Notes under the pieces: generated by a model
What the model was told of the DNA's origin: nothing
Database searches by the model: none
The model's input: the letters and a program-made list of their open reading frames with translations, nothing else
Program-made: the position numbers and the translations under genes
NCBI RefSeq assembly: GCF_000511355.1
Contig: NC_023135.1
Span: 2,754,371 to 2,818,370 of the forward strand
Source: Leisingera methylohalidivorans DSM 14336
GTDB taxonomy: Bacteria > Pseudomonadota > Alphaproteobacteria > Rhodobacterales > Rhodobacteraceae
Direction: 5' to 3'
DNA: 64,000 nt
In this document: piece by piece, positions 1-64,000 of the stretch
How the letters are laid out: each line of letters begins with the position of its first letter
Position numbering within the stretch: the first letter of the stretch is position 1

Positions 1-121
1 GCCGCAAGGAGGAACGCGACTTTCCGCCCGGTGCCGAAATTTCCTGCGGTTCTGCACCCAGAACCGCGCGGGCCGCCCCTGCGATATACGCGGAGCGGTC
101 GTCAAATCTGCCATCAGCCAT
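1..121 (-). CDS. 5' end of an unidentified gene, runs off the left edge
   Basis: An ATG at 121-119 on the minus strand is preceded by a strong AGGAGG at 133-128 with six-base spacing. Forty codons follow to the window edge without a stop. The translation begins MADGRFDDRSAYIAGAARAV and includes a PGGKSRSSLR stretch. I do not recognise the family. The GGKSR stretch is loosely reminiscent of the start of phosphotransferase/kinase-fold proteins, but that is only a hint. The gene is divergent from the glycine-rich gene at 485. Confidence 0.55.
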   Translation of the reverse strand, partial: MADGRFDDRSAYIAGAARAVLGAEPQEISAPGGKSRSSLR

Positions 122-484
122 CCCAGGCCTCCTTTCCCACCTGCCGCCCGAAACCGGTGCGGATTCCCCTTTATGAGGTCACACCCTGGCAGCAAAAGAC
201 GGCGCTTTTCGGGACAGACTTGGGCATTTCCAGCGCTTTAATGGCCGATTCGGGCGTTGGCGGCCGGCCCGCATTGACTGATTGGAACTGCGGGCTGGAC
301 AATACGGCCTGCACCAGGCGGTTTGTTTCCTAATCCACTCCGCGTTCGCCAAAAAATTGTCTAAAATACGACTAAAGTTTGGCCGCTCCAGCCCGTTTCC
401 CTACGCTTGCTCAATCCGCGTCTGCGGCAGGCGGAAAGCTGCAGCGCCGCTGTGTTTCAAGAATTTATCTGGGGGTAGAAATAA
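122..484. other. intergenic region between divergent genes
   Basis: This stretch of about 360 bases lies between the minus-strand gene starting at 121 and the plus-strand gene at 485. It should hold both promoters. The last 150 bases are less GC-rich, and a GGGGG run at 471-475 is the only ribosome-binding candidate for the gene at 485. I see no convincing gene or structured RNA in it. Confidence 0.4.
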
Positions 485-2368
485 ATGGGCCGGGGACATT
501 ATTCGAATGACTGGGGACGCGGGGATGCGTCCTGGGGCGGCAAGCAGGCTTGCGGCGGCAATAGCTATTACAACGGCGGCGTGCAAGGCGGGGATTTCGG
601 CCGCTGGTACGACAGCACCCTGTCTGACCGCTATGGCTGGAAAGGCAAGGGCAGCCAAGACTGGTGGCAAGAAAAGGACCAGGACGAAACCGGCGACACC
701 GAAGGGTCAGGTGGCAGCAAGGGGTCCGGCGGTACCAAAGGATCCGGCGGCACCAAAGGATCCGGCGGCACCAAAGGATCCGGCGGCACCAAGGGATCTG
801 GCGGCACCAAAGGCTCCGGCGGCACCAAAGGATCCGGCGGCACCAAGGGATCCGGCGGCACCAAGGGGTCCGGCGGCACCAAGGGATCCGGCGGCACCAA
901 GGGTTCCGGCGGCACCAAGGGATCCGGCGGCACCAAAGGCTCCGGCGGCACCAAAGGATCCGGCGGCACCAAAGGCTCCGGCGGCACCAAAGGCTCCGGC
1001 GGCACCAAAGGGTCCGGCGGCACCAAAGGATCCGGCGGCACCAAGGGCTCCGGCGGCACCAAAGGCTCCGGCGGCACCAAAGGGTCCGGCGGCACCAAAG
1101 GATCCGGCGGCACCAAAGGCTCCGGCGGCACCAAAGGGTCCGGCGGCACCAAAGGATCCGGCGGCACCAAAGGCTCCGGCGGCACCAAAGGCTCCGGCGG
1201 CACCAAGGGATCCGGCGGCACCAAGGGGTCCGGCGGCACCAAGGGATCCGGCGGCACCAAAGGGTCCGGCGGCACCAAAGGGTCCGGCGGCACCAAGGGG
1301 TCCGGCGGCACCAAAGGCTCCGGCGGCACCAAAGGGTCCGGCGGCACCAAGGGCTGCGGCGGAAAGAGCCATCACGGCAATAAGCATTGGTGGTACCGCG
1401 AAGAAGACGATTGGAACGGCAGTGGGACTGGCGGATCAGGCGGCACCGGAGGCTCCGGTGGATCCGGCGGCACCAAAGGCTGCGGCTCTGGCACCAAGGG
1501 CACAGGTACCGGCGGCTCAGGCACGGGCGGATCAGGTACTGGCGGATCAGGTACCGGCGGCTCGGGTACTGGCGGTTCTGGATCCGGCGGCTCGGGTACT
1601 GGCGGTTCTGGATCCGGCGGTTCTGGATCCGGCGGCACGAAGGGATCCGGCGGAACCAAGGGCACTGGAGATGACGGCGGCAGTGACGGCAAAACCTCGG
1701 TCGCGTTCGAGATCGGCGGCAATGGCGATCCCAGTGTCTCTGTCGAGGTGCTGCAGACCCCGCAAGGGCAGCTGTTCATCAAAATGGAGCCGACCTCCTG
1801 GGATGGCGAAGTTGCAGATATCGACGGGCTGTTCTTCAACATGACGGATGATGACAGCGTCGACGGGTTGAATTTCTTCCCGGATGAGAACTCGCTGCCG
1901 GTCACCGGCCATGCGGCCAGTGCCAATGCGGTCAATGCGCTGGACACCGGCACCACCGTGCCCGGCAGTTTTGACGGCATGGTGCAATTCGGCCAGGAGC
2001 CGGACAGCACCGACGGCACCGTCACCAACGCCAACTTCACCCTGTGGTCCGACGCCGGGCTGTCGCTGGAGGACATTGATCTGAGCAGCATGTCGCTGGT
2101 GGTCAGCAACCCGGACGGCTCGCAGCAGGTGCTGGAGGGCGGCTATGATCCGGCGGCGGCAGCCAGCAGCGGTGCATCCTATGCCAATGGCGGGGTAACA
2201 GGCGACGGGCTGAGCAACTGGTATGACGCCAATCTGGCCGGCCAGTTCCAAGGCGGCGGCGAGCCCGGCACCGAAGATATCATGGCGCTGATGACCCAGC
2301 CGGTCGGCGGCACCATACCCGGCAGCGGGACAGAGGGCGGTATAGAAGATCTTTACGAGATCGTCTGA
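485..2368 (+). CDS. glycine-rich tandem-repeat protein with duplicated WYD motif
   Basis: This 627-residue protein has no obvious signal peptide or membrane segment. Residues 1-75 are rich in Gly, Trp and Asp. Residues 78-293 are 36 perfect-length hexapeptides of the type (S/T)-K-G-(S/C)-G-G. Residues from about 300 to 398 contain a WWYREEDDW patch and looser GSGTGG repeats. The remaining ~230 residues are an acidic, non-repetitive domain with beta-rich character. A motif NGGVxGxxxxxWYDxxLxxx(Y/F) occurs twice, at residues 30-50 and 568-588, bracketing the whole repeat array. Single cysteines sit in the N-terminal segment, at the last regular hexapeptide and in the second repeat zone. The function is unknown; the composition suggests an extracellular or matrix-like structural protein, which is inference. 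Frames opposite or offset to the repeats are also open, but only this frame continues into ordinary coding sequence on both sides. Confidence 0.85.
   Translation: MGRGHYSNDWGRGDASWGGKQACGGNSYYNGGVQGGDFGRWYDSTLSDRYGWKGKGSQDWWQEKDQDETGDTEGSGGSKGSGGTKGSGGTKGSGGTKGSGGTKGSGGTKGSGGTKGSGGTKGSGGTKGSGGTKGSGGTKGSGGTKGSGGTKGSGGTKGSGGTKGSGGTKGSGGTKGSGGTKGSGGTKGSGGTKGSGGTKGSGGTKGSGGTKGSGGTKGSGGTKGSGGTKGSGGTKGSGGTKGSGGTKGSGGTKGSGGTKGSGGTKGSGGTKGSGGTKGSGGTKGSGGTKGCGGKSHHGNKHWWYREEDDWNGSGTGGSGGTGGSGGSGGTKGCGSGTKGTGTGGSGTGGSGTGGSGTGGSGTGGSGSGGSGTGGSGSGGSGSGGTKGSGGTKGTGDDGGSDGKTSVAFEIGGNGDPSVSVEVLQTPQGQLFIKMEPTSWDGEVADIDGLFFNMTDDDSVDGLNFFPDENSLPVTGHAASANAVNALDTGTTVPGSFDGMVQFGQEPDSTDGTVTNANFTLWSDAGLSLEDIDLSSMSLVVSNPDGSQQVLEGGYDPAAAASSGASYANGGVTGDGLSNWYDANLAGQFQGGGEPGTEDIMALMTQPVGGTIPGSGTEGGIEDLYEIV
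716..1363 (+). repeat. 36 tandem copies of an 18-bp unit
   Basis: The unit encodes (S/T)KG(S/C)GG. It repeats with exact 18-base spacing from the codon at 716 to the last Thr codon at 1346. Differences are almost all synonymous (AAA/AAG, and GGA/GGC/GGG/GGT). Multi-unit duplications are visible: the 60 bases at 841-900 are identical to 1201-1260, and a GGC-GGG-GGA order of glycine codons recurs around 986-1040, 1058-1110 and 1112-1164. A copy-number-variable minisatellite inside a gene is the simplest reading. Confidence 0.95.
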
Positions 2369-2397
2369 GGCGGCCTGAGGCATTCCTCACAACCAGC

Positions 2398-2423
2398 AGG
2401 GGGGCGCGACAAGGCGCCCTCCT
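2398..2423. terminator. bidirectional hairpin between convergent genes
   Basis: A 10-bp stem (2398-2407 with 2414-2423, one mismatch) closes a six-base loop, between the stop of the glycine-rich gene and the stop of the convergent RNA methyltransferase gene. There is no clear T-run, so termination may be weak or factor-assisted. Confidence 0.55.
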
Positions 2424-2440
2424 GACGTTTCAGGCCCTTG

Positions 2441-3559
2441 TCAGGGCAGCGGATCCGTCTTGAACAGGCGGATTTTCAAGCCGCCATGCGCAACGGGCGC
2501 GCCAAATGGCAGGAACGGCAGATTCGCAGCCTTGGCCAGCCCGGTTTCCGAAGTGACAATTCCCACGCGCCAGCCGGAAAAGCGTTCCTTAAGCACCTGC
2601 CCTAATGCGCCATAGAGGGCAAACAGCAGTTTCTTGTTGCCGATCCGCGCACCGTAAGGCGGGTTGACGATCACCAGGCCGGGAGGGCCGGGCGGGCGCT
2701 GGAGATCGCTGACCGCGGCCTGCGCAAAGCGGGTGCAGTCCGCCACGCTGGCGCGGTCCGCATTCGCTGCGGCCATTTCAACCGCGCCTTCGTTGCGGTC
2801 GGAGCCGTGGAACAGCAGATCTGTTCCGCGAATTCCGCCTTGCTGTTTCAGCGCGGACCAGGCCGCCGCATCAAATGTAGCGAGCTGTTCAAAGGCAAAG
2901 CTGCGGCTGCGGCCGGGCATCAGGCCCTTGGCGATCTCTGCGGCCTCAATCACAAAGGTACCGGAGCCGCACATCGGGTCCACCACCGGCTCAGTCCCGT
3001 CATAACCGCATTCCCGCAGGAACATGGCCGCCAGGTTTTCGCGCATCGGCGCCTTGCCGACGGCGGATTTGTGGCCGCGCTTGTGCAGCCCCTCGCCGGA
3101 CGTATCGACGCTGAAGACGCAGAGGTTGTCCTCGATCCTCAGCTTCACCGTCAGTTCCGCGTCCTTGGTCACCGGCGCGCCGAGGGTCTCGGCAATTGCC
3201 TTTTCCACCCGCTGCGCGGCGGCGCCTGCGTGGTAGATCTTGGATTTCTTATTGGTGGAAACCTCTACCTTGACCGGCACATCCGGGCGCAGGACGCCGC
3301 CCCAGGGAAATTTGCGCGACCGCTTGTCGAGCTGGGCCAGGTGGAAGGCGCGGAATTCACCGATCCGGGCCAGCACCCGGGCAGCGCCGCGCACCGACAG
3401 GTTGGCGCGCCAGACCTCGGCCCAGCCCCCCTGCACCGTGACCCCGCCCGGAACCGCCTTGGGCGCGGCGAACTTCAATTCCTTGGCCTCGGCCAGCAGC
3501 GCCTGTTCCAGTCCCGGCGGTGCGGTCAGGAATATCTCGAATGTGCTTTCATGAGTCAT
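2441..3559 (-). CDS. THUMP-domain class I RNA N2-guanine methyltransferase
   Basis: This 372-residue protein is predicted to transfer a methyl group from S-adenosylmethionine to guanine N2 in rRNA, as in the RlmL/YpsC/RlmK-type family (COG0116). The N-terminal ~160 residues fit a ferredoxin-like/THUMP RNA-binding module. SAM motif I reads VDPMCGSGTF near residue 194, and the catalytic motif IV reads NPPYG near residue 300. The length is normal for the short, single-methyltransferase form rather than the fused RlmKL. The start at 3559 gives the typical N-terminus TFEIFLTAPPGLE. It is transcribed away from the glycerol transporter operon and looks monocistronic. Confidence 0.9.
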   Translation of the reverse strand: MTHESTFEIFLTAPPGLEQALLAEAKELKFAAPKAVPGGVTVQGGWAEVWRANLSVRGAARVLARIGEFRAFHLAQLDKRSRKFPWGGVLRPDVPVKVEVSTNKKSKIYHAGAAAQRVEKAIAETLGAPVTKDAELTVKLRIEDNLCVFSVDTSGEGLHKRGHKSAVGKAPMRENLAAMFLRECGYDGTEPVVDPMCGSGTFVIEAAEIAKGLMPGRSRSFAFEQLATFDAAAWSALKQQGGIRGTDLLFHGSDRNEGAVEMAAANADRASVADCTRFAQAAVSDLQRPPGPPGLVIVNPPYGARIGNKKLLFALYGALGQVLKERFSGWRVGIVTSETGLAKAANLPFLPFGAPVAHGGLKIRLFKTDPLP

Positions 3560-3836
3560 GGCGCCTGCTTAGCCGTAAAGCCCAGGCGCGGCGACTGTTT
3601 TTTCCGCGACCGTATAGGCAGAAGGCACCAAAGCGACACAACTGATGATGCTGCAGCGCGGCATGCCGGACACCTGCCGAAAAGGTTGCCAAGGGCCGTA
3701 AATTCAATATTTAAAACAGATATTTAGACGTTACTAAAAAATTAGTTTGACAACATATTCTAACTTATGAAAGCTCTATGCCAGTCAGGTGCAACAGGTG
3801 CACAACTGGCCTTAAGCGACTTTCAGGGAGGAAAGG

Positions 3837-5570
3837 ATGCGTAAGTATCTTTTATCCGCAGCCGCCGTTTGCGCGATGGTTGCAGGATCAAATGGCTATG
3901 CCGACGAAATGGCGGCCAAAAAATGGATTGATGAAGAATTCCAGCCGTCGGTGCTGACCAAGGATGAACAGCTGTCTGAGATGCAGTGGTTCATTCAGGC
4001 GGCCCAGCCGTTCAAAGGCATGGAAATCAACGTGCTGTCGGAAGGAATCCCGACGCACTCCTACGAATCCGAAGTGCTGACCAAAGCATTTGAGGAAATC
4101 ACCGGCATCAAGGTGAACCACCAGATCCTCGGCGAGGGTGAAGTGGTTCAGGCCGTGCAGACCCAGATGCAGACCAAGCGGAACCTCTATGACGCCTATG
4201 TCAATGACTCCGACCTGATCGGCACCCATTCGCGCCTGCAGCTTGCCTATAACCTGACCGACATGATGGCAGGCGACTTCAAGGACGTGACCAACCCTGG
4301 TCTGGACCTGGAAGACTTCATGGGCACCCAGTTCACCACCGGCCCGGATGGCGATCTGTACCAGATGCCCGACCAGCAGTTCGCGAACCTTTACTGGTTC
4401 CGCAAGGACTGGTTCGACCGCGAGGATCTGCAGGCCGCCTTCAAGGAAAAATACGGCTATGACCTGGGCGTGCCGGTCAACTGGTCGGCCTATGAGGACA
4501 TCGCCGAGTTCTTCTCGGAGGACATCAAGGAAATCGACGGCACCGCGATCTATGGCCACATGGATTACGGCAAGCGCGCGCCGGATCTTGGCTGGCGGAT
4601 GACCGATGCCTGGCTGTCAATGGCCGGTGCCGGTTCCAAGGGTGAGCCGAATGGCGTGCCGATCGACGAATGGGGCATCCGTATGGAAGCAGGCACCTGC
4701 AACCCGCAGGGCGCCAGCGTCACCCGCGGCGGTGCCGCCAACGGCCCGGCAGCGGTCTATGCGATCCGCAAATGGGACGAATGGCTGCGCAAATACGCGC
4801 CTCCCGGTGCGGCCTCTTATGACTTCTACCAATCGCTGCCCGCTCTGGCGCAGGGCAACGTGGCGCAGCAGATCTTCTGGTACACTGCGTTCACCGCCGA
4901 CATGGTGAAGCCGCAATCCGAAGGCAACAACACCGTGGATGGCGATGGCAAGCCGCTGTGGCGGATGGCGCCCAGCCCGCACGGCCCCTACTGGGAAGAA
5001 GGCCAGAAGGTCGGCTATCAGGACGTGGGGTCCTGGACCTTCCTGAAATCCACCCCGGTGGACCGTGCCCAGGCGGCCTGGCTTTATGCGCAGTTCGTGG
5101 TGTCCAAGACCGTGGACGTGAAGAAATCGCATGTCGGCCTGACCTTCATCCGCGACTCTTCCGTGAACCACGAAAGCTTCACCGAACGCGCCCCCAAGCT
5201 GGGCGGCCTGGTCGAGTTCTACCGCTCGCCCGACCGCGTGGCCTGGTCGCCGACCGGCGTGAATGTGCCTGACTATCCGAAGCTGGCCCAGATCTGGTGG
5301 CAGCAGATCGGCGACGTCAACTCCGGCGCCTTCACCCCGCAGGAAGCGATGAACCGTCTGGCCGAGGAAATGGACATCACCATGGCCCGGATGCAGCGCG
5401 CGGACGAGCAGGCAGAAGTCTATGGCGGCTGCGGCCCGCGCCTGAACGAAGAGAAGGACGCGGAGTGGTGGTATGCCAATGGCGGCGCCAAACCGCCGCT
5501 GGAGAACGAGAAGCCGCAGGGCCAGACCGTCAACTATGACGAGCTGGTGGCCCGCTGGGCGACTGAATAA
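3837..5570 (+). CDS. glpV: glycerol ABC transporter substrate-binding protein
   Basis: This 577-residue periplasmic solute-binding protein has a Sec signal peptide (MRKYLLSAAAVCAMVAGSNG, cleavage near residue 22) and a family 1 extracellular solute-binding fold. It is the first gene of the operon glpV-glpS-glpT-glpP-glpQ-glpU. The gene set, two different ATPases, two permeases and a DUF2160 membrane protein, matches the glpSTPQUV glycerol importer described in Rhizobium leguminosarum, so glycerol is the likely ligand. The length, about 577 residues instead of the usual 400-450, is also typical of GlpV. GGGAGGAAAGG lies just upstream of the ATG. No glpD, glpK or glpR is present beside it, so metabolism and regulation are encoded elsewhere. 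Confidence 0.88.
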   Translation: MRKYLLSAAAVCAMVAGSNGYADEMAAKKWIDEEFQPSVLTKDEQLSEMQWFIQAAQPFKGMEINVLSEGIPTHSYESEVLTKAFEEITGIKVNHQILGEGEVVQAVQTQMQTKRNLYDAYVNDSDLIGTHSRLQLAYNLTDMMAGDFKDVTNPGLDLEDFMGTQFTTGPDGDLYQMPDQQFANLYWFRKDWFDREDLQAAFKEKYGYDLGVPVNWSAYEDIAEFFSEDIKEIDGTAIYGHMDYGKRAPDLGWRMTDAWLSMAGAGSKGEPNGVPIDEWGIRMEAGTCNPQGASVTRGGAANGPAAVYAIRKWDEWLRKYAPPGAASYDFYQSLPALAQGNVAQQIFWYTAFTADMVKPQSEGNNTVDGDGKPLWRMAPSPHGPYWEEGQKVGYQDVGSWTFLKSTPVDRAQAAWLYAQFVVSKTVDVKKSHVGLTFIRDSSVNHESFTERAPKLGGLVEFYRSPDRVAWSPTGVNVPDYPKLAQIWWQQIGDVNSGAFTPQEAMNRLAEEMDITMARMQRADEQAEVYGGCGPRLNEEKDAEWWYANGGAKPPLENEKPQGQTVNYDELVARWATE

Positions 5571-5584
5571 ACTCTCCTCCCGGT

Positions 5585-5612
5585 CCGGCCAGGCAGCTCA
5601 ATGCCCGGCCGG
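5585..5612 (+). other. intercistronic stem-loop after glpV
   Basis: An 11-bp stem with one mismatch (5585-5595 with 5602-5612) and a six-base loop sits in the 167-base gap between the binding-protein gene and the first ATPase gene. Such hairpins in ABC operons commonly protect the binding-protein mRNA from 3' decay or attenuate downstream expression, giving binding protein in excess of the membrane parts. That role is inferred here. Confidence 0.55.
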
Positions 5613-5737
5613 GCTGAACCCAGGCCCCGGAGACCGGTTTCCGTCTTCCGGAGCCAGCTTCCCCCAAAAGACTGCGCGCCCTGCCCCCTCTCTGCACCTG
5701 CGCGCAAACAGGCCGCCTGCCGGAAAGTCAAAGCAAG

Positions 5738-6802
5738 ATGGCACTCGAACTCAAGGGTGTGACCAAGCGCGTCGGCGCCATTCAGCACATCAAGGACACC
5801 TCGCTGGTGCTGGAACCCGGTCATTTCAACGTCCTCCTCGGCGCCACTGGCGCTGGTAAGACCTCACTGATCAAACTGATGGCGGGCCTCGACCCGATGG
5901 CCAGCGGCCAGGTGCTGATGGATGGCGAAGATGTCAGCCGTCTCAGCACCCAGAAGCGCAACATCAGCCTGGTGCATCAGTTCTTCATCAACTACCCGCA
6001 TATGACGGTCTACGACAACATCGCCTCGCCCCTGAAAGTGGCAGGCATGACCAAGTCCGAGATCGCCGGCCGGGTCGAGGAAGCGGCTGCAATCCTGCAG
6101 CTGAAGCCGATGCTGCACCGCCGCCCGCATGAGCTGTCGGGCGGCCAGCAGCAGCGCTGCGCCCTGGCCCGTGCGATTGCCAAGGAAAGCCGCGCGGTGT
6201 TCCTGGACGAGCCGCTTGCCAACCTCGACTACAAGCTGCGCGAAGAGCTGCGCGACCAGCTGCCCGAGCTGTTTGCCGGCCGCGGTGCGGTGGTGGTCTA
6301 TGCCACCTCGGAACCGGAAGAGGCGCTGCTCTTGGGCGGCAAGACCGCGCTGATGCGCGACGGCCGTGTGACCCAGTTCGGCCCCACCGCCGAGATCTAC
6401 CGCAACCCCGGCAATGTGGATGCGGCGCGGGTGTTTTCGGATCCGCCGATCAACACCGCCGAAATCACCAAACAGGGCAGCACGGCCCGTCTAGGGGCCG
6501 GCGTTACCTGGGAGCTGGCCGGCACTGCCGCCGGTTTGGCCGATGGTACATACACCATCGCCGTGCGTCCGCATCACGTGCTGCCCATTGCGCGCAACAG
6601 CGCCCAGGTGCAGCTGTCCGGCCAGGTGCAGGTGACCGAGCTGTCCGGCTCCGAAAGTTCCGCCCATTTTGACATGGGCACAGGCAGCTGGGTGTCACTG
6701 GCCCACGGCGTTCATCCCTACCGCGTGGGTGAGCTGCATGATTTCTACATGGACCCCGCGCAGGCATATTTCTTTGCCCCCGACGGCAGCCGCGCGGCGT
6801 GA
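5738..6802 (+). CDS. glpS: glycerol ABC transporter ATP-binding protein GlpS
   Basis: This 354-residue MalK/UgpC-type ATPase has a C-terminal TOBE-like domain. Walker A is GATGAGKT (residues 35-42), the signature is LSGGQ (133-137) and Walker B is VFLDEP. The switch (H-loop) histidine is missing: the position equivalent to the THD of MalK reads ATSEPEEA, with Ser191 in place of His. It would pair with GlpT, encoded seven bases downstream, to form the heterodimeric motor of the glycerol importer. The missing histidine matches the degenerate signature of GlpT in the same predicted composite ATP site. Confidence 0.9.
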   Translation: MALELKGVTKRVGAIQHIKDTSLVLEPGHFNVLLGATGAGKTSLIKLMAGLDPMASGQVLMDGEDVSRLSTQKRNISLVHQFFINYPHMTVYDNIASPLKVAGMTKSEIAGRVEEAAAILQLKPMLHRRPHELSGGQQQRCALARAIAKESRAVFLDEPLANLDYKLREELRDQLPELFAGRGAVVVYATSEPEEALLLGGKTALMRDGRVTQFGPTAEIYRNPGNVDAARVFSDPPINTAEITKQGSTARLGAGVTWELAGTAAGLADGTYTIAVRPHHVLPIARNSAQVQLSGQVQVTELSGSESSAHFDMGTGSWVSLAHGVHPYRVGELHDFYMDPAQAYFFAPDGSRAA

Positions 6803-6809
6803 GGCATCA

Positions 6810-7904
6810 ATGGCAAAAATAACTCTCTCAAAACTGCGTCACAGCTATCTTTCCACGCCAAAGTCCGACTCGGACTATGCGCTGAAGGAGATCGATCTGG
6901 ATTGGAACGATGGTGGCGCCTATGCGCTGCTGGGCCCGTCAGGCTGTGGCAAATCCACCCTTCTGAACATCATCTCTGGGCTGCTGGTGCCCTCCGAGGG
7001 GCAGATCCTGTTCGATGACCGCGACGTGACAGCCCTGCCCCCGGATCAGCGCAATATCGCGCAGGTGTTCCAGTTCCCGGTGATCTACGACACCATGTCG
7101 GTCTACGACAATCTGGCCTTTCCGCTGCGCAACCGCGGCCGGGATGAGGCCACGGTGCATGCCCGGGTGATGGCGATTGCTGAAATGCTGGAAGTCACCG
7201 GGATGCTTGAGCAGAAGGCGGCGGGCCTCAGCCCGGACAACAAGCAGAAGATCTCCATGGGCCGCGGCCTGGTGCGCGAGGATGTCAACGTCGTGATGTT
7301 CGACGAACCATTGACGGTGATCGACCCGCATCTGAAGTGGAAGCTGCGGAGCAAGCTGAAGGAGCTGCACCAGCGGGTTAAGGCGACGATGATCTACGTC
7401 ACCCACGACCAGACCGAGGCGTTGACCTTTGCCGATCAAGTGGTGGTGATGCAGCTTGGCGAAGTGGTGCAGATCGGCACGCCCGTCGAGCTGTTCGAAC
7501 GCCCCGCGCATACTTTCGTCGGCCATTTTATCGGCTCACCCGGCATGAATATCCTGCCCTGCGAGCTGAATCAGGGGACCGCAGTGTTTGCAGGCCAGCC
7601 AATCGCGCTCGAAGGCCCGGTCCAAGGCGCCGCAGACGGCAAGACTGAAATCGGCATCCGCCCGGAATTTGTCGCGCTGGCGGACCACGGCCTGCCGGCC
7701 ATGGTGACCAAAGTTTCCGATGTCGGCCGCCACACAGTGGTGGAATGCGAGGCCGGCGGCCAGCGCGTCAATGCCGTTGTCGAAGCAAACGCCCCGGCAA
7801 AGGGCAGCGCCGTGCATCTCGCCTTCCGCCAGGACATGACCCGGCTTTACGTGGACGGCTGGCTTGCCACCTCTCCCGCTGCAGACGAACAAGGAGCAGC
7901 CTGA
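6810..7904 (+). CDS. glpT: glycerol ABC transporter ATP-binding protein GlpT
   Basis: This 364-residue second ATPase of the glycerol importer starts at the ATG at 6810 (MAKITLSKLRHS). Walker A is GPSGCGKST, Walker B is VVMFDEP and the switch histidine is present (THDQTEA, His199). The ABC signature is degenerate: where LSGGQ is expected the protein has LSPDNKQK (residues 140-147). From memory, rhizobial GlpT proteins carry a similar degenerate signature, so this is probably a family trait and not damage. The C-terminal ~120 residues are a TOBE/regulatory domain. The stop codon overlaps the glpP start as TGATG. Confidence 0.9.
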   Translation: MAKITLSKLRHSYLSTPKSDSDYALKEIDLDWNDGGAYALLGPSGCGKSTLLNIISGLLVPSEGQILFDDRDVTALPPDQRNIAQVFQFPVIYDTMSVYDNLAFPLRNRGRDEATVHARVMAIAEMLEVTGMLEQKAAGLSPDNKQKISMGRGLVREDVNVVMFDEPLTVIDPHLKWKLRSKLKELHQRVKATMIYVTHDQTEALTFADQVVVMQLGEVVQIGTPVELFERPAHTFVGHFIGSPGMNILPCELNQGTAVFAGQPIALEGPVQGAADGKTEIGIRPEFVALADHGLPAMVTKVSDVGRHTVVECEAGGQRVNAVVEANAPAKGSAVHLAFRQDMTRLYVDGWLATSPAADEQGAA

Positions 7905-8767
7905 TGAAAACCGAAAACCAGAAAGCCTGGTTCTTTGTCCTGCCGGTGCTGCTGCTGGTCGCCTTCAACGCGCTTATCCCGATGATGACGGTGGTCAATT
8001 ACTCGGTGCAGGAAACCTTTGGCGACAACGTGTTCTTCTGGCAGGGGCTGGACTGGTTCCAGCAAATCCTGCGCTCGGACCGGTTCCACGCCGCCCTTGG
8101 ACGCCAGTTCCTGTTCACCTTCCTGATCCTGATCATCGAGGTGCCGCTGGGCATTGCCATTGCGCTGTCGATGCCGCGCAAGGGCTTCTGGGTGCCGGTG
8201 TGCCTGGTGCTGATGGCGCTGCCGATGCTGATCCCGTGGAACGTGGTTGGCGCGATGTGGAACATCTTCACCCTGCCCGACATCGGTCTCCTGGGCTATT
8301 TCCTGAACCACGTTCTGGGCATCAACTATGACATGACGCAGGATCCGGTCGCGGCCTGGGTGACCATCATCACCATGGATGTGTGGCACTGGACCTCGCT
8401 GGTGGTGCTCCTGTCCTACGCTGGCCTCGTGTCGATCCCGGACGCCTATTATCAGGCGGCCAAGATCGATGGCGCGTCCAACTGGGCGGTGTTCCGCTTC
8501 ATCCAGCTGCCGAAGATGAAGACGGTGCTGACTATCGCCATCCTGTTGCGGTTCATGGACAGCTTCAACATCTACACCGAGCCGTTCGTGCTGACCGGTG
8601 GTGGCCCCGGCAACTCAACCACGCTGTTGTCGATCGACTTGGTGAAAATCGCGCTCGGCCAGTTCGACCTTGGACCTGCCGCTGCCATGTCGCTCATCTA
8701 TTTTGCAATCACGCTCCTGGTCTCTTGGCTGTTCTACACGCTGATGACCAAGGACGATCAGAACTAA
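7904..8767 (+). CDS. glpP: glycerol ABC transporter permease GlpP
   Basis: This 287-residue binding-protein-dependent transport permease of the MalF/UgpA type has about six membrane helices. The cytoplasmic EAA loop appears as YYQAAKIDGASNWAVFRFIQ, the coupling helix that contacts the ATPases. The ATG at 7904 overlaps the glpT stop, indicating translational coupling. It is expected to pair with GlpQ to form the membrane channel for glycerol. Confidence 0.9.
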   Translation: MKTENQKAWFFVLPVLLLVAFNALIPMMTVVNYSVQETFGDNVFFWQGLDWFQQILRSDRFHAALGRQFLFTFLILIIEVPLGIAIALSMPRKGFWVPVCLVLMALPMLIPWNVVGAMWNIFTLPDIGLLGYFLNHVLGINYDMTQDPVAAWVTIITMDVWHWTSLVVLLSYAGLVSIPDAYYQAAKIDGASNWAVFRFIQLPKMKTVLTIAILLRFMDSFNIYTEPFVLTGGGPGNSTTLLSIDLVKIALGQFDLGPAAAMSLIYFAITLLVSWLFYTLMTKDDQN

Positions 8768-8778
8768 GGGAGGGGCAC

Positions 8779-9576
8779 ATGCAGAAACGATCCATCGTCC
8801 CCATCGTCTATATCCTGTTCCTCATGCTGCCGATCTATTGGCTGGTGGCGATGAGCTTCAAGACCACCAATGAAATCCTGTCGGGCTTCTCCTTGTTCCC
8901 GCAGACCTTCACGCTGGAGAACTACACCACCATCTTCACCGATCCCAGCTGGTACTGGGGCTACATCAACTCGATCCTTTACGTGTCGATCAACACGGTG
9001 ATCTCCATCGCCGTGGCGCTTCCGGCGGCCTATGCCTTCAGCCGCTACCGGTTCCTGGGCGACAAGCAGCTGTTTTTCTGGCTGCTGACCAACCGGATGG
9101 CGCCTGCGGCTGTGTTCGCGCTGCCGTTCTTCCAGCTCTACTCCGCAGTGGAACTGTTCGACACCCACCTCGCCGTGGCGCTGGCCCATTGCCTGTTCAA
9201 CATCCCGCTGGCGGTCTGGATCCTCGAGGGGTTCATGGGCGGCATTCCCAAGGAGCTGGACGAAACGGCCTTTGTCGACGGCTATTCCTTCCCGCGCTTC
9301 TTTGCCACGATCTTCATCCCGTCGATCAAGGCAGGCGTCGGCGTTGCGGCCTTCTTCTGCTTCATGTTCTCCTGGGTAGAGCTGCTCTTGGCCAAGACGC
9401 TGACCGCGGTCGCAGCCAAGCCGATTGCCGCCACCATGACCAAAACCGCGTCTTCTGCGGGCTATGAGCTGGGGCTTCTGGCAGCCGCTGGCACGCTGAC
9501 AATCATTCCGGGCGCCATCGTGATCTGGTTTGTCCGCAACTACATCGCGAAGGGTTTCGCGATGGGGAGAGTGTGA
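8779..9576 (+). CDS. glpQ: glycerol ABC transporter permease GlpQ
   Basis: This 265-residue MalG/UgpE-type inner-membrane permease has six predicted helices. The EAA-type loop reads ELDETAFVDGYSFPRFF. The ATG at 8779 follows GGGAGGGGC within 12 bases of the glpP stop. The stop overlaps the glpU start (TGATG). The name follows the rhizobial glycerol ABC system; this is not the glycerophosphodiester phosphodiesterase that shares the symbol. Confidence 0.9.
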   Translation: MQKRSIVPIVYILFLMLPIYWLVAMSFKTTNEILSGFSLFPQTFTLENYTTIFTDPSWYWGYINSILYVSINTVISIAVALPAAYAFSRYRFLGDKQLFFWLLTNRMAPAAVFALPFFQLYSAVELFDTHLAVALAHCLFNIPLAVWILEGFMGGIPKELDETAFVDGYSFPRFFATIFIPSIKAGVGVAAFFCFMFSWVELLLAKTLTAVAAKPIAATMTKTASSAGYELGLLAAAGTLTIIPGAIVIWFVRNYIAKGFAMGRV

Positions 9577-9854
9577 TGCTTTCATGGATGGCCTGGACCT
9601 GGCCCACAGCACTTGTCTTTATCGGCATATTCACCGCCATCGGCATTTTGATCGCGGTTGAGATCCGCCACCCCGGCGGCGATGCGCGCAAGGGGGTGCT
9701 GGGGCTGACCACAACCCGCGGCGACCGGCTGTTCATCAGCCTGCTTGGCACTTCCTACATCTTCCTGGCCTGGCTGGGGCTGGTGGGCATGCCGCTGTGG
9801 TGGCCGCTGGCGCTGGCAATTGCCTGGGGTGTCTTCTGCTTCTGGAAAGTCTGA
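9576..9854 (+). CDS. glpU: DUF2160 small membrane subunit of the glycerol transporter
   Basis: This 92-residue membrane protein has two or three hydrophobic segments and the family-typical opening LSWMAWTWPTALVF and the motif IRHPGG. It is the last gene of the glp transport operon and its ATG overlaps the glpQ stop. A GTG three bases earlier is a less likely start. DUF2160 proteins occur almost only in this operon type. The exact role is unknown; it could stabilise the permeases or shield the small uncharged substrate. Confidence 0.9.
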   Translation: MLSWMAWTWPTALVFIGIFTAIGILIAVEIRHPGGDARKGVLGLTTTRGDRLFISLLGTSYIFLAWLGLVGMPLWWPLALAIAWGVFCFWKV

Positions 9855-9883
9855 CGCTCGCAAGCCCCAAACGCAATCTGGAC

Positions 9884-9916
9884 GGGCCTTGAAGGCGAAA
9901 CTGCCCTTCATGGCCC
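9884..9916 (+). terminator. hairpin after the glycerol operon
   Basis: A stem of about 11 base pairs with one mismatch (9884-9895 with 9905-9916) lies 30 bases after the glpU stop. The following bases are not T-rich. A terminator or 3'-end stabiliser for the six-gene transcript is the likely role. Confidence 0.5.
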
Positions 9917-10102
9917 TCTCAGCGGAAGCCAGAACAGTTGCGCCAGACGCCGCCCCAAAAGACTGGCACGTCACTTTTCACCCTGCTGAACAAGAGCGCG
10001 CGGCAGCGCACAATTTGACACCGCGCCCCCAATCGCCGCACGTCTCCTAAAATAATAGTTTTCACGGGAGCGCCCTTCCCCTAGCATGACTGGAACCATC
10101 AA

Positions 10103-10519
10103 ATGAGCCGGACAGCCGAGGCTATGCGCAAGAAACAGGACAATTCCCTGCTCACCGAAGTGGAGCTTGAGTTCATGACTGCTGTCTGGGACATGGGCGG
10201 CGGCACCGTGCGGGAGATCCTGGCCAAGCTGAACCAGGTGCAGGAACGCGCCTATACCTCGGTGGCCACGGTTCTGAAGATCATGGAGCAAAAGGGCTTT
10301 CTCACCAGCGAGCGCAAGGACCGCTCTCTGGTCTACCGCCCCGCCGTTCCCAAGGCAGAGTACCAGAAAACATCTCTGAAAAACCTTTCGAGCAAGCTTT
10401 TCAACGGCGCGCCCGCCGCCCTGGTGGCGCGGCTGGTCGATGATGAGGATGTGACCGACGAGATGCTCGAGGAGATGCGGGCGCTCTTGGAGGAAAGGCT
10501 GGGGGAAAATGCCAACTGA
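10103..10519 (+). CDS. BlaI/MecI/CopY-family transcriptional repressor
   Basis: This 138-residue winged-helix repressor is of the penicillinase repressor family. Residues ~20-85 form the DNA-binding domain (EFMTAVWDMGGGTVREIL ... YTSVATVLKIMEQKGFL), followed by a helical dimerisation tail. The gene overlaps the next one by 11 bases. The partner encodes a membrane M56 zinc peptidase, as in blaI-blaR1 and mecI-mecR1, where the peptidase triggers repressor cleavage. No beta-lactamase gene is adjacent, so the target regulon is unknown. Confidence 0.9.
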   Translation: MSRTAEAMRKKQDNSLLTEVELEFMTAVWDMGGGTVREILAKLNQVQERAYTSVATVLKIMEQKGFLTSERKDRSLVYRPAVPKAEYQKTSLKNLSSKLFNGAPAALVARLVDDEDVTDEMLEEMRALLEERLGENAN

Positions 10520-11651
10520 TGCTCTGCTGAATGCCTATTTTGACCTGAATATCCTGCTGCTGGCAGGCGCTGCCCTGTGGCTCGCTGCCCGCAAGCTGCT
10601 GGCGCGCAGCAAACTCGGCCGCGCCTACCGCCCGCAATTGCGGCTGTTGAACGGGATGACGGTGCTGCTGGCGGTGACGCCCGTACTGATCATCGCCTTC
10701 ACGCATTTCGTCATCCCCCATCCGCCGAATTTCTCCGACATGCTGGTCTCGCAGTATTTGCAAGGCAATGTCAGCATGAGCGCCGGCAGATTTGAGACGC
10801 TTCTGGGACTGCGCGAGGATGCCGTGCGCGGCCTCACCAGTTTGCAGCCGCTTTGGGCCCAGGCCCTGTCCGCAGCCTTTGCTGCCGGGATGCTGATCTG
10901 CCTGGCCCATGTGGCAGTCTCCATCTTCCGCCTGCACCAGAACCTGGCGGCCGCGTTCACTTGGAAACGGGTCGGCCGGGTGCAGCTGATGGTCTCCGAC
11001 ACAGTGCGCGTTGCCTATTCAACCCGCGGGCTCCGCCGCCGCTACGTGGTGCTGCCCGCCGCGCTGCTGAACGACCCGCGCGACCTGCGCCTGACCATTG
11101 CGCATGAGCTGCAGCACTTCCGCCAGCACGACATCGAATGCGAGTTTCTGCTGGAAATGCTGCGTCCGCTGCTGTTCTGGAATCCCGCCTTTTATCTGTG
11201 GCGGCGTGAAGTGCGGCTGCTGCGCGAATTTGCCTGCGATCAGGCCTTGATGGCGCGGCCCCGGGTCGATGTGCGCGCCTATTGCGAATGCTTGATCCGC
11301 GCCTGTGCCCATGCTGCCCGCGGGCCCGCTCTGTTCACCCGCCGCAGCCCGGCAGTGGCGCTGGTCGACCGCCGGGAAACCCGCCGCGGCGCCTCCCTGC
11401 AGCGCCGTATCATCGCGGTGACGGCCCGCCAGCCGCAAGGGCAGAACTCCCTGGGCTGGGGCGTGGTATCCCTGGCGATGGCCGGGGTGGTGCTGGGCAC
11501 CGCCATGCTGCTGCAGCGGCCCAGCGACTGGAGCCATGACCGCATCATGCTGTCGACCATCGTCAACCTGGAACGCATGGCCAGCCGCAGCACATCGCCG
11601 GCGCTTGCCGTCAGTGCGCTGAACGGCGGCTTTGCCGTCCCCTCGCAGTAG
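10509..11651 (+). CDS. M56-family membrane zinc metalloprotease (BlaR1-like, short form)
   Basis: This 380-residue protein has membrane segments at residues ~10-25, ~50-75 and ~115-135, the M56 zinc motif HELQH at residues 199-203, and a last hydrophobic segment near residues 315-335. It ends about 50 residues later, so the ~250-residue extracellular penicillin-sensing domain of BlaR1/MecR1 is absent. It probably inactivates or cleaves the co-encoded BlaI-type repressor in response to an envelope signal. The start at 10509 lies inside the repressor gene, implying coupled translation. Confidence 0.85.
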   Translation: MPTDALLNAYFDLNILLLAGAALWLAARKLLARSKLGRAYRPQLRLLNGMTVLLAVTPVLIIAFTHFVIPHPPNFSDMLVSQYLQGNVSMSAGRFETLLGLREDAVRGLTSLQPLWAQALSAAFAAGMLICLAHVAVSIFRLHQNLAAAFTWKRVGRVQLMVSDTVRVAYSTRGLRRRYVVLPAALLNDPRDLRLTIAHELQHFRQHDIECEFLLEMLRPLLFWNPAFYLWRREVRLLREFACDQALMARPRVDVRAYCECLIRACAHAARGPALFTRRSPAVALVDRRETRRGASLQRRIIAVTARQPQGQNSLGWGVVSLAMAGVVLGTAMLLQRPSDWSHDRIMLSTIVNLERMASRSTSPALAVSALNGGFAVPSQ

Positions 11652-12049
11652 GCAGCCAGTTCCCGGTGCCGCCGGGTACAGCCGTCCCAATCTTTCAGAA
11701 ATTCACCGCCAGTCCGGCTATCAGCGCCCGTCAAAGGATGTTTAATGCCCCCTCCCAGGCGGGGTGTGGCAGCCTTGCGCACAAAGATTTCAAGGGGCGG
11801 ACAGGCCTCAAAGCCGGCTCAGGCAGATTTCTGCACGACCGCGCCGAGAGCTTAAGCGGGGAAAGGACCAGGAAAAACCCAAAGCGGCAAAGCGCCTAGG
11901 AGACAGGCCTGTTCAGGCGACCCGGCGCCGGAAATTGTGGCTACCGTACAAGGGGATAGAACCCGGCCCTGCGGCGGCCTAGCTCTATGCCACGGCACAC
12001 GGAACACCGTGACCGCTGGTAACGAACCAAGAAGTATGGAGTGTCTCAC
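11652..12049 (+). other. intergenic region upstream of the EF-hand gene
   Basis: About 400 bases with no supportable gene. A small inverted repeat (CACGG-loop-CCGTG) lies near 11995-12010, and the promoter of the EF-hand gene should be in the last 150 bases. Open frames here are short and lack ribosome-binding sites. Confidence 0.4.
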
Positions 12050-12298
12050 ATGAAAAAATTCGCACTGACTGCCGCCGCTTTTGCAGCTCTGACCGCTGCG
12101 CCGCTGGCCGCAATGGAATCCATCACCGAGGCCGATGCGGACGGTAACGGAACCTATTCGCTGGAAGAGCTGCAGGCGGCCTTCCCTGATTTGACTGCAG
12201 AAATCTTTGCGACCATCGACGCCAATGCCGATGGCGAGGCTGACCTGACCGAGGTGAAGGCAGCCGCGGATGCCGGTCTGCTGGCAGCGGCCAGCTGA
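12050..12298 (+). CDS. small exported EF-hand calcium-binding protein
   Basis: This 82-residue protein has a cleavable signal peptide (MKKFALTAAAFAALTAAPLA). Two EF-hand loops follow: DADGNGTYSLEE, and a partner beginning DANADGEADLTE. A GGAG at 12038-12041 places the start at the ATG at 12050, not the GTG at 12041. It probably binds calcium in the periplasm. Its two-loop arrangement matches small calmodulin-like proteins common in Rhodobacteraceae. It stands alone, with two hairpins directly downstream. Confidence 0.85.
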   Translation: MKKFALTAAAFAALTAAPLAAMESITEADADGNGTYSLEELQAAFPDLTAEIFATIDANADGEADLTEVKAAADAGLLAAAS

Positions 12299-12304
12299 AC
12301 CCGC

Positions 12305-12342
12305 GGCAAGGCGGCTCCCCCCCCGAACCGGGCCGCCTTGCC
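12305..12342 (+). terminator. hairpin after EF-hand gene
   Basis: A perfect 11-bp stem (12305-12315 with 12332-12342) with a 16-base loop lies directly after the EF-hand stop codon. Confidence 0.6.
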
Positions 12343-12376
12343 ACATTGTGTCCCTGCCACTGTTAAATGGTGCCAC

Positions 12377-12398
12377 GGCCCCGCGTTGCGGGGCCTTT
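12377..12398. terminator. Rho-independent-type terminator facing the nor cluster
   Basis: A perfect 8-bp GC stem (12377-12384 with 12388-12395), a three-base loop and a TTT tail lie between the convergent EF-hand gene and the end of the nor gene cluster. Confidence 0.7.
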
Positions 12399-12416
12399 CA
12401 CGTATTATAACGCCGC

Positions 12417-12641
12417 TTAGCCCCTGTCGGCCTGCTGCATCAGGCGGGCCACGTGGCAGGCGAAGGCAATTGTGGCGGGTACACCCAGAAGAAGCCCCCA
12501 GGCGGCAGCTTCATAAGGGCTGAGCACCCGCCAGCCGATCCAGCTGCCGATCAGGGACGCAAAGAACAGATTGACCGCTGCAGCACCCGCACCGAACGGG
12601 TAGAGGGCCGCCAGCAGGCGCCAGGAGGGCAGCCGGTTCAT
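12417..12641 (-). CDS. small two-helix membrane protein at the end of the nor cluster
   Basis: This 74-residue protein has two hydrophobic helices (residues ~8-35 and ~42-66). The start overlaps the stop of the preceding small gene by four bases, so it was part of the nor operon. It is far too short for NorE or NnrU. It may correspond to the small NorF-type protein of nor operons, but similarity cannot be shown by eye. The frame is open, unlike the four nor genes upstream. Confidence 0.6.
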   Translation of the reverse strand: MNRLPSWRLLAALYPFGAGAAAVNLFFASLIGSWIGWRVLSPYEAAAWGLLLGVPATIAFACHVARLMQQADRG

Positions 12642-12829
12642 CGCCGGCTTCCCAGATACTGCACAAGACCAAGGCTGATGATCAGTGTGATCGAGGCAAC
12701 CAGAAACCAGAACTCCGCCATTTCTGTCTGCGGCTGCGGGAAGGGCCGCTGGAAACTGGCGGCAAAGGCGCTGGAGGAGGCCAGCAGGGCCAGGCTGAGG
12801 GAAAGAGTATAGGCGGGGATGTGTTTCAT
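12638..12829 (-). CDS. small membrane protein downstream of norD (NnrT-like)
   Basis: This 63-residue protein has a signal-like hydrophobic N-terminus (residues 5-23), then a polar stretch with FQRPFPQPQTEMAEFW and a second membrane helix (residues ~42-58). In Rhodobacter sphaeroides the nor operon reads norCBQD-nnrT-nnrU, and this gene occupies the nnrT position one base after the norD stop. The assignment rests on position and size, not on recognised sequence. The frame is open. Confidence 0.5.
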   Translation of the reverse strand: MKHIPAYTLSLSLALLASSSAFAASFQRPFPQPQTEMAEFWFLVASITLIISLGLVQYLGSRR

Positions 12830-12830
12830 C

Positions 12831-14655
12831 TCAGTGCTCCATGGTCAGGGATTGATAGATTTCCAGCAAGGCGCGCGGCAAACGGGCCGGGTCCGGCAGC
12901 AAGGTGAAACCGGCGCGCCCGAAGATGCGGGCAAACCAGCCCTGGCCGCCGGCGTCGATCACCACGCCATGCACCGACTGGCCCAGGGCGCGGGCTTCGC
13001 GCACCGCCATGCGGCTGTCTTCGATGCCGTGCACGCCCTCGGTGTGGTCCAGACCGTTGGGCTTGCCATCGGTGAGGACCAGCAGCAGGCGGCATTCCGA
13101 GCCTTCCTCAGCCAGCTGGGCAGAGGCATGGCGGATCGCTGCACCCAGCCGCGTGTAGTGCCGGGTTTGAAGCCGCCGATGCGGGCAGTGACAGTTTCTG
13201 ACATTACATCCTCGAACCCTTTGGCGCGGGTCAGGAACACCCGGTCGCGGCGCAGCGAGGAAAAGCCCCAGATGCCCAGCCGGTCGCCTGCGGTGGCAAT
13301 GCCAATGGCAAGGGCCGGCAGGGATTCACGGCGGTCTCGATCACCGTGCAGTCACCGACGGTCGCCTCGGTAGAGCGCGAGCAATCCATCAGCACCGCCA
13401 CGCCCAGGTCGCGGGCCATCGGGCGGCTGGCCTGCCAGACCCGGTCGCTGCTCTGCTGGCCGCAGGCGAGGTCGACCTGGGATTTAACAACCGCTTCCAG
13501 ATCCAGCTCATCGCCGTCCATTTGCCGCGGCAGCATCACCCGGCGCGGGTGCAGCGGCGCGAACTGGCGGCGCACGCGGGCGACCAGCTTGGAGTCGGGC
13601 TGGAAGCTGCCGGCGGGCTTGCCCTCAGCCTCCAGCACGCAATTGTGGGCGGGCATGTGTTTGCCCAGCCGGTGGTTCCATTCGGGATAAGTGAACTGGC
13701 CCGCCAGCCGTTCGTGCTCGGCGTCTTGCGGCGACAGGTCCAGCGAGGTCCGCAGCCGCGAGGCCGCGCGTTTCATGTGCTGAGAGAGAGTAAGGATGCC
13801 CTGATCCTCCGCCGCTTTCTGGGCGTTCTCGTTGTCGTCGTCATCGACCATCCGGTTGATGTTCAGGCTTTCGGCTCAGGACAGGATAGCCTCGAAGCGG
13901 TGGACGATGAAGCTGTCCTTGCGGGTGGTCTGGTCCTGATCCTGGCGCTTGGCCGTTTTGCGGGTGGAGACGGCGAGGCCCGGTGTCTTCATCTCCGCCG
14001 CTTCGGGGGCTGCCCCCCGGCCCGCCTGCGGCACCGGCAGGCGCAGCCAGAAGGACACCGGCTGATAGCTCCGGTAGCCGCGCGGGGCGGTACAGGTGCA
14101 GGGTTCGGCGATGCGGCAGTCAGAGCCGATCTGATCCAGCACCATGCGTTCGATCCGCGCCTCGAACTGCGGAAGGCCGTTGCGTTTTCGGGTTCCGGCG
14201 ATATGGGCGCAGAACGCCCCATAGGCAGACCGCAGTCCCGGGCAGGCGGCAAACACCTGATCCGCGGCACGGGCATTGGCGGCGACCTCCAGCTGGTCCG
14301 CCAGATAGCGGCCCTCAATGCGTTCCGGAAGCTTAATCGTGGCTGCCATCGCCGCCAGCCACAAATAAGCCTTGCGGTTCATCTCGCAACTGGGGAAGGC
14401 GGCCAATTCCCGCGGGGTACCGATGCGGCGCAGCCGGTCCGGGCGGCGGTCCGGCAGCACCGCAGGCGCCGTCTGGATTTCCACACCCCCGGCACCGCCC
14501 AGCGCCCGGAACAGGGCCGCCACGCTGGCGCGCATGTCCTCGAACCGGACGGTGTGTCCGGCACCGACCTCAGCGGCGCCGATCCGTGTGGCCATGCCGT
14601 GCCACAGGTTGCCAACGGTTCCTTCGGGTTCCAGAAGGTCGAGAGCATGGAACAT
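12831..14655 (-). pseudogene. norD: norD, inactivated by a nonsense codon and two frameshifts
   Basis: NorD is the VWA-domain partner of the NorQ ATPase in maturing nitric oxide reductase. The start is the ATG at 14655, next to the norQ stop. The reading frame meets TGA at 13876-13878, where the frame otherwise continues as ...FEAILS-stop-AESLNINR..., so a TGG to TGA change is likely. Two single-base losses follow: near 13331 (after ...VIETA) and near 13160 (after GGFKPG). Across these the homologous text continues in the other frames, through DRLGIWGFSSLRRD and LGAAIRHAS to the C-terminus ending SLTMEH. The VWA MIDAS-like region DCSRST lies upstream of the first shift. No full-length protein can be made. 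Confidence 0.88.
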
Positions 14656-14659
14656 GGCA

Positions 14660-15442
14660 TCACCCGTAGACGCTGGCAGCAAGGTCGCGCAGCGCTTGGC
14701 TCACGTCATCCTCGTCGCTGAGCGGTTCGATGATGGCGGCCTCGACCGCGCGCTCGACGCCCATGCCCTTGGCGATCAGCGTGGCGGCGCAGATCAGGAG
14801 TCGGGTGGAAACCCCCTCCTCCAGATCCACGCCCGAAAGCTTGCGGATATGGCCCGCCAGCCGCACCAGCGCGGCGGAACGGTCCGCGTCCAGCCCGCTT
14901 TGAGAAGCGAACACCGCAGTTTCGGCAGCGGCTTCGGGGAAATCGAAGCCGTTGGACAGAAAGCGCTGCCGGGTTGAGGGTTTCAGCTTTTTCAGGATGT
15001 TCTGGTAGCCGGGGTTGCAACTGGCAACCAGCATAAAGGGCTTGGGCGCGGCCAGCTCCTCGCCCGTGCGGTCGATCACCAAGCGGCGCCGGTCATCGGT
15101 CAGAGGGTGCAGCACCACGGCCACGTCCTTTCGCGCCTCGACCACTTCGTCCAGGTAACAGATGCCGCCCTCGCGCACTGCACGGGTCAGCGGGCCGTCG
15201 ACCCAGACCGTCTCACCGCCCTTCAAGAGGTAACGTCCGATCAGGTCGGCAGCGGACAGGTCGTCGTGGCAGGCGACAGTGTGCAGCGGCAGGCCAAGCC
15301 GGGCGGCCATATGCTCCACGAACCGCGTCTTGCCGCCCCTTCAGAAGAAGGGGCAGACCGTTGGCTTGGGCCATCTCGAAAACGGCTCATTCATCGCCTG
15401 CGGGGTGGCAGAAGGGCACGGAGGCGTATTGAACGCATTCAT
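14660..15442 (-). pseudogene. norQ: norQ, with the Walker A region excised
   Basis: NorQ is a MoxR-type AAA+ ATPase for nitric oxide reductase maturation. The original start is the ATG at 15442 (MNAFNTPPCP), after GGAGAG. A run of T has lost one base at about 15379-15382, shifting the frame just after ...MNEP. Then about 11 bases are missing at 15336/15337, where LLLKG should continue into the GPTGCGKT nucleotide-binding loop. The sequence resumes as GKTRFVEHMAARLG. The two lesions sum to 12 bases, so the downstream frame is restored, but a TGA lies between them. The rest (219 codons, including the Walker B stretch GGICYLDEV) is open. A product started internally would lack the P-loop and could not bind ATP normally. 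Confidence 0.88.
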
Positions 15443-15445
15443 GGC

Positions 15446-16446
15446 TTACTCTCCTGGTACGGCCACGGGGCCGGGTTTGATGACTTCGCGGCGGACCACG
15501 ACGGTGGCGTAGATGAACAGCAGCGCGCCCAAAACCACCACTGCGACAGAACCGAAGCGCATCAGGTATAACAGCCCCAGCTGGTCCTGCACATCCATGT
15601 AGTAGTCGCCAACGACGCGTTGCATGTGGGTCTGGATGCTGCCGGCAAAGGTCAGCACAAATGTCATGAAGGCCATGCCGCCGGTCATCAGCCAGAAGGA
15701 CGCCATGTTCAGCACCTAGTTATAGGGATCGCGGTTGCGCAGCTGCGGCATCGCATAGGTGAACATCGCCAGGGCAACGATGACATAAAGCCATTTCTCC
15801 ACCACTTCGCGGTCAACGCCGGTCAGCTTGAGCATCAGGTAGCCAAGGATCGCAGCCATCACCATTTCCCAGGTGGCTTCCACCCACAGGTGGACAACGA
15901 ACCACCAGTACATCTTGTCCAAGCTGAGGTTGTCCGCGTTGATGAAGGCAAAGATCCACAGCAGCGACAGCAGCCACAGACCCATCAGGAGGATGTTGGT
16001 GATCGCGGTCTTGCGCCCTGCCAGCACGGTCAGCGAAATGTTCACAAGGAAGATCACCGCCGCAACCAGGATGCCGAACCTGACCCACAGGGGCTGTTCC
16101 AGAAACTCCCGCCCGCCGTGGATTCCCGCGAGGTAGGAGCCGACCGCGCCCAAGGTGCCGACGACGAGGATGGCCAGCTGGATATAGACCAGTTTCACCG
16201 AGAATATCTCGCGTTCGGATTCCTCGGGGATCAGGTAATAGGCAGCCCCGAAGAAGCCCAAGAGCAGCCAGACGATCAGCGCGTTGGTGTGCAGCATTCG
16301 CACGATGTTGAACGGCAGCAGCTCGCTCAGCGTGTTGGGCCAGACATAGATCCAGCCCGCGAGCAGCCCGCCGAGGACCTGGATTGCAAACAGGGCCATT
16401 GCCACCATGAAATAGGCATAGGCACCATTTGTGATTGATATTTCAT
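15446..16446 (-). pseudogene. norB: norB, catalytic core deleted
   Basis: This is the remnant of the large subunit of cytochrome c-dependent nitric oxide reductase (normally ~450 residues, 12 helices). The start MKYQSQ at 16446 runs into a one-base frameshift near 16425. The next ~230 codons match NorB (LPFNIVRMLHTNALIVWLLL, MLKLTGVDREVVEKWLYVIV). After ...VALAMFT the text jumps, near 15757, to YAMPQLRNRDPYN, removing roughly 120 residues. The deleted part normally contains the FeB histidine pair and the heme b3 ligand region. A TAG at 15716-15718 then replaces the codon after DPYN (normally Gln), before the last 89 codons (VLNMASFWLMTGGMAF...). Three independent lesions make function impossible. 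Confidence 0.9.
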
Positions 16447-16458
16447 TGTTTCTCTCCC

Positions 16459-16738
16459 TCAGCCTGCGTCATTCGGAGGCCAGTTCTGGGTGTCGGTCTG
16501 ATCCGCCCAACGCAGGAATTCGGACAAAGATTTCGTCTCTTCCTCGGTCAGCTTGAAGAACGGCATCTGGCGGCGGCCCTCGACACCGGAGGGCTGCGAC
16601 TTCATCAGCCGTCCAGCATTTCATAGGCGACCTTGGGGTCGCCGAGCACGCCCCAGCGGGTCATCACATTGCCCGCTTCAGGGGTGAAATAGGCGCCCTC
16701 GCCATGCAATGTGTGGCAATTGATGCAGGAAAAGGAGG
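16459..16738 (-). pseudogene. norC: norC, 5' end lost and frameshifted
   Basis: This is the remnant of the membrane-anchored cytochrome c subunit of nitric oxide reductase. The heme site CINCHT and the following GEGAYFTPEAGNVMTRWGV are recognisable. One base is missing near 16605 (after YEMLDG), and the C-terminus then continues in another frame through VEGRRQMPFFKLTEEE to NWPPNDAG at 16459. The N-terminal ~45 residues with the membrane anchor, and the promoter, are gone. The homology stops a few codons before CINCH and runs into the 5' end of the opposite-strand gene at 16746. The codons reading MVEQLRERQVGG upstream are only the antisense of that gene. Confidence 0.87.
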
Positions 16739-16745
16739 AACCGCC

Positions 16746-16966
16746 ATGCGACGCCCCGGTTTCGACGCCCCCGACCTGCCGCTCTCGGAGCTGTTCCACC
16801 ACTGGCCCGCCTAGCGGGTGCGTTCATGCGCCGCCAGATGCTCTGCCCCGGCTGCCCGATCGCGCCGTGCCACACGCTGATCGACGCCTGCGAGGAATAC
16901 GGGCTGAAGGAGACGGAATTCCGGGAGGAGCTGCGGGGGGTTAAGGGGGCACATAAAACTATTTGA
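16746..16966 (+). pseudogene. DUF1858-like small redox protein gene, frameshifted
   Basis: An ATG with a strong AAGGAGGA upstream begins MRRPGFDAPDLPLSELFHHW and hits TAG at 16812. If one base is restored near 16811 the frame continues as AGAFMRRQMLCPGCPIAPCH and LIDACEEYGLKETEFREEL, to TGA at 16966 (about 73 residues). The MLCPGC...CHT...ACEEYG pattern is that of DUF1858/ScdA-N-like proteins, which often accompany denitrification and nitrosative-stress genes. Its ribosome-binding site abuts the truncated norC, so a deletion joined the two. Confidence 0.75.
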
Positions 16967-17132
16967 AAGATATCGCCGCTGGTCTCTTGCAATCATGGAT
17001 CGCATACCCCATCTCAGTCCAGCAAAGCTTCTTCCTAGACCTTCTGTTTCCTAACGGCCCCAGTTGTTCCTATGTCGACACTGGGCCGGGCTATCGCGTG
17101 TTGCGGGTAGCATTTATCAAGGAGACGACACG

Positions 17133-17339
17133 ATGGCCAATGGCACCGTGAAATGGTTCAACTCTCAAAAAGGTTTTGGTTTCATCGCTCCCGAGCAGGG
17201 TTCGCGGGACATTTTTGTCCACATTTCCGCTTTGGAACGCGCTGGCATCCACCAGCTTGACGATGGCCAAGCCGTAACTTTCGACATCGAGAGCGGCCGC
17301 GACGGACGTGAGTCCGCCAGCAATCTTGCGCTTGCGTAA
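17133..17339 (+). CDS. cold-shock-family single-stranded nucleic acid-binding protein
   Basis: This 68-residue CspA-type OB-fold protein opens with NGTVKWFNSQKGFGFI. RNP1 is KGFGFI and RNP2 reads DIFVHIS. The start is the ATG at 17133 with AAGGAG at 17119-17124. The upstream ~150 bases are an untranslated leader, as usual for cold-shock genes, although no defined thermosensor fold can be claimed. A hairpin follows the stop. Confidence 0.95.
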   Translation: MANGTVKWFNSQKGFGFIAPEQGSRDIFVHISALERAGIHQLDDGQAVTFDIESGRDGRESASNLALA

Positions 17340-17363
17340 GCCTTTGCAGGCTTGAAACGATTG

Positions 17364-17390
17364 GCGGGAGCATTCTTGAAATGCTCTCGC
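17364..17390 (+). terminator. hairpin after the cold-shock gene
   Basis: An 11-bp stem including one G-T pair (17364-17374 with 17380-17390) and a five-base loop lie 25 bases after the stop codon. Confidence 0.5.
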
Positions 17391-17482
17391 TTCCGCATCT
17401 GTCATTGTTAACCCTCAGATGCGGTTTTAATCCCAAAATTACCGAAAGAACAATCTTGATAGAAATCTCTTGGGGCACTCCC

Positions 17483-17713
17483 ATGACTATTTTCCTGCCC
17501 TCGGAAGGCCGGACACAAAAAATCACAACTATTGAACAAGCCCACTTCTGGTTGCAGCGAGCCTGGCCGGTTTCTGATCGCAACAGAAACATAGCGATTG
17601 AGAAAATCGATGCCGTCATGGACTGTCTTGCTCCCGTCGGCACCGCCCGCGCAGCTTTCCTCTCTGCAGTTGACACCGCCGGGTATCAAATGGACTCCGT
17701 CGCCTCCGCTTAG
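17483..17713 (+). CDS. DUF982-type small protein
   Basis: This 76-residue protein starts at the ATG at 17483 (MTIFLPSEGRTQKI). The core ITTIEQAHFWLQRAWP, followed by a helix ending MDCLAPVGTARAAFL, resembles DUF982 proteins, which are frequent in Rhizobiales and Rhodobacterales and have no established function. An extended start at 17381 is open but lacks a ribosome-binding site. Local base composition is less GC-rich than the surroundings. Confidence 0.65.
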   Translation: MTIFLPSEGRTQKITTIEQAHFWLQRAWPVSDRNRNIAIEKIDAVMDCLAPVGTARAAFLSAVDTAGYQMDSVASA

Positions 17714-17823
17714 ATCATCGCGCCTCACTCACCGGCCCCCTGCCGCACCAGAGAGAAAATCTGAACTGAACTTTCACCCGCTCGTCACCCCTTCCCCCGA
17801 ACCAACCCAATAAGAGTGACAAG

Positions 17824-18024
17824 ATGACCAAGCTTAAAATCGAGGGATTGGGACTGGCCGGTCTTTCCCGCAAGGAAACAGCGATCGAAAAGACCACGCG
17901 TGCAGCGCGTGAAATCCTGGACGACGAAAACGAGCTTCGGCGCAGCAAAATTGAACGCCTGAAACGGACCCGGCTTCAATATGAGCATGGCAGTCAGCCC
18001 CCGAAAGACCCTAAGCAGGAATGA
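17824..18024 (+). CDS. small charged hypothetical protein
   Basis: This 66-residue, Lys/Arg/Glu-rich protein has one long amphipathic helix (residues ~14-55). No family is recognised. An AAGAG lies nine bases before the ATG. It forms a loose group of short plus-strand genes with the cold-shock and DUF982-like genes. Confidence 0.6.
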   Translation: MTKLKIEGLGLAGLSRKETAIEKTTRAAREILDDENELRRSKIERLKRTRLQYEHGSQPPKDPKQE

Positions 18025-18236
18025 CGTTGGCCGAGAAGGCTCATGTCACATGATTACAGGGCATAGCCGCCCGCAAGCCAGCTCTGGCGGCAATCGCAGT
18101 AAATGACTTGCGCAACTGCTCTGTGCAAAGATTGCCTGCACGACCAGGAAACCAGGCCCTCTCCTCGGCTTTCCGGCCGCCTGCCTTTGAAGGTTTCTGG
18201 GCAGCCAGCAGGCCACCTCCCGGTCTTTCAGCCGCC

Positions 18237-18932
18237 CTACCCCTGCGCGCCGCTCACGACCACCAGCCGGTGCGGGTCGGTGACCACGATATGCTTGCGG
18301 GCGGACTGCACGATGCCGTTTTTCTCCCAGGCCGACAACAGGCGGCTCACCGTGTGCAGCGTGGTGCCGGTCATCTCGGATATATTGCGGCGGGTCACGG
18401 GGAACGCAATCTCGATCCCTTCCTCCACCTTGCGGCCCGACTGGGTCACCATCCTGAGCAGCGCTGCTGCCACCCGCTGCCCCACGGCTTGGGTGGCCAA
18501 TTCGGTGATCCGGGTCTGCATCTCGCCCAGGCGCTGGCCCAGGGTGCTGTAGCTCTCAGTGGCGAACCCTTCGTATTTAGCGGTGAACTCCGGCCACAGC
18601 CGCACCGGCCAGGACAGCGCCAGCGATTCCGATGCTGCCACCGCGGTGGCTGGATAGGTGTCGCGGTTCAGCGCCGGTGCGATGCCCAACAGCTGGCCGG
18701 GGGATATATGCAGCGCGATGATCTGGTCGCCGCCCTCGGTGGTCTTCACCACCCGGATGTAGCCGTCCAGAAGCAGGTGGAACCGCTCGGCGTCATGGCC
18801 TTCATGAAAAATCTCATTGCCCTCGTCATAGCGTTTGGGCAGCGCTTGAACGAGGATCTCGCGGATCTGGCCGCGCTTCAGAAGGCTAAAGGGCGGCAGC
18901 CCGGTCAAAAGGCTTTCATCGAGCTTGGACAA
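18237..18932 (-). CDS. Crp/Fnr-family regulator of the Dnr/NnrR type
   Basis: This 231-residue regulator has a cyclic-nucleotide-binding-like domain (residues ~15-130) and a C-terminal Crp-type helix-turn-helix (residues ~180-215, NISEMTGTTLHTVSRLL). No N-terminal cysteine cluster is present, so it is not an iron-sulfur FNR. With its place between the nor remnants and nnrS, this fits a nitric-oxide-responsive Dnr/NnrR-type activator. The frame is full length. It is divergent from nnrS across 237 bases, where I could not pick out a convincing FNR-like palindrome. Confidence 0.82.
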   Translation of the reverse strand: MSKLDESLLTGLPPFSLLKRGQIREILVQALPKRYDEGNEIFHEGHDAERFHLLLDGYIRVVKTTEGGDQIIALHISPGQLLGIAPALNRDTYPATAVAASESLALSWPVRLWPEFTAKYEGFATESYSTLGQRLGEMQTRITELATQAVGQRVAAALLRMVTQSGRKVEEGIEIAFPVTRRNISEMTGTTLHTVSRLLSAWEKNGIVQSARKHIVVTDPHRLVVVSGAQG

Positions 18933-19169
18933 GAATGCACCGCGAGTTTGCTGAAGGACAAAGAGAATGTCCTGCGGTTATCGCATAGTGGCCCCAGAGG
19001 AAACAACCGTGCGGGAAACACCGGAGACTTCGGACCGGCCCCCTCCCTTATCCCCCGCCGGTGCAGTTCCAAAGAATTCAGCGGCAGATTGCGTCCCTGA
19101 CGCTGAACCGGCAGGCGGCACCTGACCAGTGCTGCCCGCCTTTTTATCACTGAACGCAGGGAGGCCGAT

Positions 19170-20390
19170 ATGGCTGCGCGACCCGACTATTCCGGACCTG
19201 TTCTGTTTTCCTACGGCTTCCGGCCGTTCTTTCTGGGGGCCTGCCTGTTTGCGCTGGCGGTGATCCCGGCCTGGCTGCTGATCTGGCAGGGCACCCTGAC
19301 TTACAGCGGTCCGTTCCTGCCGGTCGACTGGCATATCCACGAGATGATCTTTGGTTACGGCGCGGCGGTGGTGGCGGGCTTTTTGTTCACCGCGGTGCCG
19401 AACTGGACCGGGCGGATGCCAGCCCGCGGCTGGCCGCTGGCGCTGCTGTCAGGCCTGTGGCTGCTGGGGCGCTTGGCTGCGGCCGGTTGGCTGGGCCTGC
19501 CGGCCCTTGGCGTTATGGCGGTGGATTGCGCCTTTCTGGCCGCCGTCATTGCGATGATCGCGCGGGAAATCATCGCAGGCGAAAACTGGCGCAACCTCAA
19601 GGTTCTAGTGCCGATTACGCTGCTGGGCGCGGCCAATGCCTGCTTCCATGTTGAAGTGATGTCCGAGGGGGCGGCTGATATCTCGCGCCGGCTGGGAATT
19701 GCCGTGCTTATCTTCCTGATCATGCTGATCGGCGGGCGGATCATCCCCGGTTTCACCCGCAACTGGCAGGCCAAACGCGGCGCGGCGAAGATGCCGGTTC
19801 CGTTCGGCAAATTCGATGCCGTGACCCTGGCGTCGGGTGCTGCCGCTCTGCTGGCCTGGACCGCAGCGCCCTGGGCTGCCGCCAGCGGTGTGCTGCTTCT
19901 GGCAGCGGGACTGCTGCATGCCTTGCGGGTGGCGCGCTGGTGCGGGCTGGCCGGCCTGGGTGAGCCGCTGCTGTTGATGCTGCATGCGTCCTATGCGCTG
20001 GTGCCTGCAGGGCTGATAGCCGCCGCGGCAGTGCCGTTTGGCCTTCTCGAGCCCGCCGCGGCCGCGCACATTCTCGGTATCGGGGCGGTTGGCGGCATGA
20101 CCCTGGCCGTCATGATGCGCGCCACCCTGGGCCACAGCGGCCGCCTGCTGGTTGCTGGCCCCGTGTTGACTGCCGCCTTTGCACTGGTCATTGCTTCTGC
20201 CGCCTTGCGGCTGGCAGGCAGCACCGAACTGGCCGCGGGCTGGGACGGGATCACCGTTTCAGCAGCTCTGTGGACCGCGGGTTTTGTGCTGATGGTGCTG
20301 AAGGCCGGCCCCTGGCTGGCAAACCGGCGCATTGGATCCAAATTAGTGTCAGGGGCGCAGGCCAAAAACCGGAACCTAGGCGAAAATTAA
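19170..20390 (+). CDS. nnrS: NnrS family membrane protein
   Basis: This 406-residue polytopic membrane protein (about 12 helices) has the family openings FSYGFRPFFLGA and DWHIHEMIFGYGAAVVAGF, with conserved histidines. NnrS is a heme- and copper-containing protein that relieves nitrosative stress and is usually co-regulated with nor or nir genes. GGGAGG precedes the ATG. It is intact although the nor genes 3 kb away are destroyed. Its divergent partner is the Crp/Fnr-type regulator. Confidence 0.92.
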   Translation: MAARPDYSGPVLFSYGFRPFFLGACLFALAVIPAWLLIWQGTLTYSGPFLPVDWHIHEMIFGYGAAVVAGFLFTAVPNWTGRMPARGWPLALLSGLWLLGRLAAAGWLGLPALGVMAVDCAFLAAVIAMIAREIIAGENWRNLKVLVPITLLGAANACFHVEVMSEGAADISRRLGIAVLIFLIMLIGGRIIPGFTRNWQAKRGAAKMPVPFGKFDAVTLASGAAALLAWTAAPWAAASGVLLLAAGLLHALRVARWCGLAGLGEPLLLMLHASYALVPAGLIAAAAVPFGLLEPAAAAHILGIGAVGGMTLAVMMRATLGHSGRLLVAGPVLTAAFALVIASAALRLAGSTELAAGWDGITVSAALWTAGFVLMVLKAGPWLANRRIGSKLVSGAQAKNRNLGEN

Positions 20391-20485
20391 GCTGCCAGGA
20401 CGGCAGAGCTCACGGAAGTTTAACGGTCTTCTCAGACAGTGCTGTTCCGGGTAGCAAGGCTGCGGATAGCGTGAGGATGTCATGA

Positions 20486-21481
20486 ATGCGGTGGAAAGCT
20501 GCCATTGCTGTAGTGCCGCTGCTCCTGTGGGCGGTCCAGAGCCTGGCGCAACCCGCCGGGCTTGAAGCCTTCAAACGGCCGGCTGCCGTACCATTCCCAG
20601 AGGCTGCGCCCTACAGCCGTGAAATTGCCACTTTAGGTAAAATGCTGTTCTTCGATCCGCGCCTGTCCGGCGGGCGCAACATCAGTTGCTCAAGCTGCCA
20701 CAACCCGTCTTTCGGTTGGGAATCCCCGGCCCCCAAGGCCATTGGCGCTGCGAATAAGCCCGTGCGCCGCCATGCGCCGACAATCCTGAATGCGGCCTGG
20801 ATCACCCCGCTGTTCCGGGGCGGGCACGCAGACAGCCTGGAGGAGCAGGCCATTCAGTCGATCACCGCGCCGGATGAGATGAACACGACCTTTGACGGCA
20901 TCAAAGCCCGCCTGACTGCGGTGCATGAATACAAAACCTGGTTCGAGCGCCTGTTCCCTGGGCGGGGGATCCGCAAGAAGACCATCCTGACCGCACTCGC
21001 CACCTATGAGCGCACAATTGTCAGCGGCGTGGCCAGTTTTGACCGCTGGGCAAGCGGAGATGCAACGGCAGTACCTGAGGCCGCCAAACGCGGTTTTGCG
21101 CTGTTTAACGGGCGGGCGAATTGCGTGTCCTGTCATTCCGGCTGGATGTTCACGGACAACCAGCTGTATGACATCGGGATGCAAACAACCGACCTTGGCG
21201 GCGGCCCGACCCCGCCGGATCCGAAGCGGAACTACCGGTTCAAGACCCCCGGGCTGCGCAACATCACGCTGCGGGCACCGTACATGCACGACGGCTCGCT
21301 CCCCTCCTTGCGGGACGTGGTCCGCCATTATGCCCGCGGCGGCGCGGCCAAAGCGGCCCGGACGCCGGATATCGAAGGTTTTGCGGTCACCGAAGAGGAA
21401 ATCACCGACCTGATTGCCTTTCTGCAAACGCTGACGGATACGGAATCCAATGTGCCATCCCCTATTCTGCCCGCAAACTGA
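20486..21481 (+). CDS. periplasmic di-heme cytochrome c peroxidase (CcpA/MauG family)
   Basis: This 331-residue protein has a signal peptide (residues 1-22) and two c-type heme sites, CSSCH (near residue 71) and CVSCH (near residue 213). RRHAPTILNAAW and the late APYMHDGSLPSLRDVV are family hallmarks. It reduces hydrogen peroxide with electrons from periplasmic cytochrome c, or acts as a MauG-like oxidase. It lies 95 bases after nnrS in the same direction and may share its promoter, which would link peroxide and nitric oxide defence. Confidence 0.9.
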   Translation: MRWKAAIAVVPLLLWAVQSLAQPAGLEAFKRPAAVPFPEAAPYSREIATLGKMLFFDPRLSGGRNISCSSCHNPSFGWESPAPKAIGAANKPVRRHAPTILNAAWITPLFRGGHADSLEEQAIQSITAPDEMNTTFDGIKARLTAVHEYKTWFERLFPGRGIRKKTILTALATYERTIVSGVASFDRWASGDATAVPEAAKRGFALFNGRANCVSCHSGWMFTDNQLYDIGMQTTDLGGGPTPPDPKRNYRFKTPGLRNITLRAPYMHDGSLPSLRDVVRHYARGGAAKAARTPDIEGFAVTEEEITDLIAFLQTLTDTESNVPSPILPAN

Positions 21482-21506
21482 TGCGCATGGCTGAAGGTCC
21501 CTGCCG

Positions 21507-23885
21507 ATGAATATCAAACGCTCCACCGTGCTGCCAGTTCTGGTGATTGCGGTCGCGGCGCTGCTCGCCGCATTGCTGATCGGCGGGATGGCGATGTATG
21601 CATCCAGCCGGAAAGACGGGGTGCTGGAAACCTCGCTTGAGGTGATCCGCCGCGCCAGCGGTGTCAGCACTGGCATCACTGCCGCGGAAGTTTATGCGCA
21701 AGATGTTCTGGCGATGACGCGGCTGATACCGCAGGAAGAAGTGGCCAGCCAGTTTCAAGCGCATCTCAAGGCAATCAACAGCGATCTCAGCGCTTTGTTG
21801 GCGCAACCGCTGCCCGGGCCACTGCGGGCCGAGGCTGAAATCCTCAATCATACGCTGACGGAGTGGTGCGAATTGACGGTAGTGCTTTTGGGCATCAAAC
21901 CTGCGCAGGACATTCCAACACTCAACAGATTGATGATGAGCAGCGAGGCCGTTACCCGGCAAGCTGCCACCGTGACCGGCCTGGCCGCTGTGCATGCGGA
22001 GCAGGCCGTCGCGGCAGCAAAACGGACATTGTCCCGCATTTTTGTCCTGGGGCTGACCGGCACTGCACTGCTTATGCTTGCAGCATTGATTTTTGCCATG
22101 CGCAAGGCACATGCCATATCCGGCGCGATGCAATTGGCGGCTTTTAAGTTGCGGCAGCTGGCGAGCCGGGAGCAATCTGCACCTTCACAGGAAGAGGGCG
22201 AGATTTCTGCCGTATTCGCGGCCTTGGACACGCTGGAATTCAGCTTGGCGGAAAAGAAGCGGATTGCCGAGCGGCTGCAGCAGGAAAAAGCCCGGGCAGA
22301 GGCTGCTACTGAGACCAAATCCCGCTTTCTGGCAACGATGAGCCACGAAATCCGGACTCCGATCAACGGGGTTCTGGGAATGGCCGAAGTGCTGAATGAA
22401 ACCAGCCTGACACCCGAACAGAAATCCTGCACCGGCACCATCCTCGCATCGTCCCAGGCACTGCTGCGTATCGTCAACGACATTCTGGACTTCTCCAAGC
22501 TGGAGGCTGGAAAACAGCAAATGCTGGCACAGCCCTTCAACCTGCGCGACGTGATATATGACGTCGCCACGCTGATGTCGCCCAGCGCGACCGCCAAGGG
22601 GCTGGAGATCTGTATCGACATCCCGGAAAACACGCCAGCGGTCTTCATCGGCGACAGCGGCCGGGTGCGGCAGATTCTGATGAACCTGGTGGGCAACGCA
22701 GTAAAGTTTACTTTGGAAGGCTTTATCAGCATCACTCTCAACTACGACGCCAACCATGCTATTCCCCTGTGCATTGATGTGCGCGATACCGGTGTCGGCA
22801 TCCCCGAAGACAGCATCGGCCAAATCTTTCATGCCTTCGAGCAGGTCGAAAGCACCACCGCCCGGCGTTTCGAGGGGACCGGTCTGGGCCTGGCCATTTC
22901 GTCGCGTCTGGCGCAGGCCATGGGCGGGCGGATCGATCTGAGTTCGGAGGCTGGCAAAGGGTCCTGCTTCACTGTCTGCCTGACGCTGCCGGTCGCCGCT
23001 CCGGTGCCGCCCATTGCATCGCCGCTTGCAGGCAAACTGGTGGCTGTAGCTGCGGACCTGGCATTTGCCCGTGACGCCCGGTTGCGCCAACTGGCTCTCT
23101 GGGGGGCCGGCACAATCGCGCTTCAGAGCATCGACGGCCTTTTGGCAAAGGTGGCCGCAATGTCTGCGGAGCAACGGCAGCCGGATCTGGTGCTGGTCGA
23201 AACCAGCCTGCCGTTGGAGCAAGCCAGAAGCCTGTGTCAGAATCTGCAAAGCTTGCCGGGGTGCAGGGACCTGCCGATCGTTTTCTGCACCGGTGGCCAG
23301 ATGCTGGCTGAATATGAAGCACTGAAGGAGTGTAAGACCCTGCGTGTGCTGATGAAGCCCGCCCGCAACAAACTGCTTTTGCAGACGCTGCAGGAGGTCT
23401 TGAACGCCCGCGCCATCCCGGCTGCCGGCGCGGTGCTGCCCGGTGCCGGGAAAACAGCCGGACAATTCAGCCACTTGCGCCTTCTGGCGGCTGAGGACAA
23501 CCGCACCAACCAGCTGGTTCTGCAGAAAATGCTGGCCCCTACCGGCATTCAGATTACTATTTGCAGCAACGGGCAAGAGGCCGTGGACGCCTTTGCCGCA
23601 CAACCTTTCGATCTGGTTCTGATGGACATGTCGATGCCGGTAATGGACGGCCTCGAAGCCACCCGCCGCCTGCGGGCCTGGGAACAGGAGAACGGCCGGG
23701 CGCCCTGCCCGGTCCTTGCGTTGACCGCCAATGTGCTGAGCACCGACGAAGCCGCCTGCCGCGCCGCGGGCATGGTTGAGTTTCTTTGCAAGCCGATGCG
23801 GAAACAGCTGCTGCTGGAGCAAATTGCCAAGTGGACTGCCACCCCCACTGCCGCCGACGCAACGCCGCAGGCCCGCCAAGCCTGA
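21507..23885 (+). CDS. hybrid sensor histidine kinase with pseudo-receiver and receiver
   Basis: This 792-residue kinase has a membrane helix at residues ~10-32, a helical periplasmic sensor (~33-170) and a second helix (~172-195). A linker coiled coil follows, then HisKA with the phospho-accepting His280 in MSHEIRTP, and HATPase_c with the N, G1 and G2 boxes (GNAVKF, DTGVGIPED, GTGLGLAI). Two receiver domains complete it. The second is canonical (LVLMDMSMPVMDG, Asp707). The first (residues ~515-640) has Glu565 at the phospho-acceptor position (LVLVETSLP), a pseudo-receiver. It begins 25 bases after the peroxidase gene and could sense conditions relevant to it. No separate response regulator is adjacent. 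Confidence 0.9.
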   Translation: MNIKRSTVLPVLVIAVAALLAALLIGGMAMYASSRKDGVLETSLEVIRRASGVSTGITAAEVYAQDVLAMTRLIPQEEVASQFQAHLKAINSDLSALLAQPLPGPLRAEAEILNHTLTEWCELTVVLLGIKPAQDIPTLNRLMMSSEAVTRQAATVTGLAAVHAEQAVAAAKRTLSRIFVLGLTGTALLMLAALIFAMRKAHAISGAMQLAAFKLRQLASREQSAPSQEEGEISAVFAALDTLEFSLAEKKRIAERLQQEKARAEAATETKSRFLATMSHEIRTPINGVLGMAEVLNETSLTPEQKSCTGTILASSQALLRIVNDILDFSKLEAGKQQMLAQPFNLRDVIYDVATLMSPSATAKGLEICIDIPENTPAVFIGDSGRVRQILMNLVGNAVKFTLEGFISITLNYDANHAIPLCIDVRDTGVGIPEDSIGQIFHAFEQVESTTARRFEGTGLGLAISSRLAQAMGGRIDLSSEAGKGSCFTVCLTLPVAAPVPPIASPLAGKLVAVAADLAFARDARLRQLALWGAGTIALQSIDGLLAKVAAMSAEQRQPDLVLVETSLPLEQARSLCQNLQSLPGCRDLPIVFCTGGQMLAEYEALKECKTLRVLMKPARNKLLLQTLQEVLNARAIPAAGAVLPGAGKTAGQFSHLRLLAAEDNRTNQLVLQKMLAPTGIQITICSNGQEAVDAFAAQPFDLVLMDMSMPVMDGLEATRRLRAWEQENGRAPCPVLALTANVLSTDEAACRAAGMVEFLCKPMRKQLLLEQIAKWTATPTAADATPQARQA

Positions 23886-24100
23886 CACGCAGCGGCCCGG
23901 CCTGTTTCTTCAACTGTGATGCAATGGTGCTGACCAGCCTCAGAGCTCACGAAACGGCACAAAAACACACGAAACCGCGATACAATAAAGGTCTGCCCGA
24001 GTCCCGGCCTGGCTGCATTTCCGGAACCCGGCAGGCGTTTGACGGCGCCGCACGCACAGGGGTAGCGAGCCGCACACAATGGCATTTTTGGTGAAAGTTA

Positions 24101-25646
24101 ATGAGTGATTGGGGGGGGCACATGTCCAGTTTACAGATCGGGGCCGCGCGTCCCGCTGATGGCTATGGCACACATTCCGATAATCCAGATTGGGGGCAAC
24201 CGGTACCGGATTGCTGCATTTTACACTAGCCGCCTGACCTCTGATGGTGGCATGTCCGGGGCCGATCGGCCCAACCCGCGTGAGATTTCCAACATCCTTT
24301 CTGCGCAAGATGGCGGCACCGTAAATGCTGCCGGCGCGTCGGATGTCCTGTGGATCTGGGGGCAGTTTCTGGACCACGACCTATCGCTGACCGGGGCAGA
24401 AAGCGAGACCGCGGCAGATATCGAAGTCCCGGCGGGAGATCCCTTTTTCGATCCTTTCGGCACCGGTGCGGCGATCATCCCCTTTACCCGCGTGGCACGG
24501 CAAGACGGTGAGTACCTTAATGAGATCACCGCATTTACCGACGCTTCGATGATCTATGGCTTGACTGTGGAAACGGCTGCAGCAATGGGGGGCGAAGGCG
24601 GCAGGCTGCGGATGACCAAGGACGGGTATCTGAACCGGGATGGCGACAGCTTCCTGACTGGGGACGTCCGTGCTGCTGAAAATGTGGCGCTGTCCTCGAT
24701 GCACACGATTGTCACGCGGGAGCACAACCGAATGGCCGGGGAACTGGCAGCAAGGGATTCCGATCTGACAGATGACCAGCTGTTTGGGGCAGCCCGCACC
24801 AGGGTCGAAACGCTGGTTCAAGGTGTCACCTTCAAGGAGTTTCTCCCTATCCTGATCGGCCAGGGCGCGCTGGGTGCCTATCAGGGCTATGACCCGGCCG
24901 TGAACCCAGGCATTGCAATCGAGTTTTCGACAGCCGTGTTCCGTCTGGGGCATGCGCTTTTGCCGGGGAACCTGCAGGTGGTGGGCGCTGATGGAACCGT
25001 TGCAAGCCCGCTGGCGCTGCGGGATGCGTTTTTTCAGCTACATCTGCTGCAGGAACCGGATATAATCGAAAACGTCATGCGCGGCGCGGCCGCCCAGGCG
25101 TCCGAGGCAATAGATACAATGGTGGTCGAGGATGTGCGCTCATTCCTTTTCGGCCCGCCTGGCGCAGGCGCGCTTGACCTTGCGGCGCTGAACATTCAAC
25201 GCGGGCGCGACCTGGGTGCCGCCAGTTAAAACGGCCTGCGGGAAGCGCTTGCCCCTGAACGGGCAGATAGTTTTACCGATATCACGCAGGATACCGGGCT
25301 GACGGCCAGGCTGGCGGCGATGACCTTCAAGGGGGGGGCTGGCAAGGACAGCCTGTCTGGCAACAAAGGCATCGACACGCTCGACGGCGGCTTGCATGCC
25401 GACACTTTGACCGGCGGTGCCGACGGCGACTGTCTTCTGTTCCGGACCCGGCTCCACGGCAACGGCACCATCTCGGATTACGAACTTGACCAGGATGAAA
25501 TCAAGGTAACCGGGCCGGTGCGCCGCACCTTGTTTGTCGAGGACACGGAAGGCGGTATGAAAATTTCAGATGGTGCAAACTGGTCCTTGCTGCTGGAGGA
25601 CATCAGCATGGGCGACTGGTTTCAAGCCGGCGACAGCCTGTTCTGA
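24101..25646 (+). pseudogene. animal-type heme peroxidase fused to RTX repeats, degraded
   Basis: The original start is ATG at 24101 (MSDWGGHMSSLQIGAARPAD). This frame breaks near 24190 after NPDWG, and homology moves through other frames until SGADRPNPREISN near 24255. The peroxidase core then reads cleanly (QFLDHDLSLTGA with the distal histidine, AFTDASMIYG, TREHNRMA, ALNIQRGRD). A TAA at 25227-25229 replaces the expected residue before NGLREAL, normally Tyr. Soon after, at about 25325, the peroxidase C-terminus is absent and the sequence jumps in frame to calcium-binding RTX nonapeptides (GGAGKDSLSGNKGIDTLDGG). The intact ancestor was probably a secreted, type I-exported peroxidase. Confidence 0.82.
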
Positions 25647-25887
25647 CCGCAACCGGCCTGACCCGCGGGCAACCTGAATGAGACCCGCCGCCCGCCGCAT
25701 CGGCAACAGCCGGCCGCCGATCGGAAACTTCCCCGCATGCCAGTGGACCGGATGTCGTAAGTCCCCCATCGGCTGACGCAATCAAAGGACAGGTGCCGTT
25801 CAGCCCGCGCCTAGAATGCCCAATCAGTTTCCGCAAGGCCGCAATGCTCCGGCGGAAGGCGACAGGTATCGGGGAGGACGCGCCGCC

Positions 25888-27819
25888 ATGAAAGACAAAA
25901 CCACCACCACCGAACAGGCCATGGCACTGATCCGGGACGGGGATGTCGTAACCACAACCGGGTTTGTGCAAAGCTGCATCCCGGAAATGCTGCACGCGGC
26001 CTTGGAAAAGCGGTTCGTAGATGAAGGCGCCCCCCGCGACCTGACCCTGATCATGTGCGCAGGCGCCGGCGACAGCAAGGGGCTGGGCACCGGGCGGCTG
26101 CACCACGATGGGCTGCTGCGCCGGGTGATTGCCGGTAATTTCGGCCGGATGCCCAAGGTTGCTCAGGCAGCGCAGGAGAACAAGATCTGCGGCTACAACC
26201 TGCCGCAGGGGGTGATTTCGCAGCTCTACCGCGCCTGCGCCGCGGGCCAGCCGGGGCTGTTCTCCAAGGTCGGTTTGCACACCTATGTCGACCCGCGACA
26301 TGGCGGCGGCAAGGTCAACAAAGTAACCGAGGAAGACATTGTCAAACATGTCGAAGTCGATGGCGAAGACTGGCTGTTCTACAAGGCCACCAAGATCGAC
26401 GTTGCCTTTATCCGCGGCACCAGCGCCGACCGTTCCGGCAATATCAGCATGGAGCGCGAAGCACTGACCCTGGATTGCCTGGCGCAGGCAATGGCCGCGC
26501 ACAATAATGGCGGCATCGTCATCGCCCAGGTGGAGCGCATCGTCGAGGACGGCTCGATCAAACCCAAGGACGTGAAGATCCCCGGCCTTCTGGTGGACTG
26601 CGTCTGCCTCGCCGATGACCCGGACATGCACCGGATGAACTATGGCGTGCAGCATAACCCTGCCTTGTCCGGTGAAATCCGGGTGCCGGTCGAAGGCATC
26701 GCCAAAATGCCGCTGGACCAGCGCAAGATCATCGCCCGCCGCGCCGCTTTTGAATTGCCGCCCAACGGGGCCGTCAACCTCGGCGTCGGCGCCCCCGACG
26801 GCGTCGCCGCGGTGGCGAACGAGGAGAAGGCCACCGCCTACATCACCCTCACCACCGAGGCCGGCGCGGTCGGCGGCGTGCTGGCAGGCGGCTCCAGCTT
26901 CGGCTCCTCGGCCAATGCCGACGCCATCATCGACCAGAACCAAATGTTCGATTTCTACGACGGCGGCGGTCTCGACCTCACCTGCCTAGGCATGGCAGAA
27001 TGCGACGCCGAAGGCAGCGTCAACGCCTCCCGTTTCGGGGGCCGCCTGAATGGCTGCGGCGGCTTCATCAACATCTCGCAGAACTCCCGCGCCGTGGTCT
27101 TTGCCGGCACCTTCACCGCTGGCGGGCTGAAGGTCGCGGTTGAGGACGGCAACCTGCGCATCGTGCAGGAGGGCCGCAACAAGAAGTTCGTCCGGCTGAT
27201 CGAACAGATCACCTTCTCAGGCCCATATGCCTCGCAGCGCTCGCAGCCGGTGCTATACGTGACCGAACGCTGCGTGCTGCAGCTGACGCCCAATGGGCTG
27301 GAGCTGATCGAGATTGCGCCCGGCATCGACCTGCAGAGGGATATTCTTGATCAGATGGAGTTCAAGCCGATCATCGAGAATGTCACCCAAATGGATCCTC
27401 GCATTTTCCAGGATGAGCCGATGGGCTTGATGAACGACTTGCTGAACCTGAACCTGCCGGAGCGGGTCACCTATGATGCCGCACGTCACACCATGTTCCT
27501 CAACCTTGAAGGCTGGAGCGTCAAGAAGAAGCGCGACGTCGAGGACCTCGCCCGGGTCCTGCAGGATGCCTTTGCCAAAAGCGGCCGGGATGTGAACATG
27601 GTGGTGAACCAGAACGGCTTCCGCATTGCCGAGGACCTGCAAGATGCCTACGCGGCCGCGGTCGGCCAGACACTGGAACGCCACAGCGCCTCGATCGCTC
27701 ACTACACCACCAGCGCTTTCATGCGCCTGAAAATGCAGGGTACCCTCGCCAGCCGCGGAGTACAGCCGCATATTTTCGAGAGCGGTGAGGAAGCGCATCA
27801 GGCCATTTGGGGATCCTGA
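25888..27819 (+). CDS. fused CoA-transferase family I (propionate/acetate CoA-transferase type)
   Basis: This 643-residue protein has alpha and beta CoA-transferase halves in one chain, as in YdiF and propionate CoA-transferases. The catalytic glutamate lies in TTEAGAVGG near residue 332. An additional C-terminal ~110 residues begin near LNLEGWSVKKKRD. It moves CoA between short-chain acyl-CoAs and acetate or 3-keto acids. GGGGAGGA at 25871-25878 supports the ATG at 25888 over an upstream ATG at 25816 with no ribosome-binding site. It stands alone before a strong hairpin. Confidence 0.88.
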   Translation: MKDKTTTTEQAMALIRDGDVVTTTGFVQSCIPEMLHAALEKRFVDEGAPRDLTLIMCAGAGDSKGLGTGRLHHDGLLRRVIAGNFGRMPKVAQAAQENKICGYNLPQGVISQLYRACAAGQPGLFSKVGLHTYVDPRHGGGKVNKVTEEDIVKHVEVDGEDWLFYKATKIDVAFIRGTSADRSGNISMEREALTLDCLAQAMAAHNNGGIVIAQVERIVEDGSIKPKDVKIPGLLVDCVCLADDPDMHRMNYGVQHNPALSGEIRVPVEGIAKMPLDQRKIIARRAAFELPPNGAVNLGVGAPDGVAAVANEEKATAYITLTTEAGAVGGVLAGGSSFGSSANADAIIDQNQMFDFYDGGGLDLTCLGMAECDAEGSVNASRFGGRLNGCGGFINISQNSRAVVFAGTFTAGGLKVAVEDGNLRIVQEGRNKKFVRLIEQITFSGPYASQRSQPVLYVTERCVLQLTPNGLELIEIAPGIDLQRDILDQMEFKPIIENVTQMDPRIFQDEPMGLMNDLLNLNLPERVTYDAARHTMFLNLEGWSVKKKRDVEDLARVLQDAFAKSGRDVNMVVNQNGFRIAEDLQDAYAAAVGQTLERHSASIAHYTTSAFMRLKMQGTLASRGVQPHIFESGEEAHQAIWGS

Positions 27820-27835
27820 CGCGGTGACAGACTGC

Positions 27836-27856
27836 GCCAGCCCGTGCCGGGCTGGC
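27836..27856 (+). terminator. hairpin after the CoA-transferase gene
   Basis: A perfect 9-bp GC-rich stem (27836-27844 with 27848-27856) and three-base loop, 16 bases after the stop codon. Confidence 0.6.
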
Positions 27857-28118
27857 CACCCGTCCGCACCAGCCCATGCGCGCCGGAATGAAGTGGCCTG
27901 AACCCTCTTTCCTGCTCTTGGCTGGCACTCTGAAATTTCACGCTGAGGACCAATAAGCCCTTGATACAGATAGGGTTTCCAAGGGCATCAGACCGTCGCC
28001 GGCTGAAGAAATTTCGGGGCCATGCAGATTTCGCGAAGAGAGCGGGTCAGGAACTGCATTTTTTTTCAAAAACCCTCTTGCACCCCCCTGCAACAAACTT
28101 TAGACAGCGCCTCACCGA

Positions 28119-28193
28119 TGGGGTGTAGCCAAGTGGTAAGGCAGCAGTTTTTGGTACTGTGTATCGTAGGTTCGAATCCTACCACCCCAGCCA
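28119..28193 (+). tRNA. tRNA-Gln (anticodon TTG)
   Basis: The cloverleaf is complete: acceptor stem TGGGGTG (28119-28125) pairs with CACCCCA (28183-28189), followed by discriminator G and an encoded CCA. The anticodon stem GCAGT/ACTGT encloses TTTTGGT, giving anticodon TTG for CAA glutamine codons. The T-arm GTAGG-TTCGAAT-CCTAC is canonical. Two foreign-looking minus-strand genes lie just beyond its 3' end. Confidence 0.96.
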
Positions 28194-28388
28194 TCGGCCT
28201 CCTGACAAACAAAAAAAGAAGCCCGGACACCGACGAGGCCCCGAAGTGACCCAGTTTCTGCCCCGGTTGGTTTGAGCACCCCCGAAGCACCCGATGTCAC
28301 GTTATACGGGTGACGCGGGTTGCCCCTCCCGAGTTACGGGAGAGGCGGGTTAGCTGTTTTCCGGTCGGGATTTGGGCATGGCCTCAGA

Positions 28389-28775
28389 CTATAGCAGCCT
28401 CCAGTCCACCCCGTTCGCCCGCCGCTCCAGCTCATCTCTGAAGTTATCTCCCCGGTCTCCTATGTCTAAATGCCGTGGGTTCAGGCAGCGCCGGTTATGA
28501 CATCGGTGCCGGATCACTTGGTCGCGGGTGGCGGCAAGCTGGTGGAGAACACAGTAAACAAACCTGTACGCACGATCTTGCTGGCCTTGAAAGCGGACCT
28601 TCCGGGGGCCGGTAGTTGGCGTGACCATGCAGCCATTTTCGTCTCGTTCAGTCTCATTCAGCAGTTCCTCCACTTTCTGGCAGGCTTCTTCATAGTGATT
28701 GACAAATAAGCTGGCGTACCATTCCTGGTTACGGTCCATTGCCACGAACAGGTCAGTATTACTCAATGATCTCAA
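28389..28775 (-). CDS. HNH endonuclease-like protein
   Basis: This 128-residue protein has a C-terminal HNH-like zinc-finger nuclease core (residues ~88-115: IRHRCHNRRCLNPRHLDIG). This layout is typical of phage-borne homing-type HNH_3 nucleases. The N-terminal half is acidic and helical. Its start overlaps the upstream gene by 17 bases, so the two are probably co-expressed. Base composition here is visibly less GC-rich than the flanks. With the adjacent tRNA-Gln, this suggests a remnant of an integrated element. No integrase is present. Confidence 0.75.
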   Translation of the reverse strand: MRSLSNTDLFVAMDRNQEWYASLFVNHYEEACQKVEELLNETERDENGCMVTPTTGPRKVRFQGQQDRAYRFVYCVLHQLAATRDQVIRHRCHNRRCLNPRHLDIGDRGDNFRDELERRANGVDWRLL

Positions 28776-29073
28776 TCTCCTCTTCGGTTTTGCTTACAGG
28801 TTCATCGTAACCGTTAGGACCGAGAACCCGCCCGCCAGATACCTGATAGTCCCGGTGAACCCAGATCGCCCGACTATGATCGACACCGCCCCACTTAATC
28901 GCTCCGTCAACAGCCGGTGAGCAACGTGTCGAGCCATCCCAGATTGGTATGCACTGCTCAGGGTCATCATGCGCTTCCGCAATTGCCCGCTGAAACACGT
29001 CCCTCTCAAGTTCAACGGTTAGGTCAAAGACACCCGCCAGAAGGCGCTCAGAACTGCCTTGAACTTTTGTCAA
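28759..29073 (-). CDS. hypothetical protein paired with the HNH nuclease gene
   Basis: This 104-residue acidic protein contains QCIPIWDGSTRCSPAVDG and ends with a Glu-rich tail. No family is recognised. It precedes and overlaps the HNH gene, and lies 38 bases after the stop of the aminotransferase gene on the same strand. It is probably part of the same acquired segment. Confidence 0.6.
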   Translation of the reverse strand: MTKVQGSSERLLAGVFDLTVELERDVFQRAIAEAHDDPEQCIPIWDGSTRCSPAVDGAIKWGGVDHSRAIWVHRDYQVSGGRVLGPNGYDEPVSKTEEEIEIIE

Positions 29074-29111
29074 GCACGTCGGCAGCCGGCTCTGCGGGCT
29101 CTGAGGCTATG

Positions 29112-30485
29112 TCACCCCAACACAGCTTGGACAGCCCGCAGCGTTGCTGCCACCACCTGATCAGCTTCCGCTCGGCTGAGGCAGAACGGCGGCGCAAAGC
29201 CCAGGATGTCGCCCTGCGGCATCGCGCGGGCGATGACCTTGTCCTGTTCCAGCAGTTTGGCCGAAATCTGCGGGCCGATTTTTTCAGCGGCATCAAAGAA
29301 GGTGCGGCTGTCCTTGTCTTTCACAAACTCCACCGCGCAAAGCATGCCCTCACCTCGAACTTCTCCGACATTGGCATGTCCTGACAGGGCCTCTGCCATG
29401 CAAGCGTTCAGATAGGCGCCGGTTTCACCGGCGTTTTGCACCAGGTTCAGTTCATCAATCAGTTTCAGGTTGGCAATCCCTGCCGCTGCACCGATAGGGT
29501 GCGCAGAATAGGTCCAGCCGTGGCCGATGGGGCCGTTTTCATCAGTGCCCTGCTCCAGCACCTTCCAGACCCTGTCCGAGATAATCGAGCCCGAAAGCGG
29601 CGCATAGGCCGAGGTGAGGCCCTTGGCGATGGTGATGATATCCGCCTCAATGCCGTAATGGTCCGAGCCGAACATGCTGCCGAGGCGCCCGAAACCGGTG
29701 ACAACCTCATCGGCAACCAGCAGGATGTCGTGCTTCTTCAGCACTGCTTGGATCGCTTGCCAGTACCCCGCAGGCGGCGGCACGATACCGCCGGTGCCTA
29801 GAATCGGCTCTCCGATAAAGGCAGCGATGGTATCAGCGCCTTCGCGCTCGATCAGTGCTTCCAGCTCAGCCACACAATGGGCAACGAACTGTTCTTCGCT
29901 TTGGTCCAGATCGGCACGGCGGTAGTAATAAGGCGCTTCGGTGTGAATGACCTGCTCGACCGGCAGATCGAATTTCTTGTGGAACAGCTCCAGCCCTGTG
30001 AGTGAGCCGGTCACCAGCCCGGAGCCATGGTAGCCGCGCCAGCGGGAGATGATCTTTTTCTTCTGCGGGCGGCCGAGAATGTTGTTGTAATACCAGATCA
30101 GCTTGACGTTGGTTTCATTCGCGTCCGAACCGCCTAGGCCGAAATAGACCTTGGACATGTTCTTCGGCGCGCGGTCCAGAATCATCTTGGCCAACGTGAT
30201 CGAAGCTTCGGTGCCATGGCCCACATAGGAATGGTAATAGGCCAGTTCTTTGGCCTGTTCGCCGATGGCCTCGGCAATTTCCTGACGGCCATAGCCAACG
30301 TTTACGCAGTAGAGGCCGGCAAAGGCATCCAGCAGCTTGTTGCCGTCGCGGTCCTCGATGAACACGCCGGAGGCGGTCTTGATCACCCGGTTCGGGCTTT
30401 CGCCACGGGCGTGCTGAGCCAGATGGGTCGAGGGATGGAAAAAGTTCTCGCGGTCCCACTGGTCGAGTTGGTCGTTCTTCAGCAT
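29112..30485 (-). CDS. doeD: class III aminotransferase of the ectoine cluster
   Basis: This 457-residue PLP-dependent aminotransferase starts at the ATG at 30485. The cofactor lysine is in IIIAKGLTSAYAPL-type context (ITIAKGLTSAY), and the aspartate in LLVADEVVTGFGRLG contacts the PLP nitrogen. As the last gene of the ectoine operon (atf/doeD position) it is expected to convert 2,4-diaminobutyrate to aspartate semialdehyde. In isolation it would be called an omega-amino acid/polyamine:pyruvate aminotransferase. It is full length. Confidence 0.85.
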   Translation of the reverse strand: MLKNDQLDQWDRENFFHPSTHLAQHARGESPNRVIKTASGVFIEDRDGNKLLDAFAGLYCVNVGYGRQEIAEAIGEQAKELAYYHSYVGHGTEASITLAKMILDRAPKNMSKVYFGLGGSDANETNVKLIWYYNNILGRPQKKKIISRWRGYHGSGLVTGSLTGLELFHKKFDLPVEQVIHTEAPYYYRRADLDQSEEQFVAHCVAELEALIEREGADTIAAFIGEPILGTGGIVPPPAGYWQAIQAVLKKHDILLVADEVVTGFGRLGSMFGSDHYGIEADIITIAKGLTSAYAPLSGSIISDRVWKVLEQGTDENGPIGHGWTYSAHPIGAAAGIANLKLIDELNLVQNAGETGAYLNACMAEALSGHANVGEVRGEGMLCAVEFVKDKDSRTFFDAAEKIGPQISAKLLEQDKVIARAMPQGDILGFAPPFCLSRAEADQVVAATLRAVQAVLG

Positions 30486-30513
30486 CTTGCTTCCTTTCTC
30501 TTCCGCGTGAGGG

Positions 30514-31989
30514 TCAGGCCCAGTCGCGGCAAACGTATTTAATCTCGGTGAACTCTTCCATGCCCAGCCGCGCGCCTTCGCGGCCCAGGCCGGACTGTTT
30601 GGTGCCGCCGAACGGGATCGGCGCACCGGTCACCTTGGTGCGGTTGACTGCCACCATGCCGTATTGCAAGGCGCGGCTCAGCCGGTAGATCCGCCGCGGG
30701 TCGTGGCTGTGGACATAGGCCACCAGCCCGTATTCGCTGTCATTGGCACGCGCGGTCACCTCCTCTTCGGTATCGAAAGGGGTGATGGGGGCGACGGGGC
30801 CGAATGTCTCCTCGGACATGATCAGCGCACTGGACGGCACATCGGTCAGCACAGTCGGCTCAAAAAACAGCGGCCCCAGCGGATGGCGCTTGCCACCGCA
30901 AGCCAGCGTGGCGCCTTTGGCGAGCGCATCTGCCACATGCTCCTCCTGCTTCTGCACCGCCTTTTCATTCATCAGCGGGCCGAGGTCGCAGTCGTCCATG
31001 CCCCGGCCGATGGTCAGCGCTTTGGCAGCTTCGGTGAATTTCACGCAGAACTCGGCATAGACGGGCCGCTCCACAAAGACCCGGTTGGCGCCCAGGCAGT
31101 CCTGGCCGGACGTGGCGAATTTTGCCTTGATTGTCTCAGCGACCGCTTTGTCCAGATCGCAGCCCTTGAAGACGATCACCGGCGCGTGGCCGCCCAGTTC
31201 CATCACCAGCCGCTTCACGGTGTCCGCTGACTGGCGATACAGGAGTTTGCCGATATTGGTGGAGCCAGTGAAGGACAGCGCCCGCACGCGGGTGTCGCGG
31301 GTCCAGGGTTCGACGACGGTTGGCGCGCTGCCGGTCACCACGTTGAACACCCCCGCCGGGACGCCGGCGCGTTCCGCCAGCTCTGCCAGCGCCAGGGCGC
31401 TGAACGGGGTTTCACCCGAAGGGTGCGCCACCACAGTGCAGCCCGCCGCCAGCGCCGCGGCCGCCTTGCGGGTCAGCATCGCGGAGGGGAAGTTCCAGGG
31501 CGTGATCAGCGCCGCCACCCCCACCGGTTCGCGCCACAGCTCCACCTCGGCGTCGGGCAGGTGGCTGGTGACGCCTTCGATATTGGGGCGCTTGGCCTCC
31601 TCGGCATAGAACTCTACAAAGGCCGCACCGTAATCGATCTCGCCGCGGGCTTCGGAAAGGGGTTTACCCTGTTCCAGCACCATAATGCGGGCGAGGTCTT
31701 CCCTGTGTTCCAGTTGCAGCTCAAACCAGCGCCGCAGAATCGCGGCGCGCTGTTGCGGCAACAGGCCGGCCCAGGCCTCAAACGCCGCCTGAGCCGCATC
31801 CACGGCCGCAGTGGATTCCTCTGCCGACAGGCTCGCCACATGGCCCAGCTCAGCACCGTCCGCCGGATCACTGACCGGAAAGGTCTCGCCATTATCCGCG
31901 GTGCACCATTTGCCGCCGATATAGGAAAATGAGCGCACCAAGGCCTTGTCGGCAATCTCGGCACGGGCGGAGAGAGCAGTCTCTGTCAT
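30514..31989 (-). CDS. doeC: succinate-semialdehyde-dehydrogenase-like aldehyde dehydrogenase of the ectoine cluster
   Basis: This 491-residue aldehyde dehydrogenase has the PWNFP motif, the general base glutamate in MELGGHAP, the catalytic cysteine in SGQDCLGAN and EETFGPV. In the ectoine pathway (ssd/doeC position) it should oxidise aspartate semialdehyde to aspartate. The stretch that normally reads KPA(S/G)ETPFS, whose lysine contacts the NAD(P) ribose, here reads HPSGETPFS, an unusual substitution. It lies 28 bases upstream of the aminotransferase gene. Confidence 0.85.
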   Translation of the reverse strand: MTETALSARAEIADKALVRSFSYIGGKWCTADNGETFPVSDPADGAELGHVASLSAEESTAAVDAAQAAFEAWAGLLPQQRAAILRRWFELQLEHREDLARIMVLEQGKPLSEARGEIDYGAAFVEFYAEEAKRPNIEGVTSHLPDAEVELWREPVGVAALITPWNFPSAMLTRKAAAALAAGCTVVAHPSGETPFSALALAELAERAGVPAGVFNVVTGSAPTVVEPWTRDTRVRALSFTGSTNIGKLLYRQSADTVKRLVMELGGHAPVIVFKGCDLDKAVAETIKAKFATSGQDCLGANRVFVERPVYAEFCVKFTEAAKALTIGRGMDDCDLGPLMNEKAVQKQEEHVADALAKGATLACGGKRHPLGPLFFEPTVLTDVPSSALIMSEETFGPVAPITPFDTEEEVTARANDSEYGLVAYVHSHDPRRIYRLSRALQYGMVAVNRTKVTGAPIPFGGTKQSGLGREGARLGMEEFTEIKYVCRDWA

Positions 31990-32103
31990 GATGTCCTCCT
32001 CATGTCTTGCAGAGGAGTGTGCCTGTTCACGGCAGAGGAAGTGACTGAAGTTAAGGTGCGCCGCAGAAGAAACAGCTGCGAGACAGGTGCTTTGGCGCGG
32101 GGT

Positions 32104-32583
32104 TCACTCCTGCTTCAGCAGAATATCCAGCGGCGGCGCGCACGCGCCTTTAACCGGCTTGGTCACGATATAGGTAAAGTAGCGGCTTAGGCCGATGCGG
32201 GCGTCCAGCATCTCGTCAATCAGCCGCTGATAGGCATCTATGTCGCTGGTAACGATCTGCAGCAGGTAATCAAATCCGCCCCCCAGCGCCCAGCAGGCGG
32301 TGACCTCATCATAGCGTTGCATCGCCGTCTCAAACGCGCGAAAGCTGGCGGCGGTGTGATCAGCGATCTCCGCTGCAACAAACACCGTCACATGCGGCGC
32401 CAGTTTCTTGAGGTTGATGCGAGCGCCGTAACCTTCGATCAGCCCGGCCTGCTCCAGCTTCTTCAGCCGGTCCCAGCAGGGGGTCGGCGACAGGCCGATC
32501 CGTTCGGCCAGCGCGGCCTTGGTGATGCGCCCCTCGGTTGAGAGCACCCGCAGAATATCAAGGTCGCGCTGATCCAGTTGCAT
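32104..32583 (-). CDS. doeX: Lrp/AsnC-family regulator of the ectoine cluster
   Basis: This 159-residue protein has an N-terminal helix-turn-helix (LAERIGLSPTPCWDRLKKLE) and a C-terminal ligand-binding RAM domain. The start at 32583 (MQLDQRDLDIL) follows the doeB stop by 13 bases; an extended start at 32634 lies inside doeB and is unlikely. In Ruegeria pomeroyi an asnC gene sits between eutE and ssd in the ectoine operon, as here. It probably responds to an amino acid intermediate. Confidence 0.88.
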   Translation of the reverse strand: MQLDQRDLDILRVLSTEGRITKAALAERIGLSPTPCWDRLKKLEQAGLIEGYGARINLKKLAPHVTVFVAAEIADHTAASFRAFETAMQRYDEVTACWALGGGFDYLLQIVTSDIDAYQRLIDEMLDARIGLSRYFTYIVTKPVKGACAPPLDILLKQE

Positions 32584-32596
32584 GTGTTCCGCCCTA

Positions 32597-33589
32597 TCAG
32601 GCGCCGGCGACGCCGACAACAGCCACGCAGTCACCGGATTTAATCAACCCGGGAAAGTGGCGGCTGATCATCAGGCCCGCGCGGCGGGCGCGGTATTCCA
32701 CAGGCGGCTGCCCGGTGCGGTCCAGCGGCCAGACCCGGGCGATCAGATCGCCCTTGGCTACCACCTCGCCCAGATCGGCCATCGCCTCGTAAAGACCGTC
32801 GCCTTCGCTGAACAGGAAACAATCGCCGTCCGGCATCGACAGGTTCACAGTTTTATCCAGCTGCATCTCTCCCTGCAGGATGCCGAAGTGGATCAGCACG
32901 TTGCGCAGCCCCTTCTTGGCGATCGCATTGCTGCGCGCCGTCGACGACCCGCCGCCGCCCAGCTCGGTAGTGACCAGCACCTTGCCCATATCTTCGACCG
33001 CGGTGTCATACATGCCCGCACTGTCGATCTCCAAAAGCTGCACCGAATAGGGCGCGTTGAACGCCATCATCGCGGCAAAGCAGGCCTCCTGTGTCGCCTT
33101 GTCCTCCAGGATATGCGCGGCTGCAAAGGGCACGAAATCCAAGGTCTTGCCGCCCGAATGAAAATCCACCGCAACATCTGCCATCGGCAACAACGTGCGC
33201 TGAAAGAAGTCGGCGATTTTTTCGGTCACGGTGCCGTCAGGGCGGCCTGGAAACGACCGGTTCATGTTGCCTTTGTCGATGGGCGAGGTGCGGCTGCCTG
33301 CACGGAACGCCGGGTAGTTGAAGGCCGGCACGATGATCAGCCTGCCGGACACATCCTCTGCCTTTGTAGCGGCGGCCAGCTCATGCAGGGCAATCGGGCC
33401 TTCGTACTCATCCCCGTGGTTGGCGCCGGTCAAGAGCGCGGTCGGCCCGTCGCCATTCTTGATCACCGTCAGCGGGATCATCACCGAGCCCCAAGCCGAG
33501 TCGTCGCGGCTGTAGGGCAGCTTAAGAAAGCCGTGATGCACCCCGTCCTGATCCAGCGGGATAGTGGGGGAAATCGGATTTGGCTTCAT
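32597..33589 (-). CDS. doeB: N-acetyl-2,4-diaminobutyrate deacetylase
   Basis: This 330-residue zinc-dependent hydrolase is of the succinylglutamate desuccinylase/aspartoacylase family. The metal-binding motif is NHGDEYEG (His and Glu near residue 59) and a later ligand is in VAVDFHSGGKTLDF. It removes the acetyl group from alpha-acetyl-2,4-diaminobutyrate, the second step of ectoine breakdown (also called EutE). It directly follows doeA with three bases between. Full length. Confidence 0.9.
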   Translation of the reverse strand: MKPNPISPTIPLDQDGVHHGFLKLPYSRDDSAWGSVMIPLTVIKNGDGPTALLTGANHGDEYEGPIALHELAAATKAEDVSGRLIIVPAFNYPAFRAGSRTSPIDKGNMNRSFPGRPDGTVTEKIADFFQRTLLPMADVAVDFHSGGKTLDFVPFAAAHILEDKATQEACFAAMMAFNAPYSVQLLEIDSAGMYDTAVEDMGKVLVTTELGGGGSSTARSNAIAKKGLRNVLIHFGILQGEMQLDKTVNLSMPDGDCFLFSEGDGLYEAMADLGEVVAKGDLIARVWPLDRTGQPPVEYRARRAGLMISRHFPGLIKSGDCVAVVGVAGA

Positions 33590-33592
33590 GGC

Positions 33593-34780
33593 TCAGTCCT
33601 TTACCAGCATTTTGCGCGGCACGCTTGACAAGCATTCCGGCCCGTTTGCGCCGATGCGTATGCTTTCAGTGATCTCGAAACCCCAGTCCTCCATCCAGAG
33701 GCCGGTCATGAAATGGAAGGTCATGTTTTCCTGCAGCACGGTCGTGTCGCCCGGCCGCAGCGACATGGTGCGCTCGCCCCAATCCGGCGGGTAGCTGACG
33801 CCGATCGGATAACCGGTGCGGTTGTCCTTTTCGATACCGTAGGTTTTCAGAACCTTGAAAAACGCCTTGGCGATATCTTCGCAGGTGTTGCCGGCCTTGG
33901 CCATTTCAAGCCCCGCTTCCATGCCCTCCAGCACCGCCTGTTCCGCGCTCAGGAAGGTCTGCGTCGGCTTGCCCAGGAACACGGTGCGCGACAGCGGGCA
34001 GTGATAGCGGTGCACAACGCCTGCAATTTCAAAGAAGGTGCCCTCGCCGGGTTTCATCGGCTGGTCGTCCCAGGTCAGATGCGGCGCGGCAGCGTCAGGG
34101 CCTGACGGCAGCAGCGGCACAATCGCCGGATAATCGCCGCCAATGCCCAGACCCTCGTCATAGCGCAGGGCGGAGTCATAGATCTCCGCCACCAGATCGC
34201 ATTTGCGCATCTCCGGCTCGACCTTCTCGAAAATCCGCCGGTGCATACGCTCCACGATCTTGCCCGCCTGGCGCATATAAGTGAGCTCGGCTTCGGATTT
34301 TACCGCCCGCTGCCAGTTCACCAGCGCGTTGGAGTCGGCAAAGCGCGCATTGGGAAGGTGCTTTTGCAGCGATGCAAAGGCGGCCGCGGTGAAATAGTAG
34401 TTGTCCATTTCAACACCGATGGCGCCGCCGTCCAGCCCGCGGTCCTTCAGCTGCGCAGACAGGTAATCCATCGGGTGGCGCTCGGTCGATTGCACATAAT
34501 GGTCCGGGTAACCGATGATACTGACGGGATCCATGTAGCAGGTGAGCAAGGCACCGTTGGCATCCTGGCCGCGGCCGTACCAGATCGGCTCACCCTCCAG
34601 GCCAATAATAACGCATTGATGCACATAGAAGGACCAGCCGTCATAGCCGGTCAGCCAGTTCATGTTAGAGGGATCGGTGACGATCAAAAGATCAAGCCCG
34701 CGGCGCACCATCTCGGTGCGGGTCTTGTCCAGGCGCTCTTGGTATTCAGCGCGGGAGAAATACAGCTTGGGGTTTGCCAT
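33593..34780 (-). CDS. doeA: ectoine hydrolase
   Basis: This 395-residue member of the M24 (creatinase/pita-bread) fold family starts at 34780 (MANPKLYFSRAEY). The N-terminal creatinase-N domain has the family motif TDPSNMNWLTGYDGWSFY, and the catalytic domain is C-terminal. DoeA (EutD) opens the ectoine ring to N-acetyl-2,4-diaminobutyrates, whose alpha isomer also induces EnuR-controlled genes. The open frame is complete even though eutC, eutB and the transporter genes just upstream are destroyed. Transcription must therefore come from a distal or new promoter. Confidence 0.9.
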   Translation of the reverse strand: MANPKLYFSRAEYQERLDKTRTEMVRRGLDLLIVTDPSNMNWLTGYDGWSFYVHQCVIIGLEGEPIWYGRGQDANGALLTCYMDPVSIIGYPDHYVQSTERHPMDYLSAQLKDRGLDGGAIGVEMDNYYFTAAAFASLQKHLPNARFADSNALVNWQRAVKSEAELTYMRQAGKIVERMHRRIFEKVEPEMRKCDLVAEIYDSALRYDEGLGIGGDYPAIVPLLPSGPDAAAPHLTWDDQPMKPGEGTFFEIAGVVHRYHCPLSRTVFLGKPTQTFLSAEQAVLEGMEAGLEMAKAGNTCEDIAKAFFKVLKTYGIEKDNRTGYPIGVSYPPDWGERTMSLRPGDTTVLQENMTFHFMTGLWMEDWGFEITESIRIGANGPECLSSVPRKMLVKD

Positions 34781-34799
34781 ATGCGTGGGTCCTAGTTGA

Positions 34800-35360
34800 T
34801 CAGCTGGTGAATGTAGTGCCAGCGCCCACCGCGTCTGCGCGGGCACCTGCAAGGGTTGCGATGGCGGGGTCCTGCACGCCGATGCCGGTGATGCCGGCAA
34901 TGATGAGATCACCGTCTGACTGGAGGCCAGTGGCCTTGCCCGCGGTAATGTCACCCAATTCAGTGAAACTGCAGTCCTTGGAGATCAGCCCAGCCCCGAT
35001 GGCGCTGCGCAGCTCGCACTTGACGGAACACTGTGTCTGGCTGCCAGGAACATAGGCGTCCGGCTTGGCTAGGCAGACGGGTTCCAATTCGCACTTGTGC
35101 TCCTGGTCCGGTCCCGTCGCGATGAGCAAATGTCCCGGCTGAAGCCACTCCGCTTTGATACCAGGCACTGGCGCGGGCGTGGTGGTTACCACGATATCCG
35201 CCGAAGATACCGCTTGGGCGATGCCTGTGCTGACCGAGATTTCAACCCCTGGCTCCTCGTGCAGATTGCCCGCCTCGGCCTCGGCCTTGGCTTCGTCCCG
35301 CGCCCAGCTCACCGCTTTTTTGGTGCCGCGTACCGGAGGCATAGCCTTCAGCTGCAACTT
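34800..35360 (-). pseudogene. eutC: eutC remnant (ornithine cyclodeaminase family), 5' half lost
   Basis: About 186 codons match the C-terminal part of the ornithine cyclodeaminase/mu-crystallin family (SWARDEAKAEAEAG, ADIVVTTTPAPVPGIKAEWL, ELRSAIGAGLISKD, GVQDPAIATLAGARADA), ending at the normal stop 20 bases before doeA. The N-terminal ~140 residues, including substrate-binding positions, are missing. It is fused in frame to an eutB fragment. Several usual residues of the nucleotide site appear altered. Confidence 0.78.
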
Positions 35361-35513
35361 CGCCTGCACCCCGGCCTGCGCTGCCGCATAGGCCAGCCCG
35401 CGTCCCTGGTTCGCGGTGGAAAAGCCCACCCCCCCCGCCGCGCGCTGTTCGCCGGTAAGCGGTAATACCGCATTTGCGGCGCCGCGCAGCTTGAAGCTGC
35501 CGGTGATCTGAGA
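35361..35513 (-). pseudogene. eutB: eutB fragment (threonine-dehydratase-like)
   Basis: About 50 codons match the PLP-lysine region of serine/threonine dehydratase-type EutB (ITGSFKLRGAANAVLPLT, then a degraded GFSTANQGRGLAYAA where STGNHGRAL is usual). All other parts of the ~330-residue protein are gone. It joins uehC sequence on one side and eutC sequence on the other without breaking the frame. Confidence 0.75.
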
Positions 35514-36274
35514 GCTTTCCAGGTCGCGCAGGAACAGCGCAATCTGCGGGAAGAAGATCGGTGCCACGGAAACCCCCAACAGCATTGGGATGGTCACCGG
35601 GAACCCCATCGGCCACAGCGCCGCGCGCTTGGCCGCCAGCCGCTCCACCCAGTTCGCTTTGGGCTCGGCGGGCAGGCTGTTGCACGCCGCATAGACATAG
35701 GTTGAAGCCTTAAGCAGCAGCAGGATCAGCAGCCCCGGCCCGATGCCTCCAATGAACAGTTCGGCAATCGATATGCTGGAGACCACGCCGCAGATGATCA
35801 TGCCAATAGAGAGCGGGATCAGAAAAGTGATACCGCTGGCGATGACGATCAGCGCCAGCAAAAAACAGTCTTCGTAACCGGCCTGCAGTATTTGCGGCCG
35901 CAGCGAAGAGCCAATCGCAACCACCGAGGCCTGGGCCGGACCCGGCACTGCTCCGAACATGGTGCATGCGGCAGCGGTTGAGATCGCCAGCCCGCCACGG
36001 ATGTGGCGGACAGAGGCCATCACCACATTGGTCAGCTGCCCCGCCAACTGATCGCGGGTCATGATGCCGGCGGTAAAGATAGGCATCGGCACCGGCGAGG
36101 CCAGGCGGATGCCCGGCGGCGTCTGCTGACCATGGTCTCGGTGCGGGCCAGATCGCCGGACGGCATCAAAAATCCGGCGATCGCGCCGGCAATCAGCGGG
36201 GCCTTCATTGGAAAGCCCATCAGCAACAGGACAATCATTGTCAGGAAACTTGCTACAGTCACGGACAAGCCCAA
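35514..36274 (-). pseudogene. uehC: uehC remnant (TRAP transporter large permease)
   Basis: The start at 36274 (MGLSVTVASFLTMIVLLLMG) matches the DctM-type ectoine permease. One base is missing near 36122 after ARTETMV. Homology continues in the next frame (IFTAGIMTRDQLAG, ISTAAACTMFGAVPG, SIAELFIGGIGPGLL, RAALWPMGFPV) to near 35590. There a large internal part is absent and a probable permease C-terminus (FFPQIALFL) follows, before the eutB fragment. About half of the normal ~430 residues remain, with many non-conservative substitutions. Confidence 0.8.
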
Positions 36275-36405
36275 GGATTTCGATTTCTTTCACGTTCCCG
36301 TAGCCTGCTTGCACTGGGTCGATAGGCAGATGCGGGAAGTGCCCAGGTTGCGCACCGCGGCCAGCAGGTGCAGCACGCCGGTCATTGCGAAGCGGACTAG
36401 GTACC
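36275..36405 (-). pseudogene. possible uehB tail (TRAP small permease)
   Basis: A short minus-strand stretch translates as MTGVLHLLAAVRNLG, like the last helix of a DctQ-type small permease, in the position where uehB should precede uehC. Nothing else of the gene is recognisable between 36275 and the uehA stop at 36540. The call rests on position and a short match only. Confidence 0.35.
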
Positions 36406-36539
36406 CAGAGCAGAATGCCCCTAACCAGAATCTGCAAGGCGGGCTGCACTGACTCGCGTGTTAGAGGCATTCCGTTCCCCTCAGGCCCCAAAGCCGCTGG
36501 GCAGGCAGGACCCGCTGAGCAATGTTTGCAGGCCGTGCG

Positions 36540-37557
36540 TCATTTGGCGGTAGCCGCCAAGTCTGTCGTCATCTGCGCCTGAATCGCTGCAGCTCTGTCG
36601 CCGCTCCTCTCAATGATTTGCTTTCGACCTCCAACCGCCGCCGTTTTGAAGCAACTGCGTTGCTCGTCGTTCAACACAGTCACCTGCATCTCCGGCTTCA
36701 TTCCTATATTCATGGCTAGCGCACTCTCCCCCGCTTCCTGCAGGTAAACCACGGTGTGGGCATAGGCCGGCAGCGCCGCCTTCTGCGCCAACTTCTGGCC
36801 CTCAGGGCTCGGGCCGCCATGGAAGCCCTTTTTTGCCATCAGCGTGGTGGTTGAATTGTTGCGGCCGACATAGGAGATGCAGTCGGTGACCTCATAGATC
36901 TTGGTCGAGAAGCGGAAGAACGCCGGGCTCTCCTGCCCCTGGATCACATTGGTTTTCAGCCCGCCGCAAACCTCGCCCCAAGGCAGCGGAGACGGGGTAG
37001 CGCCAAAGGCCTTGTAGCTTTCGACCAGCAGCGGGTTAATCATAGCCCCGTACTTGACCTCGCCCCGATCGGCGCAGGCGGTGACCGGCGTCTCGGCCTT
37101 CATCGCCAATTCACCCTTGGGGAACATGTTCAGCAGCTCCAGCCCCTGATCGGTAAAAAGCGGTTTGAATATGCAATTTGGTCGCTTTGCTCTCCTTGTA
37201 GAAGCGCACTGGGTTATCCTGATCGGTCGGCAGCAGATACGGCACAAAAAACACTTGGGCCTCGGGGATCGGCGAGCTGGTGAAGCCCGGCGACTCCTCC
37301 ACGAACCGAGGGATGCCATCCAGGGTCCGCTCCATGATGCCGGCCGGTGCGCCCAAAGTGCCATAAGGGAACAGCTGGATCTCGTGATCCGCGTTTGCCT
37401 TAATCTCTGGCTTAAATGTCCGCGCATAGACGCCCTGAACTTCGGTTATTGCTTCCGCAAAGGTATAGCGCCAAGTGGCGGCCTGCGTGGCGCCGCCCGT
37501 CAGCGCAATCCCCGCTGCCGCTAGGGCCGCGGAGGTGACTTTGACAGTTTTAGCCAT
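36540..37557 (-). pseudogene. uehA: uehA, ectoine TRAP binding protein, frameshifted
   Basis: The 5' part (start 37557, signal peptide MAKTVKVTSAALAAAGIALT) reads as the ectoine-binding protein (TWRYTFAEAITEVQGVYA, HEIQLFPYGTLG, EAQVFFVPYLLPTDQD) until FYKESKA, near 37185. There a net one-base shift moves homology to another frame. It continues IFKPLFTDQGLELLNMFPKG, PSPLPWGEVCGGLKTNVIQG and MQVTVLNDEQRSCFK, to the stop at 36540. Scattered replacements of conserved positions suggest a long time without selection. UehA normally captures ectoine and hydroxyectoine in the periplasm. Confidence 0.85.
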
Positions 37558-37652
37558 GGTTTCCTCCCAAGTCCCCTTGGTGCCTGAGCACCGTTTCGTC
37601 AGGCCTGAAAGGAATTGTACTGCATGTCAATTTTTTTATTGTTGCAGGACAA

Positions 37653-39047
37653 TCAGTATATAAAGGACGCACCCCCCTCCGGCGGGCGGCCCAGCATGCC
37701 GGCAATCAGCTCCAACGCCTGCCTGAATCGATCCAGATCCTGAATACTGCCGAGCGACAGACGCACCGCATTCGGCGGCGGTGTCTTTGGGGTCAGGAAC
37801 GGCGCGTCCGGCGCCACCGCGACTTTCAGCTCACGCGCGTAAGAAACGAAACTGCCGGTGCTCCAGCCCTTGGGGAGCGGCAGCCATAGATGCAATGCCG
37901 AAGGGTGGCCTTGCCAGTGCCAGTCTTTCAGCACCTCTGCGGCGATAGCATAGCGCTCCGCCAGCGCGCGCCGCTGCCACTGCGCCAGCTCCAGCGCGGT
38001 GCCGTCCTGCACCCAGCGGGTGGCCAGTTCGCACATCAGCGGCGTCGCCATCCAACCGAACACGACAATCCGCCCGGTCAATGCCGGCAGCAGATGCTCC
38101 GGCGCCGCCATGTAGCCTGCGCGCAGCCCCGACACAGTGCATTTGGTAAAAGTCGTCAAATAGATTGACCGCTCCGGTGCAAGAGCGGCAACCGGAATCG
38201 GGCGGCCCTCGGCAACCGGACCGAATGCATCGTTTTCGATGATGTGCAGATCATGTTTGCGGGCGATCCCCACCAGCGCACGGCGGCGGTCTTCAGGCAT
38301 CATTCCCGCCGTCGTGTTAGCCAAAGACGGTAGCAAAAACAGAACCTTAGGGTTGCCTCCCTTGCAAACCCGCTCAAGCGCATCCGGAAGGATACCATCC
38401 GCATCCACATCAACCCCTGCAAGGTTCAAGCCCAGATAGGAACACCCCGAAACCAGCAAATGGTGTGTGACCTTGTCTGACACCACGGTGTCGCCAGGCC
38501 GGGTCAGCGCCGATAGCGCCGCTGACATGCCGTGACTGACCCCATTGGTCATTATGATCCGCTCCGGCAGCACCTCCAAACCGCAATGCTGCAGCCACTG
38601 CGCTCCGGCGGCCCGGTGGGCGTCATGACCGATATTCGGGCGGCAGGACAGATAGTAGCTCGGATCCAACCCCTCCGGCAGGACCCTCAGCGCTTGCTCG
38701 AACCGTTCTGCGTGCTGCTGTGAAAATGCCGGGCGTGAAATCGACAGGTCGAAACCGCCGCCCCGCTCAGAGCTCAGCAGGAACGGCTGATCATTGGGCT
38801 TGTCAGGATCCAGAACGTAGCTGCCCCGGCCGACTTGGCCGTCAATCAGCTTTTGCCGCCGCAAACTTTCATATGCCTTGCTGACAGTGTGGACACTCAG
38901 CCCGAGATCATCGGCCATTTTGCGGTGGGTCGGCAACTGCGTCCCCTTCCTTAGCTTGCCGTCTGAGATTGCCCGTGCGATGGCCAGCGCAAGGCTCGCA
39001 TGCAGGGGGGAGGTCAAGGTAGAGGGATCAGGACGCCAAATTGTCAT
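37653..39047 (-). CDS. enuR: EnuR, MocR-type regulator of ectoine utilisation
   Basis: This 464-residue MocR/PdxR-type regulator has an N-terminal GntR winged helix (residues ~15-75: PTHRKMADDLGLSVHTVSKA) and a C-terminal fold type I aminotransferase-like domain binding PLP. The PLP lysine is in TFTKCTVSGLRAGYM. EnuR represses ueh/eut genes until 2,4-diaminobutyrate derivatives react with the PLP. The start at 39047 (MTIWRPDP) matches the family; the open frame extends further upstream without a good site. It lies directly upstream of uehA, as in Ruegeria pomeroyi, and is intact. Confidence 0.88.
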   Translation of the reverse strand: MTIWRPDPSTLTSPLHASLALAIARAISDGKLRKGTQLPTHRKMADDLGLSVHTVSKAYESLRRQKLIDGQVGRGSYVLDPDKPNDQPFLLSSERGGGFDLSISRPAFSQQHAERFEQALRVLPEGLDPSYYLSCRPNIGHDAHRAAGAQWLQHCGLEVLPERIIMTNGVSHGMSAALSALTRPGDTVVSDKVTHHLLVSGCSYLGLNLAGVDVDADGILPDALERVCKGGNPKVLFLLPSLANTTAGMMPEDRRRALVGIARKHDLHIIENDAFGPVAEGRPIPVAALAPERSIYLTTFTKCTVSGLRAGYMAAPEHLLPALTGRIVVFGWMATPLMCELATRWVQDGTALELAQWQRRALAERYAIAAEVLKDWHWQGHPSALHLWLPLPKGWSTGSFVSYARELKVAVAPDAPFLTPKTPPPNAVRLSLGSIQDLDRFRQALELIAGMLGRPPEGGASFIY

Positions 39048-39352
39048 GCAACATTTTACGATTCCCAGCAGCAGGTTCGCAATACAATTTCCGTCCAGCT
39101 GTTTTCCAAATCCCCAGCAATGACCCACCTGCTGGCTATGCCGGACATTGATCCACCTGAGCAGCGCAGCCGGGGCGTTTCACCGGCCAAAACAATCCGC
39201 TATGCGCAGCCTCAGAAATCACCAAGTCCGCACGCGGTTTCGCAATTGACAAATTCGGCCGCCTTTTGAGCCAATGATCCGTTCCCCCACCCCAGTCAGA
39301 GCACACTTGCAGTCCCAAAAGGCTGGACATCAGGAATACAGACGCGGGCCGG
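39048..39352. other. intergenic region between enuR and the sugar cassette
   Basis: About 300 bases upstream of enuR and downstream of the DegT aminotransferase gene. It must contain the enuR promoter. I see no gene, repeat or obvious terminator in it. Confidence 0.4.
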
Positions 39353-40450
39353 TCACGCCAGTTTCAGCACCTGCTCGATTACATATTCGGTCTGCGATAC
39401 AGTCTGAGCAGGACCGATCGGCAGGCTGATCACTTCCGCAGCCAATGTCTCAGAAACAGGGAACGCGCCCTTGGTATAGCCAAGCCCGGTATAGGCCTTC
39501 TGCAGATGCGGCGGTTTGGGGTAGTGAATGACGGTGCTGACCCCAGCCGCTTCCAGCCGGGCACGGAAAGCATCCCGGTCCGGGTGGCGCGCCACAAAGA
39601 GATGCCACACCGGGCTCGCCCATTGCGGAACCACCGGCAGCACCAAGCCGGACGCGGACAGCGCCTCCAGATAACGGGCGGCAATTGCCTGACGGCGGGC
39701 ATTCCAAGCATCGAGCACTTGCAGCTTCACCTGCAGTGCTGCCGCCTGGATCGGATCCAGGCGGCTGTTCTGGCCGGCCAGTTCATGCTCGTATTTAACC
39801 GCCGAGCCATAGTTCCGCAGCATCGAGACCCGTGCCGCCAGCTCCGGCGAGGTGCTGGTGAAACCGCCGCCATCGCCCAACGCACCCAGATTTTTACCCG
39901 GGTAAAAGCTCCAGCACGCGGCCTCGCCAAAGCTGCCGATCCGCTTGCCTTTGTATTTGGCTCCATGCGCTTGGGCAGCGTCTTCCAGCAGGTGCAACCC
40001 GTGCTGACCGGCCAGTTCCATCAGCGGATCCATGTCAGCAGGCTGGCCATATAGGTGGACCGGGATGATGGCCTTGGTGCGGGACGTTATGGCGGCGGCC
40101 ACCGCATCCGGGTCGACATTGTGGGTGGCCTCCAGCGGCTCCACCGGAACGATGGCGGCACCGCAATAGCTGACTGCCAGCCAGGTTGCGATATAGGTAT
40201 TTGCGGGCACAATGACTTCGTCCCCCGAACCGATGTCCATCGCCTTCAACGCCAGGATCAGCGCGTCCAGCCCGTTGCCAGTGCCCAAGCAGTGAGGAGC
40301 ACCGGTGTAGCGGGCAAATCCGGTCTCAAACGCTTCAACCTCAGGGCCCAGAATGAAGTACCCGGACCGCGCAACCCGCAGCACAGCTGCCTCCAGCTGG
40401 TCCTGAATTTCGGCATGGGCGCCAGCGATATCGAGGAACGGGACTCTCAC
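39353..40450 (-). CDS. DegT/DnrJ/EryC1/StrS sugar aminotransferase
   Basis: This 365-residue PLP enzyme is of the nucleotide-sugar aminotransferase family. The cofactor lysine is in FYPGKNLGALGDGG and substrate-loop motifs include GTGNGLDAL and EDAAQAHGAKYKG. Its start overlaps the stop of the FdtA-like gene (ATGA). Together they fit FdtA/FdtB or QdtA/QdtB, which make dTDP-3-amino-3,6-dideoxyhexoses by 3,4-ketoisomerisation and transamination at C3. Confidence 0.88.
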   Translation of the reverse strand: MRVPFLDIAGAHAEIQDQLEAAVLRVARSGYFILGPEVEAFETGFARYTGAPHCLGTGNGLDALILALKAMDIGSGDEVIVPANTYIATWLAVSYCGAAIVPVEPLEATHNVDPDAVAAAITSRTKAIIPVHLYGQPADMDPLMELAGQHGLHLLEDAAQAHGAKYKGKRIGSFGEAACWSFYPGKNLGALGDGGGFTSTSPELAARVSMLRNYGSAVKYEHELAGQNSRLDPIQAAALQVKLQVLDAWNARRQAIAARYLEALSASGLVLPVVPQWASPVWHLFVARHPDRDAFRARLEAAGVSTVIHYPKPPHLQKAYTGLGYTKGAFPVSETLAAEVISLPIGPAQTVSQTEYVIEQVLKLA

Positions 40451-40899
40451 ACTGCACCTGCCGCATTTTTGAATTCATCATAGTCGCGGATGTAGTCCGC
40501 CTCGTCATAAACTTCGGATGTCAGCACCATGCAGACCGCCCCCGAAGAGAAGTTGTCCAGATAGCGCCACATCATCGGGCAGACATACAGTCCGTAATAG
40601 GAGCGGTTCAGATGGAAACGCTTGGTCGCGAAGCCGTCATCCAGCAGAATGTCGAAGCTGCCCGACATGCAGATAATAAACTGATGCAGCGCCTTATGCG
40701 CGTGCTCGCCCCGGTCAGCCCCGCCCGGAACATCGTAGAGATAGTACACCCGCTTGATATCAAAGGGAATATGGTTGCCGCCTTCAACAAAAGTCAGGTT
40801 GCCCCGCACGTCTGTTATTTTGGGCAAGTCAATGATTTTGCAGTCAGTCAGAGGCACGGAAACCGCCTTCGCATTTGAATGTCCCTTGTGTATATGCAT
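40447..40899 (-). CDS. FdtA/QdtA-like dTDP-sugar 3,4-ketoisomerase (WxcM-like cupin)
   Basis: This 150-residue cupin starts at 40899 (MHIHKGHSNAKAV). Family hallmarks are DVRGNLTFVEGGNHIPFDIK, RVYYLYDVPGG, RGEHAHKALHQ with the catalytic histidines, LLDDGF and the C-terminal EVYDEADYIRDYDEF. It would isomerise dTDP-4-keto-6-deoxyglucose to the 3-keto form. It is co-transcribed with the DegT gene and diverges from the acyltransferase gene across 67 bases. Confidence 0.9.
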   Translation of the reverse strand: MHIHKGHSNAKAVSVPLTDCKIIDLPKITDVRGNLTFVEGGNHIPFDIKRVYYLYDVPGGADRGEHAHKALHQFIICMSGSFDILLDDGFATKRFHLNRSYYGLYVCPMMWRYLDNFSSGAVCMVLTSEVYDEADYIRDYDEFKNAAGAV

Positions 40900-40966
40900 A
40901 TCTGAACCGGACCAGCAAGCAGCGCCGGCCGCCAGGGCCGCCTCAATCAAGGACAACGTCCCTCCC

Positions 40967-41641
40967 ATGAGCAAAAAGCTACTGATCATCGGTGCGGGTG
41001 AATTCGCCGACATCGCTTATGAGTATTTCACCGTCGACAGCGACTATGAGGTCGCGGGCTTTGCGGTGGAGGCAGAGTTTCTGACCGAGGAAGAGAAATT
41101 CGGCCTGCCCGTGGTGGCGCTGGAAACCGTGGAAACCGTGTTCCCCGCCTCTGAGGTTGAGGCGCATGTGGCCGTGACCTCGACCAAACTGAACCGGATC
41201 CGCGCACGGCTGATCGAAATTGCCCGCAGCAAGGGCTACACGCTAGCCAATTTCATCAGCCCGCATGCTATGGTTTGGCGCACGGCAGAACTGGGCGACA
41301 ATGTTTTCATATTTGAAAACAACGTGGTGCAGCACGGGGTCAAGATTGAAAGCGGCTGCGTGCTGTGGTCGGGCAACCATATCGGCCATCAGACCCGGAT
41401 CCGCGAGCACTGTTTCCTGGCGTCGCATGTGGTGGTCTCGGGCTACTGCGATATCGGTGCGCGCAGCTTTGTCGGGGTCAATGCCACCTTTGCTGACAAT
41501 GTGAAAATCGGCGAGGACTGCTTTGTCGGCATGGCCGCTGCCGTGAACAAGAGCTTTGACACCCCGGGCCAGATTCTGAACGGCAATCCGGCAGAGGCTG
41601 CAAAAGTCTCCTCCTACCGTTATTTCCGGATCAAACAGTAA
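40967..41641 (+). CDS. NeuD-like sugar O/N-acyltransferase (left-handed beta-helix)
   Basis: This 224-residue protein has an N-terminal Rossmann-like PglD_N segment (LLIIGAGEFADIAYEYF). Hexapeptide repeats follow from residue ~95 (FIFENNVVQHGVKIESGCVL, IGHQTRIREHCFLASHVVVS). It probably acylates the amino sugar made by the divergent FdtA/DegT pair, or another glycan group. It heads a four-gene plus-strand run with one- to three-base gaps to the next two genes. Confidence 0.85.
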   Translation: MSKKLLIIGAGEFADIAYEYFTVDSDYEVAGFAVEAEFLTEEEKFGLPVVALETVETVFPASEVEAHVAVTSTKLNRIRARLIEIARSKGYTLANFISPHAMVWRTAELGDNVFIFENNVVQHGVKIESGCVLWSGNHIGHQTRIREHCFLASHVVVSGYCDIGARSFVGVNATFADNVKIGEDCFVGMAAAVNKSFDTPGQILNGNPAEAAKVSSYRYFRIKQ

Positions 41642-41642
41642 G

Positions 41643-42569
41643 ATGGGCTGGGTCAAGAAAGGGCTGGTATTTGCCCCGGATGGAAGCCATGACTGGGCCA
41701 GGCATTCCTTCATGACGCCTTGCCCCTGGCAGCGGGACGAGGACACCATCCGTCTGTTCGGCGGGATGCGGGATGATCGGGGGATCAGCCGGATCGGCTG
41801 GGTCGACGTCGATGCCTCCGACCCGCTGCAGGTCAAGGCTGTTTCCGCCAAGCCCGCGATCGGGTTGGGAACGCCGGGCATGTTCGATGACAACGGCATG
41901 ATCCTAGGCGATGTTCTGGAAGTCGCAGAGGATGAGCTGCGGCTGTACTATGTCGGGTTTCAACTGGTGGAAAAAGCCAAATTCCTGGCTTTCAGCGGCC
42001 TGGCCGTGAGCCGCGACCGGGGCAACAGTTTCAAGCGGGTGCAGCAGACTCCGGTCATCGACCGCTGCCCCGAGGGCGCCTTTATCGGCGCCCTGCATTC
42101 CATTGCAGCGCTACCTGATGGCACATACCGGGCCTGGATCTCCCGCGGATTCGGCTGGCAAGACATTGGCGGCCGACTGTTTCCACAATACGATTGCTGG
42201 ACCCTGACCAGCAAAGACGGCATACGCTTTGACAATGCCTCGGCGCAGCGGATCATCGCCCCTGCCCCGGAGGAATACCGCATCGGCCGTCCGCGGGCGA
42301 ACCAGCTTGCAGACGGATCATGGGAATTGCGCGCAACCTCCGACACACTGTCAAAGCAGTATGCCAGCTTCCGTTTCACCTCTCCTGACGGGGTGAGCTT
42401 TACTCGGACTGGCGACGAGGAACTGCCGCGCGGCGGAACGGATGCCTGGGACGGCGAGATGACCTGCTACCCGGCGCGGATCGATACGGAGCAGGGCCGG
42501 AGCTATTTGTTCTACAACGGCAATGACATGGGCGCCACCGGTGTGGGCGTCGCCGTCCTTGAGGATTGA
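41643..42569 (+). CDS. predicted five-bladed beta-propeller, glycosidase-like protein
   Basis: This 308-residue protein has no signal peptide. The recurring pattern of short aromatic/Asp strands (DTIRLFGGMRDDRGISRIGW, LRLYYVGFQLVEKAKFLAFS, YLFYNGNDMG) resembles GH43/GH32-like propellers found in glycan gene clusters. Catalytic residues cannot be assigned by eye. Its place, one base after the acyltransferase gene, suggests a role in surface glycan assembly or trimming in the cytoplasm. Confidence 0.6.
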   Translation: MGWVKKGLVFAPDGSHDWARHSFMTPCPWQRDEDTIRLFGGMRDDRGISRIGWVDVDASDPLQVKAVSAKPAIGLGTPGMFDDNGMILGDVLEVAEDELRLYYVGFQLVEKAKFLAFSGLAVSRDRGNSFKRVQQTPVIDRCPEGAFIGALHSIAALPDGTYRAWISRGFGWQDIGGRLFPQYDCWTLTSKDGIRFDNASAQRIIAPAPEEYRIGRPRANQLADGSWELRATSDTLSKQYASFRFTSPDGVSFTRTGDEELPRGGTDAWDGEMTCYPARIDTEQGRSYLFYNGNDMGATGVGVAVLED

Positions 42570-42572
42570 GTC

Positions 42573-43514
42573 GTGGCAATCGAGGTTCAGCGCTATGCAG
42601 CGGAAGACGCCTGCCAGTGGGATGACTTCCTGAAGGCGTCGAAAAACGGCACCTTCCTGTTTCAGCGCGGGTTCATGGACTACCACGCCGACCGGTTTCA
42701 GGATCATTCGCTGATGATCCATGAAGACGGCAAGCTGCTGGCCGTGATGCCCGCAAATGCCGATAGCAGCGTGCTGAACTCCCATGGCGGGCTGACCTAT
42801 GGCGGGGTGGTCTCCGGTGCGAAGATGAGTGCTGAACGCATGCTTGCTGTGTTCGACGCACTTGGCGTCTATCTGCGCGCCGCCGGGTTCACCGGAGTCA
42901 ACTACAAGGCGGTCCCCTATATCTACCACAGCCAGCCGGCCGATGAAGACATTTATGCCCTGTTCCGGCACGGTGCGCAGGCTGTGCGCACGGATGTGTC
43001 AGCCACCATCGCAGTACCCCGCCGCCTGCCCTTTGGCAGCGGTAAGAAGGACGGGCTGCGCAAGGCGCGCAAGGCCGGGCTGGAAATCCGTGAAAGCACC
43101 GATTGGAGCGCCTGCTGGACTCTGCTGACCCAGGTTTTGGACGACCGCCACAACGCGCGGCCGGTGCACAGCGAGGCGGAGATCCGACTGCTTGCGGCCC
43201 GTTTTCCTGACCAGATCCGCATGTTCGGCTCCTTTGACAACGATCGGATGATCGCCGCCGTAGTGGTTTTTGATTGCGGCCGGACTGTGCATGTTCAGTA
43301 TATTGCCGCATCGGAACAGGGCCGCTTGAAGGGTGGCGTCGACTTGATCGTTCACCACCTGCTGGACACCGTCTTCACCGGCAGTGCGTGGCTCGACTTT
43401 GGCATTTCAACCACCGATCAGGGACGGATATTGAATACGGGCCTAGCCAAGCAGAAAGAGATGTTCGGTGCCCGCAGCACGGTGTATCAGCAGTACCGCT
43501 GGCAGCTCACCTGA
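42573..43514 (+). CDS. GNAT/FemAB-like acyltransferase
   Basis: This 313-residue protein starts with GTG at 42573, three bases after the propeller gene. The layout fits the BioF2-like/FemAB double-GNAT fold: an N-terminal part with TFLFQRGFMDYHADRFQDHS and a C-terminal part with GGVDLIVHHLLDTVFTGS and DFGISTTDQGRILNTGL. Such proteins add amino acids or acyl groups to sugars in capsule, O-antigen or peptidoglycan clusters. The substrate is unknown. Confidence 0.75.
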   Translation: MAIEVQRYAAEDACQWDDFLKASKNGTFLFQRGFMDYHADRFQDHSLMIHEDGKLLAVMPANADSSVLNSHGGLTYGGVVSGAKMSAERMLAVFDALGVYLRAAGFTGVNYKAVPYIYHSQPADEDIYALFRHGAQAVRTDVSATIAVPRRLPFGSGKKDGLRKARKAGLEIRESTDWSACWTLLTQVLDDRHNARPVHSEAEIRLLAARFPDQIRMFGSFDNDRMIAAVVVFDCGRTVHVQYIAASEQGRLKGGVDLIVHHLLDTVFTGSAWLDFGISTTDQGRILNTGLAKQKEMFGARSTVYQQYRWQLT

Positions 43515-43577
43515 CAAATTTTCATGCCGTCCGGAACACTGCCCGAGGATGTGGCCGGCCGAATAAGAGGACATGCA

Positions 43578-44513
43578 ATGACACATGAACCCGCCGCCAG
43601 TTTCATCCTGCTGTCCTATTGCCAGGAAGACACTATCGCCGAGTCAGTGAAGTCTTTGCTGAACCAGAATTGCGAAGCTATTGAGATCATTATCTCAGAT
43701 GATGCCTCTCCAGACGGGACGTTTGAAAAGATCAAGCAGCTTGTTGACACCTATTCCGGCCCGCACCGGATCTTGGCCCGGCGGAACGAAACTAATATGG
43801 GCGTAAACCGCCATATCGAACATGCCATCGACCTCGCCACCGCCGACCTGATGATCTGGACCGCCGGCGACGACCGCAATTCCCCCAACCGGGCCCAGCG
43901 GGTTATCGACAGCCACCGGAAAACCGGCGCCAAACTGCTCTATTCAGATGCGGAAACCGTCGGCCCGCAGGGAGAGCCTGGCGAGGACGCCTACCGCCGC
44001 GCCCTGTTCTACAAGGACTTCCGCACCGAGGATGCGGCCACTGCGTTTTCGCTCTACCTGGGCGCAACTGCTGCTTGGCACAAGGACCTCTATCGCAAAT
44101 ACGGCGGCTTCCCCAAGGACCGGGCCTATGAGGATCTTATCCTCGGCTTCCGCGCCCTGCTGGAGGACGGCCTGCACTACATTCCCGAGAAGCTGGTGAT
44201 CTACAAAGAAGATGTCGGCATCTCAGCCCAGCTGACGAAGAAGATCAGCACTCTCTCCAATCAGGACCGCAGAACACGGATGCTGAAAGGGCAACTGGCC
44301 GTCTTGGAGCAGCGCCTTACGGATGCCAGAATATTCGGTCTGGCGGAAAATTCGCCGGTTGTCAGGAAGATGACGCAAGCCGCCGGCAAGATCGGCGCAC
44401 GACTGGATTTCTATGACGGTATCAGCGCCGTGCTGGCCAGCCAGGACTATGGCTGGGGGGCCAAGCTGCAGGGCATCGCCAGCGAAGGCATGCGCAGGCT
44501 GCGCAACAGGTGA
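43578..44513 (+). CDS. family 2 glycosyltransferase
   Basis: This 311-residue GT-A enzyme starts at 43578 (MTHEPAASFILLSYCQEDTI). The nucleotide-binding aspartates are in IIISDDASPDGT, a DxD-like motif appears in TAGDDRN, and the acceptor-region ED is in DRAYEDLILGFR. No membrane helix is present. It probably attaches the modified sugar made by the neighbouring genes to a lipid-linked or protein acceptor. It ends the plus-strand run. Confidence 0.88.
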   Translation: MTHEPAASFILLSYCQEDTIAESVKSLLNQNCEAIEIIISDDASPDGTFEKIKQLVDTYSGPHRILARRNETNMGVNRHIEHAIDLATADLMIWTAGDDRNSPNRAQRVIDSHRKTGAKLLYSDAETVGPQGEPGEDAYRRALFYKDFRTEDAATAFSLYLGATAAWHKDLYRKYGGFPKDRAYEDLILGFRALLEDGLHYIPEKLVIYKEDVGISAQLTKKISTLSNQDRRTRMLKGQLAVLEQRLTDARIFGLAENSPVVRKMTQAAGKIGARLDFYDGISAVLASQDYGWGAKLQGIASEGMRRLRNR

Positions 44514-44557
44514 CGGAGCAGACCCATAGCGCTGGCCAGCCTGCGGGCTGCAGATCG

Positions 44558-47203
44558 TCAGGCTTGCAGCCTCCAGGGGTCTTCCTGATCCAGACCATCT
44601 GAAACTGACCCGGAATCTGAATTTGTCCTGAAGGCGCCGATGGCTCCTGCCATGGCCTGTGCCTCTTTCGACAGGCCCAGGCTTGAGGAGGTGACCTCTT
44701 CGAACAGGGCAGCATTGCGGGTGGTGGCGTCGTCAAGATTGGACATTGCCGAATTGATCTCCTGCAAGCTGCCGGATTGTTCGGAAGAGGCCTGGGAAAT
44801 GGTTTTCATCAGATCCGCTGCACTCGCGACCGAGGTGGAAATTTCACCAATTGCCGTGCGGGTCTGTTCCACCAGATCCGCACCGAGTTCCACATTTTTG
44901 CCGGCCTCATCCACCAAAGCAGAGATTTCAGTCGCGGCTTCTTTCGACCGGTGCGCCAAGGTTCGCACTTCAGAGGCAACCACCGCAAAGCCCTTGCCAA
45001 CAGTGCCCGCACGTGCGGCCTCAACCCCGGCATTCAACGCCAGAAGATTGGTCTGCTGGGCAATCGCCTCGATCATGCCGATGATCTGCGAGATTTTCTC
45101 CGAGCTTTCCTTGATCGCTTCCATAGCGCCGTAGGTCCGCTTCACCACATCAATGCTGGCGCTGGCATTTTCGCGCGCCGCTTCAACAGAGGCTGACGCC
45201 TCGCTCGAAGCCTGGGCGGTGCTGGTAATGGAAACCGAGAGCTGGTTCACAGCAGCGGCTGTGCCGGCCAGCGTCTGCGCAGTATGCTCCGAGCGTTCGG
45301 ACAGATCACGGGAGGCCGAGGAGATTTCAGTGCTGCCGCCGGCAATCGACTGGCCGCTTGCGCTGAGGCTGCTCACCGACACCTCCAGTTTTTCCAGCGC
45401 CGCATTGAAATCATCTCTCAGCTTCGCATAGCCCTCGCCCATCTCGCCGCGGATCCGAACTGTGAGATCGCCTTGCGACAGCTGCTCCAGCCCCTCGCCA
45501 ATGGCCGTGACCGCCGCCGTCTGCTCTGCCAGGCGGGCATTACGCTCTTCATCCGCTGCAGCCTCGACCTCTGCCTTCTCCACCAGCCCGTCGCGGAACA
45601 CCGACAGCGCTGTGGCAATCCGGAAAATTTCGTCACTCGACCGCTCATACCCCGTCACAGGGCGCAGGTTGCCTGCAGCCAGCCGCTCGGTGGTGGCGCT
45701 GATTTTTGCCAGAGGGCGAAGCACGAGGATCCGGGTCAGAACCAGGGACGCAACGAACACTGCTGCAGCCACAGCCGCCAGAATCTGCAGTCGGTGCTGC
45801 GCCGCTCCCACCTCATTCGCAAGACCGCCCGCAATGGATGCTATCTCCAGCTGGCTTTCTGCCCCGAGACTGGTTGCATGATGCGCAAATTCCAACACTG
45901 CATTCACGGTCGCCTGCGACGCCGCAGCAGCCGCAGCCGTAGCCTCCAGCGACGCCACTTTGAAGACCGGCAGCCCCTCGGACGGATCGGCAAGACCAAC
46001 CAATTCCTCAAGCTCCTGCGCAAAGACCCCATCGTTGAAAGCGGCATAGCCCTGAAGCGCCTTGGAAGCCTCCTGCAGCGGAGCTGCAGCAGCGTTGGCA
46101 GAACCGACATCATGCGCAGCGGCCACATCCAGTGCTGCGACTTGAAAGGCACTGATCCAGCCGTTGATTTCCAGCAGCTGCTGCAGCACGCCGACTTCGT
46201 TATCCAACAGTCCCTGAATGGCCATCCGATTGTCAGAACTCGCCTGGGTTGCTGCAACAGAAAGAGTGAACACCATTCGCTCCATTGCCTGGGTCAGCGG
46301 GCGTACGCTGGCGTTGCGAGCGCTCAGCACGTCCTTGCGGCTGTCTTTCAGCTCCTTGCGGCTTGCGGTGAGTGTATAGCGGAACAGTTCCACACCCGCG
46401 CGGACCTTCTTGGCCCTGAATGTATCCAGGCCCAGATCTTCCAGCCGCCCCATGACCGGCTCAAGCCGGCTCAAAGCATCATTGGCCATCTTTTTGAGCG
46501 CCCGCTTGGTCGGAACGTCGCGCACATGGCCCAGGGCCAAAGCCGCACCGGACAAGACACTGATATCAGCGCGAGCCTCCAAAAGCGTTTGCAGACTGCC
46601 GAATTGTTGCTCAACCAGATTTTTGAGCACCTGATCAACCTGGCCAATGGTGTGTTCTCCGCCGGCCATCAAACTGTCGCTGGCCTTTGATGCGACCTCG
46701 ACAAGCTTCTCCTGCACCGTTTGACTTAGGGCCTGCAAGCTGGCGGTCTGGGAGTCGATCCAGGCCTGGTTGCGGAAGGCGCCTTTGCGGGCCGTGATCA
46801 GATTATTGAGCATTTCCGAGGCCGCGGCAGCCTCCGATTTAAACAGAGTCCGCTCTGCCGCAGGCAGTTCTTCCAAGCTGTTTTCAAGATGAGAAATCGC
46901 GGCAGCCGCTTCCTTCTCGGCTTGGGCAAGCTCTTCAACTGATCCAGCTTGCAAGACCGTGATCATGGCATCCTTTGCCCGGCTTCCCGCCTTGATAAGG
47001 TGGCCGCTCAGCTCCAGCAGGGGCACCTTCTGTTCCGTCAAAACCTCCATCTGGCGGCCGGCTTGGGAAAAAACCAGAGTGACCAGAATGCCGCCGACAG
47101 CTAATGCGGCCCCCATAGCCATCAGGATCAGCGTGATTTTTGCGCCGAGGCTTGAAAACAAACGGAAACCGCGCTTGGCGGGAAGTTTTTTCTTTGAAGT
47201 CAT
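44558..47203 (-). CDS. methyl-accepting chemotaxis protein
   Basis: This 881-residue chemoreceptor starts at 47203 (MTSKKKLPAKRGF). It has a first membrane helix at residues ~20-45 and an unusually long (~460-residue) helical periplasmic region with two related helical-bundle halves. A second membrane helix near residues 500-520 is followed by HAMP and the signalling domain with the hairpin tip EAIAQQTNLLALNAGVEAAR. The C-terminus DPWRLQA does not match the usual NWEEF-type tether. The ligand is unknown. No che genes are adjacent. Confidence 0.9.
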   Translation of the reverse strand: MTSKKKLPAKRGFRLFSSLGAKITLILMAMGAALAVGGILVTLVFSQAGRQMEVLTEQKVPLLELSGHLIKAGSRAKDAMITVLQAGSVEELAQAEKEAAAAISHLENSLEELPAAERTLFKSEAAAASEMLNNLITARKGAFRNQAWIDSQTASLQALSQTVQEKLVEVASKASDSLMAGGEHTIGQVDQVLKNLVEQQFGSLQTLLEARADISVLSGAALALGHVRDVPTKRALKKMANDALSRLEPVMGRLEDLGLDTFRAKKVRAGVELFRYTLTASRKELKDSRKDVLSARNASVRPLTQAMERMVFTLSVAATQASSDNRMAIQGLLDNEVGVLQQLLEINGWISAFQVAALDVAAAHDVGSANAAAAPLQEASKALQGYAAFNDGVFAQELEELVGLADPSEGLPVFKVASLEATAAAAAASQATVNAVLEFAHHATSLGAESQLEIASIAGGLANEVGAAQHRLQILAAVAAAVFVASLVLTRILVLRPLAKISATTERLAAGNLRPVTGYERSSDEIFRIATALSVFRDGLVEKAEVEAAADEERNARLAEQTAAVTAIGEGLEQLSQGDLTVRIRGEMGEGYAKLRDDFNAALEKLEVSVSSLSASGQSIAGGSTEISSASRDLSERSEHTAQTLAGTAAAVNQLSVSITSTAQASSEASASVEAARENASASIDVVKRTYGAMEAIKESSEKISQIIGMIEAIAQQTNLLALNAGVEAARAGTVGKGFAVVASEVRTLAHRSKEAATEISALVDEAGKNVELGADLVEQTRTAIGEISTSVASAADLMKTISQASSEQSGSLQEINSAMSNLDDATTRNAALFEEVTSSSLGLSKEAQAMAGAIGAFRTNSDSGSVSDGLDQEDPWRLQA

Positions 47204-47446
47204 AGTATCACCCAAGGCATCCACCCATATTCCGTGCCAAGACCGAACGAGCTTCCGGCCCCGCCGCCGCCATCGGCAGGCCAGGCATTCAATGGTGCAG
47301 GACCGCTGCCGCACAGCTACCCGCGTCTCCTAGGTAAAAAGGACGCAAGAACTTAAAAAAACATGAGCGGCAATCGTAATATCAGTTGGATTTTACCGAC
47401 AGACCGTGAATGCGACCTGCTGGAAACGCCGGTTCAGCACCACCGT

Positions 47447-47905
47447 TCAGGTTTCGCCGGAGAGACGGCGCACCGCGTGCAGGGGCAAATTTATGGTTTC
47501 GGTAACAGGCCTGTAACCGGAAAGCGGATCGAAGACATGCCGGATCTGCCCGCCATCGCGGCCGGTGGTCAGCAGCACCGGACGGCCATTCACCTGCTGG
47601 CCAGAAACAGTAACTGGCAAGGTGCCTGTCAACCAGCCACCATAACTGACGGCGCCGCCGCCGCTGCGAATGACAATTTCGAAATAGTCCAGCGCAGCCA
47701 TTTTGAAGATGAGATCCGGCACCTCGCATGGCCCGCCGCCCAGATGCTCGACCGTAAGTTCGGCACCAATAAGGTTTTGCACTGAATACCCCCAGCGGTG
47801 CATGAAATCCTCAACAACATTCAGGATCTCTTGCGTCCGCTCCTCGGGCCGCACACCCGGGCCGTATTCCGAAAACCGACGTTCGAAAGACAGTTGCTCA
47901 GGCAC
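47447..47905 (-). CDS. hypothetical protein with GTG start
   Basis: This 152-residue protein has no recognised family. AGGAGG just upstream supports the GTG at 47905 (read MPEQLSFERRF) over an open extension to 47974. Sequence such as SVQNLIGAELTVEHLGGGP and SGGGAVSYGGWLTGTLPVT suggests a mixed alpha/beta fold, without clear catalytic residues. It follows the winged-helix/TPR regulator gene on the same strand after 153 bases and may be its target. Confidence 0.6.
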   Translation of the reverse strand: MPEQLSFERRFSEYGPGVRPEERTQEILNVVEDFMHRWGYSVQNLIGAELTVEHLGGGPCEVPDLIFKMAALDYFEIVIRSGGGAVSYGGWLTGTLPVTVSGQQVNGRPVLLTTGRDGGQIRHVFDPLSGYRPVTETINLPLHAVRRLSGET

Positions 47906-48058
47906 TCCGCCTCCTAGACCTAAATTCAGGGCCAAACTGCCCGATTTGACGCTGGTTACAGCAAGACCTAGCACGTACGTCCGTTACCCCGCAAAAGGTA
48001 CTTTTGAAATACAGGTTTCCCTGCGTCACAGCGGCTTTTGCATAACCGCTTGGCCGGA

Positions 48059-49717
48059 CTATTCCGGCACCCCCGCTTGGCGCAAGGCGGAAGCCCATTC
48101 CTGTCCCGCCGGGCTCATCGCCGCAGGATTGTCGCGCTGGAACTGCGACAGACAGAACTCCGGCGCCGCCTTAAGCAGCTTTTTGACTGTGCTTCGGGCT
48201 TCCGCGCCCCGACCGGACATTTGCAGGGCGATCGCCTTGGAACGCAGCGGCACTGGAAAAGCTCCCTTGGCTTCCAGCGACCGCTCAGAAAGCTCAATTG
48301 CGCGGCCAAAGTTGCGGGCGGACAAGTACGCCAGAGCCGAAAGCGCGTCGAAATAATACCGCTGCGGCCCTAAGGGGGTCAGCCGCCGGGCCGCGTCGGT
48401 CATTTGCACCGCCTCATCCGGCATGTCCTGATACGCCAGTGTCGCTCCTTTCAGCAGCAGCGCCAGCGCCTCGTTCGGATTGTCGCGCAGTGCCAGGTCA
48501 TAGGCGTCTTGTGCCAGATCGAAGCGGAACGTCAGATGGCTGGAGATAAGCCCCTTGAGTGTATGAGCCAATGAGAAGCCCGGTGCAGCGTCGATGGCGG
48601 CTTCTGCCATCCGGCTGGCCAAACGGCTGTCCTCTCCACGATTCGGAGACAAGCCCTTTTCAACCCGCATCACATGCCAGAATCCCATCCAAGTCAGCGG
48701 CAGCGCATGCTTTGGCTCCCGTTCAAGCAGATGCGACAGGATCTCGTGCGCTTGCTGGAATTTACGCGTGTCCATTTCCTGCATCAGCGAAATCGCCGCC
48801 ATCAGCAGAGTATGGCTTTCCAGGGTGGACAGCGGCTTGAAGCCCGCCAGCCGGACAGCTTCACCCGCGGCGGTTTGCCCGATTTGCTGAGTGGCATTGC
48901 GCAGCACCGCACTGCGGCCCCTCAGCAGGTTGCCTTTGCTGCCCTCGAAGCTGCGCGACCAGATCACTTTTTCGCGGACTGTATCATGCAGATCAACCTC
49001 AGCCCGGAACCGGTTTCCGTCGCAGCTAACCGTGCCCGACACCAAGTAATCGACCCCCGCGATAGAGGACACTTCGGCCGGGCGCACCGTTTCCGGGTCA
49101 AATTGACGCGATGCCAGATATGAGGTGACCGAGAACGCCCAGCTGCGCGATAAATACCGCGACAATTCTTCAGACATCAGCGATCCCAGCGGCATAGAGG
49201 CCTCGCCCGGAGCACGATGCACAAAGGGCAGCACCGCAATCGAAGGCAACAGGCCATCCATGATAAGACGGCCTGGCGATGTTCCCGCATGCGGCCCGGA
49301 CCGGGTCGCTCCGCGGGCGAATTCCGCCCGGACTTCGCTCAGCCAAGCATTAAAAGCGGTCTCATAAGGAAGTTCGAACCCTTCCATGAAAACCGCATTG
49401 CCCACGCAGCTGTCGAGCTCCACCCGGGTCAGGTCGAGGATGACCCGTTCCCGGTTTGCAAACATCAGTTTGGCTGCTTCAGGACCCAGATGCCGGCGCA
49501 GCGTCGACAAGGCAGTTCGCAGGCTTGCCTTTGCCTGCTCGGGCTGCGCCAGACACCACAATGTCTTTTCCAGAAACGCCCGCGTGCGGATCCCGCCGTC
49601 AGCCGTGGACAAAAGCGCCAGCAGAGCCTGATGTTTCGCCCCAAGCTGTACATTAGCTCCACCTGCGTGAAAGACGCCGAATGCGCCAAACCGGCATATT
49701 CTTAGAAAAACAGTCAT
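48059..49717 (-). CDS. SARP/OmpR-type winged-helix regulator with TPR domain
   Basis: This 552-residue protein has an N-terminal winged-helix DNA-binding region (residues ~8-95, with RTRAFLEKTLWCLAQPEQAKASLRTALSTLRRHLG), as in SARP/CadC-like activators of alphaproteobacteria. A central domain (~150-270) resembles the TolB-N/FlgO-like segment (IAVLPFVHRAPGE) often seen in adenylate-cyclase-like regulators. TPR-like helical repeats complete the C-terminus (~320-540). No cyclase catalytic domain is visible. The upstream region is AT-rich, with repeated TTGCA elements. Confidence 0.72.
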   Translation of the reverse strand: MTVFLRICRFGAFGVFHAGGANVQLGAKHQALLALLSTADGGIRTRAFLEKTLWCLAQPEQAKASLRTALSTLRRHLGPEAAKLMFANRERVILDLTRVELDSCVGNAVFMEGFELPYETAFNAWLSEVRAEFARGATRSGPHAGTSPGRLIMDGLLPSIAVLPFVHRAPGEASMPLGSLMSEELSRYLSRSWAFSVTSYLASRQFDPETVRPAEVSSIAGVDYLVSGTVSCDGNRFRAEVDLHDTVREKVIWSRSFEGSKGNLLRGRSAVLRNATQQIGQTAAGEAVRLAGFKPLSTLESHTLLMAAISLMQEMDTRKFQQAHEILSHLLEREPKHALPLTWMGFWHVMRVEKGLSPNRGEDSRLASRMAEAAIDAAPGFSLAHTLKGLISSHLTFRFDLAQDAYDLALRDNPNEALALLLKGATLAYQDMPDEAVQMTDAARRLTPLGPQRYYFDALSALAYLSARNFGRAIELSERSLEAKGAFPVPLRSKAIALQMSGRGAEARSTVKKLLKAAPEFCLSQFQRDNPAAMSPAGQEWASALRQAGVPE

Positions 49718-50120
49718 CTGTTAACTCCACAAATGCACATCGCACGCAAAATTAAAGTAGCGTTACATTGCATTATGCGAATAATTTTTGCAATTGCTGA
49801 TTGCATTTCTTATCAATTTACCTCGACGCTAATTCCTGAAAGCCAGCGATCACATCTGAGGCTTGCATTCTGTCTCGCATAACGACCCACAGATAAATAG
49901 ACGTTTGGAGTAACTGGATTTAGTGTAACTTACAGTCTCCCCGCAGCAAGACGGACTTGCCCCCCTTTGGGGCGCAAACCCGCACGCATAAACTGCAATA
50001 AACCATCCATTCGGGAAGAGCAGGACCATCTTTTTCCGCCAAGAAAATTTATGGAGGCTTCCTACCTGCATCGAAACCCAAATCTTCAGGCCTCGGCCCG
50101 TGTCGTTCCGATACTGGCGC
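49718..50120. promoter_or_regulatory. AT-rich upstream region with repeated TTGCA elements
   Basis: This ~400-base region lies upstream of the winged-helix/TPR gene and downstream of the metallo-beta-lactamase-fold gene. The part nearest the regulator (49740-49830) is markedly AT-rich and has TTGCA at 49768, 49788 and 49801, partly within short inverted repeats. It probably carries the regulator's promoter. No gene is supportable; the short open frames lack ribosome-binding sites. Confidence 0.4.
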
Positions 50121-51032
50121 TCATGCCGCTGGCACAAAGCGGTAGCCGCTGCCAAAGCGTTCTGCCCGGCCAATACCGCCACCGGGTAAATGATAGCCGA
50201 TCAGCTGCATTTGTCCGGCGGCAAGCTGGTCCAGCAGGCGCATCCGTGTCGCAGCAGCCTTTTGCGGTTCCTGGTCAGCACCAACCGGCCTGCCAGGCTC
50301 AGCAAAGCTCACGTGATGATTGCCCACCGCGTCCCCTAATACCAGAACACCGTCACTGCCATCGCGGACTTCAAAAGACATATGCCCCGGTGTGTGGCCT
50401 GGTGTAGCCACAGCAGCCACTCCCGGCAGGATCTCCTCGCCGTCCCGGAACAGCTGCACTTTGTCTTCCAGTTGTTCCATCCGGCGCCGGGCTCCAATGG
50501 CCATCGCCGCCCGGCTGCTGCCAATGCTGTCTACGGTCTCCGGGTCGAACCAGTAGTCCCATTCCCTCTGCCCCATCAGGTATGCCGCGCGGGGAAACAG
50601 CAGATCATCAAAATCATCCAGCACTCCCCACAGGTGATCGGGATGGCAGTGCGTGAAGACCACATGTGTAACCTCCTCAGGCCTGACACCAAGGACATCC
50701 AGCGCGCCGGGCAGGTTTCCCGCACTCTCCTGAAAACCAGGTCCGGCACCCGCATCGAACAGAACAACTCTGCTCTCTTCGCGCAGCAAGGTTACATTCA
50801 CATCCGGCGTCAGCGGCCCGGCGGGAAGCCCGTACTGTTCCAGTGCTTGCTGCAGAACATCCGGCGCTAGCCCGTCAAACAGAAACTCCGGCGGCAAATT
50901 AAGATAACCGTCCGAAACCGTCGCAATCCGCTTGTTGCCCAATGTAATTTGCGCTGAAGACCAGCCGGGGACAGCCGCCACGGCCAGTCCTGCTGCAGCC
51001 GACACGCCAAATTCGCGTCTGGTAAATGCCAT
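50121..51032 (-). CDS. Tat-exported metallo-beta-lactamase-fold hydrolase
   Basis: This 303-residue protein has a twin-arginine signal (TRREFGVSAAAGLAVAAV) and the zinc motif THCHPDHLWG (HxHxDH) near residue 128. Further ligands are in TPGHTPGHMS and VLGDAV. It belongs to the broad MBL-fold group that includes lactonases and arylsulfatase-like hydrolases; the substrate is unknown. It lies beside the pca regulator on the same strand, but a functional link is not shown. Confidence 0.87.
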   Translation of the reverse strand: MAFTRREFGVSAAAGLAVAAVPGWSSAQITLGNKRIATVSDGYLNLPPEFLFDGLAPDVLQQALEQYGLPAGPLTPDVNVTLLREESRVVLFDAGAGPGFQESAGNLPGALDVLGVRPEEVTHVVFTHCHPDHLWGVLDDFDDLLFPRAAYLMGQREWDYWFDPETVDSIGSSRAAMAIGARRRMEQLEDKVQLFRDGEEILPGVAAVATPGHTPGHMSFEVRDGSDGVLVLGDAVGNHHVSFAEPGRPVGADQEPQKAAATRMRLLDQLAAGQMQLIGYHLPGGGIGRAERFGSGYRFVPAA

Positions 51033-51170
51033 ACCATTTCCTTTCCGTCTCGCCGCGCAATCAAATGCACAAACAATGTTTGATGAATGTTACATCCTTA
51101 CGGCAATAAGGGACAATAAGAGAACCGCACGGCGATGCCTCAGTCCGGCATACCAAGACATGAGCGGCTT

Positions 51171-52100
51171 TTAGGTCAGCCCCTGTGCTGTACAAGCTTT
51201 TCGCAGGGCTGCGCAAAACCTCTGGGCTGCAGCCGAAAGCTGATGCTCCCGCCGGACACACAGCCCCACGGGGCCAAGGGTGCTGTCCGTATTCAAGGGC
51301 AGCACTGCCATGCTGCCAGCTTCCAGCTCCGGCCGCACCACGCCTTGGCTGATGATCCAGATCGCCCGGTGCGCCAGCACAAAGCGCCTCCCGAAGGTGG
51401 AGGAGACAGTTTCGATCGGAAACCGGGGCAGTGGCAGACCCTGCTCCAGAAACACCCGTTCGACCAACGGCCGGATTATCGACCCTTCAGACGGCATCAG
51501 CACCGGGTAGTCCTCAAATGCTGAAGTCGGCACATGCCCGGCTCCAGCTAAGGGATGGTCCCGCGCGACAACGGCCGCCACCCGCTCGCGGTAGAGCGGG
51601 TCAAATTCCACGCCCGCCATAGTTTCCGGCGCGGGCATCCTGCCAACCACCAAATCCAGCCCGCCCCGGCGCAGCTGATCAATCAGATACTGGTTGTCAC
51701 CGGACATCACCCTGAACCGCCCCGGCGTACCGCTGCATCCGTGCAGTCGCGCCAGCGTGTCCGGAACCAGATCGGCAGCGACGGTGGGCAATGCGCCAAT
51801 GGCAACCAGCGGTCCATCTGCCTCGTCCAGGCCACGCAACAGCGCCACCCCGTCGCGCGCCAGCGCCAGGCTGCGACCGGCATGATCCCGGAACAGCTCA
51901 CCATACCCGCTGAGCCGGATTCCGCGGCCATGCTTTTCGACCAGCGGCTTGCCGCAAACTTCCTCCAATTCGCGCAACGCCCGTGTCACCGCGGGTTGCG
52001 TCATACCCAAGGCCCCGGCCGCCTGGGTGACGCTCATCTTGCGGGCCACCTCAACGAAGACCTCAAGATGGCGCAGTTTCAATGAAGACGATAGCAGCAT
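51171..52100 (-). CDS. pcaQ: LysR-family activator of protocatechuate genes
   Basis: This 309-residue LysR-type regulator has an N-terminal helix-turn-helix (SVTQAAGALGMTQPAVTRALRE) and a substrate-binding domain with the PcaQ-like TLARLHGCSGTPGRFRVMSG. It is divergent from pcaC across 88 bases, which should contain the PcaQ-binding site. In rhizobia and roseobacters PcaQ activates the pca operon with beta-carboxy-cis,cis-muconate as co-inducer. Confidence 0.9.
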   Translation of the reverse strand: MLLSSSLKLRHLEVFVEVARKMSVTQAAGALGMTQPAVTRALRELEEVCGKPLVEKHGRGIRLSGYGELFRDHAGRSLALARDGVALLRGLDEADGPLVAIGALPTVAADLVPDTLARLHGCSGTPGRFRVMSGDNQYLIDQLRRGGLDLVVGRMPAPETMAGVEFDPLYRERVAAVVARDHPLAGAGHVPTSAFEDYPVLMPSEGSIIRPLVERVFLEQGLPLPRFPIETVSSTFGRRFVLAHRAIWIISQGVVRPELEAGSMAVLPLNTDSTLGPVGLCVRREHQLSAAAQRFCAALRKACTAQGLT

Positions 52101-52188
52101 ACCGGTCTGGTTATGATTTCATGCGTTATTCAAGATTATACAGATCAGCTCCGATATGCGATACTTAATTCATCACAAGGAGAGCAGG

Positions 52189-52587
52189 ATGACGCAGCAG
52201 GACCGGTATAGCCAGGGCATGCAAATCAGGCGCAAGGTGCTTGGCGACGCCCATGTGGAGCGCGCCGAGGCTGCCAAAACTGCGCTGGACGCCCCCTTTC
52301 AGGAGCTGATCACCGAAGCTGCCTGGGGCACGGTCTGGGCCTCGGACCGGATTTCACTGCGGGAACGGTCTATGCTGACACTGGCGTTGCTGGCCGCCAC
52401 CGGAAATTTCGACGAGATTCCGATGCACATCCGCGCCACCGCCCGAACCGGCGCCAGCCAGGAGGATGTCATCGAGGTCTTCCAGCATGCCGCCATCTAT
52501 GCCGGAGTGCCGCGCGCAAACCGCGCGCTGAAGCTGGCCAAGGAAACCTATGCCGAAATGGCCGCCGAGGGAGGAGACCCCGCATGA
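52189..52587 (+). CDS. pcaC: 4-carboxymuconolactone decarboxylase
   Basis: This 132-residue enzyme of the CMD/AhpD-like family starts at 52189 ([19 protein letters not shown]) after AAGGAGAG. Conserved [18 protein letters not shown] and [20 protein letters not shown] are present. It decarboxylates 4-carboxymuconolactone to beta-ketoadipate enol-lactone. The gene overlaps pcaH by four bases. In related genomes pcaD often precedes it; here it is the first gene after the divergent promoter. Confidence 0.93.
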
Positions 52588-53321
52588 GCACGCTGCCGGA
52601 ACAGGGGGAATTCTATTCCCGCGACCGCCGCTGGCATCCAGCCGCAGTGTCGCAAGACTACAAGACCTCGGTCACCCGCGCGCCGCAATATCCGCTGATC
52701 AGCCTGGAAAACACCGCCAGCGAAATCACCGGTCCGGTATTCGGCCACAACGACATCGCCGCCACCGACAATGATCTTCTGACAAACTTTGCCCAGCCCG
52801 GCGAAAGCCCGATCGGCGAGCGGATCATCGTGCATGGCAGGGTGCTGGATGAAAACGCGCGTCCGGTGCCGAATACGCTGGTGGAGATCTGGCAGGCCAA
52901 CGCCTCTGGCCGCTACCGGCACAAAAAGGACACCTACCTGGGGGCGCTGGATCCAAATTTCGGCGGCTGCGGGCGGACCCTGACGGATGAACACGGCTGC
53001 TACCATTTCCGCACTGTAAAACCCGGCGCCTACCCCTGGCGCAACCGGGTGAACGACTGGCGGCCGGCGCATATACACGTTTCGGTCTTTGGCACCGGCT
53101 TTGCCCAGCGGCTGATCACCCAGCATTATTTCGAGGGCGACCCGCTGATCGCCCGTTGCCCGATTGTGAACACAATCCCCGACCCGGCAGCAGTGGAGAT
53201 GCTGATCGCGCGCCTCGACATGAATGCCACCATTCCGCTTGACACTATGGCGTACCGCTTTGACATCGTGCTGCGCGGGCGCCGGTCCACCCTGTTTGAA
53301 AACCGGCTTGAGGGAAACTGA
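52584..53321 (+). CDS. pcaH: protocatechuate 3,4-dioxygenase beta subunit
   Basis: This 245-residue iron(III) intradiol dioxygenase subunit carries the catalytic iron. Expected Tyr and His ligand regions are visible ([40 protein letters not shown]). With PcaG it opens protocatechuate to beta-carboxy-cis,cis-muconate. It is translationally coupled to pcaC upstream and pcaG downstream. Confidence 0.95.
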
Positions 53322-53941
53322 TGCCGCAGCTACCGCATTACCTTAAGGAAACTCCCTCGCAAACCGCGGGCCCGTATGTCCACATCGGCCTCGCTCCCGG
53401 TGCAGCGGGATTCGAGATCTACGATCAGGAACTTGGCCGCGACATTGCCGGCCCCAACGCCAAGGGTGAGCGTGTCCGCGTGGAGGGCATGGTGACGGAC
53501 GGCACCGGATCACCAGTCAAGGATGTTCTGCTGGAGGTCTGGCAGGCCAATGCTGACGGTATCTATGCCCACCCGGAACATGCCGGCGCGGTGGAAGACG
53601 GATTTCGCGGCTGGGGCCGGGTCATTACCGACTTTGGGACCGGCAATTGGGAGTTTGACACCGTGAAACCCGGCCCGGTGATGGGCCGCAACGGCCACAT
53701 AATGGCGCCGCATATCAACCTGTTGATCGTCGCCCGCGGCATCAACACGGGTCTAAACACCCGGATTTATTTCGACGACGAGGCACAGGCCAACGCCGCC
53801 GACCCGGTGCTGAGCCTGATCGAATGGGAGCACCGCCGACAGACCCTGATCGCCCGCCGCAGCGAGCGCGACGGCACCGTGGCCTACCGCTTTGACATCT
53901 GCTTGCAGGGCGATGGTGAAACCGTCTTTTTCGACATCTGA
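53321..53941 (+). CDS. pcaG: protocatechuate 3,4-dioxygenase alpha subunit
   Basis: This 206-residue alpha subunit is homologous to PcaH (ETPSQTAGPYVHIGLAPG, VLLEVWQANADGIYAHP, HINLLIVARGINTG) but lacks the iron ligands, as expected. It follows pcaH with a one-base stop/start overlap. The next gene, encoding a DUF849 enzyme, starts 14 bases later. Confidence 0.95.
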   Translation: MPQLPHYLKETPSQTAGPYVHIGLAPGAAGFEIYDQELGRDIAGPNAKGERVRVEGMVTDGTGSPVKDVLLEVWQANADGIYAHPEHAGAVEDGFRGWGRVITDFGTGNWEFDTVKPGPVMGRNGHIMAPHINLLIVARGINTGLNTRIYFDDEAQANAADPVLSLIEWEHRRQTLIARRSERDGTVAYRFDICLQGDGETVFFDI

Positions 53942-53955
53942 AAGGGGTTAGACTG

Positions 53956-54786
53956 ATGGGTAAACCTTGTATCATCTGCGTGGCCATCACCGGTTCTGTG
54001 CCGACCACGGCCAACAACCCGGCGGTGCCGGTCACCATTGCCGAACAGATCGAAAGCACCCATGAGGCGTTTGAGGCCGGCGCCTCGATCGCGCATTGCC
54101 ATGTGCGCAACGACGATCAGACGCCGACCTCCGATCCGGAGAAATTTGCGCGGCTGATGGAGGGACTGCACAATCACTGCCCCGGCATGATCGTGCAGCT
54201 GTCCACAGGCGGGCGGTCGGGCGCCGGGCGCGAGCGCGGCGGCATGCTGAGCCTGCGTCCTGACATGGCATCGCTGTCCGTTGGCTCCAACAACTTCCCG
54301 TCGCGGGTCTATGAAAACGCCCCCGACCTGGTGGACTGGCTGGCCGCCGAGATGCGCAAGTATGAGGTGAAACCCGAGATTGAAGCCTTTGACCTCTCGC
54401 ATATCCACCAGGCGGTGAAAATGAACCGCGAGGGGCGCATTCCCGGCACCCTCTATTTGCAGTTCGTTATGGGTGTGAAAAACGCGATGCCGGTCGACAG
54501 GGACGTGTTCGATTATTACGTCAAGACCATGCAGCGGCTGGCCCCCGAGGCCGAATGGTGCGGCGCCGGGGTCGGGCCAGGGCAGATCCAGGTCAACGAG
54601 TGGTCGATCGCCACGGGCGGCCATACCCGGACCGGGCTGGAAGACAACATGCGGCTGGACCGCGAGACGCTGGCGCCGTCGAACGCGGCACTGGTGAAAC
54701 GTGCTGCGGAGCTGTGCGAGAAATACGAGCGGCCTGTCGCGACCTGGCAGCAGGCCCGCGAAATCCTGGAGCTGCGGCCCGCCTGA
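53956..54786 (+). CDS. DUF849 beta-keto acid cleavage enzyme (BKACE)
   Basis: This 276-residue zinc-dependent TIM-barrel enzyme has metal-ligand motifs AHCHVRNDDQTPTSDP and, later, EAFDLSHIHQ. BKACE enzymes condense a beta-keto acid with acetyl-CoA, releasing acetoacetate and a new CoA ester. Family members acting on beta-ketoadipate are known. In this operon beta-ketoadipate would be the obvious substrate, giving succinyl-CoA plus acetoacetate and replacing pcaIJ/pcaF chemistry. That assignment is inference from position. Confidence 0.85.
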   Translation: MGKPCIICVAITGSVPTTANNPAVPVTIAEQIESTHEAFEAGASIAHCHVRNDDQTPTSDPEKFARLMEGLHNHCPGMIVQLSTGGRSGAGRERGGMLSLRPDMASLSVGSNNFPSRVYENAPDLVDWLAAEMRKYEVKPEIEAFDLSHIHQAVKMNREGRIPGTLYLQFVMGVKNAMPVDRDVFDYYVKTMQRLAPEAEWCGAGVGPGQIQVNEWSIATGGHTRTGLEDNMRLDRETLAPSNAALVKRAAELCEKYERPVATWQQAREILELRPA

Positions 54787-54794
54787 CGCCGGCC

Positions 54795-54818
54795 GCTTCG
54801 GGCCGCAAGGCCCGAAGC
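54795..54818. terminator. hairpin between the pca operon and cueR
   Basis: A perfect 10-bp stem (54795-54804 with 54809-54818) with a GCAA tetraloop lies between the convergent pca and cop transcripts and could serve both. Confidence 0.7.
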
Positions 54819-54848
54819 CACGCCCAAGTCCGCCAGGCTTCCCGCGCC

Positions 54849-55250
54849 TTAGCCGGAGCGCCCTTCCCCGCCGGACAAATCCTTCAGGATCGGGCAATCC
54901 GGCCGATTGTCGCCCGCACAGCATTCGACCAGATCCCCCAATGTGTCCCGCATTGCCTGCAGATCGGCGATTTTATCTTCGATCTTGGTGAGGTGCTCCA
55001 GCGCCAGCTGTTTCACGTCTGCACTCGCCCGGCTTTCATCCTCGTACATCGCCATCAGGGTACGGCAGTCTTCAATGGTGAAGCCCAAGGCCCGGGCCCG
55101 GCCAAGAAAGGCCAGCTTGTGCAGGTCGGTCTCGGCAAAGCAACGGTAGCCATTGGCGCTGCGATGCGGCTTGATCAGGCCGATGTCCTCGTAATAGCGG
55201 ATGGTTTTGGCCGGCAGGCCCGAGCGGCTGGATACGTCTCCAATATTCAT
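54849..55250 (-). CDS. cueR: Cu(I)-responsive MerR-family regulator CueR
   Basis: This 133-residue MerR-type regulator has an N-terminal winged helix ([20 protein letters not shown]), a dimerisation coiled coil and the C-terminal copper-binding loop with cysteines in [10 protein letters not shown]. It activates copA by untwisting a 19-bp-spacer promoter. Its start overlaps the copA stop by four bases, so it is co-transcribed with its own target. Confidence 0.92.
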
Positions 55251-57754
55251 GCGCGCGCCTCCCGTCCGCCGGCGGCTAGGGACGCTGGCCCCGCCTGATC
55301 TTCATCTATGGCGGGTTTCAGGCGGCGCAAGCGCAGGGCGTTGGACAGCACAAACACGCTCGACAGCGCCATTGCGCCTGCCGCCAGCGCCGGCGACAAA
55401 AGCGGCCCGCCAAGAGGGTACAGAACCCCGGCCGCCACCGGGATCAGCAGCACGTTGTAGCCGAAGGCCCAACCCAGGTTCTGGCGGATGTTGCGCATGG
55501 TGGCGCGGCTAACGGTCAGTGCATTCACCACCCCGCGCAGATCACCCGAGACCAGCACCACATCCGCCGCCTCGATCGCCACGTCGGTGCCGGTGCCGAT
55601 GGCAATGCCGGCATCCGCCGCGGCCAGCGCCGGGGCGTCATTGATGCCATCGCCGACAAAGGCCAGCGCGCCATGCTCCGCCTGCAGGTCCTGGATCGCG
55701 GCCACCTTGTCTGCGGGCAGGCATTCAGCTTTCACTGCATCGATGCCCAGCCGTGCGGCAATTGATTGCGCCGTGGCCGTGGCATCGCCAGTGATCATCG
55801 CAACCTTCAACCCCTCATCATGAAAAGCCTTGATCGCCGCTGGCGTGCCCGGCTTGATCGGGTCTGCCACCGCAATCACCGCCGCGGCCCGCCCGTCGAT
55901 GGCAGCGTACAGCGGGGTTTCACCACGTTTGGCCAGTTTCTCGCCTTCTGCTGCCAGCGCCCCAAGTTCGATACCCTCACGCACCATCAGCCGGGCAGCA
56001 CCGGCCAGGACCGCGTGCCCGTCGACCTCCGCCCGCAGGCCGTAGCCCGGGATCGCCTCAAAGGCGTCAGCCTGTGGCAGCCCCTTCCCTGCTGCAGCCA
56101 CGATGGCAAGGGCGATGGGATGTTCCGACTGGGCCTCTGCGGCACCGGACAGACGCAGCACTTCCTCGCGGGTAAAGCCCTCAGCGCAGATCAGTTCGGT
56201 GAGCGCCGGGCGCCCCTCGGTCAAGGTGCCGGTCTTGTCGAGCGCCACCACCTGCACCTCTTGCAGCCGCTGCAGCGCATCGCCCTTGCGGAACAGCACG
56301 CCCATCTGCGCGGCCCGGCCGATCCCCACCATGATCGAGGTTGGCGTTGCCAGCCCCATTGCGCAAGGGCAGGCAATAATCAGCACCGAGACGCCCGCAA
56401 CCAGAGCCAGCGGCAAGGACGGCGCCGGTCCGAACAGCGACCAAGCCAGCACCGTCAGCGCCGCTACTGCAATGACCGCAGGCACGAACCACAGCGTGAT
56501 CCGGTCCACCAGCCCCTGCACCGGCAGCTTGGCGCCTTGCGCGTGCTCCACCATACGGATGATCTGCGCCAGCACAGTGTCGCGCCCAACGCGGGTTGCG
56601 CGGAATTCCAGCGCGGAATTGCCGTTGACGGTTCCCGCGGTCACCTCATCGCCCGGAGCCTTTGCCACCGGTACCGGCTCGCCGCTGATCATGCTTTCGT
56701 CGATATAGGAGCTGCCGGAAACGATCTCGCCGTCTACCGCAATCCGTTCACCCGGACGGACCCGGATCATATCACCTGCAGCGATCTCCTCGACCGGGGT
56801 TTCCACCGCCTCGCCGCCGGCGACGACCATAGCGGTTTTCGGCTGCAGCCCGGCCAGCTTGCGGATCGCCGCTCCGGTACGTCCCTTGGCCCGCGCCTCC
56901 AGAAACCGGCCGGTCAGGATCAGCACCACGATCACCGCCGCTGCCTCGAAATAGACATTGGCGGTGCCTGCAGGCAGCAGCCTTGGCGCAAAGGTGGAAA
57001 TGACTGAGAACCCGTAGGCAGCGCTGGTGCCCAGCGCCACCAGCGCGTTCATGTCCGGCGCCCCCCGGAACAGCGCCGGAAAGCCCTTGACATAGAACTG
57101 CCGCCCCGGCCCCGCCAGCACCAGCGTAGTGAGGGTGAATTGCAACAAGTAGCTGTTCTGCATCCCTAAATTAGCCGCCACCCAATGGTGCAGTGCCGGG
57201 ATCATATGGCCGCCCATCTCGATCACGAAGACCGGCATCGTCAGCAGAGCAGCAATCAGAACCTGCCGCCTCAGCGCGGCGATCTCATCCGACTTGCGCT
57301 GACTGGCTTGCTCCGTCTCATCCTCCGCCGCGCCGCTAGGACGGGCCGGGTAGCCGGCCTCGGTCACTGCACGCGTCAGATCAGCAACCCGGGCTGTTCC
57401 CGTCAAAAAGCGGACCTGCGCAGTCTCACTCGCCAAATTGACGCTGGCCGACAGCACCCCTGGCACCGCCAGCAGCACCCGTTCCACCCGTCCAACGCAG
57501 GACGCGCAGCTCATGCCGCTGAGAGCCAGCGTCACTTCGGATTCTGCCGCCGGGTAGCCGGCAGATTTGAGTGCAGCCGTCAGCTGCTCCAGCTGCACTC
57601 GCGGGGCGGCCGCGACCTGACCGGTTGCATTCGCAAGGTTCACTGAGGCCTTTTGGACCCCCTCGACCGCTGCCAAGGCGCGTTCTGCGCGCCCGGCGCA
57701 GCCTGCACAGCTCAAGTTGGTGATTTGCAGTGAAATTCGGGTGTTTTCTGACAT
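55247..57754 (-). CDS. copA: Cu(+)-exporting P1B-type ATPase
   Basis: This 835-residue ATPase has two N-terminal heavy-metal domains with CAGC (Cys16, Cys19) and CASC motifs. Eight membrane helices include the CPC transport motif ([13 protein letters not shown]). The phosphorylation site is DKTGT, and the ATP-binding domain has SEHPIA and GDGINDAP. It exports Cu(+) from the cytoplasm. The start at 57754 (MSENTRISL) fits the promoter placement; an upstream ATG at 57790 would overlap the -10 box. Confidence 0.95.
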
Positions 57755-57787
57755 GGGAGACCTGCGGGATTTTATCCTATGCAAGAT

Positions 57788-57818
57788 CATATGAGGGTTC
57801 CAGTCAGGGGAAGGTCAA
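57788..57818 (-). promoter_or_regulatory. CueR-type copA promoter with 19-bp spacer
   Basis: On the minus strand TTGACC (57818-57813) and CATATG (57793-57788) are separated by 19 bases, the over-long spacer typical of MerR-family promoters. The spacer begins with TTCCCC and contains TGGAA, giving the dyad ACCTTCCCC...TGGAACCC like known CueR boxes. It lies 33 bases upstream of the copA start. Confidence 0.75.
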
Positions 57819-58106
57819 GACCTCTGCGCAAATTTCCTTCCCAAAACTGGAAGCCTGTAGGCAAGTTGCTGGAAAAGACGGTTTTTCTTCCTGCAAGGAT
57901 GGCGCGGACCGCCAGTCAGCCGTCGCATTCAGAGGCAAGCCCGGCACCCCGCTCCTGATAGGATGCCATGGCAATGCTTGCGTGCGCCAGTCTGCAAATG
58001 TAACGCTGGGTCACTCCGGCTTGCGGCCTTGCTGCTGGCTGTGCATTCAACCGGATCCGCCCCGCGGCGGCCCGGCCCCGAAGAATAAGAACGAAGGACC
58101 AGTCAC

Positions 58107-59222
58107 ATGATCAAGACCCGCGCCGCCGTTGCGGTTGCCCCCGGCAAACCGCTGGAAATCATGGAGGTGAACCTCGAAGGCCCGAAAGCGGGCGAGGTTC
58201 TGGTGGAAATCAAGGCAACCGGCCTGTGCCATACCGACGAATTCACCCGTTCGGGCGACGACCCCGAAGGCATCTTCCCGGCGATCCTGGGTCATGAAGG
58301 CGCAGGCATCGTGATTGAGGTCGGCGAAGGCGTGACCAGCCTGAAACCGGGCGACCATGTGATCCCGCTCTATACGCCCGAGTGCCGCGAGTGCGACTAC
58401 TGCCTCAACCCGAAAACCAACCTGTGCCAGGCAATCCGCTCCACGCAGGGCGCAGGCCTGCTGCCTGATGGCACCACCCGCTTCTCGATGCAGGACGGCA
58501 CCCCGATTCATCACTACATGGGCTGCTCGACCTTTGCGAACCACACCGTGGTGCCGGAGATCGCACTGGCGAAAATCCGTGAGGATGCACCGTTCGACAA
58601 GGTTTGCTATATCGGCTGCGGCGTCACCACTGGCATTGGTGCTGTGATCAACACCGCCAAGGTGGAAATCGGCTCGCGTGCTATCGTATTCGGCCTCGGC
58701 GGCATCGGCCTCAACGTGATCCAAGGCCTTCGCCTGGCAGGCGCAGACCAGATCGTCGGTGTCGACCTGAACCCCGGCAAAGTGGAAATGGCCACGAAGT
58801 TCGGCATGACCGATTTCGTCAATCCAGCGGAAGTCGAGGGTGATCTGGTGGCGCATCTGGTCGAAGTGACCGGCGGCGGTGCGGACTATACGTTTGACGC
58901 AACCGGCAACGTCAATGTCATGCGCACCGCACTGGAAGCGGCGCATAAGGGATGGGGTGAATCGATCATCATCGGCGTGGCCCCAGCGGGCGCCGAGATT
59001 TCGACCCGTCCGTTCCAGCTGGTCACCGGCCGGTCCTGGCGCGGCACCGCATTCGGTGGCGCCTCGGGCCGTACCGATGTGCCCAAGATCGTGGATTGGT
59101 ACATGGATGGAAAGATCGAGATCGACCCGATGATCACCCACAAGCTGACCCTGGATCAGATCAACGAAGGCTTTGAACTGATGCACGAAGGCAAGTCCAT
59201 CCGCGCAGTGGTGGAATTCTAA
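58107..59222 (+). CDS. S-(hydroxymethyl)glutathione dehydrogenase / class III alcohol dehydrogenase
   Basis: This 371-residue zinc-dependent medium-chain dehydrogenase has catalytic zinc ligands in GLCHTDEF and GHEGAG and structural zinc cysteines in [15 protein letters not shown]. The NAD-binding motif is [12 protein letters not shown]. It oxidises S-hydroxymethylglutathione in formaldehyde detoxification and can also reduce S-nitrosoglutathione, a nitric-oxide-related role still available in this strain. The 350-base gap upstream, beyond the copA promoter, holds no other recognisable gene. Confidence 0.93.
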
Positions 59223-59245
59223 GCCGCATCCAGATCGCAATCAGC

Positions 59246-59273
59246 GAAACGCAGGCCTCGGGGCCTGCGTTTC
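59246..59273. terminator. strong hairpin after the dehydrogenase gene
   Basis: A perfect 12-bp stem (59246-59257 with 59262-59273), four-base loop, 23 bases after the stop codon and facing the convergent SpoVR gene. Confidence 0.75.
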
Positions 59274-59337
59274 CATTTCCGCAGTCGGACTGAAAAGCGG
59301 CCCCCAAAAAAAACCGGGCACAGACCCATGACTGGAG

Positions 59338-60852
59338 TCAGTTTTCGCAGGCCGTTTCAACCGCGTCCAAGCTGACATCATACCCCCAAAGACGGCGCAG
59401 GTGCTTCAGCACCTCTTCTTGATCTTCCTCATCCAAATGGATGCCATCCCGCACGGTATGGGTCAGCTTCAATTCCCGGTCGCCGCGCAGATCCGCGTCT
59501 GTCACCTGAATATCCGGCTCCAGGTAGGCCAGATCATATTGCTTTGCCAGATCGCGGCGGATCGCCTTGTACCCTGCGCGGTTGTGGATCTGGCTCACCA
59601 CCAGATTCGGCAGGTCGGCGTCATTGGTCAGCGTGAACAGCTTGAACTTGCGGATCAGATGCGGCGACAGGAACTGCTGAATGAAGCTTTCGTCGCGGTA
59701 ATTCGCCCAGGCATCGCGCATCACTTTTCGCCAATCGGGATCACCGGCGAAATCGGGGAACCACTCACGGTCCTCATCGGTCGGATCCTGACAGATGCGG
59801 CGGATGTCCTGCATCATCGCAAAGCCCAGCGCATAAGGGTTGATGCCGGAATAGCGCTGATCATCGAATTCCGGTTGCAGCACTACATTGGTGTGGCTGT
59901 GCATCATTTCCATAAATGCGCCTTCGGTGATCTGGCCCTGCTCATAGAGCTTGTTAATGATGTAATAGTGCACGAAGGTCGCGCAGCCTTCATTCATCAC
60001 CTTGGTCTGCTTTTGCGGGTAAAGATACTGCGCCAGCATCCGCACGATGCGCAGGATTTCGCACTGCCAAGCCTCCAGCGCCGGGCTGTGCTTTTCCAGA
60101 AAATAAAGCACATTCTCCTGCGGCAGGTTCATCTGCTTACGGCGCGCGCTGAAAGAGGCATCCTCGACCAGTTCCAGCTTGTCGCGGCCCAAGGTGGTGT
60201 CTGTCCAGATATCCAGCACGCTTTGGCCGCTTTCATAGCCGTCGCGAACCTTCTGCATGGCGACCAGCTCTTCCGTGGTCGGTTTGGGCGGGCGGCCGTA
60301 GCGGAACACGCCTTGGGATTGCAGCGCATGGGCCGCGTCCAGCACCTCTTCGACCGCGCAGGGGCCGTACCGTTCTTCACAAGCGGCAATGTAGTTTTTG
60401 GCAAAGGCCAAGTAATCATGAATGCCAGAAGCATCAGTCCACTGCTGGAATAAATAATTGTTCTTGAAGAAATGGTTATGGCCAAAGGCCGCATGGGCCA
60501 TAACCAGCGTCTGCATCGCCATGGTGTTTTCTTCCATGTTGTAGCTGATGCAGGGGTTCGAATTGATAACAATTTCGTATGCCAGCCCTTGGCGGCCGGT
60601 GCGGTAAAGCGCCTCGTCTCGGGCGAAATGCTTGCCGAAGGACCAGTGCTGATACATCAGCGGCAGCCCGACACAGGAATAGGCGTCCAGCATCTGTTCG
60701 GCGGAAATGATTTCGATCTGGTTCGGATAGACGTCCAGCCCAAGATCTTCGAGCGCGATCTTCTCGATCGCGTCGCGCGCCTTTTCCATCAGTTCAAAGG
60801 TCCATTCCGGCCCGTCGAACAGCGGCTTGCGCGCCTTTTCAGCTGCCTGCAT
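59338..60852 (-). CDS. SpoVR family protein
   Basis: This 504-residue protein (YcgB/SpoVR, COG2719) has LMYQHWSFGKHFARDEALYR and NPCISYNMEENTMAMQ. Conserved histidines follow in HAAFGHNHFFKNNYLFQQWT. Its start overlaps the end of the DUF444 gene by 14 bases. With PrkA and DUF444 it forms a widely conserved stress or stationary-phase operon; in enterobacteria yeaG-yeaH and ycgB are co-regulated. The molecular function is not established. Confidence 0.92.
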   Translation of the reverse strand: MQAAEKARKPLFDGPEWTFELMEKARDAIEKIALEDLGLDVYPNQIEIISAEQMLDAYSCVGLPLMYQHWSFGKHFARDEALYRTGRQGLAYEIVINSNPCISYNMEENTMAMQTLVMAHAAFGHNHFFKNNYLFQQWTDASGIHDYLAFAKNYIAACEERYGPCAVEEVLDAAHALQSQGVFRYGRPPKPTTEELVAMQKVRDGYESGQSVLDIWTDTTLGRDKLELVEDASFSARRKQMNLPQENVLYFLEKHSPALEAWQCEILRIVRMLAQYLYPQKQTKVMNEGCATFVHYYIINKLYEQGQITEGAFMEMMHSHTNVVLQPEFDDQRYSGINPYALGFAMMQDIRRICQDPTDEDREWFPDFAGDPDWRKVMRDAWANYRDESFIQQFLSPHLIRKFKLFTLTNDADLPNLVVSQIHNRAGYKAIRRDLAKQYDLAYLEPDIQVTDADLRGDRELKLTHTVRDGIHLDEEDQEEVLKHLRRLWGYDVSLDAVETACEN

Positions 60853-62176
60853 TCTGTGCCCCTCTCACTTTGGGGAGGAAGAACTCCCGGAAAATCGGAT
60901 AGATGTGGCCGGGCTGCGAGACCCGTTGCATTTCGAAATGCTGGGCCTGGCCTTTCACCTCACGGTAGTTCTGCCACAGGTCTTCGCCTGCTTCAGGGTT
61001 GTTCAGCAGCATTTCCGCCGCCTCATCGACGATTTCCACATAGGCATAGAACTGGCTGACCGGCAGCAGATCTTTCAGCAGCAGGTTTTTGCAGCGCACC
61101 GAGTCATTGCCGAAATTCTCACCATCGGAGGCCTGCGCCCCGTAGATGTTCCACTCATCAGGCGGGTAACGCTCTTCGATGATCTCCTTCATCTTCTCCA
61201 GCGCGGTGGACACGATAGTGCCGCCTGTTTCCCGGGCATAGAAAAAGGTTTCTTCGTCCACTTCCTGGGCGTGATGAGTGTGCCGCACGAACACCAGTTC
61301 GGTGTGTTCATAGCAGCGCTCCAGAAACAGGTGCAGCAGCAGGAAGAACCTTTTGGCGAGATCCTTTTCCCGCTCCTGCATGGAGCCTGAGACGTCCATC
61401 AGGCAGAATACCACCGCACGGGAATTGCGGATTTTCTCAGGCACAAAGGTATCGTACCGCAGGTCCAGAGGGTCGATATAGCCGACGACCTTGCGTTTGC
61501 GGAGGATGCCTTCCAGCTTCTGTCGCAATTCGGCCAGAAACGCCTCCTGCGGCGGGCTGCGTTCCTCCAGCGCTTCCAGTTCGGCGATCTGCTCTTCCAG
61601 GTCCCGCTGGGACTTGGTGGTCGGACGCTGCAATGCGATCCGGCGCCCCAAAGAGTTCCGCATTGTGCGCACCAGATTGAGATTGTTTGGAGTGCCCGCG
61701 GTGGTCAGGCCAGCCCGGCGGGTGCCGATGGTTTCGGTTTCCACCGTTGCCTTCTCCACCAGGTCTGGCAGTTCCAGACCCTCAAACAGGATTTCAAGAT
61801 ACTCTTCCTGCGTTAGCGTGAAGGAAAATTCATCCGCTCCATCCCCGTCCTCGGATGCCTTTCGGCCGCCCTCGCCCGCACCGCCGTCGGGGCGCTTGAT
61901 GGTGTCGCCGACAACAAAATCCTTGTTGCCGGGCAGAACATGACGGCGCAAGCCGCCTTTTGAGGAATGAAAGAACCGCGGCTCCTTCAGCCCTCTGGTC
62001 GGGATAGTGACTTTTTCGCCTTCGTCCGGGACACCGCTTCCGCTTTGGATCGATTTTCCCCGGACCGACCGGTCGACGCGTTCTTTAATGTTTTCCCGGG
62101 CCCGCCGCAGGAACCGTTGCCGGTTCCCGAGACTCTTGCCCTTCGGATTGGAGCGCCTGTCGATGAAATGATGCAT
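60839..62176 (-). CDS. DUF444 (YeaH/YhbH) VWA-like protein
   Basis: This 445-residue protein has a basic N-terminus (FIDRRSNPKGKSLGNRQRFLRR) and a C-terminal VWA-like domain with the MIDAS-type DVSGSM motif near residue 268. It is the middle gene of the prkA-yeaH-spoVR operon and is thought to act with the PrkA kinase. It lies 18 bases after the prkA stop. Confidence 0.92.
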   Translation of the reverse strand: MHHFIDRRSNPKGKSLGNRQRFLRRARENIKERVDRSVRGKSIQSGSGVPDEGEKVTIPTRGLKEPRFFHSSKGGLRRHVLPGNKDFVVGDTIKRPDGGAGEGGRKASEDGDGADEFSFTLTQEEYLEILFEGLELPDLVEKATVETETIGTRRAGLTTAGTPNNLNLVRTMRNSLGRRIALQRPTTKSQRDLEEQIAELEALEERSPPQEAFLAELRQKLEGILRKRKVVGYIDPLDLRYDTFVPEKIRNSRAVVFCLMDVSGSMQEREKDLAKRFFLLLHLFLERCYEHTELVFVRHTHHAQEVDEETFFYARETGGTIVSTALEKMKEIIEERYPPDEWNIYGAQASDGENFGNDSVRCKNLLLKDLLPVSQFYAYVEIVDEAAEMLLNNPEAGEDLWQNYREVKGQAQHFEMQRVSQPGHIYPIFREFFLPKVRGAQNAGS

Positions 62177-62194
62177 GTTGCACAGCGCTCCTCT

Positions 62195-64000
62195 TTAGCC
62201 CGCCTTGTTGACGCGCATGTACCATTCGACCAGACGCCGCACTTGGCGGTCAGTGTAGCCATGGCCGCGCATCCGTTCGACGAACTCCTGATGCTTGCCT
62301 TCAGTCTTGCTGTCCTTTTTTGATCCGAAAGAAATCACCGGCAGCAGTTCCTCGACCTGGCTGAACATATGCTTCTCGATCACATCGCGCAGCTTCTCAT
62401 AAGAGTTCCAAGCCGGGTTCTTGCCGGTGTTTGCGCGGTGGCGCAGGGCAAATTTCACGACCTCGTTGCGGAAGTCCTTTGGATTGGCAATGCCAACCGG
62501 CTTTTCGATCTTCGAAAGCTCCGCGTCCAGCACTTCGCGGTTATAAAGCTGGCCGGTATCAGGATCCTTGTAATCCTGCTCCTCAATCCAGGCATCCGCG
62601 TAGGAAATATAGCGGTCAAAGACATTCTGGCCGTATTCTGTATAACTTTCGAGGTACGCCTTCTGGATCTCGTTGCCGATGAACTCTTCATAACGCGGCG
62701 CCAGTTCAGTCTTGATGAACTCCAGATACTTTTGTTCGGTCTCCTGCGGAAACTGCTCGCGTTTAATCATCTGCTCCAGCACATACATCAGATGCACCGG
62801 ATCCGCGGCCACTTCATCTGTGTCGAAGTTGAAGGTGGTGGACAGCACCTTGAAGGCGAAGCGGGTGGAGATGCCGTTCATCCCCTCATCCACGCCGGCG
62901 CGGTCCTGATACTCCTGCACCGTCTTGGCCTTGGGGTCGGTGTCTTTCAGGCTTTCACCGTCATAGACCCGCATCTTGGAGTAAAGGTTTGAGTTCTCAT
63001 GCGGCTTCAGCCTGGTCAGCACCGAGAAGCGGCTGAGAATTTTAAGCGTCTCCGGCGCACATGGCGCATTGCGAAGTTCGCTGTGCTCAATCAGCTTATC
63101 GTAGATCATCGACTCGTCGGAAACCCGCAGGCAGTACGGCACCTTGACGATCGACACCCGGTCGATGAAGGCCTCATTGTTCTTGTTGTTCTTGAAGGAT
63201 TGCCATTCGGACTCGTTGGAATGTGCCAGGATCAAGCCGCTGAAGGGGATCGCACCAAAGCTTTCGGTGCCCATGTAGTTGCCTTCCTGGGTCGCCGTCA
63301 GCAGCGGGTGCAGCATCTTGATCGGCGCCTTGAACATCTCGACAAATTCCAGAATACCCTGGGTCGCCCGATTCAGCCCGCCGGCAAAGCTGTATGCATC
63401 CGGGTTGTCCTGACTGAAATGCTCCAGCTGGCGGATATCAACCTTACCAACCAGAGTTGAGATATCCTGGTTGTTCTCATCGCCCGGCTCAACCTTGGCC
63501 ACACAGATGCGGCGCAGGCGCGATGGGTACATGCGCACCACAGAGAACTTGTTGATATCGCCGTCGAATTCATCCAGCCGCTGCACCGCCCAAGGCGACA
63601 TCAGCCCCGGCAGTCGATGCTGGACAATGCCGTATTCATCTTCGAGGATCTTACCCATGCGGACCGGGTCAAACAGGCCCAGCGGGCTTTCGAAAATCGG
63701 CGAGATTTGATCGCCCGCTTTCAGCACATAGATCGGCTGCTCTTCGACCAAGCGCTTCAGACGTTCCGCCAGCGAGGATTTACCGCCGCCAACCGGGCCC
63801 AAAAGATAAAGGATCTGCTTACGCTCCTCCAGCCCCTGCGCGGCGTGGCGGAAGTAACCCACGATCCGCTCAATCGTGTCCTCCATGCCGAAGAAGTCGT
63901 GAAAGGCGCTGTAGCGCTTGATTGTGCGGTTCTGAAAGATCGGCCCGAGCCGCGAGTCCTTGGACGTGTCTACCAGCTCCTCTTTGCCAATTGCCTTCAA
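62195..64000 (-). CDS. PrkA family serine protein kinase, 5' end outside the window
   Basis: The last ~601 codons of PrkA (YeaG) are present: an AAA+ domain with Walker A LLGPVGGGKSSL and a C-terminal kinase-like region. The family is usually ~640-650 residues and the sequence here begins at KAIGKEELVDT, so roughly 40 N-terminal residues lie beyond base 64000. The leftmost apparent start (TTG at the edge) is not genuine. It is the first gene of the PrkA-DUF444-SpoVR operon. Confidence 0.92.
   Translation of the reverse strand: MKAIGKEELVDTSKDSRLGPIFQNRTIKRYSAFHDFFGMEDTIERIVGYFRHAAQGLEERKQILYLLGPVGGGKSSLAERLKRLVEEQPIYVLKAGDQISPIFESPLGLFDPVRMGKILEDEYGIVQHRLPGLMSPWAVQRLDEFDGDINKFSVVRMYPSRLRRICVAKVEPGDENNQDISTLVGKVDIRQLEHFSQDNPDAYSFAGGLNRATQGILEFVEMFKAPIKMLHPLLTATQEGNYMGTESFGAIPFSGLILAHSNESEWQSFKNNKNNEAFIDRVSIVKVPYCLRVSDESMIYDKLIEHSELRNAPCAPETLKILSRFSVLTRLKPHENSNLYSKMRVYDGESLKDTDPKAKTVQEYQDRAGVDEGMNGISTRFAFKVLSTTFNFDTDEVAADPVHLMYVLEQMIKREQFPQETEQKYLEFIKTELAPRYEEFIGNEIQKAYLESYTEYGQNVFDRYISYADAWIEEQDYKDPDTGQLYNREVLDAELSKIEKPVGIANPKDFRNEVVKFALRHRANTGKNPAWNSYEKLRDVIEKHMFSQVEELLPVISFGSKKDSKTEGKHQEFVERMRGHGYTDRQVRRLVEWYMRVNKAG

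Follow-up and report, generated by a model that had tools for sequence, protein, structure and literature searches.

The region ahead of doeA and doeB in the genome of Leisingera methylohalidivorans DSM 14336 is a dead relic of the ectoine genes uehABC-usp-eutABC, in which scraps of four genes, uehB, uehC, eutB and eutC, read as one continuous frame that ends at eutC's own stop. The region is regarded as a fossil because its deletions are absent from ten intact operons of the genus, near-invariant residues have been lost, its transporter part is relaxed and the fused protein occurs once among the 120 matches listed. Conservation of doeA, doeB and the block before uehA makes it probable that the relic is part of a live transcript. 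Two explanations of the open frame, chance and selection against polar breaks in translation, are about equally likely. The window analyzed is the whole stretch of 64,000 nt (C1:2754371-2818370) in a genome of 4,650,996 bases, the first contig of which comprises 4,144,900 bases.

Anatomy of the fused frame

The ORF list contains a minus-strand ORF of 563 codons (36491-34800), the authentic start of which is the uehB ATG at 36470 (position 4622 of locus L033, in the direction of the operon), leaving 556 codons (Table 1). The original prediction, drawn from the nucleotide letters, described a continuous minus-strand frame running through uehC, eutB and eutC to the eutC stop, a description with which the ORF list, the Pfam matches and the mapping on intact loci all agree; however, the frame comprises four genes rather than three, as it opens in uehB. 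Pfam recognizes DctM at residues 134-305 of the fused frame, OCD_Mu_crystall at 373-547 and, at 34.2 bits and thus just below the cut-off of 35, PALP at 324-380. The uehB start is followed by about 115 codons of scrap, either shifted or off-frame. Essential parts of the genes have been removed: 174 internal codons of uehC are gone and, with intact orthologues as reference, the eutB relic keeps 49 of 335 codons and the eutC relic 191 of 330. The lysine of the GSFKLRGA motif preserved in the eutB relic is presumably the PLP lysine. Both usp and eutA are gone from this locus, having been removed at junction J2. Within the uehC relic, a terminator-like hairpin with a T run was also observed (36174-36195, minus strand); three such sites are found in the region vs. 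2.7 expected by chance.

Table 1. Features of the relic and its flanks, in positions of the window
Feature	Position	Strand	Basis
enuR (EhuR/EnuR regulator), intact	37653..39047	-	NF052286, 608 bits (cut-off 480)
Kept block ahead of uehA, ATTGTCCTGCAACAAT ... ATTGACATGCAGTACAAT, presumed EnuR operator and promoter	37614..37653	-	ten intact loci and three without ueh, aligned
uehA relic, first part, own start to stop after the +1 at 37179	37111..37557	-	ORF list and alignments
Remainder of the uehA relic, in the native frame as far as the native stop	36540..37127	-	ORF list and alignments
Continuous 556-codon frame, uehB ATG to eutC stop	34800..36470	-	ORF list and alignment
J0, 369-nt in-frame deletion in uehB, repeat GCTGCC	36440..36449	-	length checked on four relatives
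uehB stop site, TGA in ten relatives, CTT here	36273..36275	-	alignment
1-nt deletion by which the frame of uehB passes into that of uehC	36128..36128	-	alignments
uehC relic, 178 codons, including a 6-nt deletion at 36094	35592..36125	-	intact-locus alignment
J1, 522-nt in-frame deletion in uehC, repeat CATC	35589..35592	-	length checked on six relatives
uehC relic near the C-terminus, 23 codons	35523..35591	-	intact-locus mapping
J2, uehC-eutB in-frame join, repeat CTGG, 1382-1390 nt lost including usp and eutA	35519..35522	-	five relatives
eutB relic, the 49 codons that surround the lysine of GSFKLRGA	35376..35522	-	Pfam and intact-locus mapping
J3, eutB-eutC in-frame join, repeat GTGC, 1141 nt lost	35366..35376	-	length checked on five relatives
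eutC relic, 191 C-terminal codons with the native stop	34800..35375	-	Pfam and intact-locus mapping
doeA (eutD), intact, 19 nt past the eutC stop	33593..34780	-	TIGR02993, 801 bits (cut-off 613)
doeB (eutE), intact	32597..33589	-	TIGR02994, 615 bits (cut-off 403)
Open genes of the asnC, ssd and aminotransferase types, in this order	29112..32634	-	family matches, those to the asnC and SSADH models scoring under the respective cut-offs

Junctions and small indels

Alignment with an intact ueh-eut locus had been suggested together with the original prediction; done with the intact Leisingera operons as reference, it mapped four large deletions, each at a direct repeat of 4-6 nt and each joining in frame. 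Three of them were foreseen, inside uehC, from uehC to eutB and from eutB to eutC, and the deletion in uehB raises the number to at least four. The same deletions are absent from all ten intact same-genus operons compared.

Small indels were called from alignment with five relatives. In the uehB part, a +1 at 36398 and a -1 at 36314 cancel each other. A frameshift near 36122 was thought to detach the uehC start, placed at 36274; the frameshift exists, at 36128, but the start aligns at 36262 (GTG), from where translation ends after 67 codons, and the shift does more than cut off this start, as it also links the uehB and uehC frames. In eutC, a cancelling pair of indels appears in the alignment with L036 alone, four other relatives giving no such pair. 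Outside the fused frame, uehA bears a cancelling +1/-1 pair near 36634/36617 and an uncompensated +1 at 37179 that leads to the stop at 37111; the first uehA indel is placed differently by one of the five relatives aligned. Since an in-frame uehA ATG at 37127, with GGAG upstream, is located just ahead of this stop, a restart of translation there is possible.

Some of the 1-nt indels could be errors of sequencing, as all six come from one genome only; a G8 run in the eutB scrap (35436-35429, minus strand) is also a possible slippage or sequencing-error site. This explanation is very improbable, because four large deletions and many missense changes cannot be base-calling errors and the genome was published as complete (PMC3910543).

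Loss of constraint

The branch leading to this genome was fitted with a model in which purifying selection gives way to neutral evolution, the neutral time being expressed in substitutions per site; L050 and L051 were excluded from the codon fits, and L041, which has a divergent eutC, from those of eutC. This per-fragment assessment, likewise suggested with the original prediction, revealed relaxation of uehA (neutral time 0.128, range within about 2 log units roughly 0.10-0.16) and of uehC (0.12, roughly 0.085-0.165), whereas the ranges of eutB (0.033, roughly 0-0.12) and eutC (0.028, roughly 0-0.09) include zero. The uehC value is approximate because a single uniform omega fits this gene 5 log units better than the purifying-then-neutral course. 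For the flanking genes, the neutral times are 0.017 for doeA, 0.0095 for enuR and 0 for doeB, and doeA is slightly relaxed, its profile lying at -4.2 log units at zero neutral time. The larger neutral times of uehA and uehC suggest that the importer was relaxed before eutB and eutC.

The erosion of conserved motifs that had first pointed to a fossil was confirmed by counting sites. In the relic, 43 of 183 near-invariant UehA sites (120 homologues) and 30 of 145 near-invariant UehC sites (88 homologues) are changed, vs. one and none, respectively, in L050, a functional outgroup. The variable sites show 43 of 123 changed in UehA and 19 of 56 in UehC, vs. 42 and 21 in L050. In eutC, 15 of 82 sites are changed vs. 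21 in L050, a comparison that says little as it relies on 31 close homologues only.

A membrane-anchored cyclodeaminase-like enzyme, i.e., a working new fusion protein, would be in keeping with the authentic uehB start of the frame and with the limited relaxation of its eutB and eutC pieces. Moreover, the protein collection already holds a three-domain gene call of 428 residues derived from the relic (P0001), which constitutes an annotation trap. We nevertheless consider such an enzyme highly unlikely, given the altered near-invariant sites of UehC, the loss of most of EutB and of 139 N-terminal EutC codons, and the scrap that follows the uehB start. The same fusion conserved in other strains would have spoken for a real protein; only this genome's own copy is fused among the 120 matches listed, all other matches cover at most 34% of the fused query, and the fusion is found in none of the 20 other Leisingera genomes, so that a conserved fusion protein was rejected. 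A scan of named genomes with the fused protein, which may leave out the genome of origin, was uninformative (80 loci, 79 from the Vibrio group and one from Paracoccus, at 26-41% identity).

The operon around the relic

The ATTGTCCTGCAACAAT...ATTGACATGCAGTACAAT block before uehA, presumed to be the EnuR operator and promoter, has been preserved in the form found in the intact species; six ueh-less loci have a similar block ahead of doeA. A sigma-70 scan of 34700-37700 returned no site, the kept block included, and is therefore uninformative. Downstream of the relic, doeB is constrained and doeA nearly so. Two neighbors of the operon may be mentioned. A sugar cluster adjoins it at 39353-44513 (DegT-type aminotransferase, FdtA-like protein, hexapeptide transferase, GNAT-type protein and family 2 glycosyltransferase), and behind it lies an ORF (28389-28775, minus strand) without a Pfam match at 1e-5, the C-terminal half of which resembles, by eye, what we take to be an HNH-type motif.

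The gene order is that of the intact operon of Ruegeria pomeroyi (PMC5924519; PMC13188858), the ectoine cluster of which is described as one 13.5-kb mRNA (PMC5924519), and that of the intact Leisingera operons, with which the locus also shares the block before uehA and the eutC-doeA gap. In contrast to both, where uehABC and eutABC are whole, uehA is broken here, usp and eutA are missing and the remaining four genes are scraps in one frame.

As regards the rest of the genome, a search with the EutB model yielded nothing over the cut-off, only the scrap and paralogues, and nothing over the cut-off was found for EhuB either; other UehA-like proteins of this genome are 26-30% identical to UehA. 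The genes for ectoine synthesis, ectA-ectB-ectC-aspartokinase, are present (L152:3871-7635, minus strand; C1:3211500-3222500). EctD had no match in this genome, but it had none in the control genomes either, which makes the search uninformative. It has been proposed that eutABC serves hydroxyectoine (PMC13188858), and the word ectoine is missing from the main text of the genome paper (PMC3910543). From the gene content, neither growth on hydroxyectoine nor import by UehABC would be expected. A switch from ectoine scavenging to the recycling of home-made ectoine is likely.

Operon decay in the genus and beyond

The relic is one member of a graded series of operon decay within a single genus. 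Among 21 Leisingera genomes, this one included, ten have the intact order enuR, uehA, uehB, uehC, (usp), eutA, eutB, eutC, doeA, doeB (G002, G003, G004, G005, G009, G010, G011, G014, G019, and G020), usp and, in some, eutA being assigned by position and size only; two species retain eutBC without ueh (G008 and G016); one carries a mini-relic (G001); six have little left ahead of doeA (G006, G012, G013, G015, and G018, read as loci, and G017, judged by DNA match alone); and one shows a distant doeA and weak ueh-like matches only (G007). The six resemble the present locus in having lost ueh and eutABC while keeping doeAB, and those five that were read as loci also retain enuR. Unlike here, the stretch is gone from them and doeA follows closely, with no relic to cross.

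Like the relic, the G001 mini-relic (L044:3003-3239, minus strand) is an in-frame eutB-eutC scrap that ends at the eutC stop just ahead of doeA. It differs in its breakpoints, in its length of 78 codons (from eutB's start, about 36 eutB codons and then the last 42 of eutC) and in having no ueh scraps. In the doeA-doeB tree, G001 belongs to a clade that excludes this genome (support 91; other nodes weak). The G001 scrap is judged to be independent of the relic.

Other genera provided no replicate, a point against the selection account given below. Out of 394 genomes sampled, 64 had doeA over the cut-off and 20 without a eutC match beside doeA were taken, two of which have a eutC match on another contig (G380 and G419) and one of which has too short a locus; no uehA, uehB, uehC, eutB or eutC relic was found next to doeA in any of the 19 loci. 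One of these loci has eutA and enuR (L143), and two have distant TRAP genes (L133 and L138, 24-31% identity). Two possible young relics were seen within the same family, one with an in-frame TAA within an EutC match (G047:C78:137782-138741), the other with an in-frame TGA within a DoeA match (G157:C9:48721-49887).

Chance or selection

In the mechanism that we propose, the importer would have ceased to function first, with eutABC probably following, and most of the DNA would have been removed by deletions between short direct repeats. As the block before uehA and doeA-doeB-asnC-ssd-atf behind the relic have been retained, RNA polymerase would reach doeA only after about 2.8 kb of relic. There, missense changes would cost nothing; a break in translation could cost doeA expression, either by Rho-dependent polarity or by lost coupling over the 19-nt eutC-doeA gap. 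Lesions leaving the frame open would be favored for this reason, and the survivors would read as one frame. That the relic is dead, that it sits in an ectoine operon still in use and that selection against polarity keeps its frame open is, in our estimation, a possibility slightly short of even. On the other hand, the same relic may have remained open by luck, having suffered few lesions in DNA of 62% G+C with few stops, and may have been noticed because it is open; to this account we grant the same near-even standing.

To put numbers on chance, neutral decay was simulated in 3000 runs that drew the junction phases and three 1-nt indels at random and applied the substitutions as fitted. Frames of at least 1320 nt ending at the eutC stop arose in 11 runs and an open path from uehB to eutC in none, figures that have to be read in the knowledge that the case itself was picked for being open. 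The corresponding counts were 40 and three when substitutions were omitted, and 209 and zero when small indels were omitted as well, the last zero being due to the intact uehB stop of the template. The recurrence of long frames in all three settings speaks for luck, and the lack of the full path in the complete simulation speaks against it. Because none of the three frames is closed in the short pieces of uehC and eutB, the net phase is all that has to be right for a long ORF. Furthermore, with 293 annotated pseudogenes in the genome (PMC3910543), an event of about 0.4% has had many opportunities to occur.

The native frames of the uehA, uehC, eutB and eutC relics have gained no stop despite the widespread loss of near-invariant residues. 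In the two other sense frames, the stops gained are 7 and 7 for uehA, 0 and 1 for uehC, 0 and 0 for eutB, and 2 and 2 for eutC, and constrained doeA has gained 2 and 4; the uehA figures favor selection and those of uehC weigh against it. A cruder count, in which the deficit looks stronger, would expect 6.9 stops over all four relic genes. The simulated chance of a stop-free native frame is 0.055 for uehA, 0.34 for uehC, 0.92 for eutB and 0.71 for eutC, few stops being expected in the last two because they show little neutral time, a point in favor of luck. The product of the four is about 0.01 (about 0.006 at an equilibrium G+C of 0.5). For the fused part alone the chance is about 0.22, and the absence of stops there was dropped as proof of selection. 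On the one hand, uehA lies outside the finding and is nonetheless stop-free in its own frame, which weakens the case for luck; on the other hand, its frameshift at 37179 is uncompensated, which weakens the case for selection.

Selection is further favored by the phase of the large deletions (four of four in frame), the two pairs of 1-nt indels that cancel, the kept block, the constraint on doeA and doeB, and the single mRNA of the R. pomeroyi cluster. The G001 scrap adds a second in-frame instance before doeA, although its single join had one chance in three of being in frame. Both alternatives raised by the original prediction, chance and the avoidance of polarity, thus survive at about even odds, with simulated numbers now attached to them.

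Implications for decaying operons

Dead genes in live transcripts, as proposed here, have a parallel in the transcribed pseudogenes of Mycobacterium leprae (PMC2753549), in the available part of which the upkeep of reading frames is not addressed; judged by titles, we found no literature on frame upkeep in relic operons. The general proposition is that selection on downstream genes would keep open the reading frames of dead genes at the head of a live operon, missense changes being free and stops and frame breaks weeded out; it seems to us a little less probable than its negation. The Leisingera relic makes the underlying question, whether polarity puts selection on the reading frames of dead genes, a testable one. 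If the proposition is true, the decay of operons would give rise to chimeric open reading frames, which are wrongly annotated as novel fusion proteins and would serve as markers of live transcription units.
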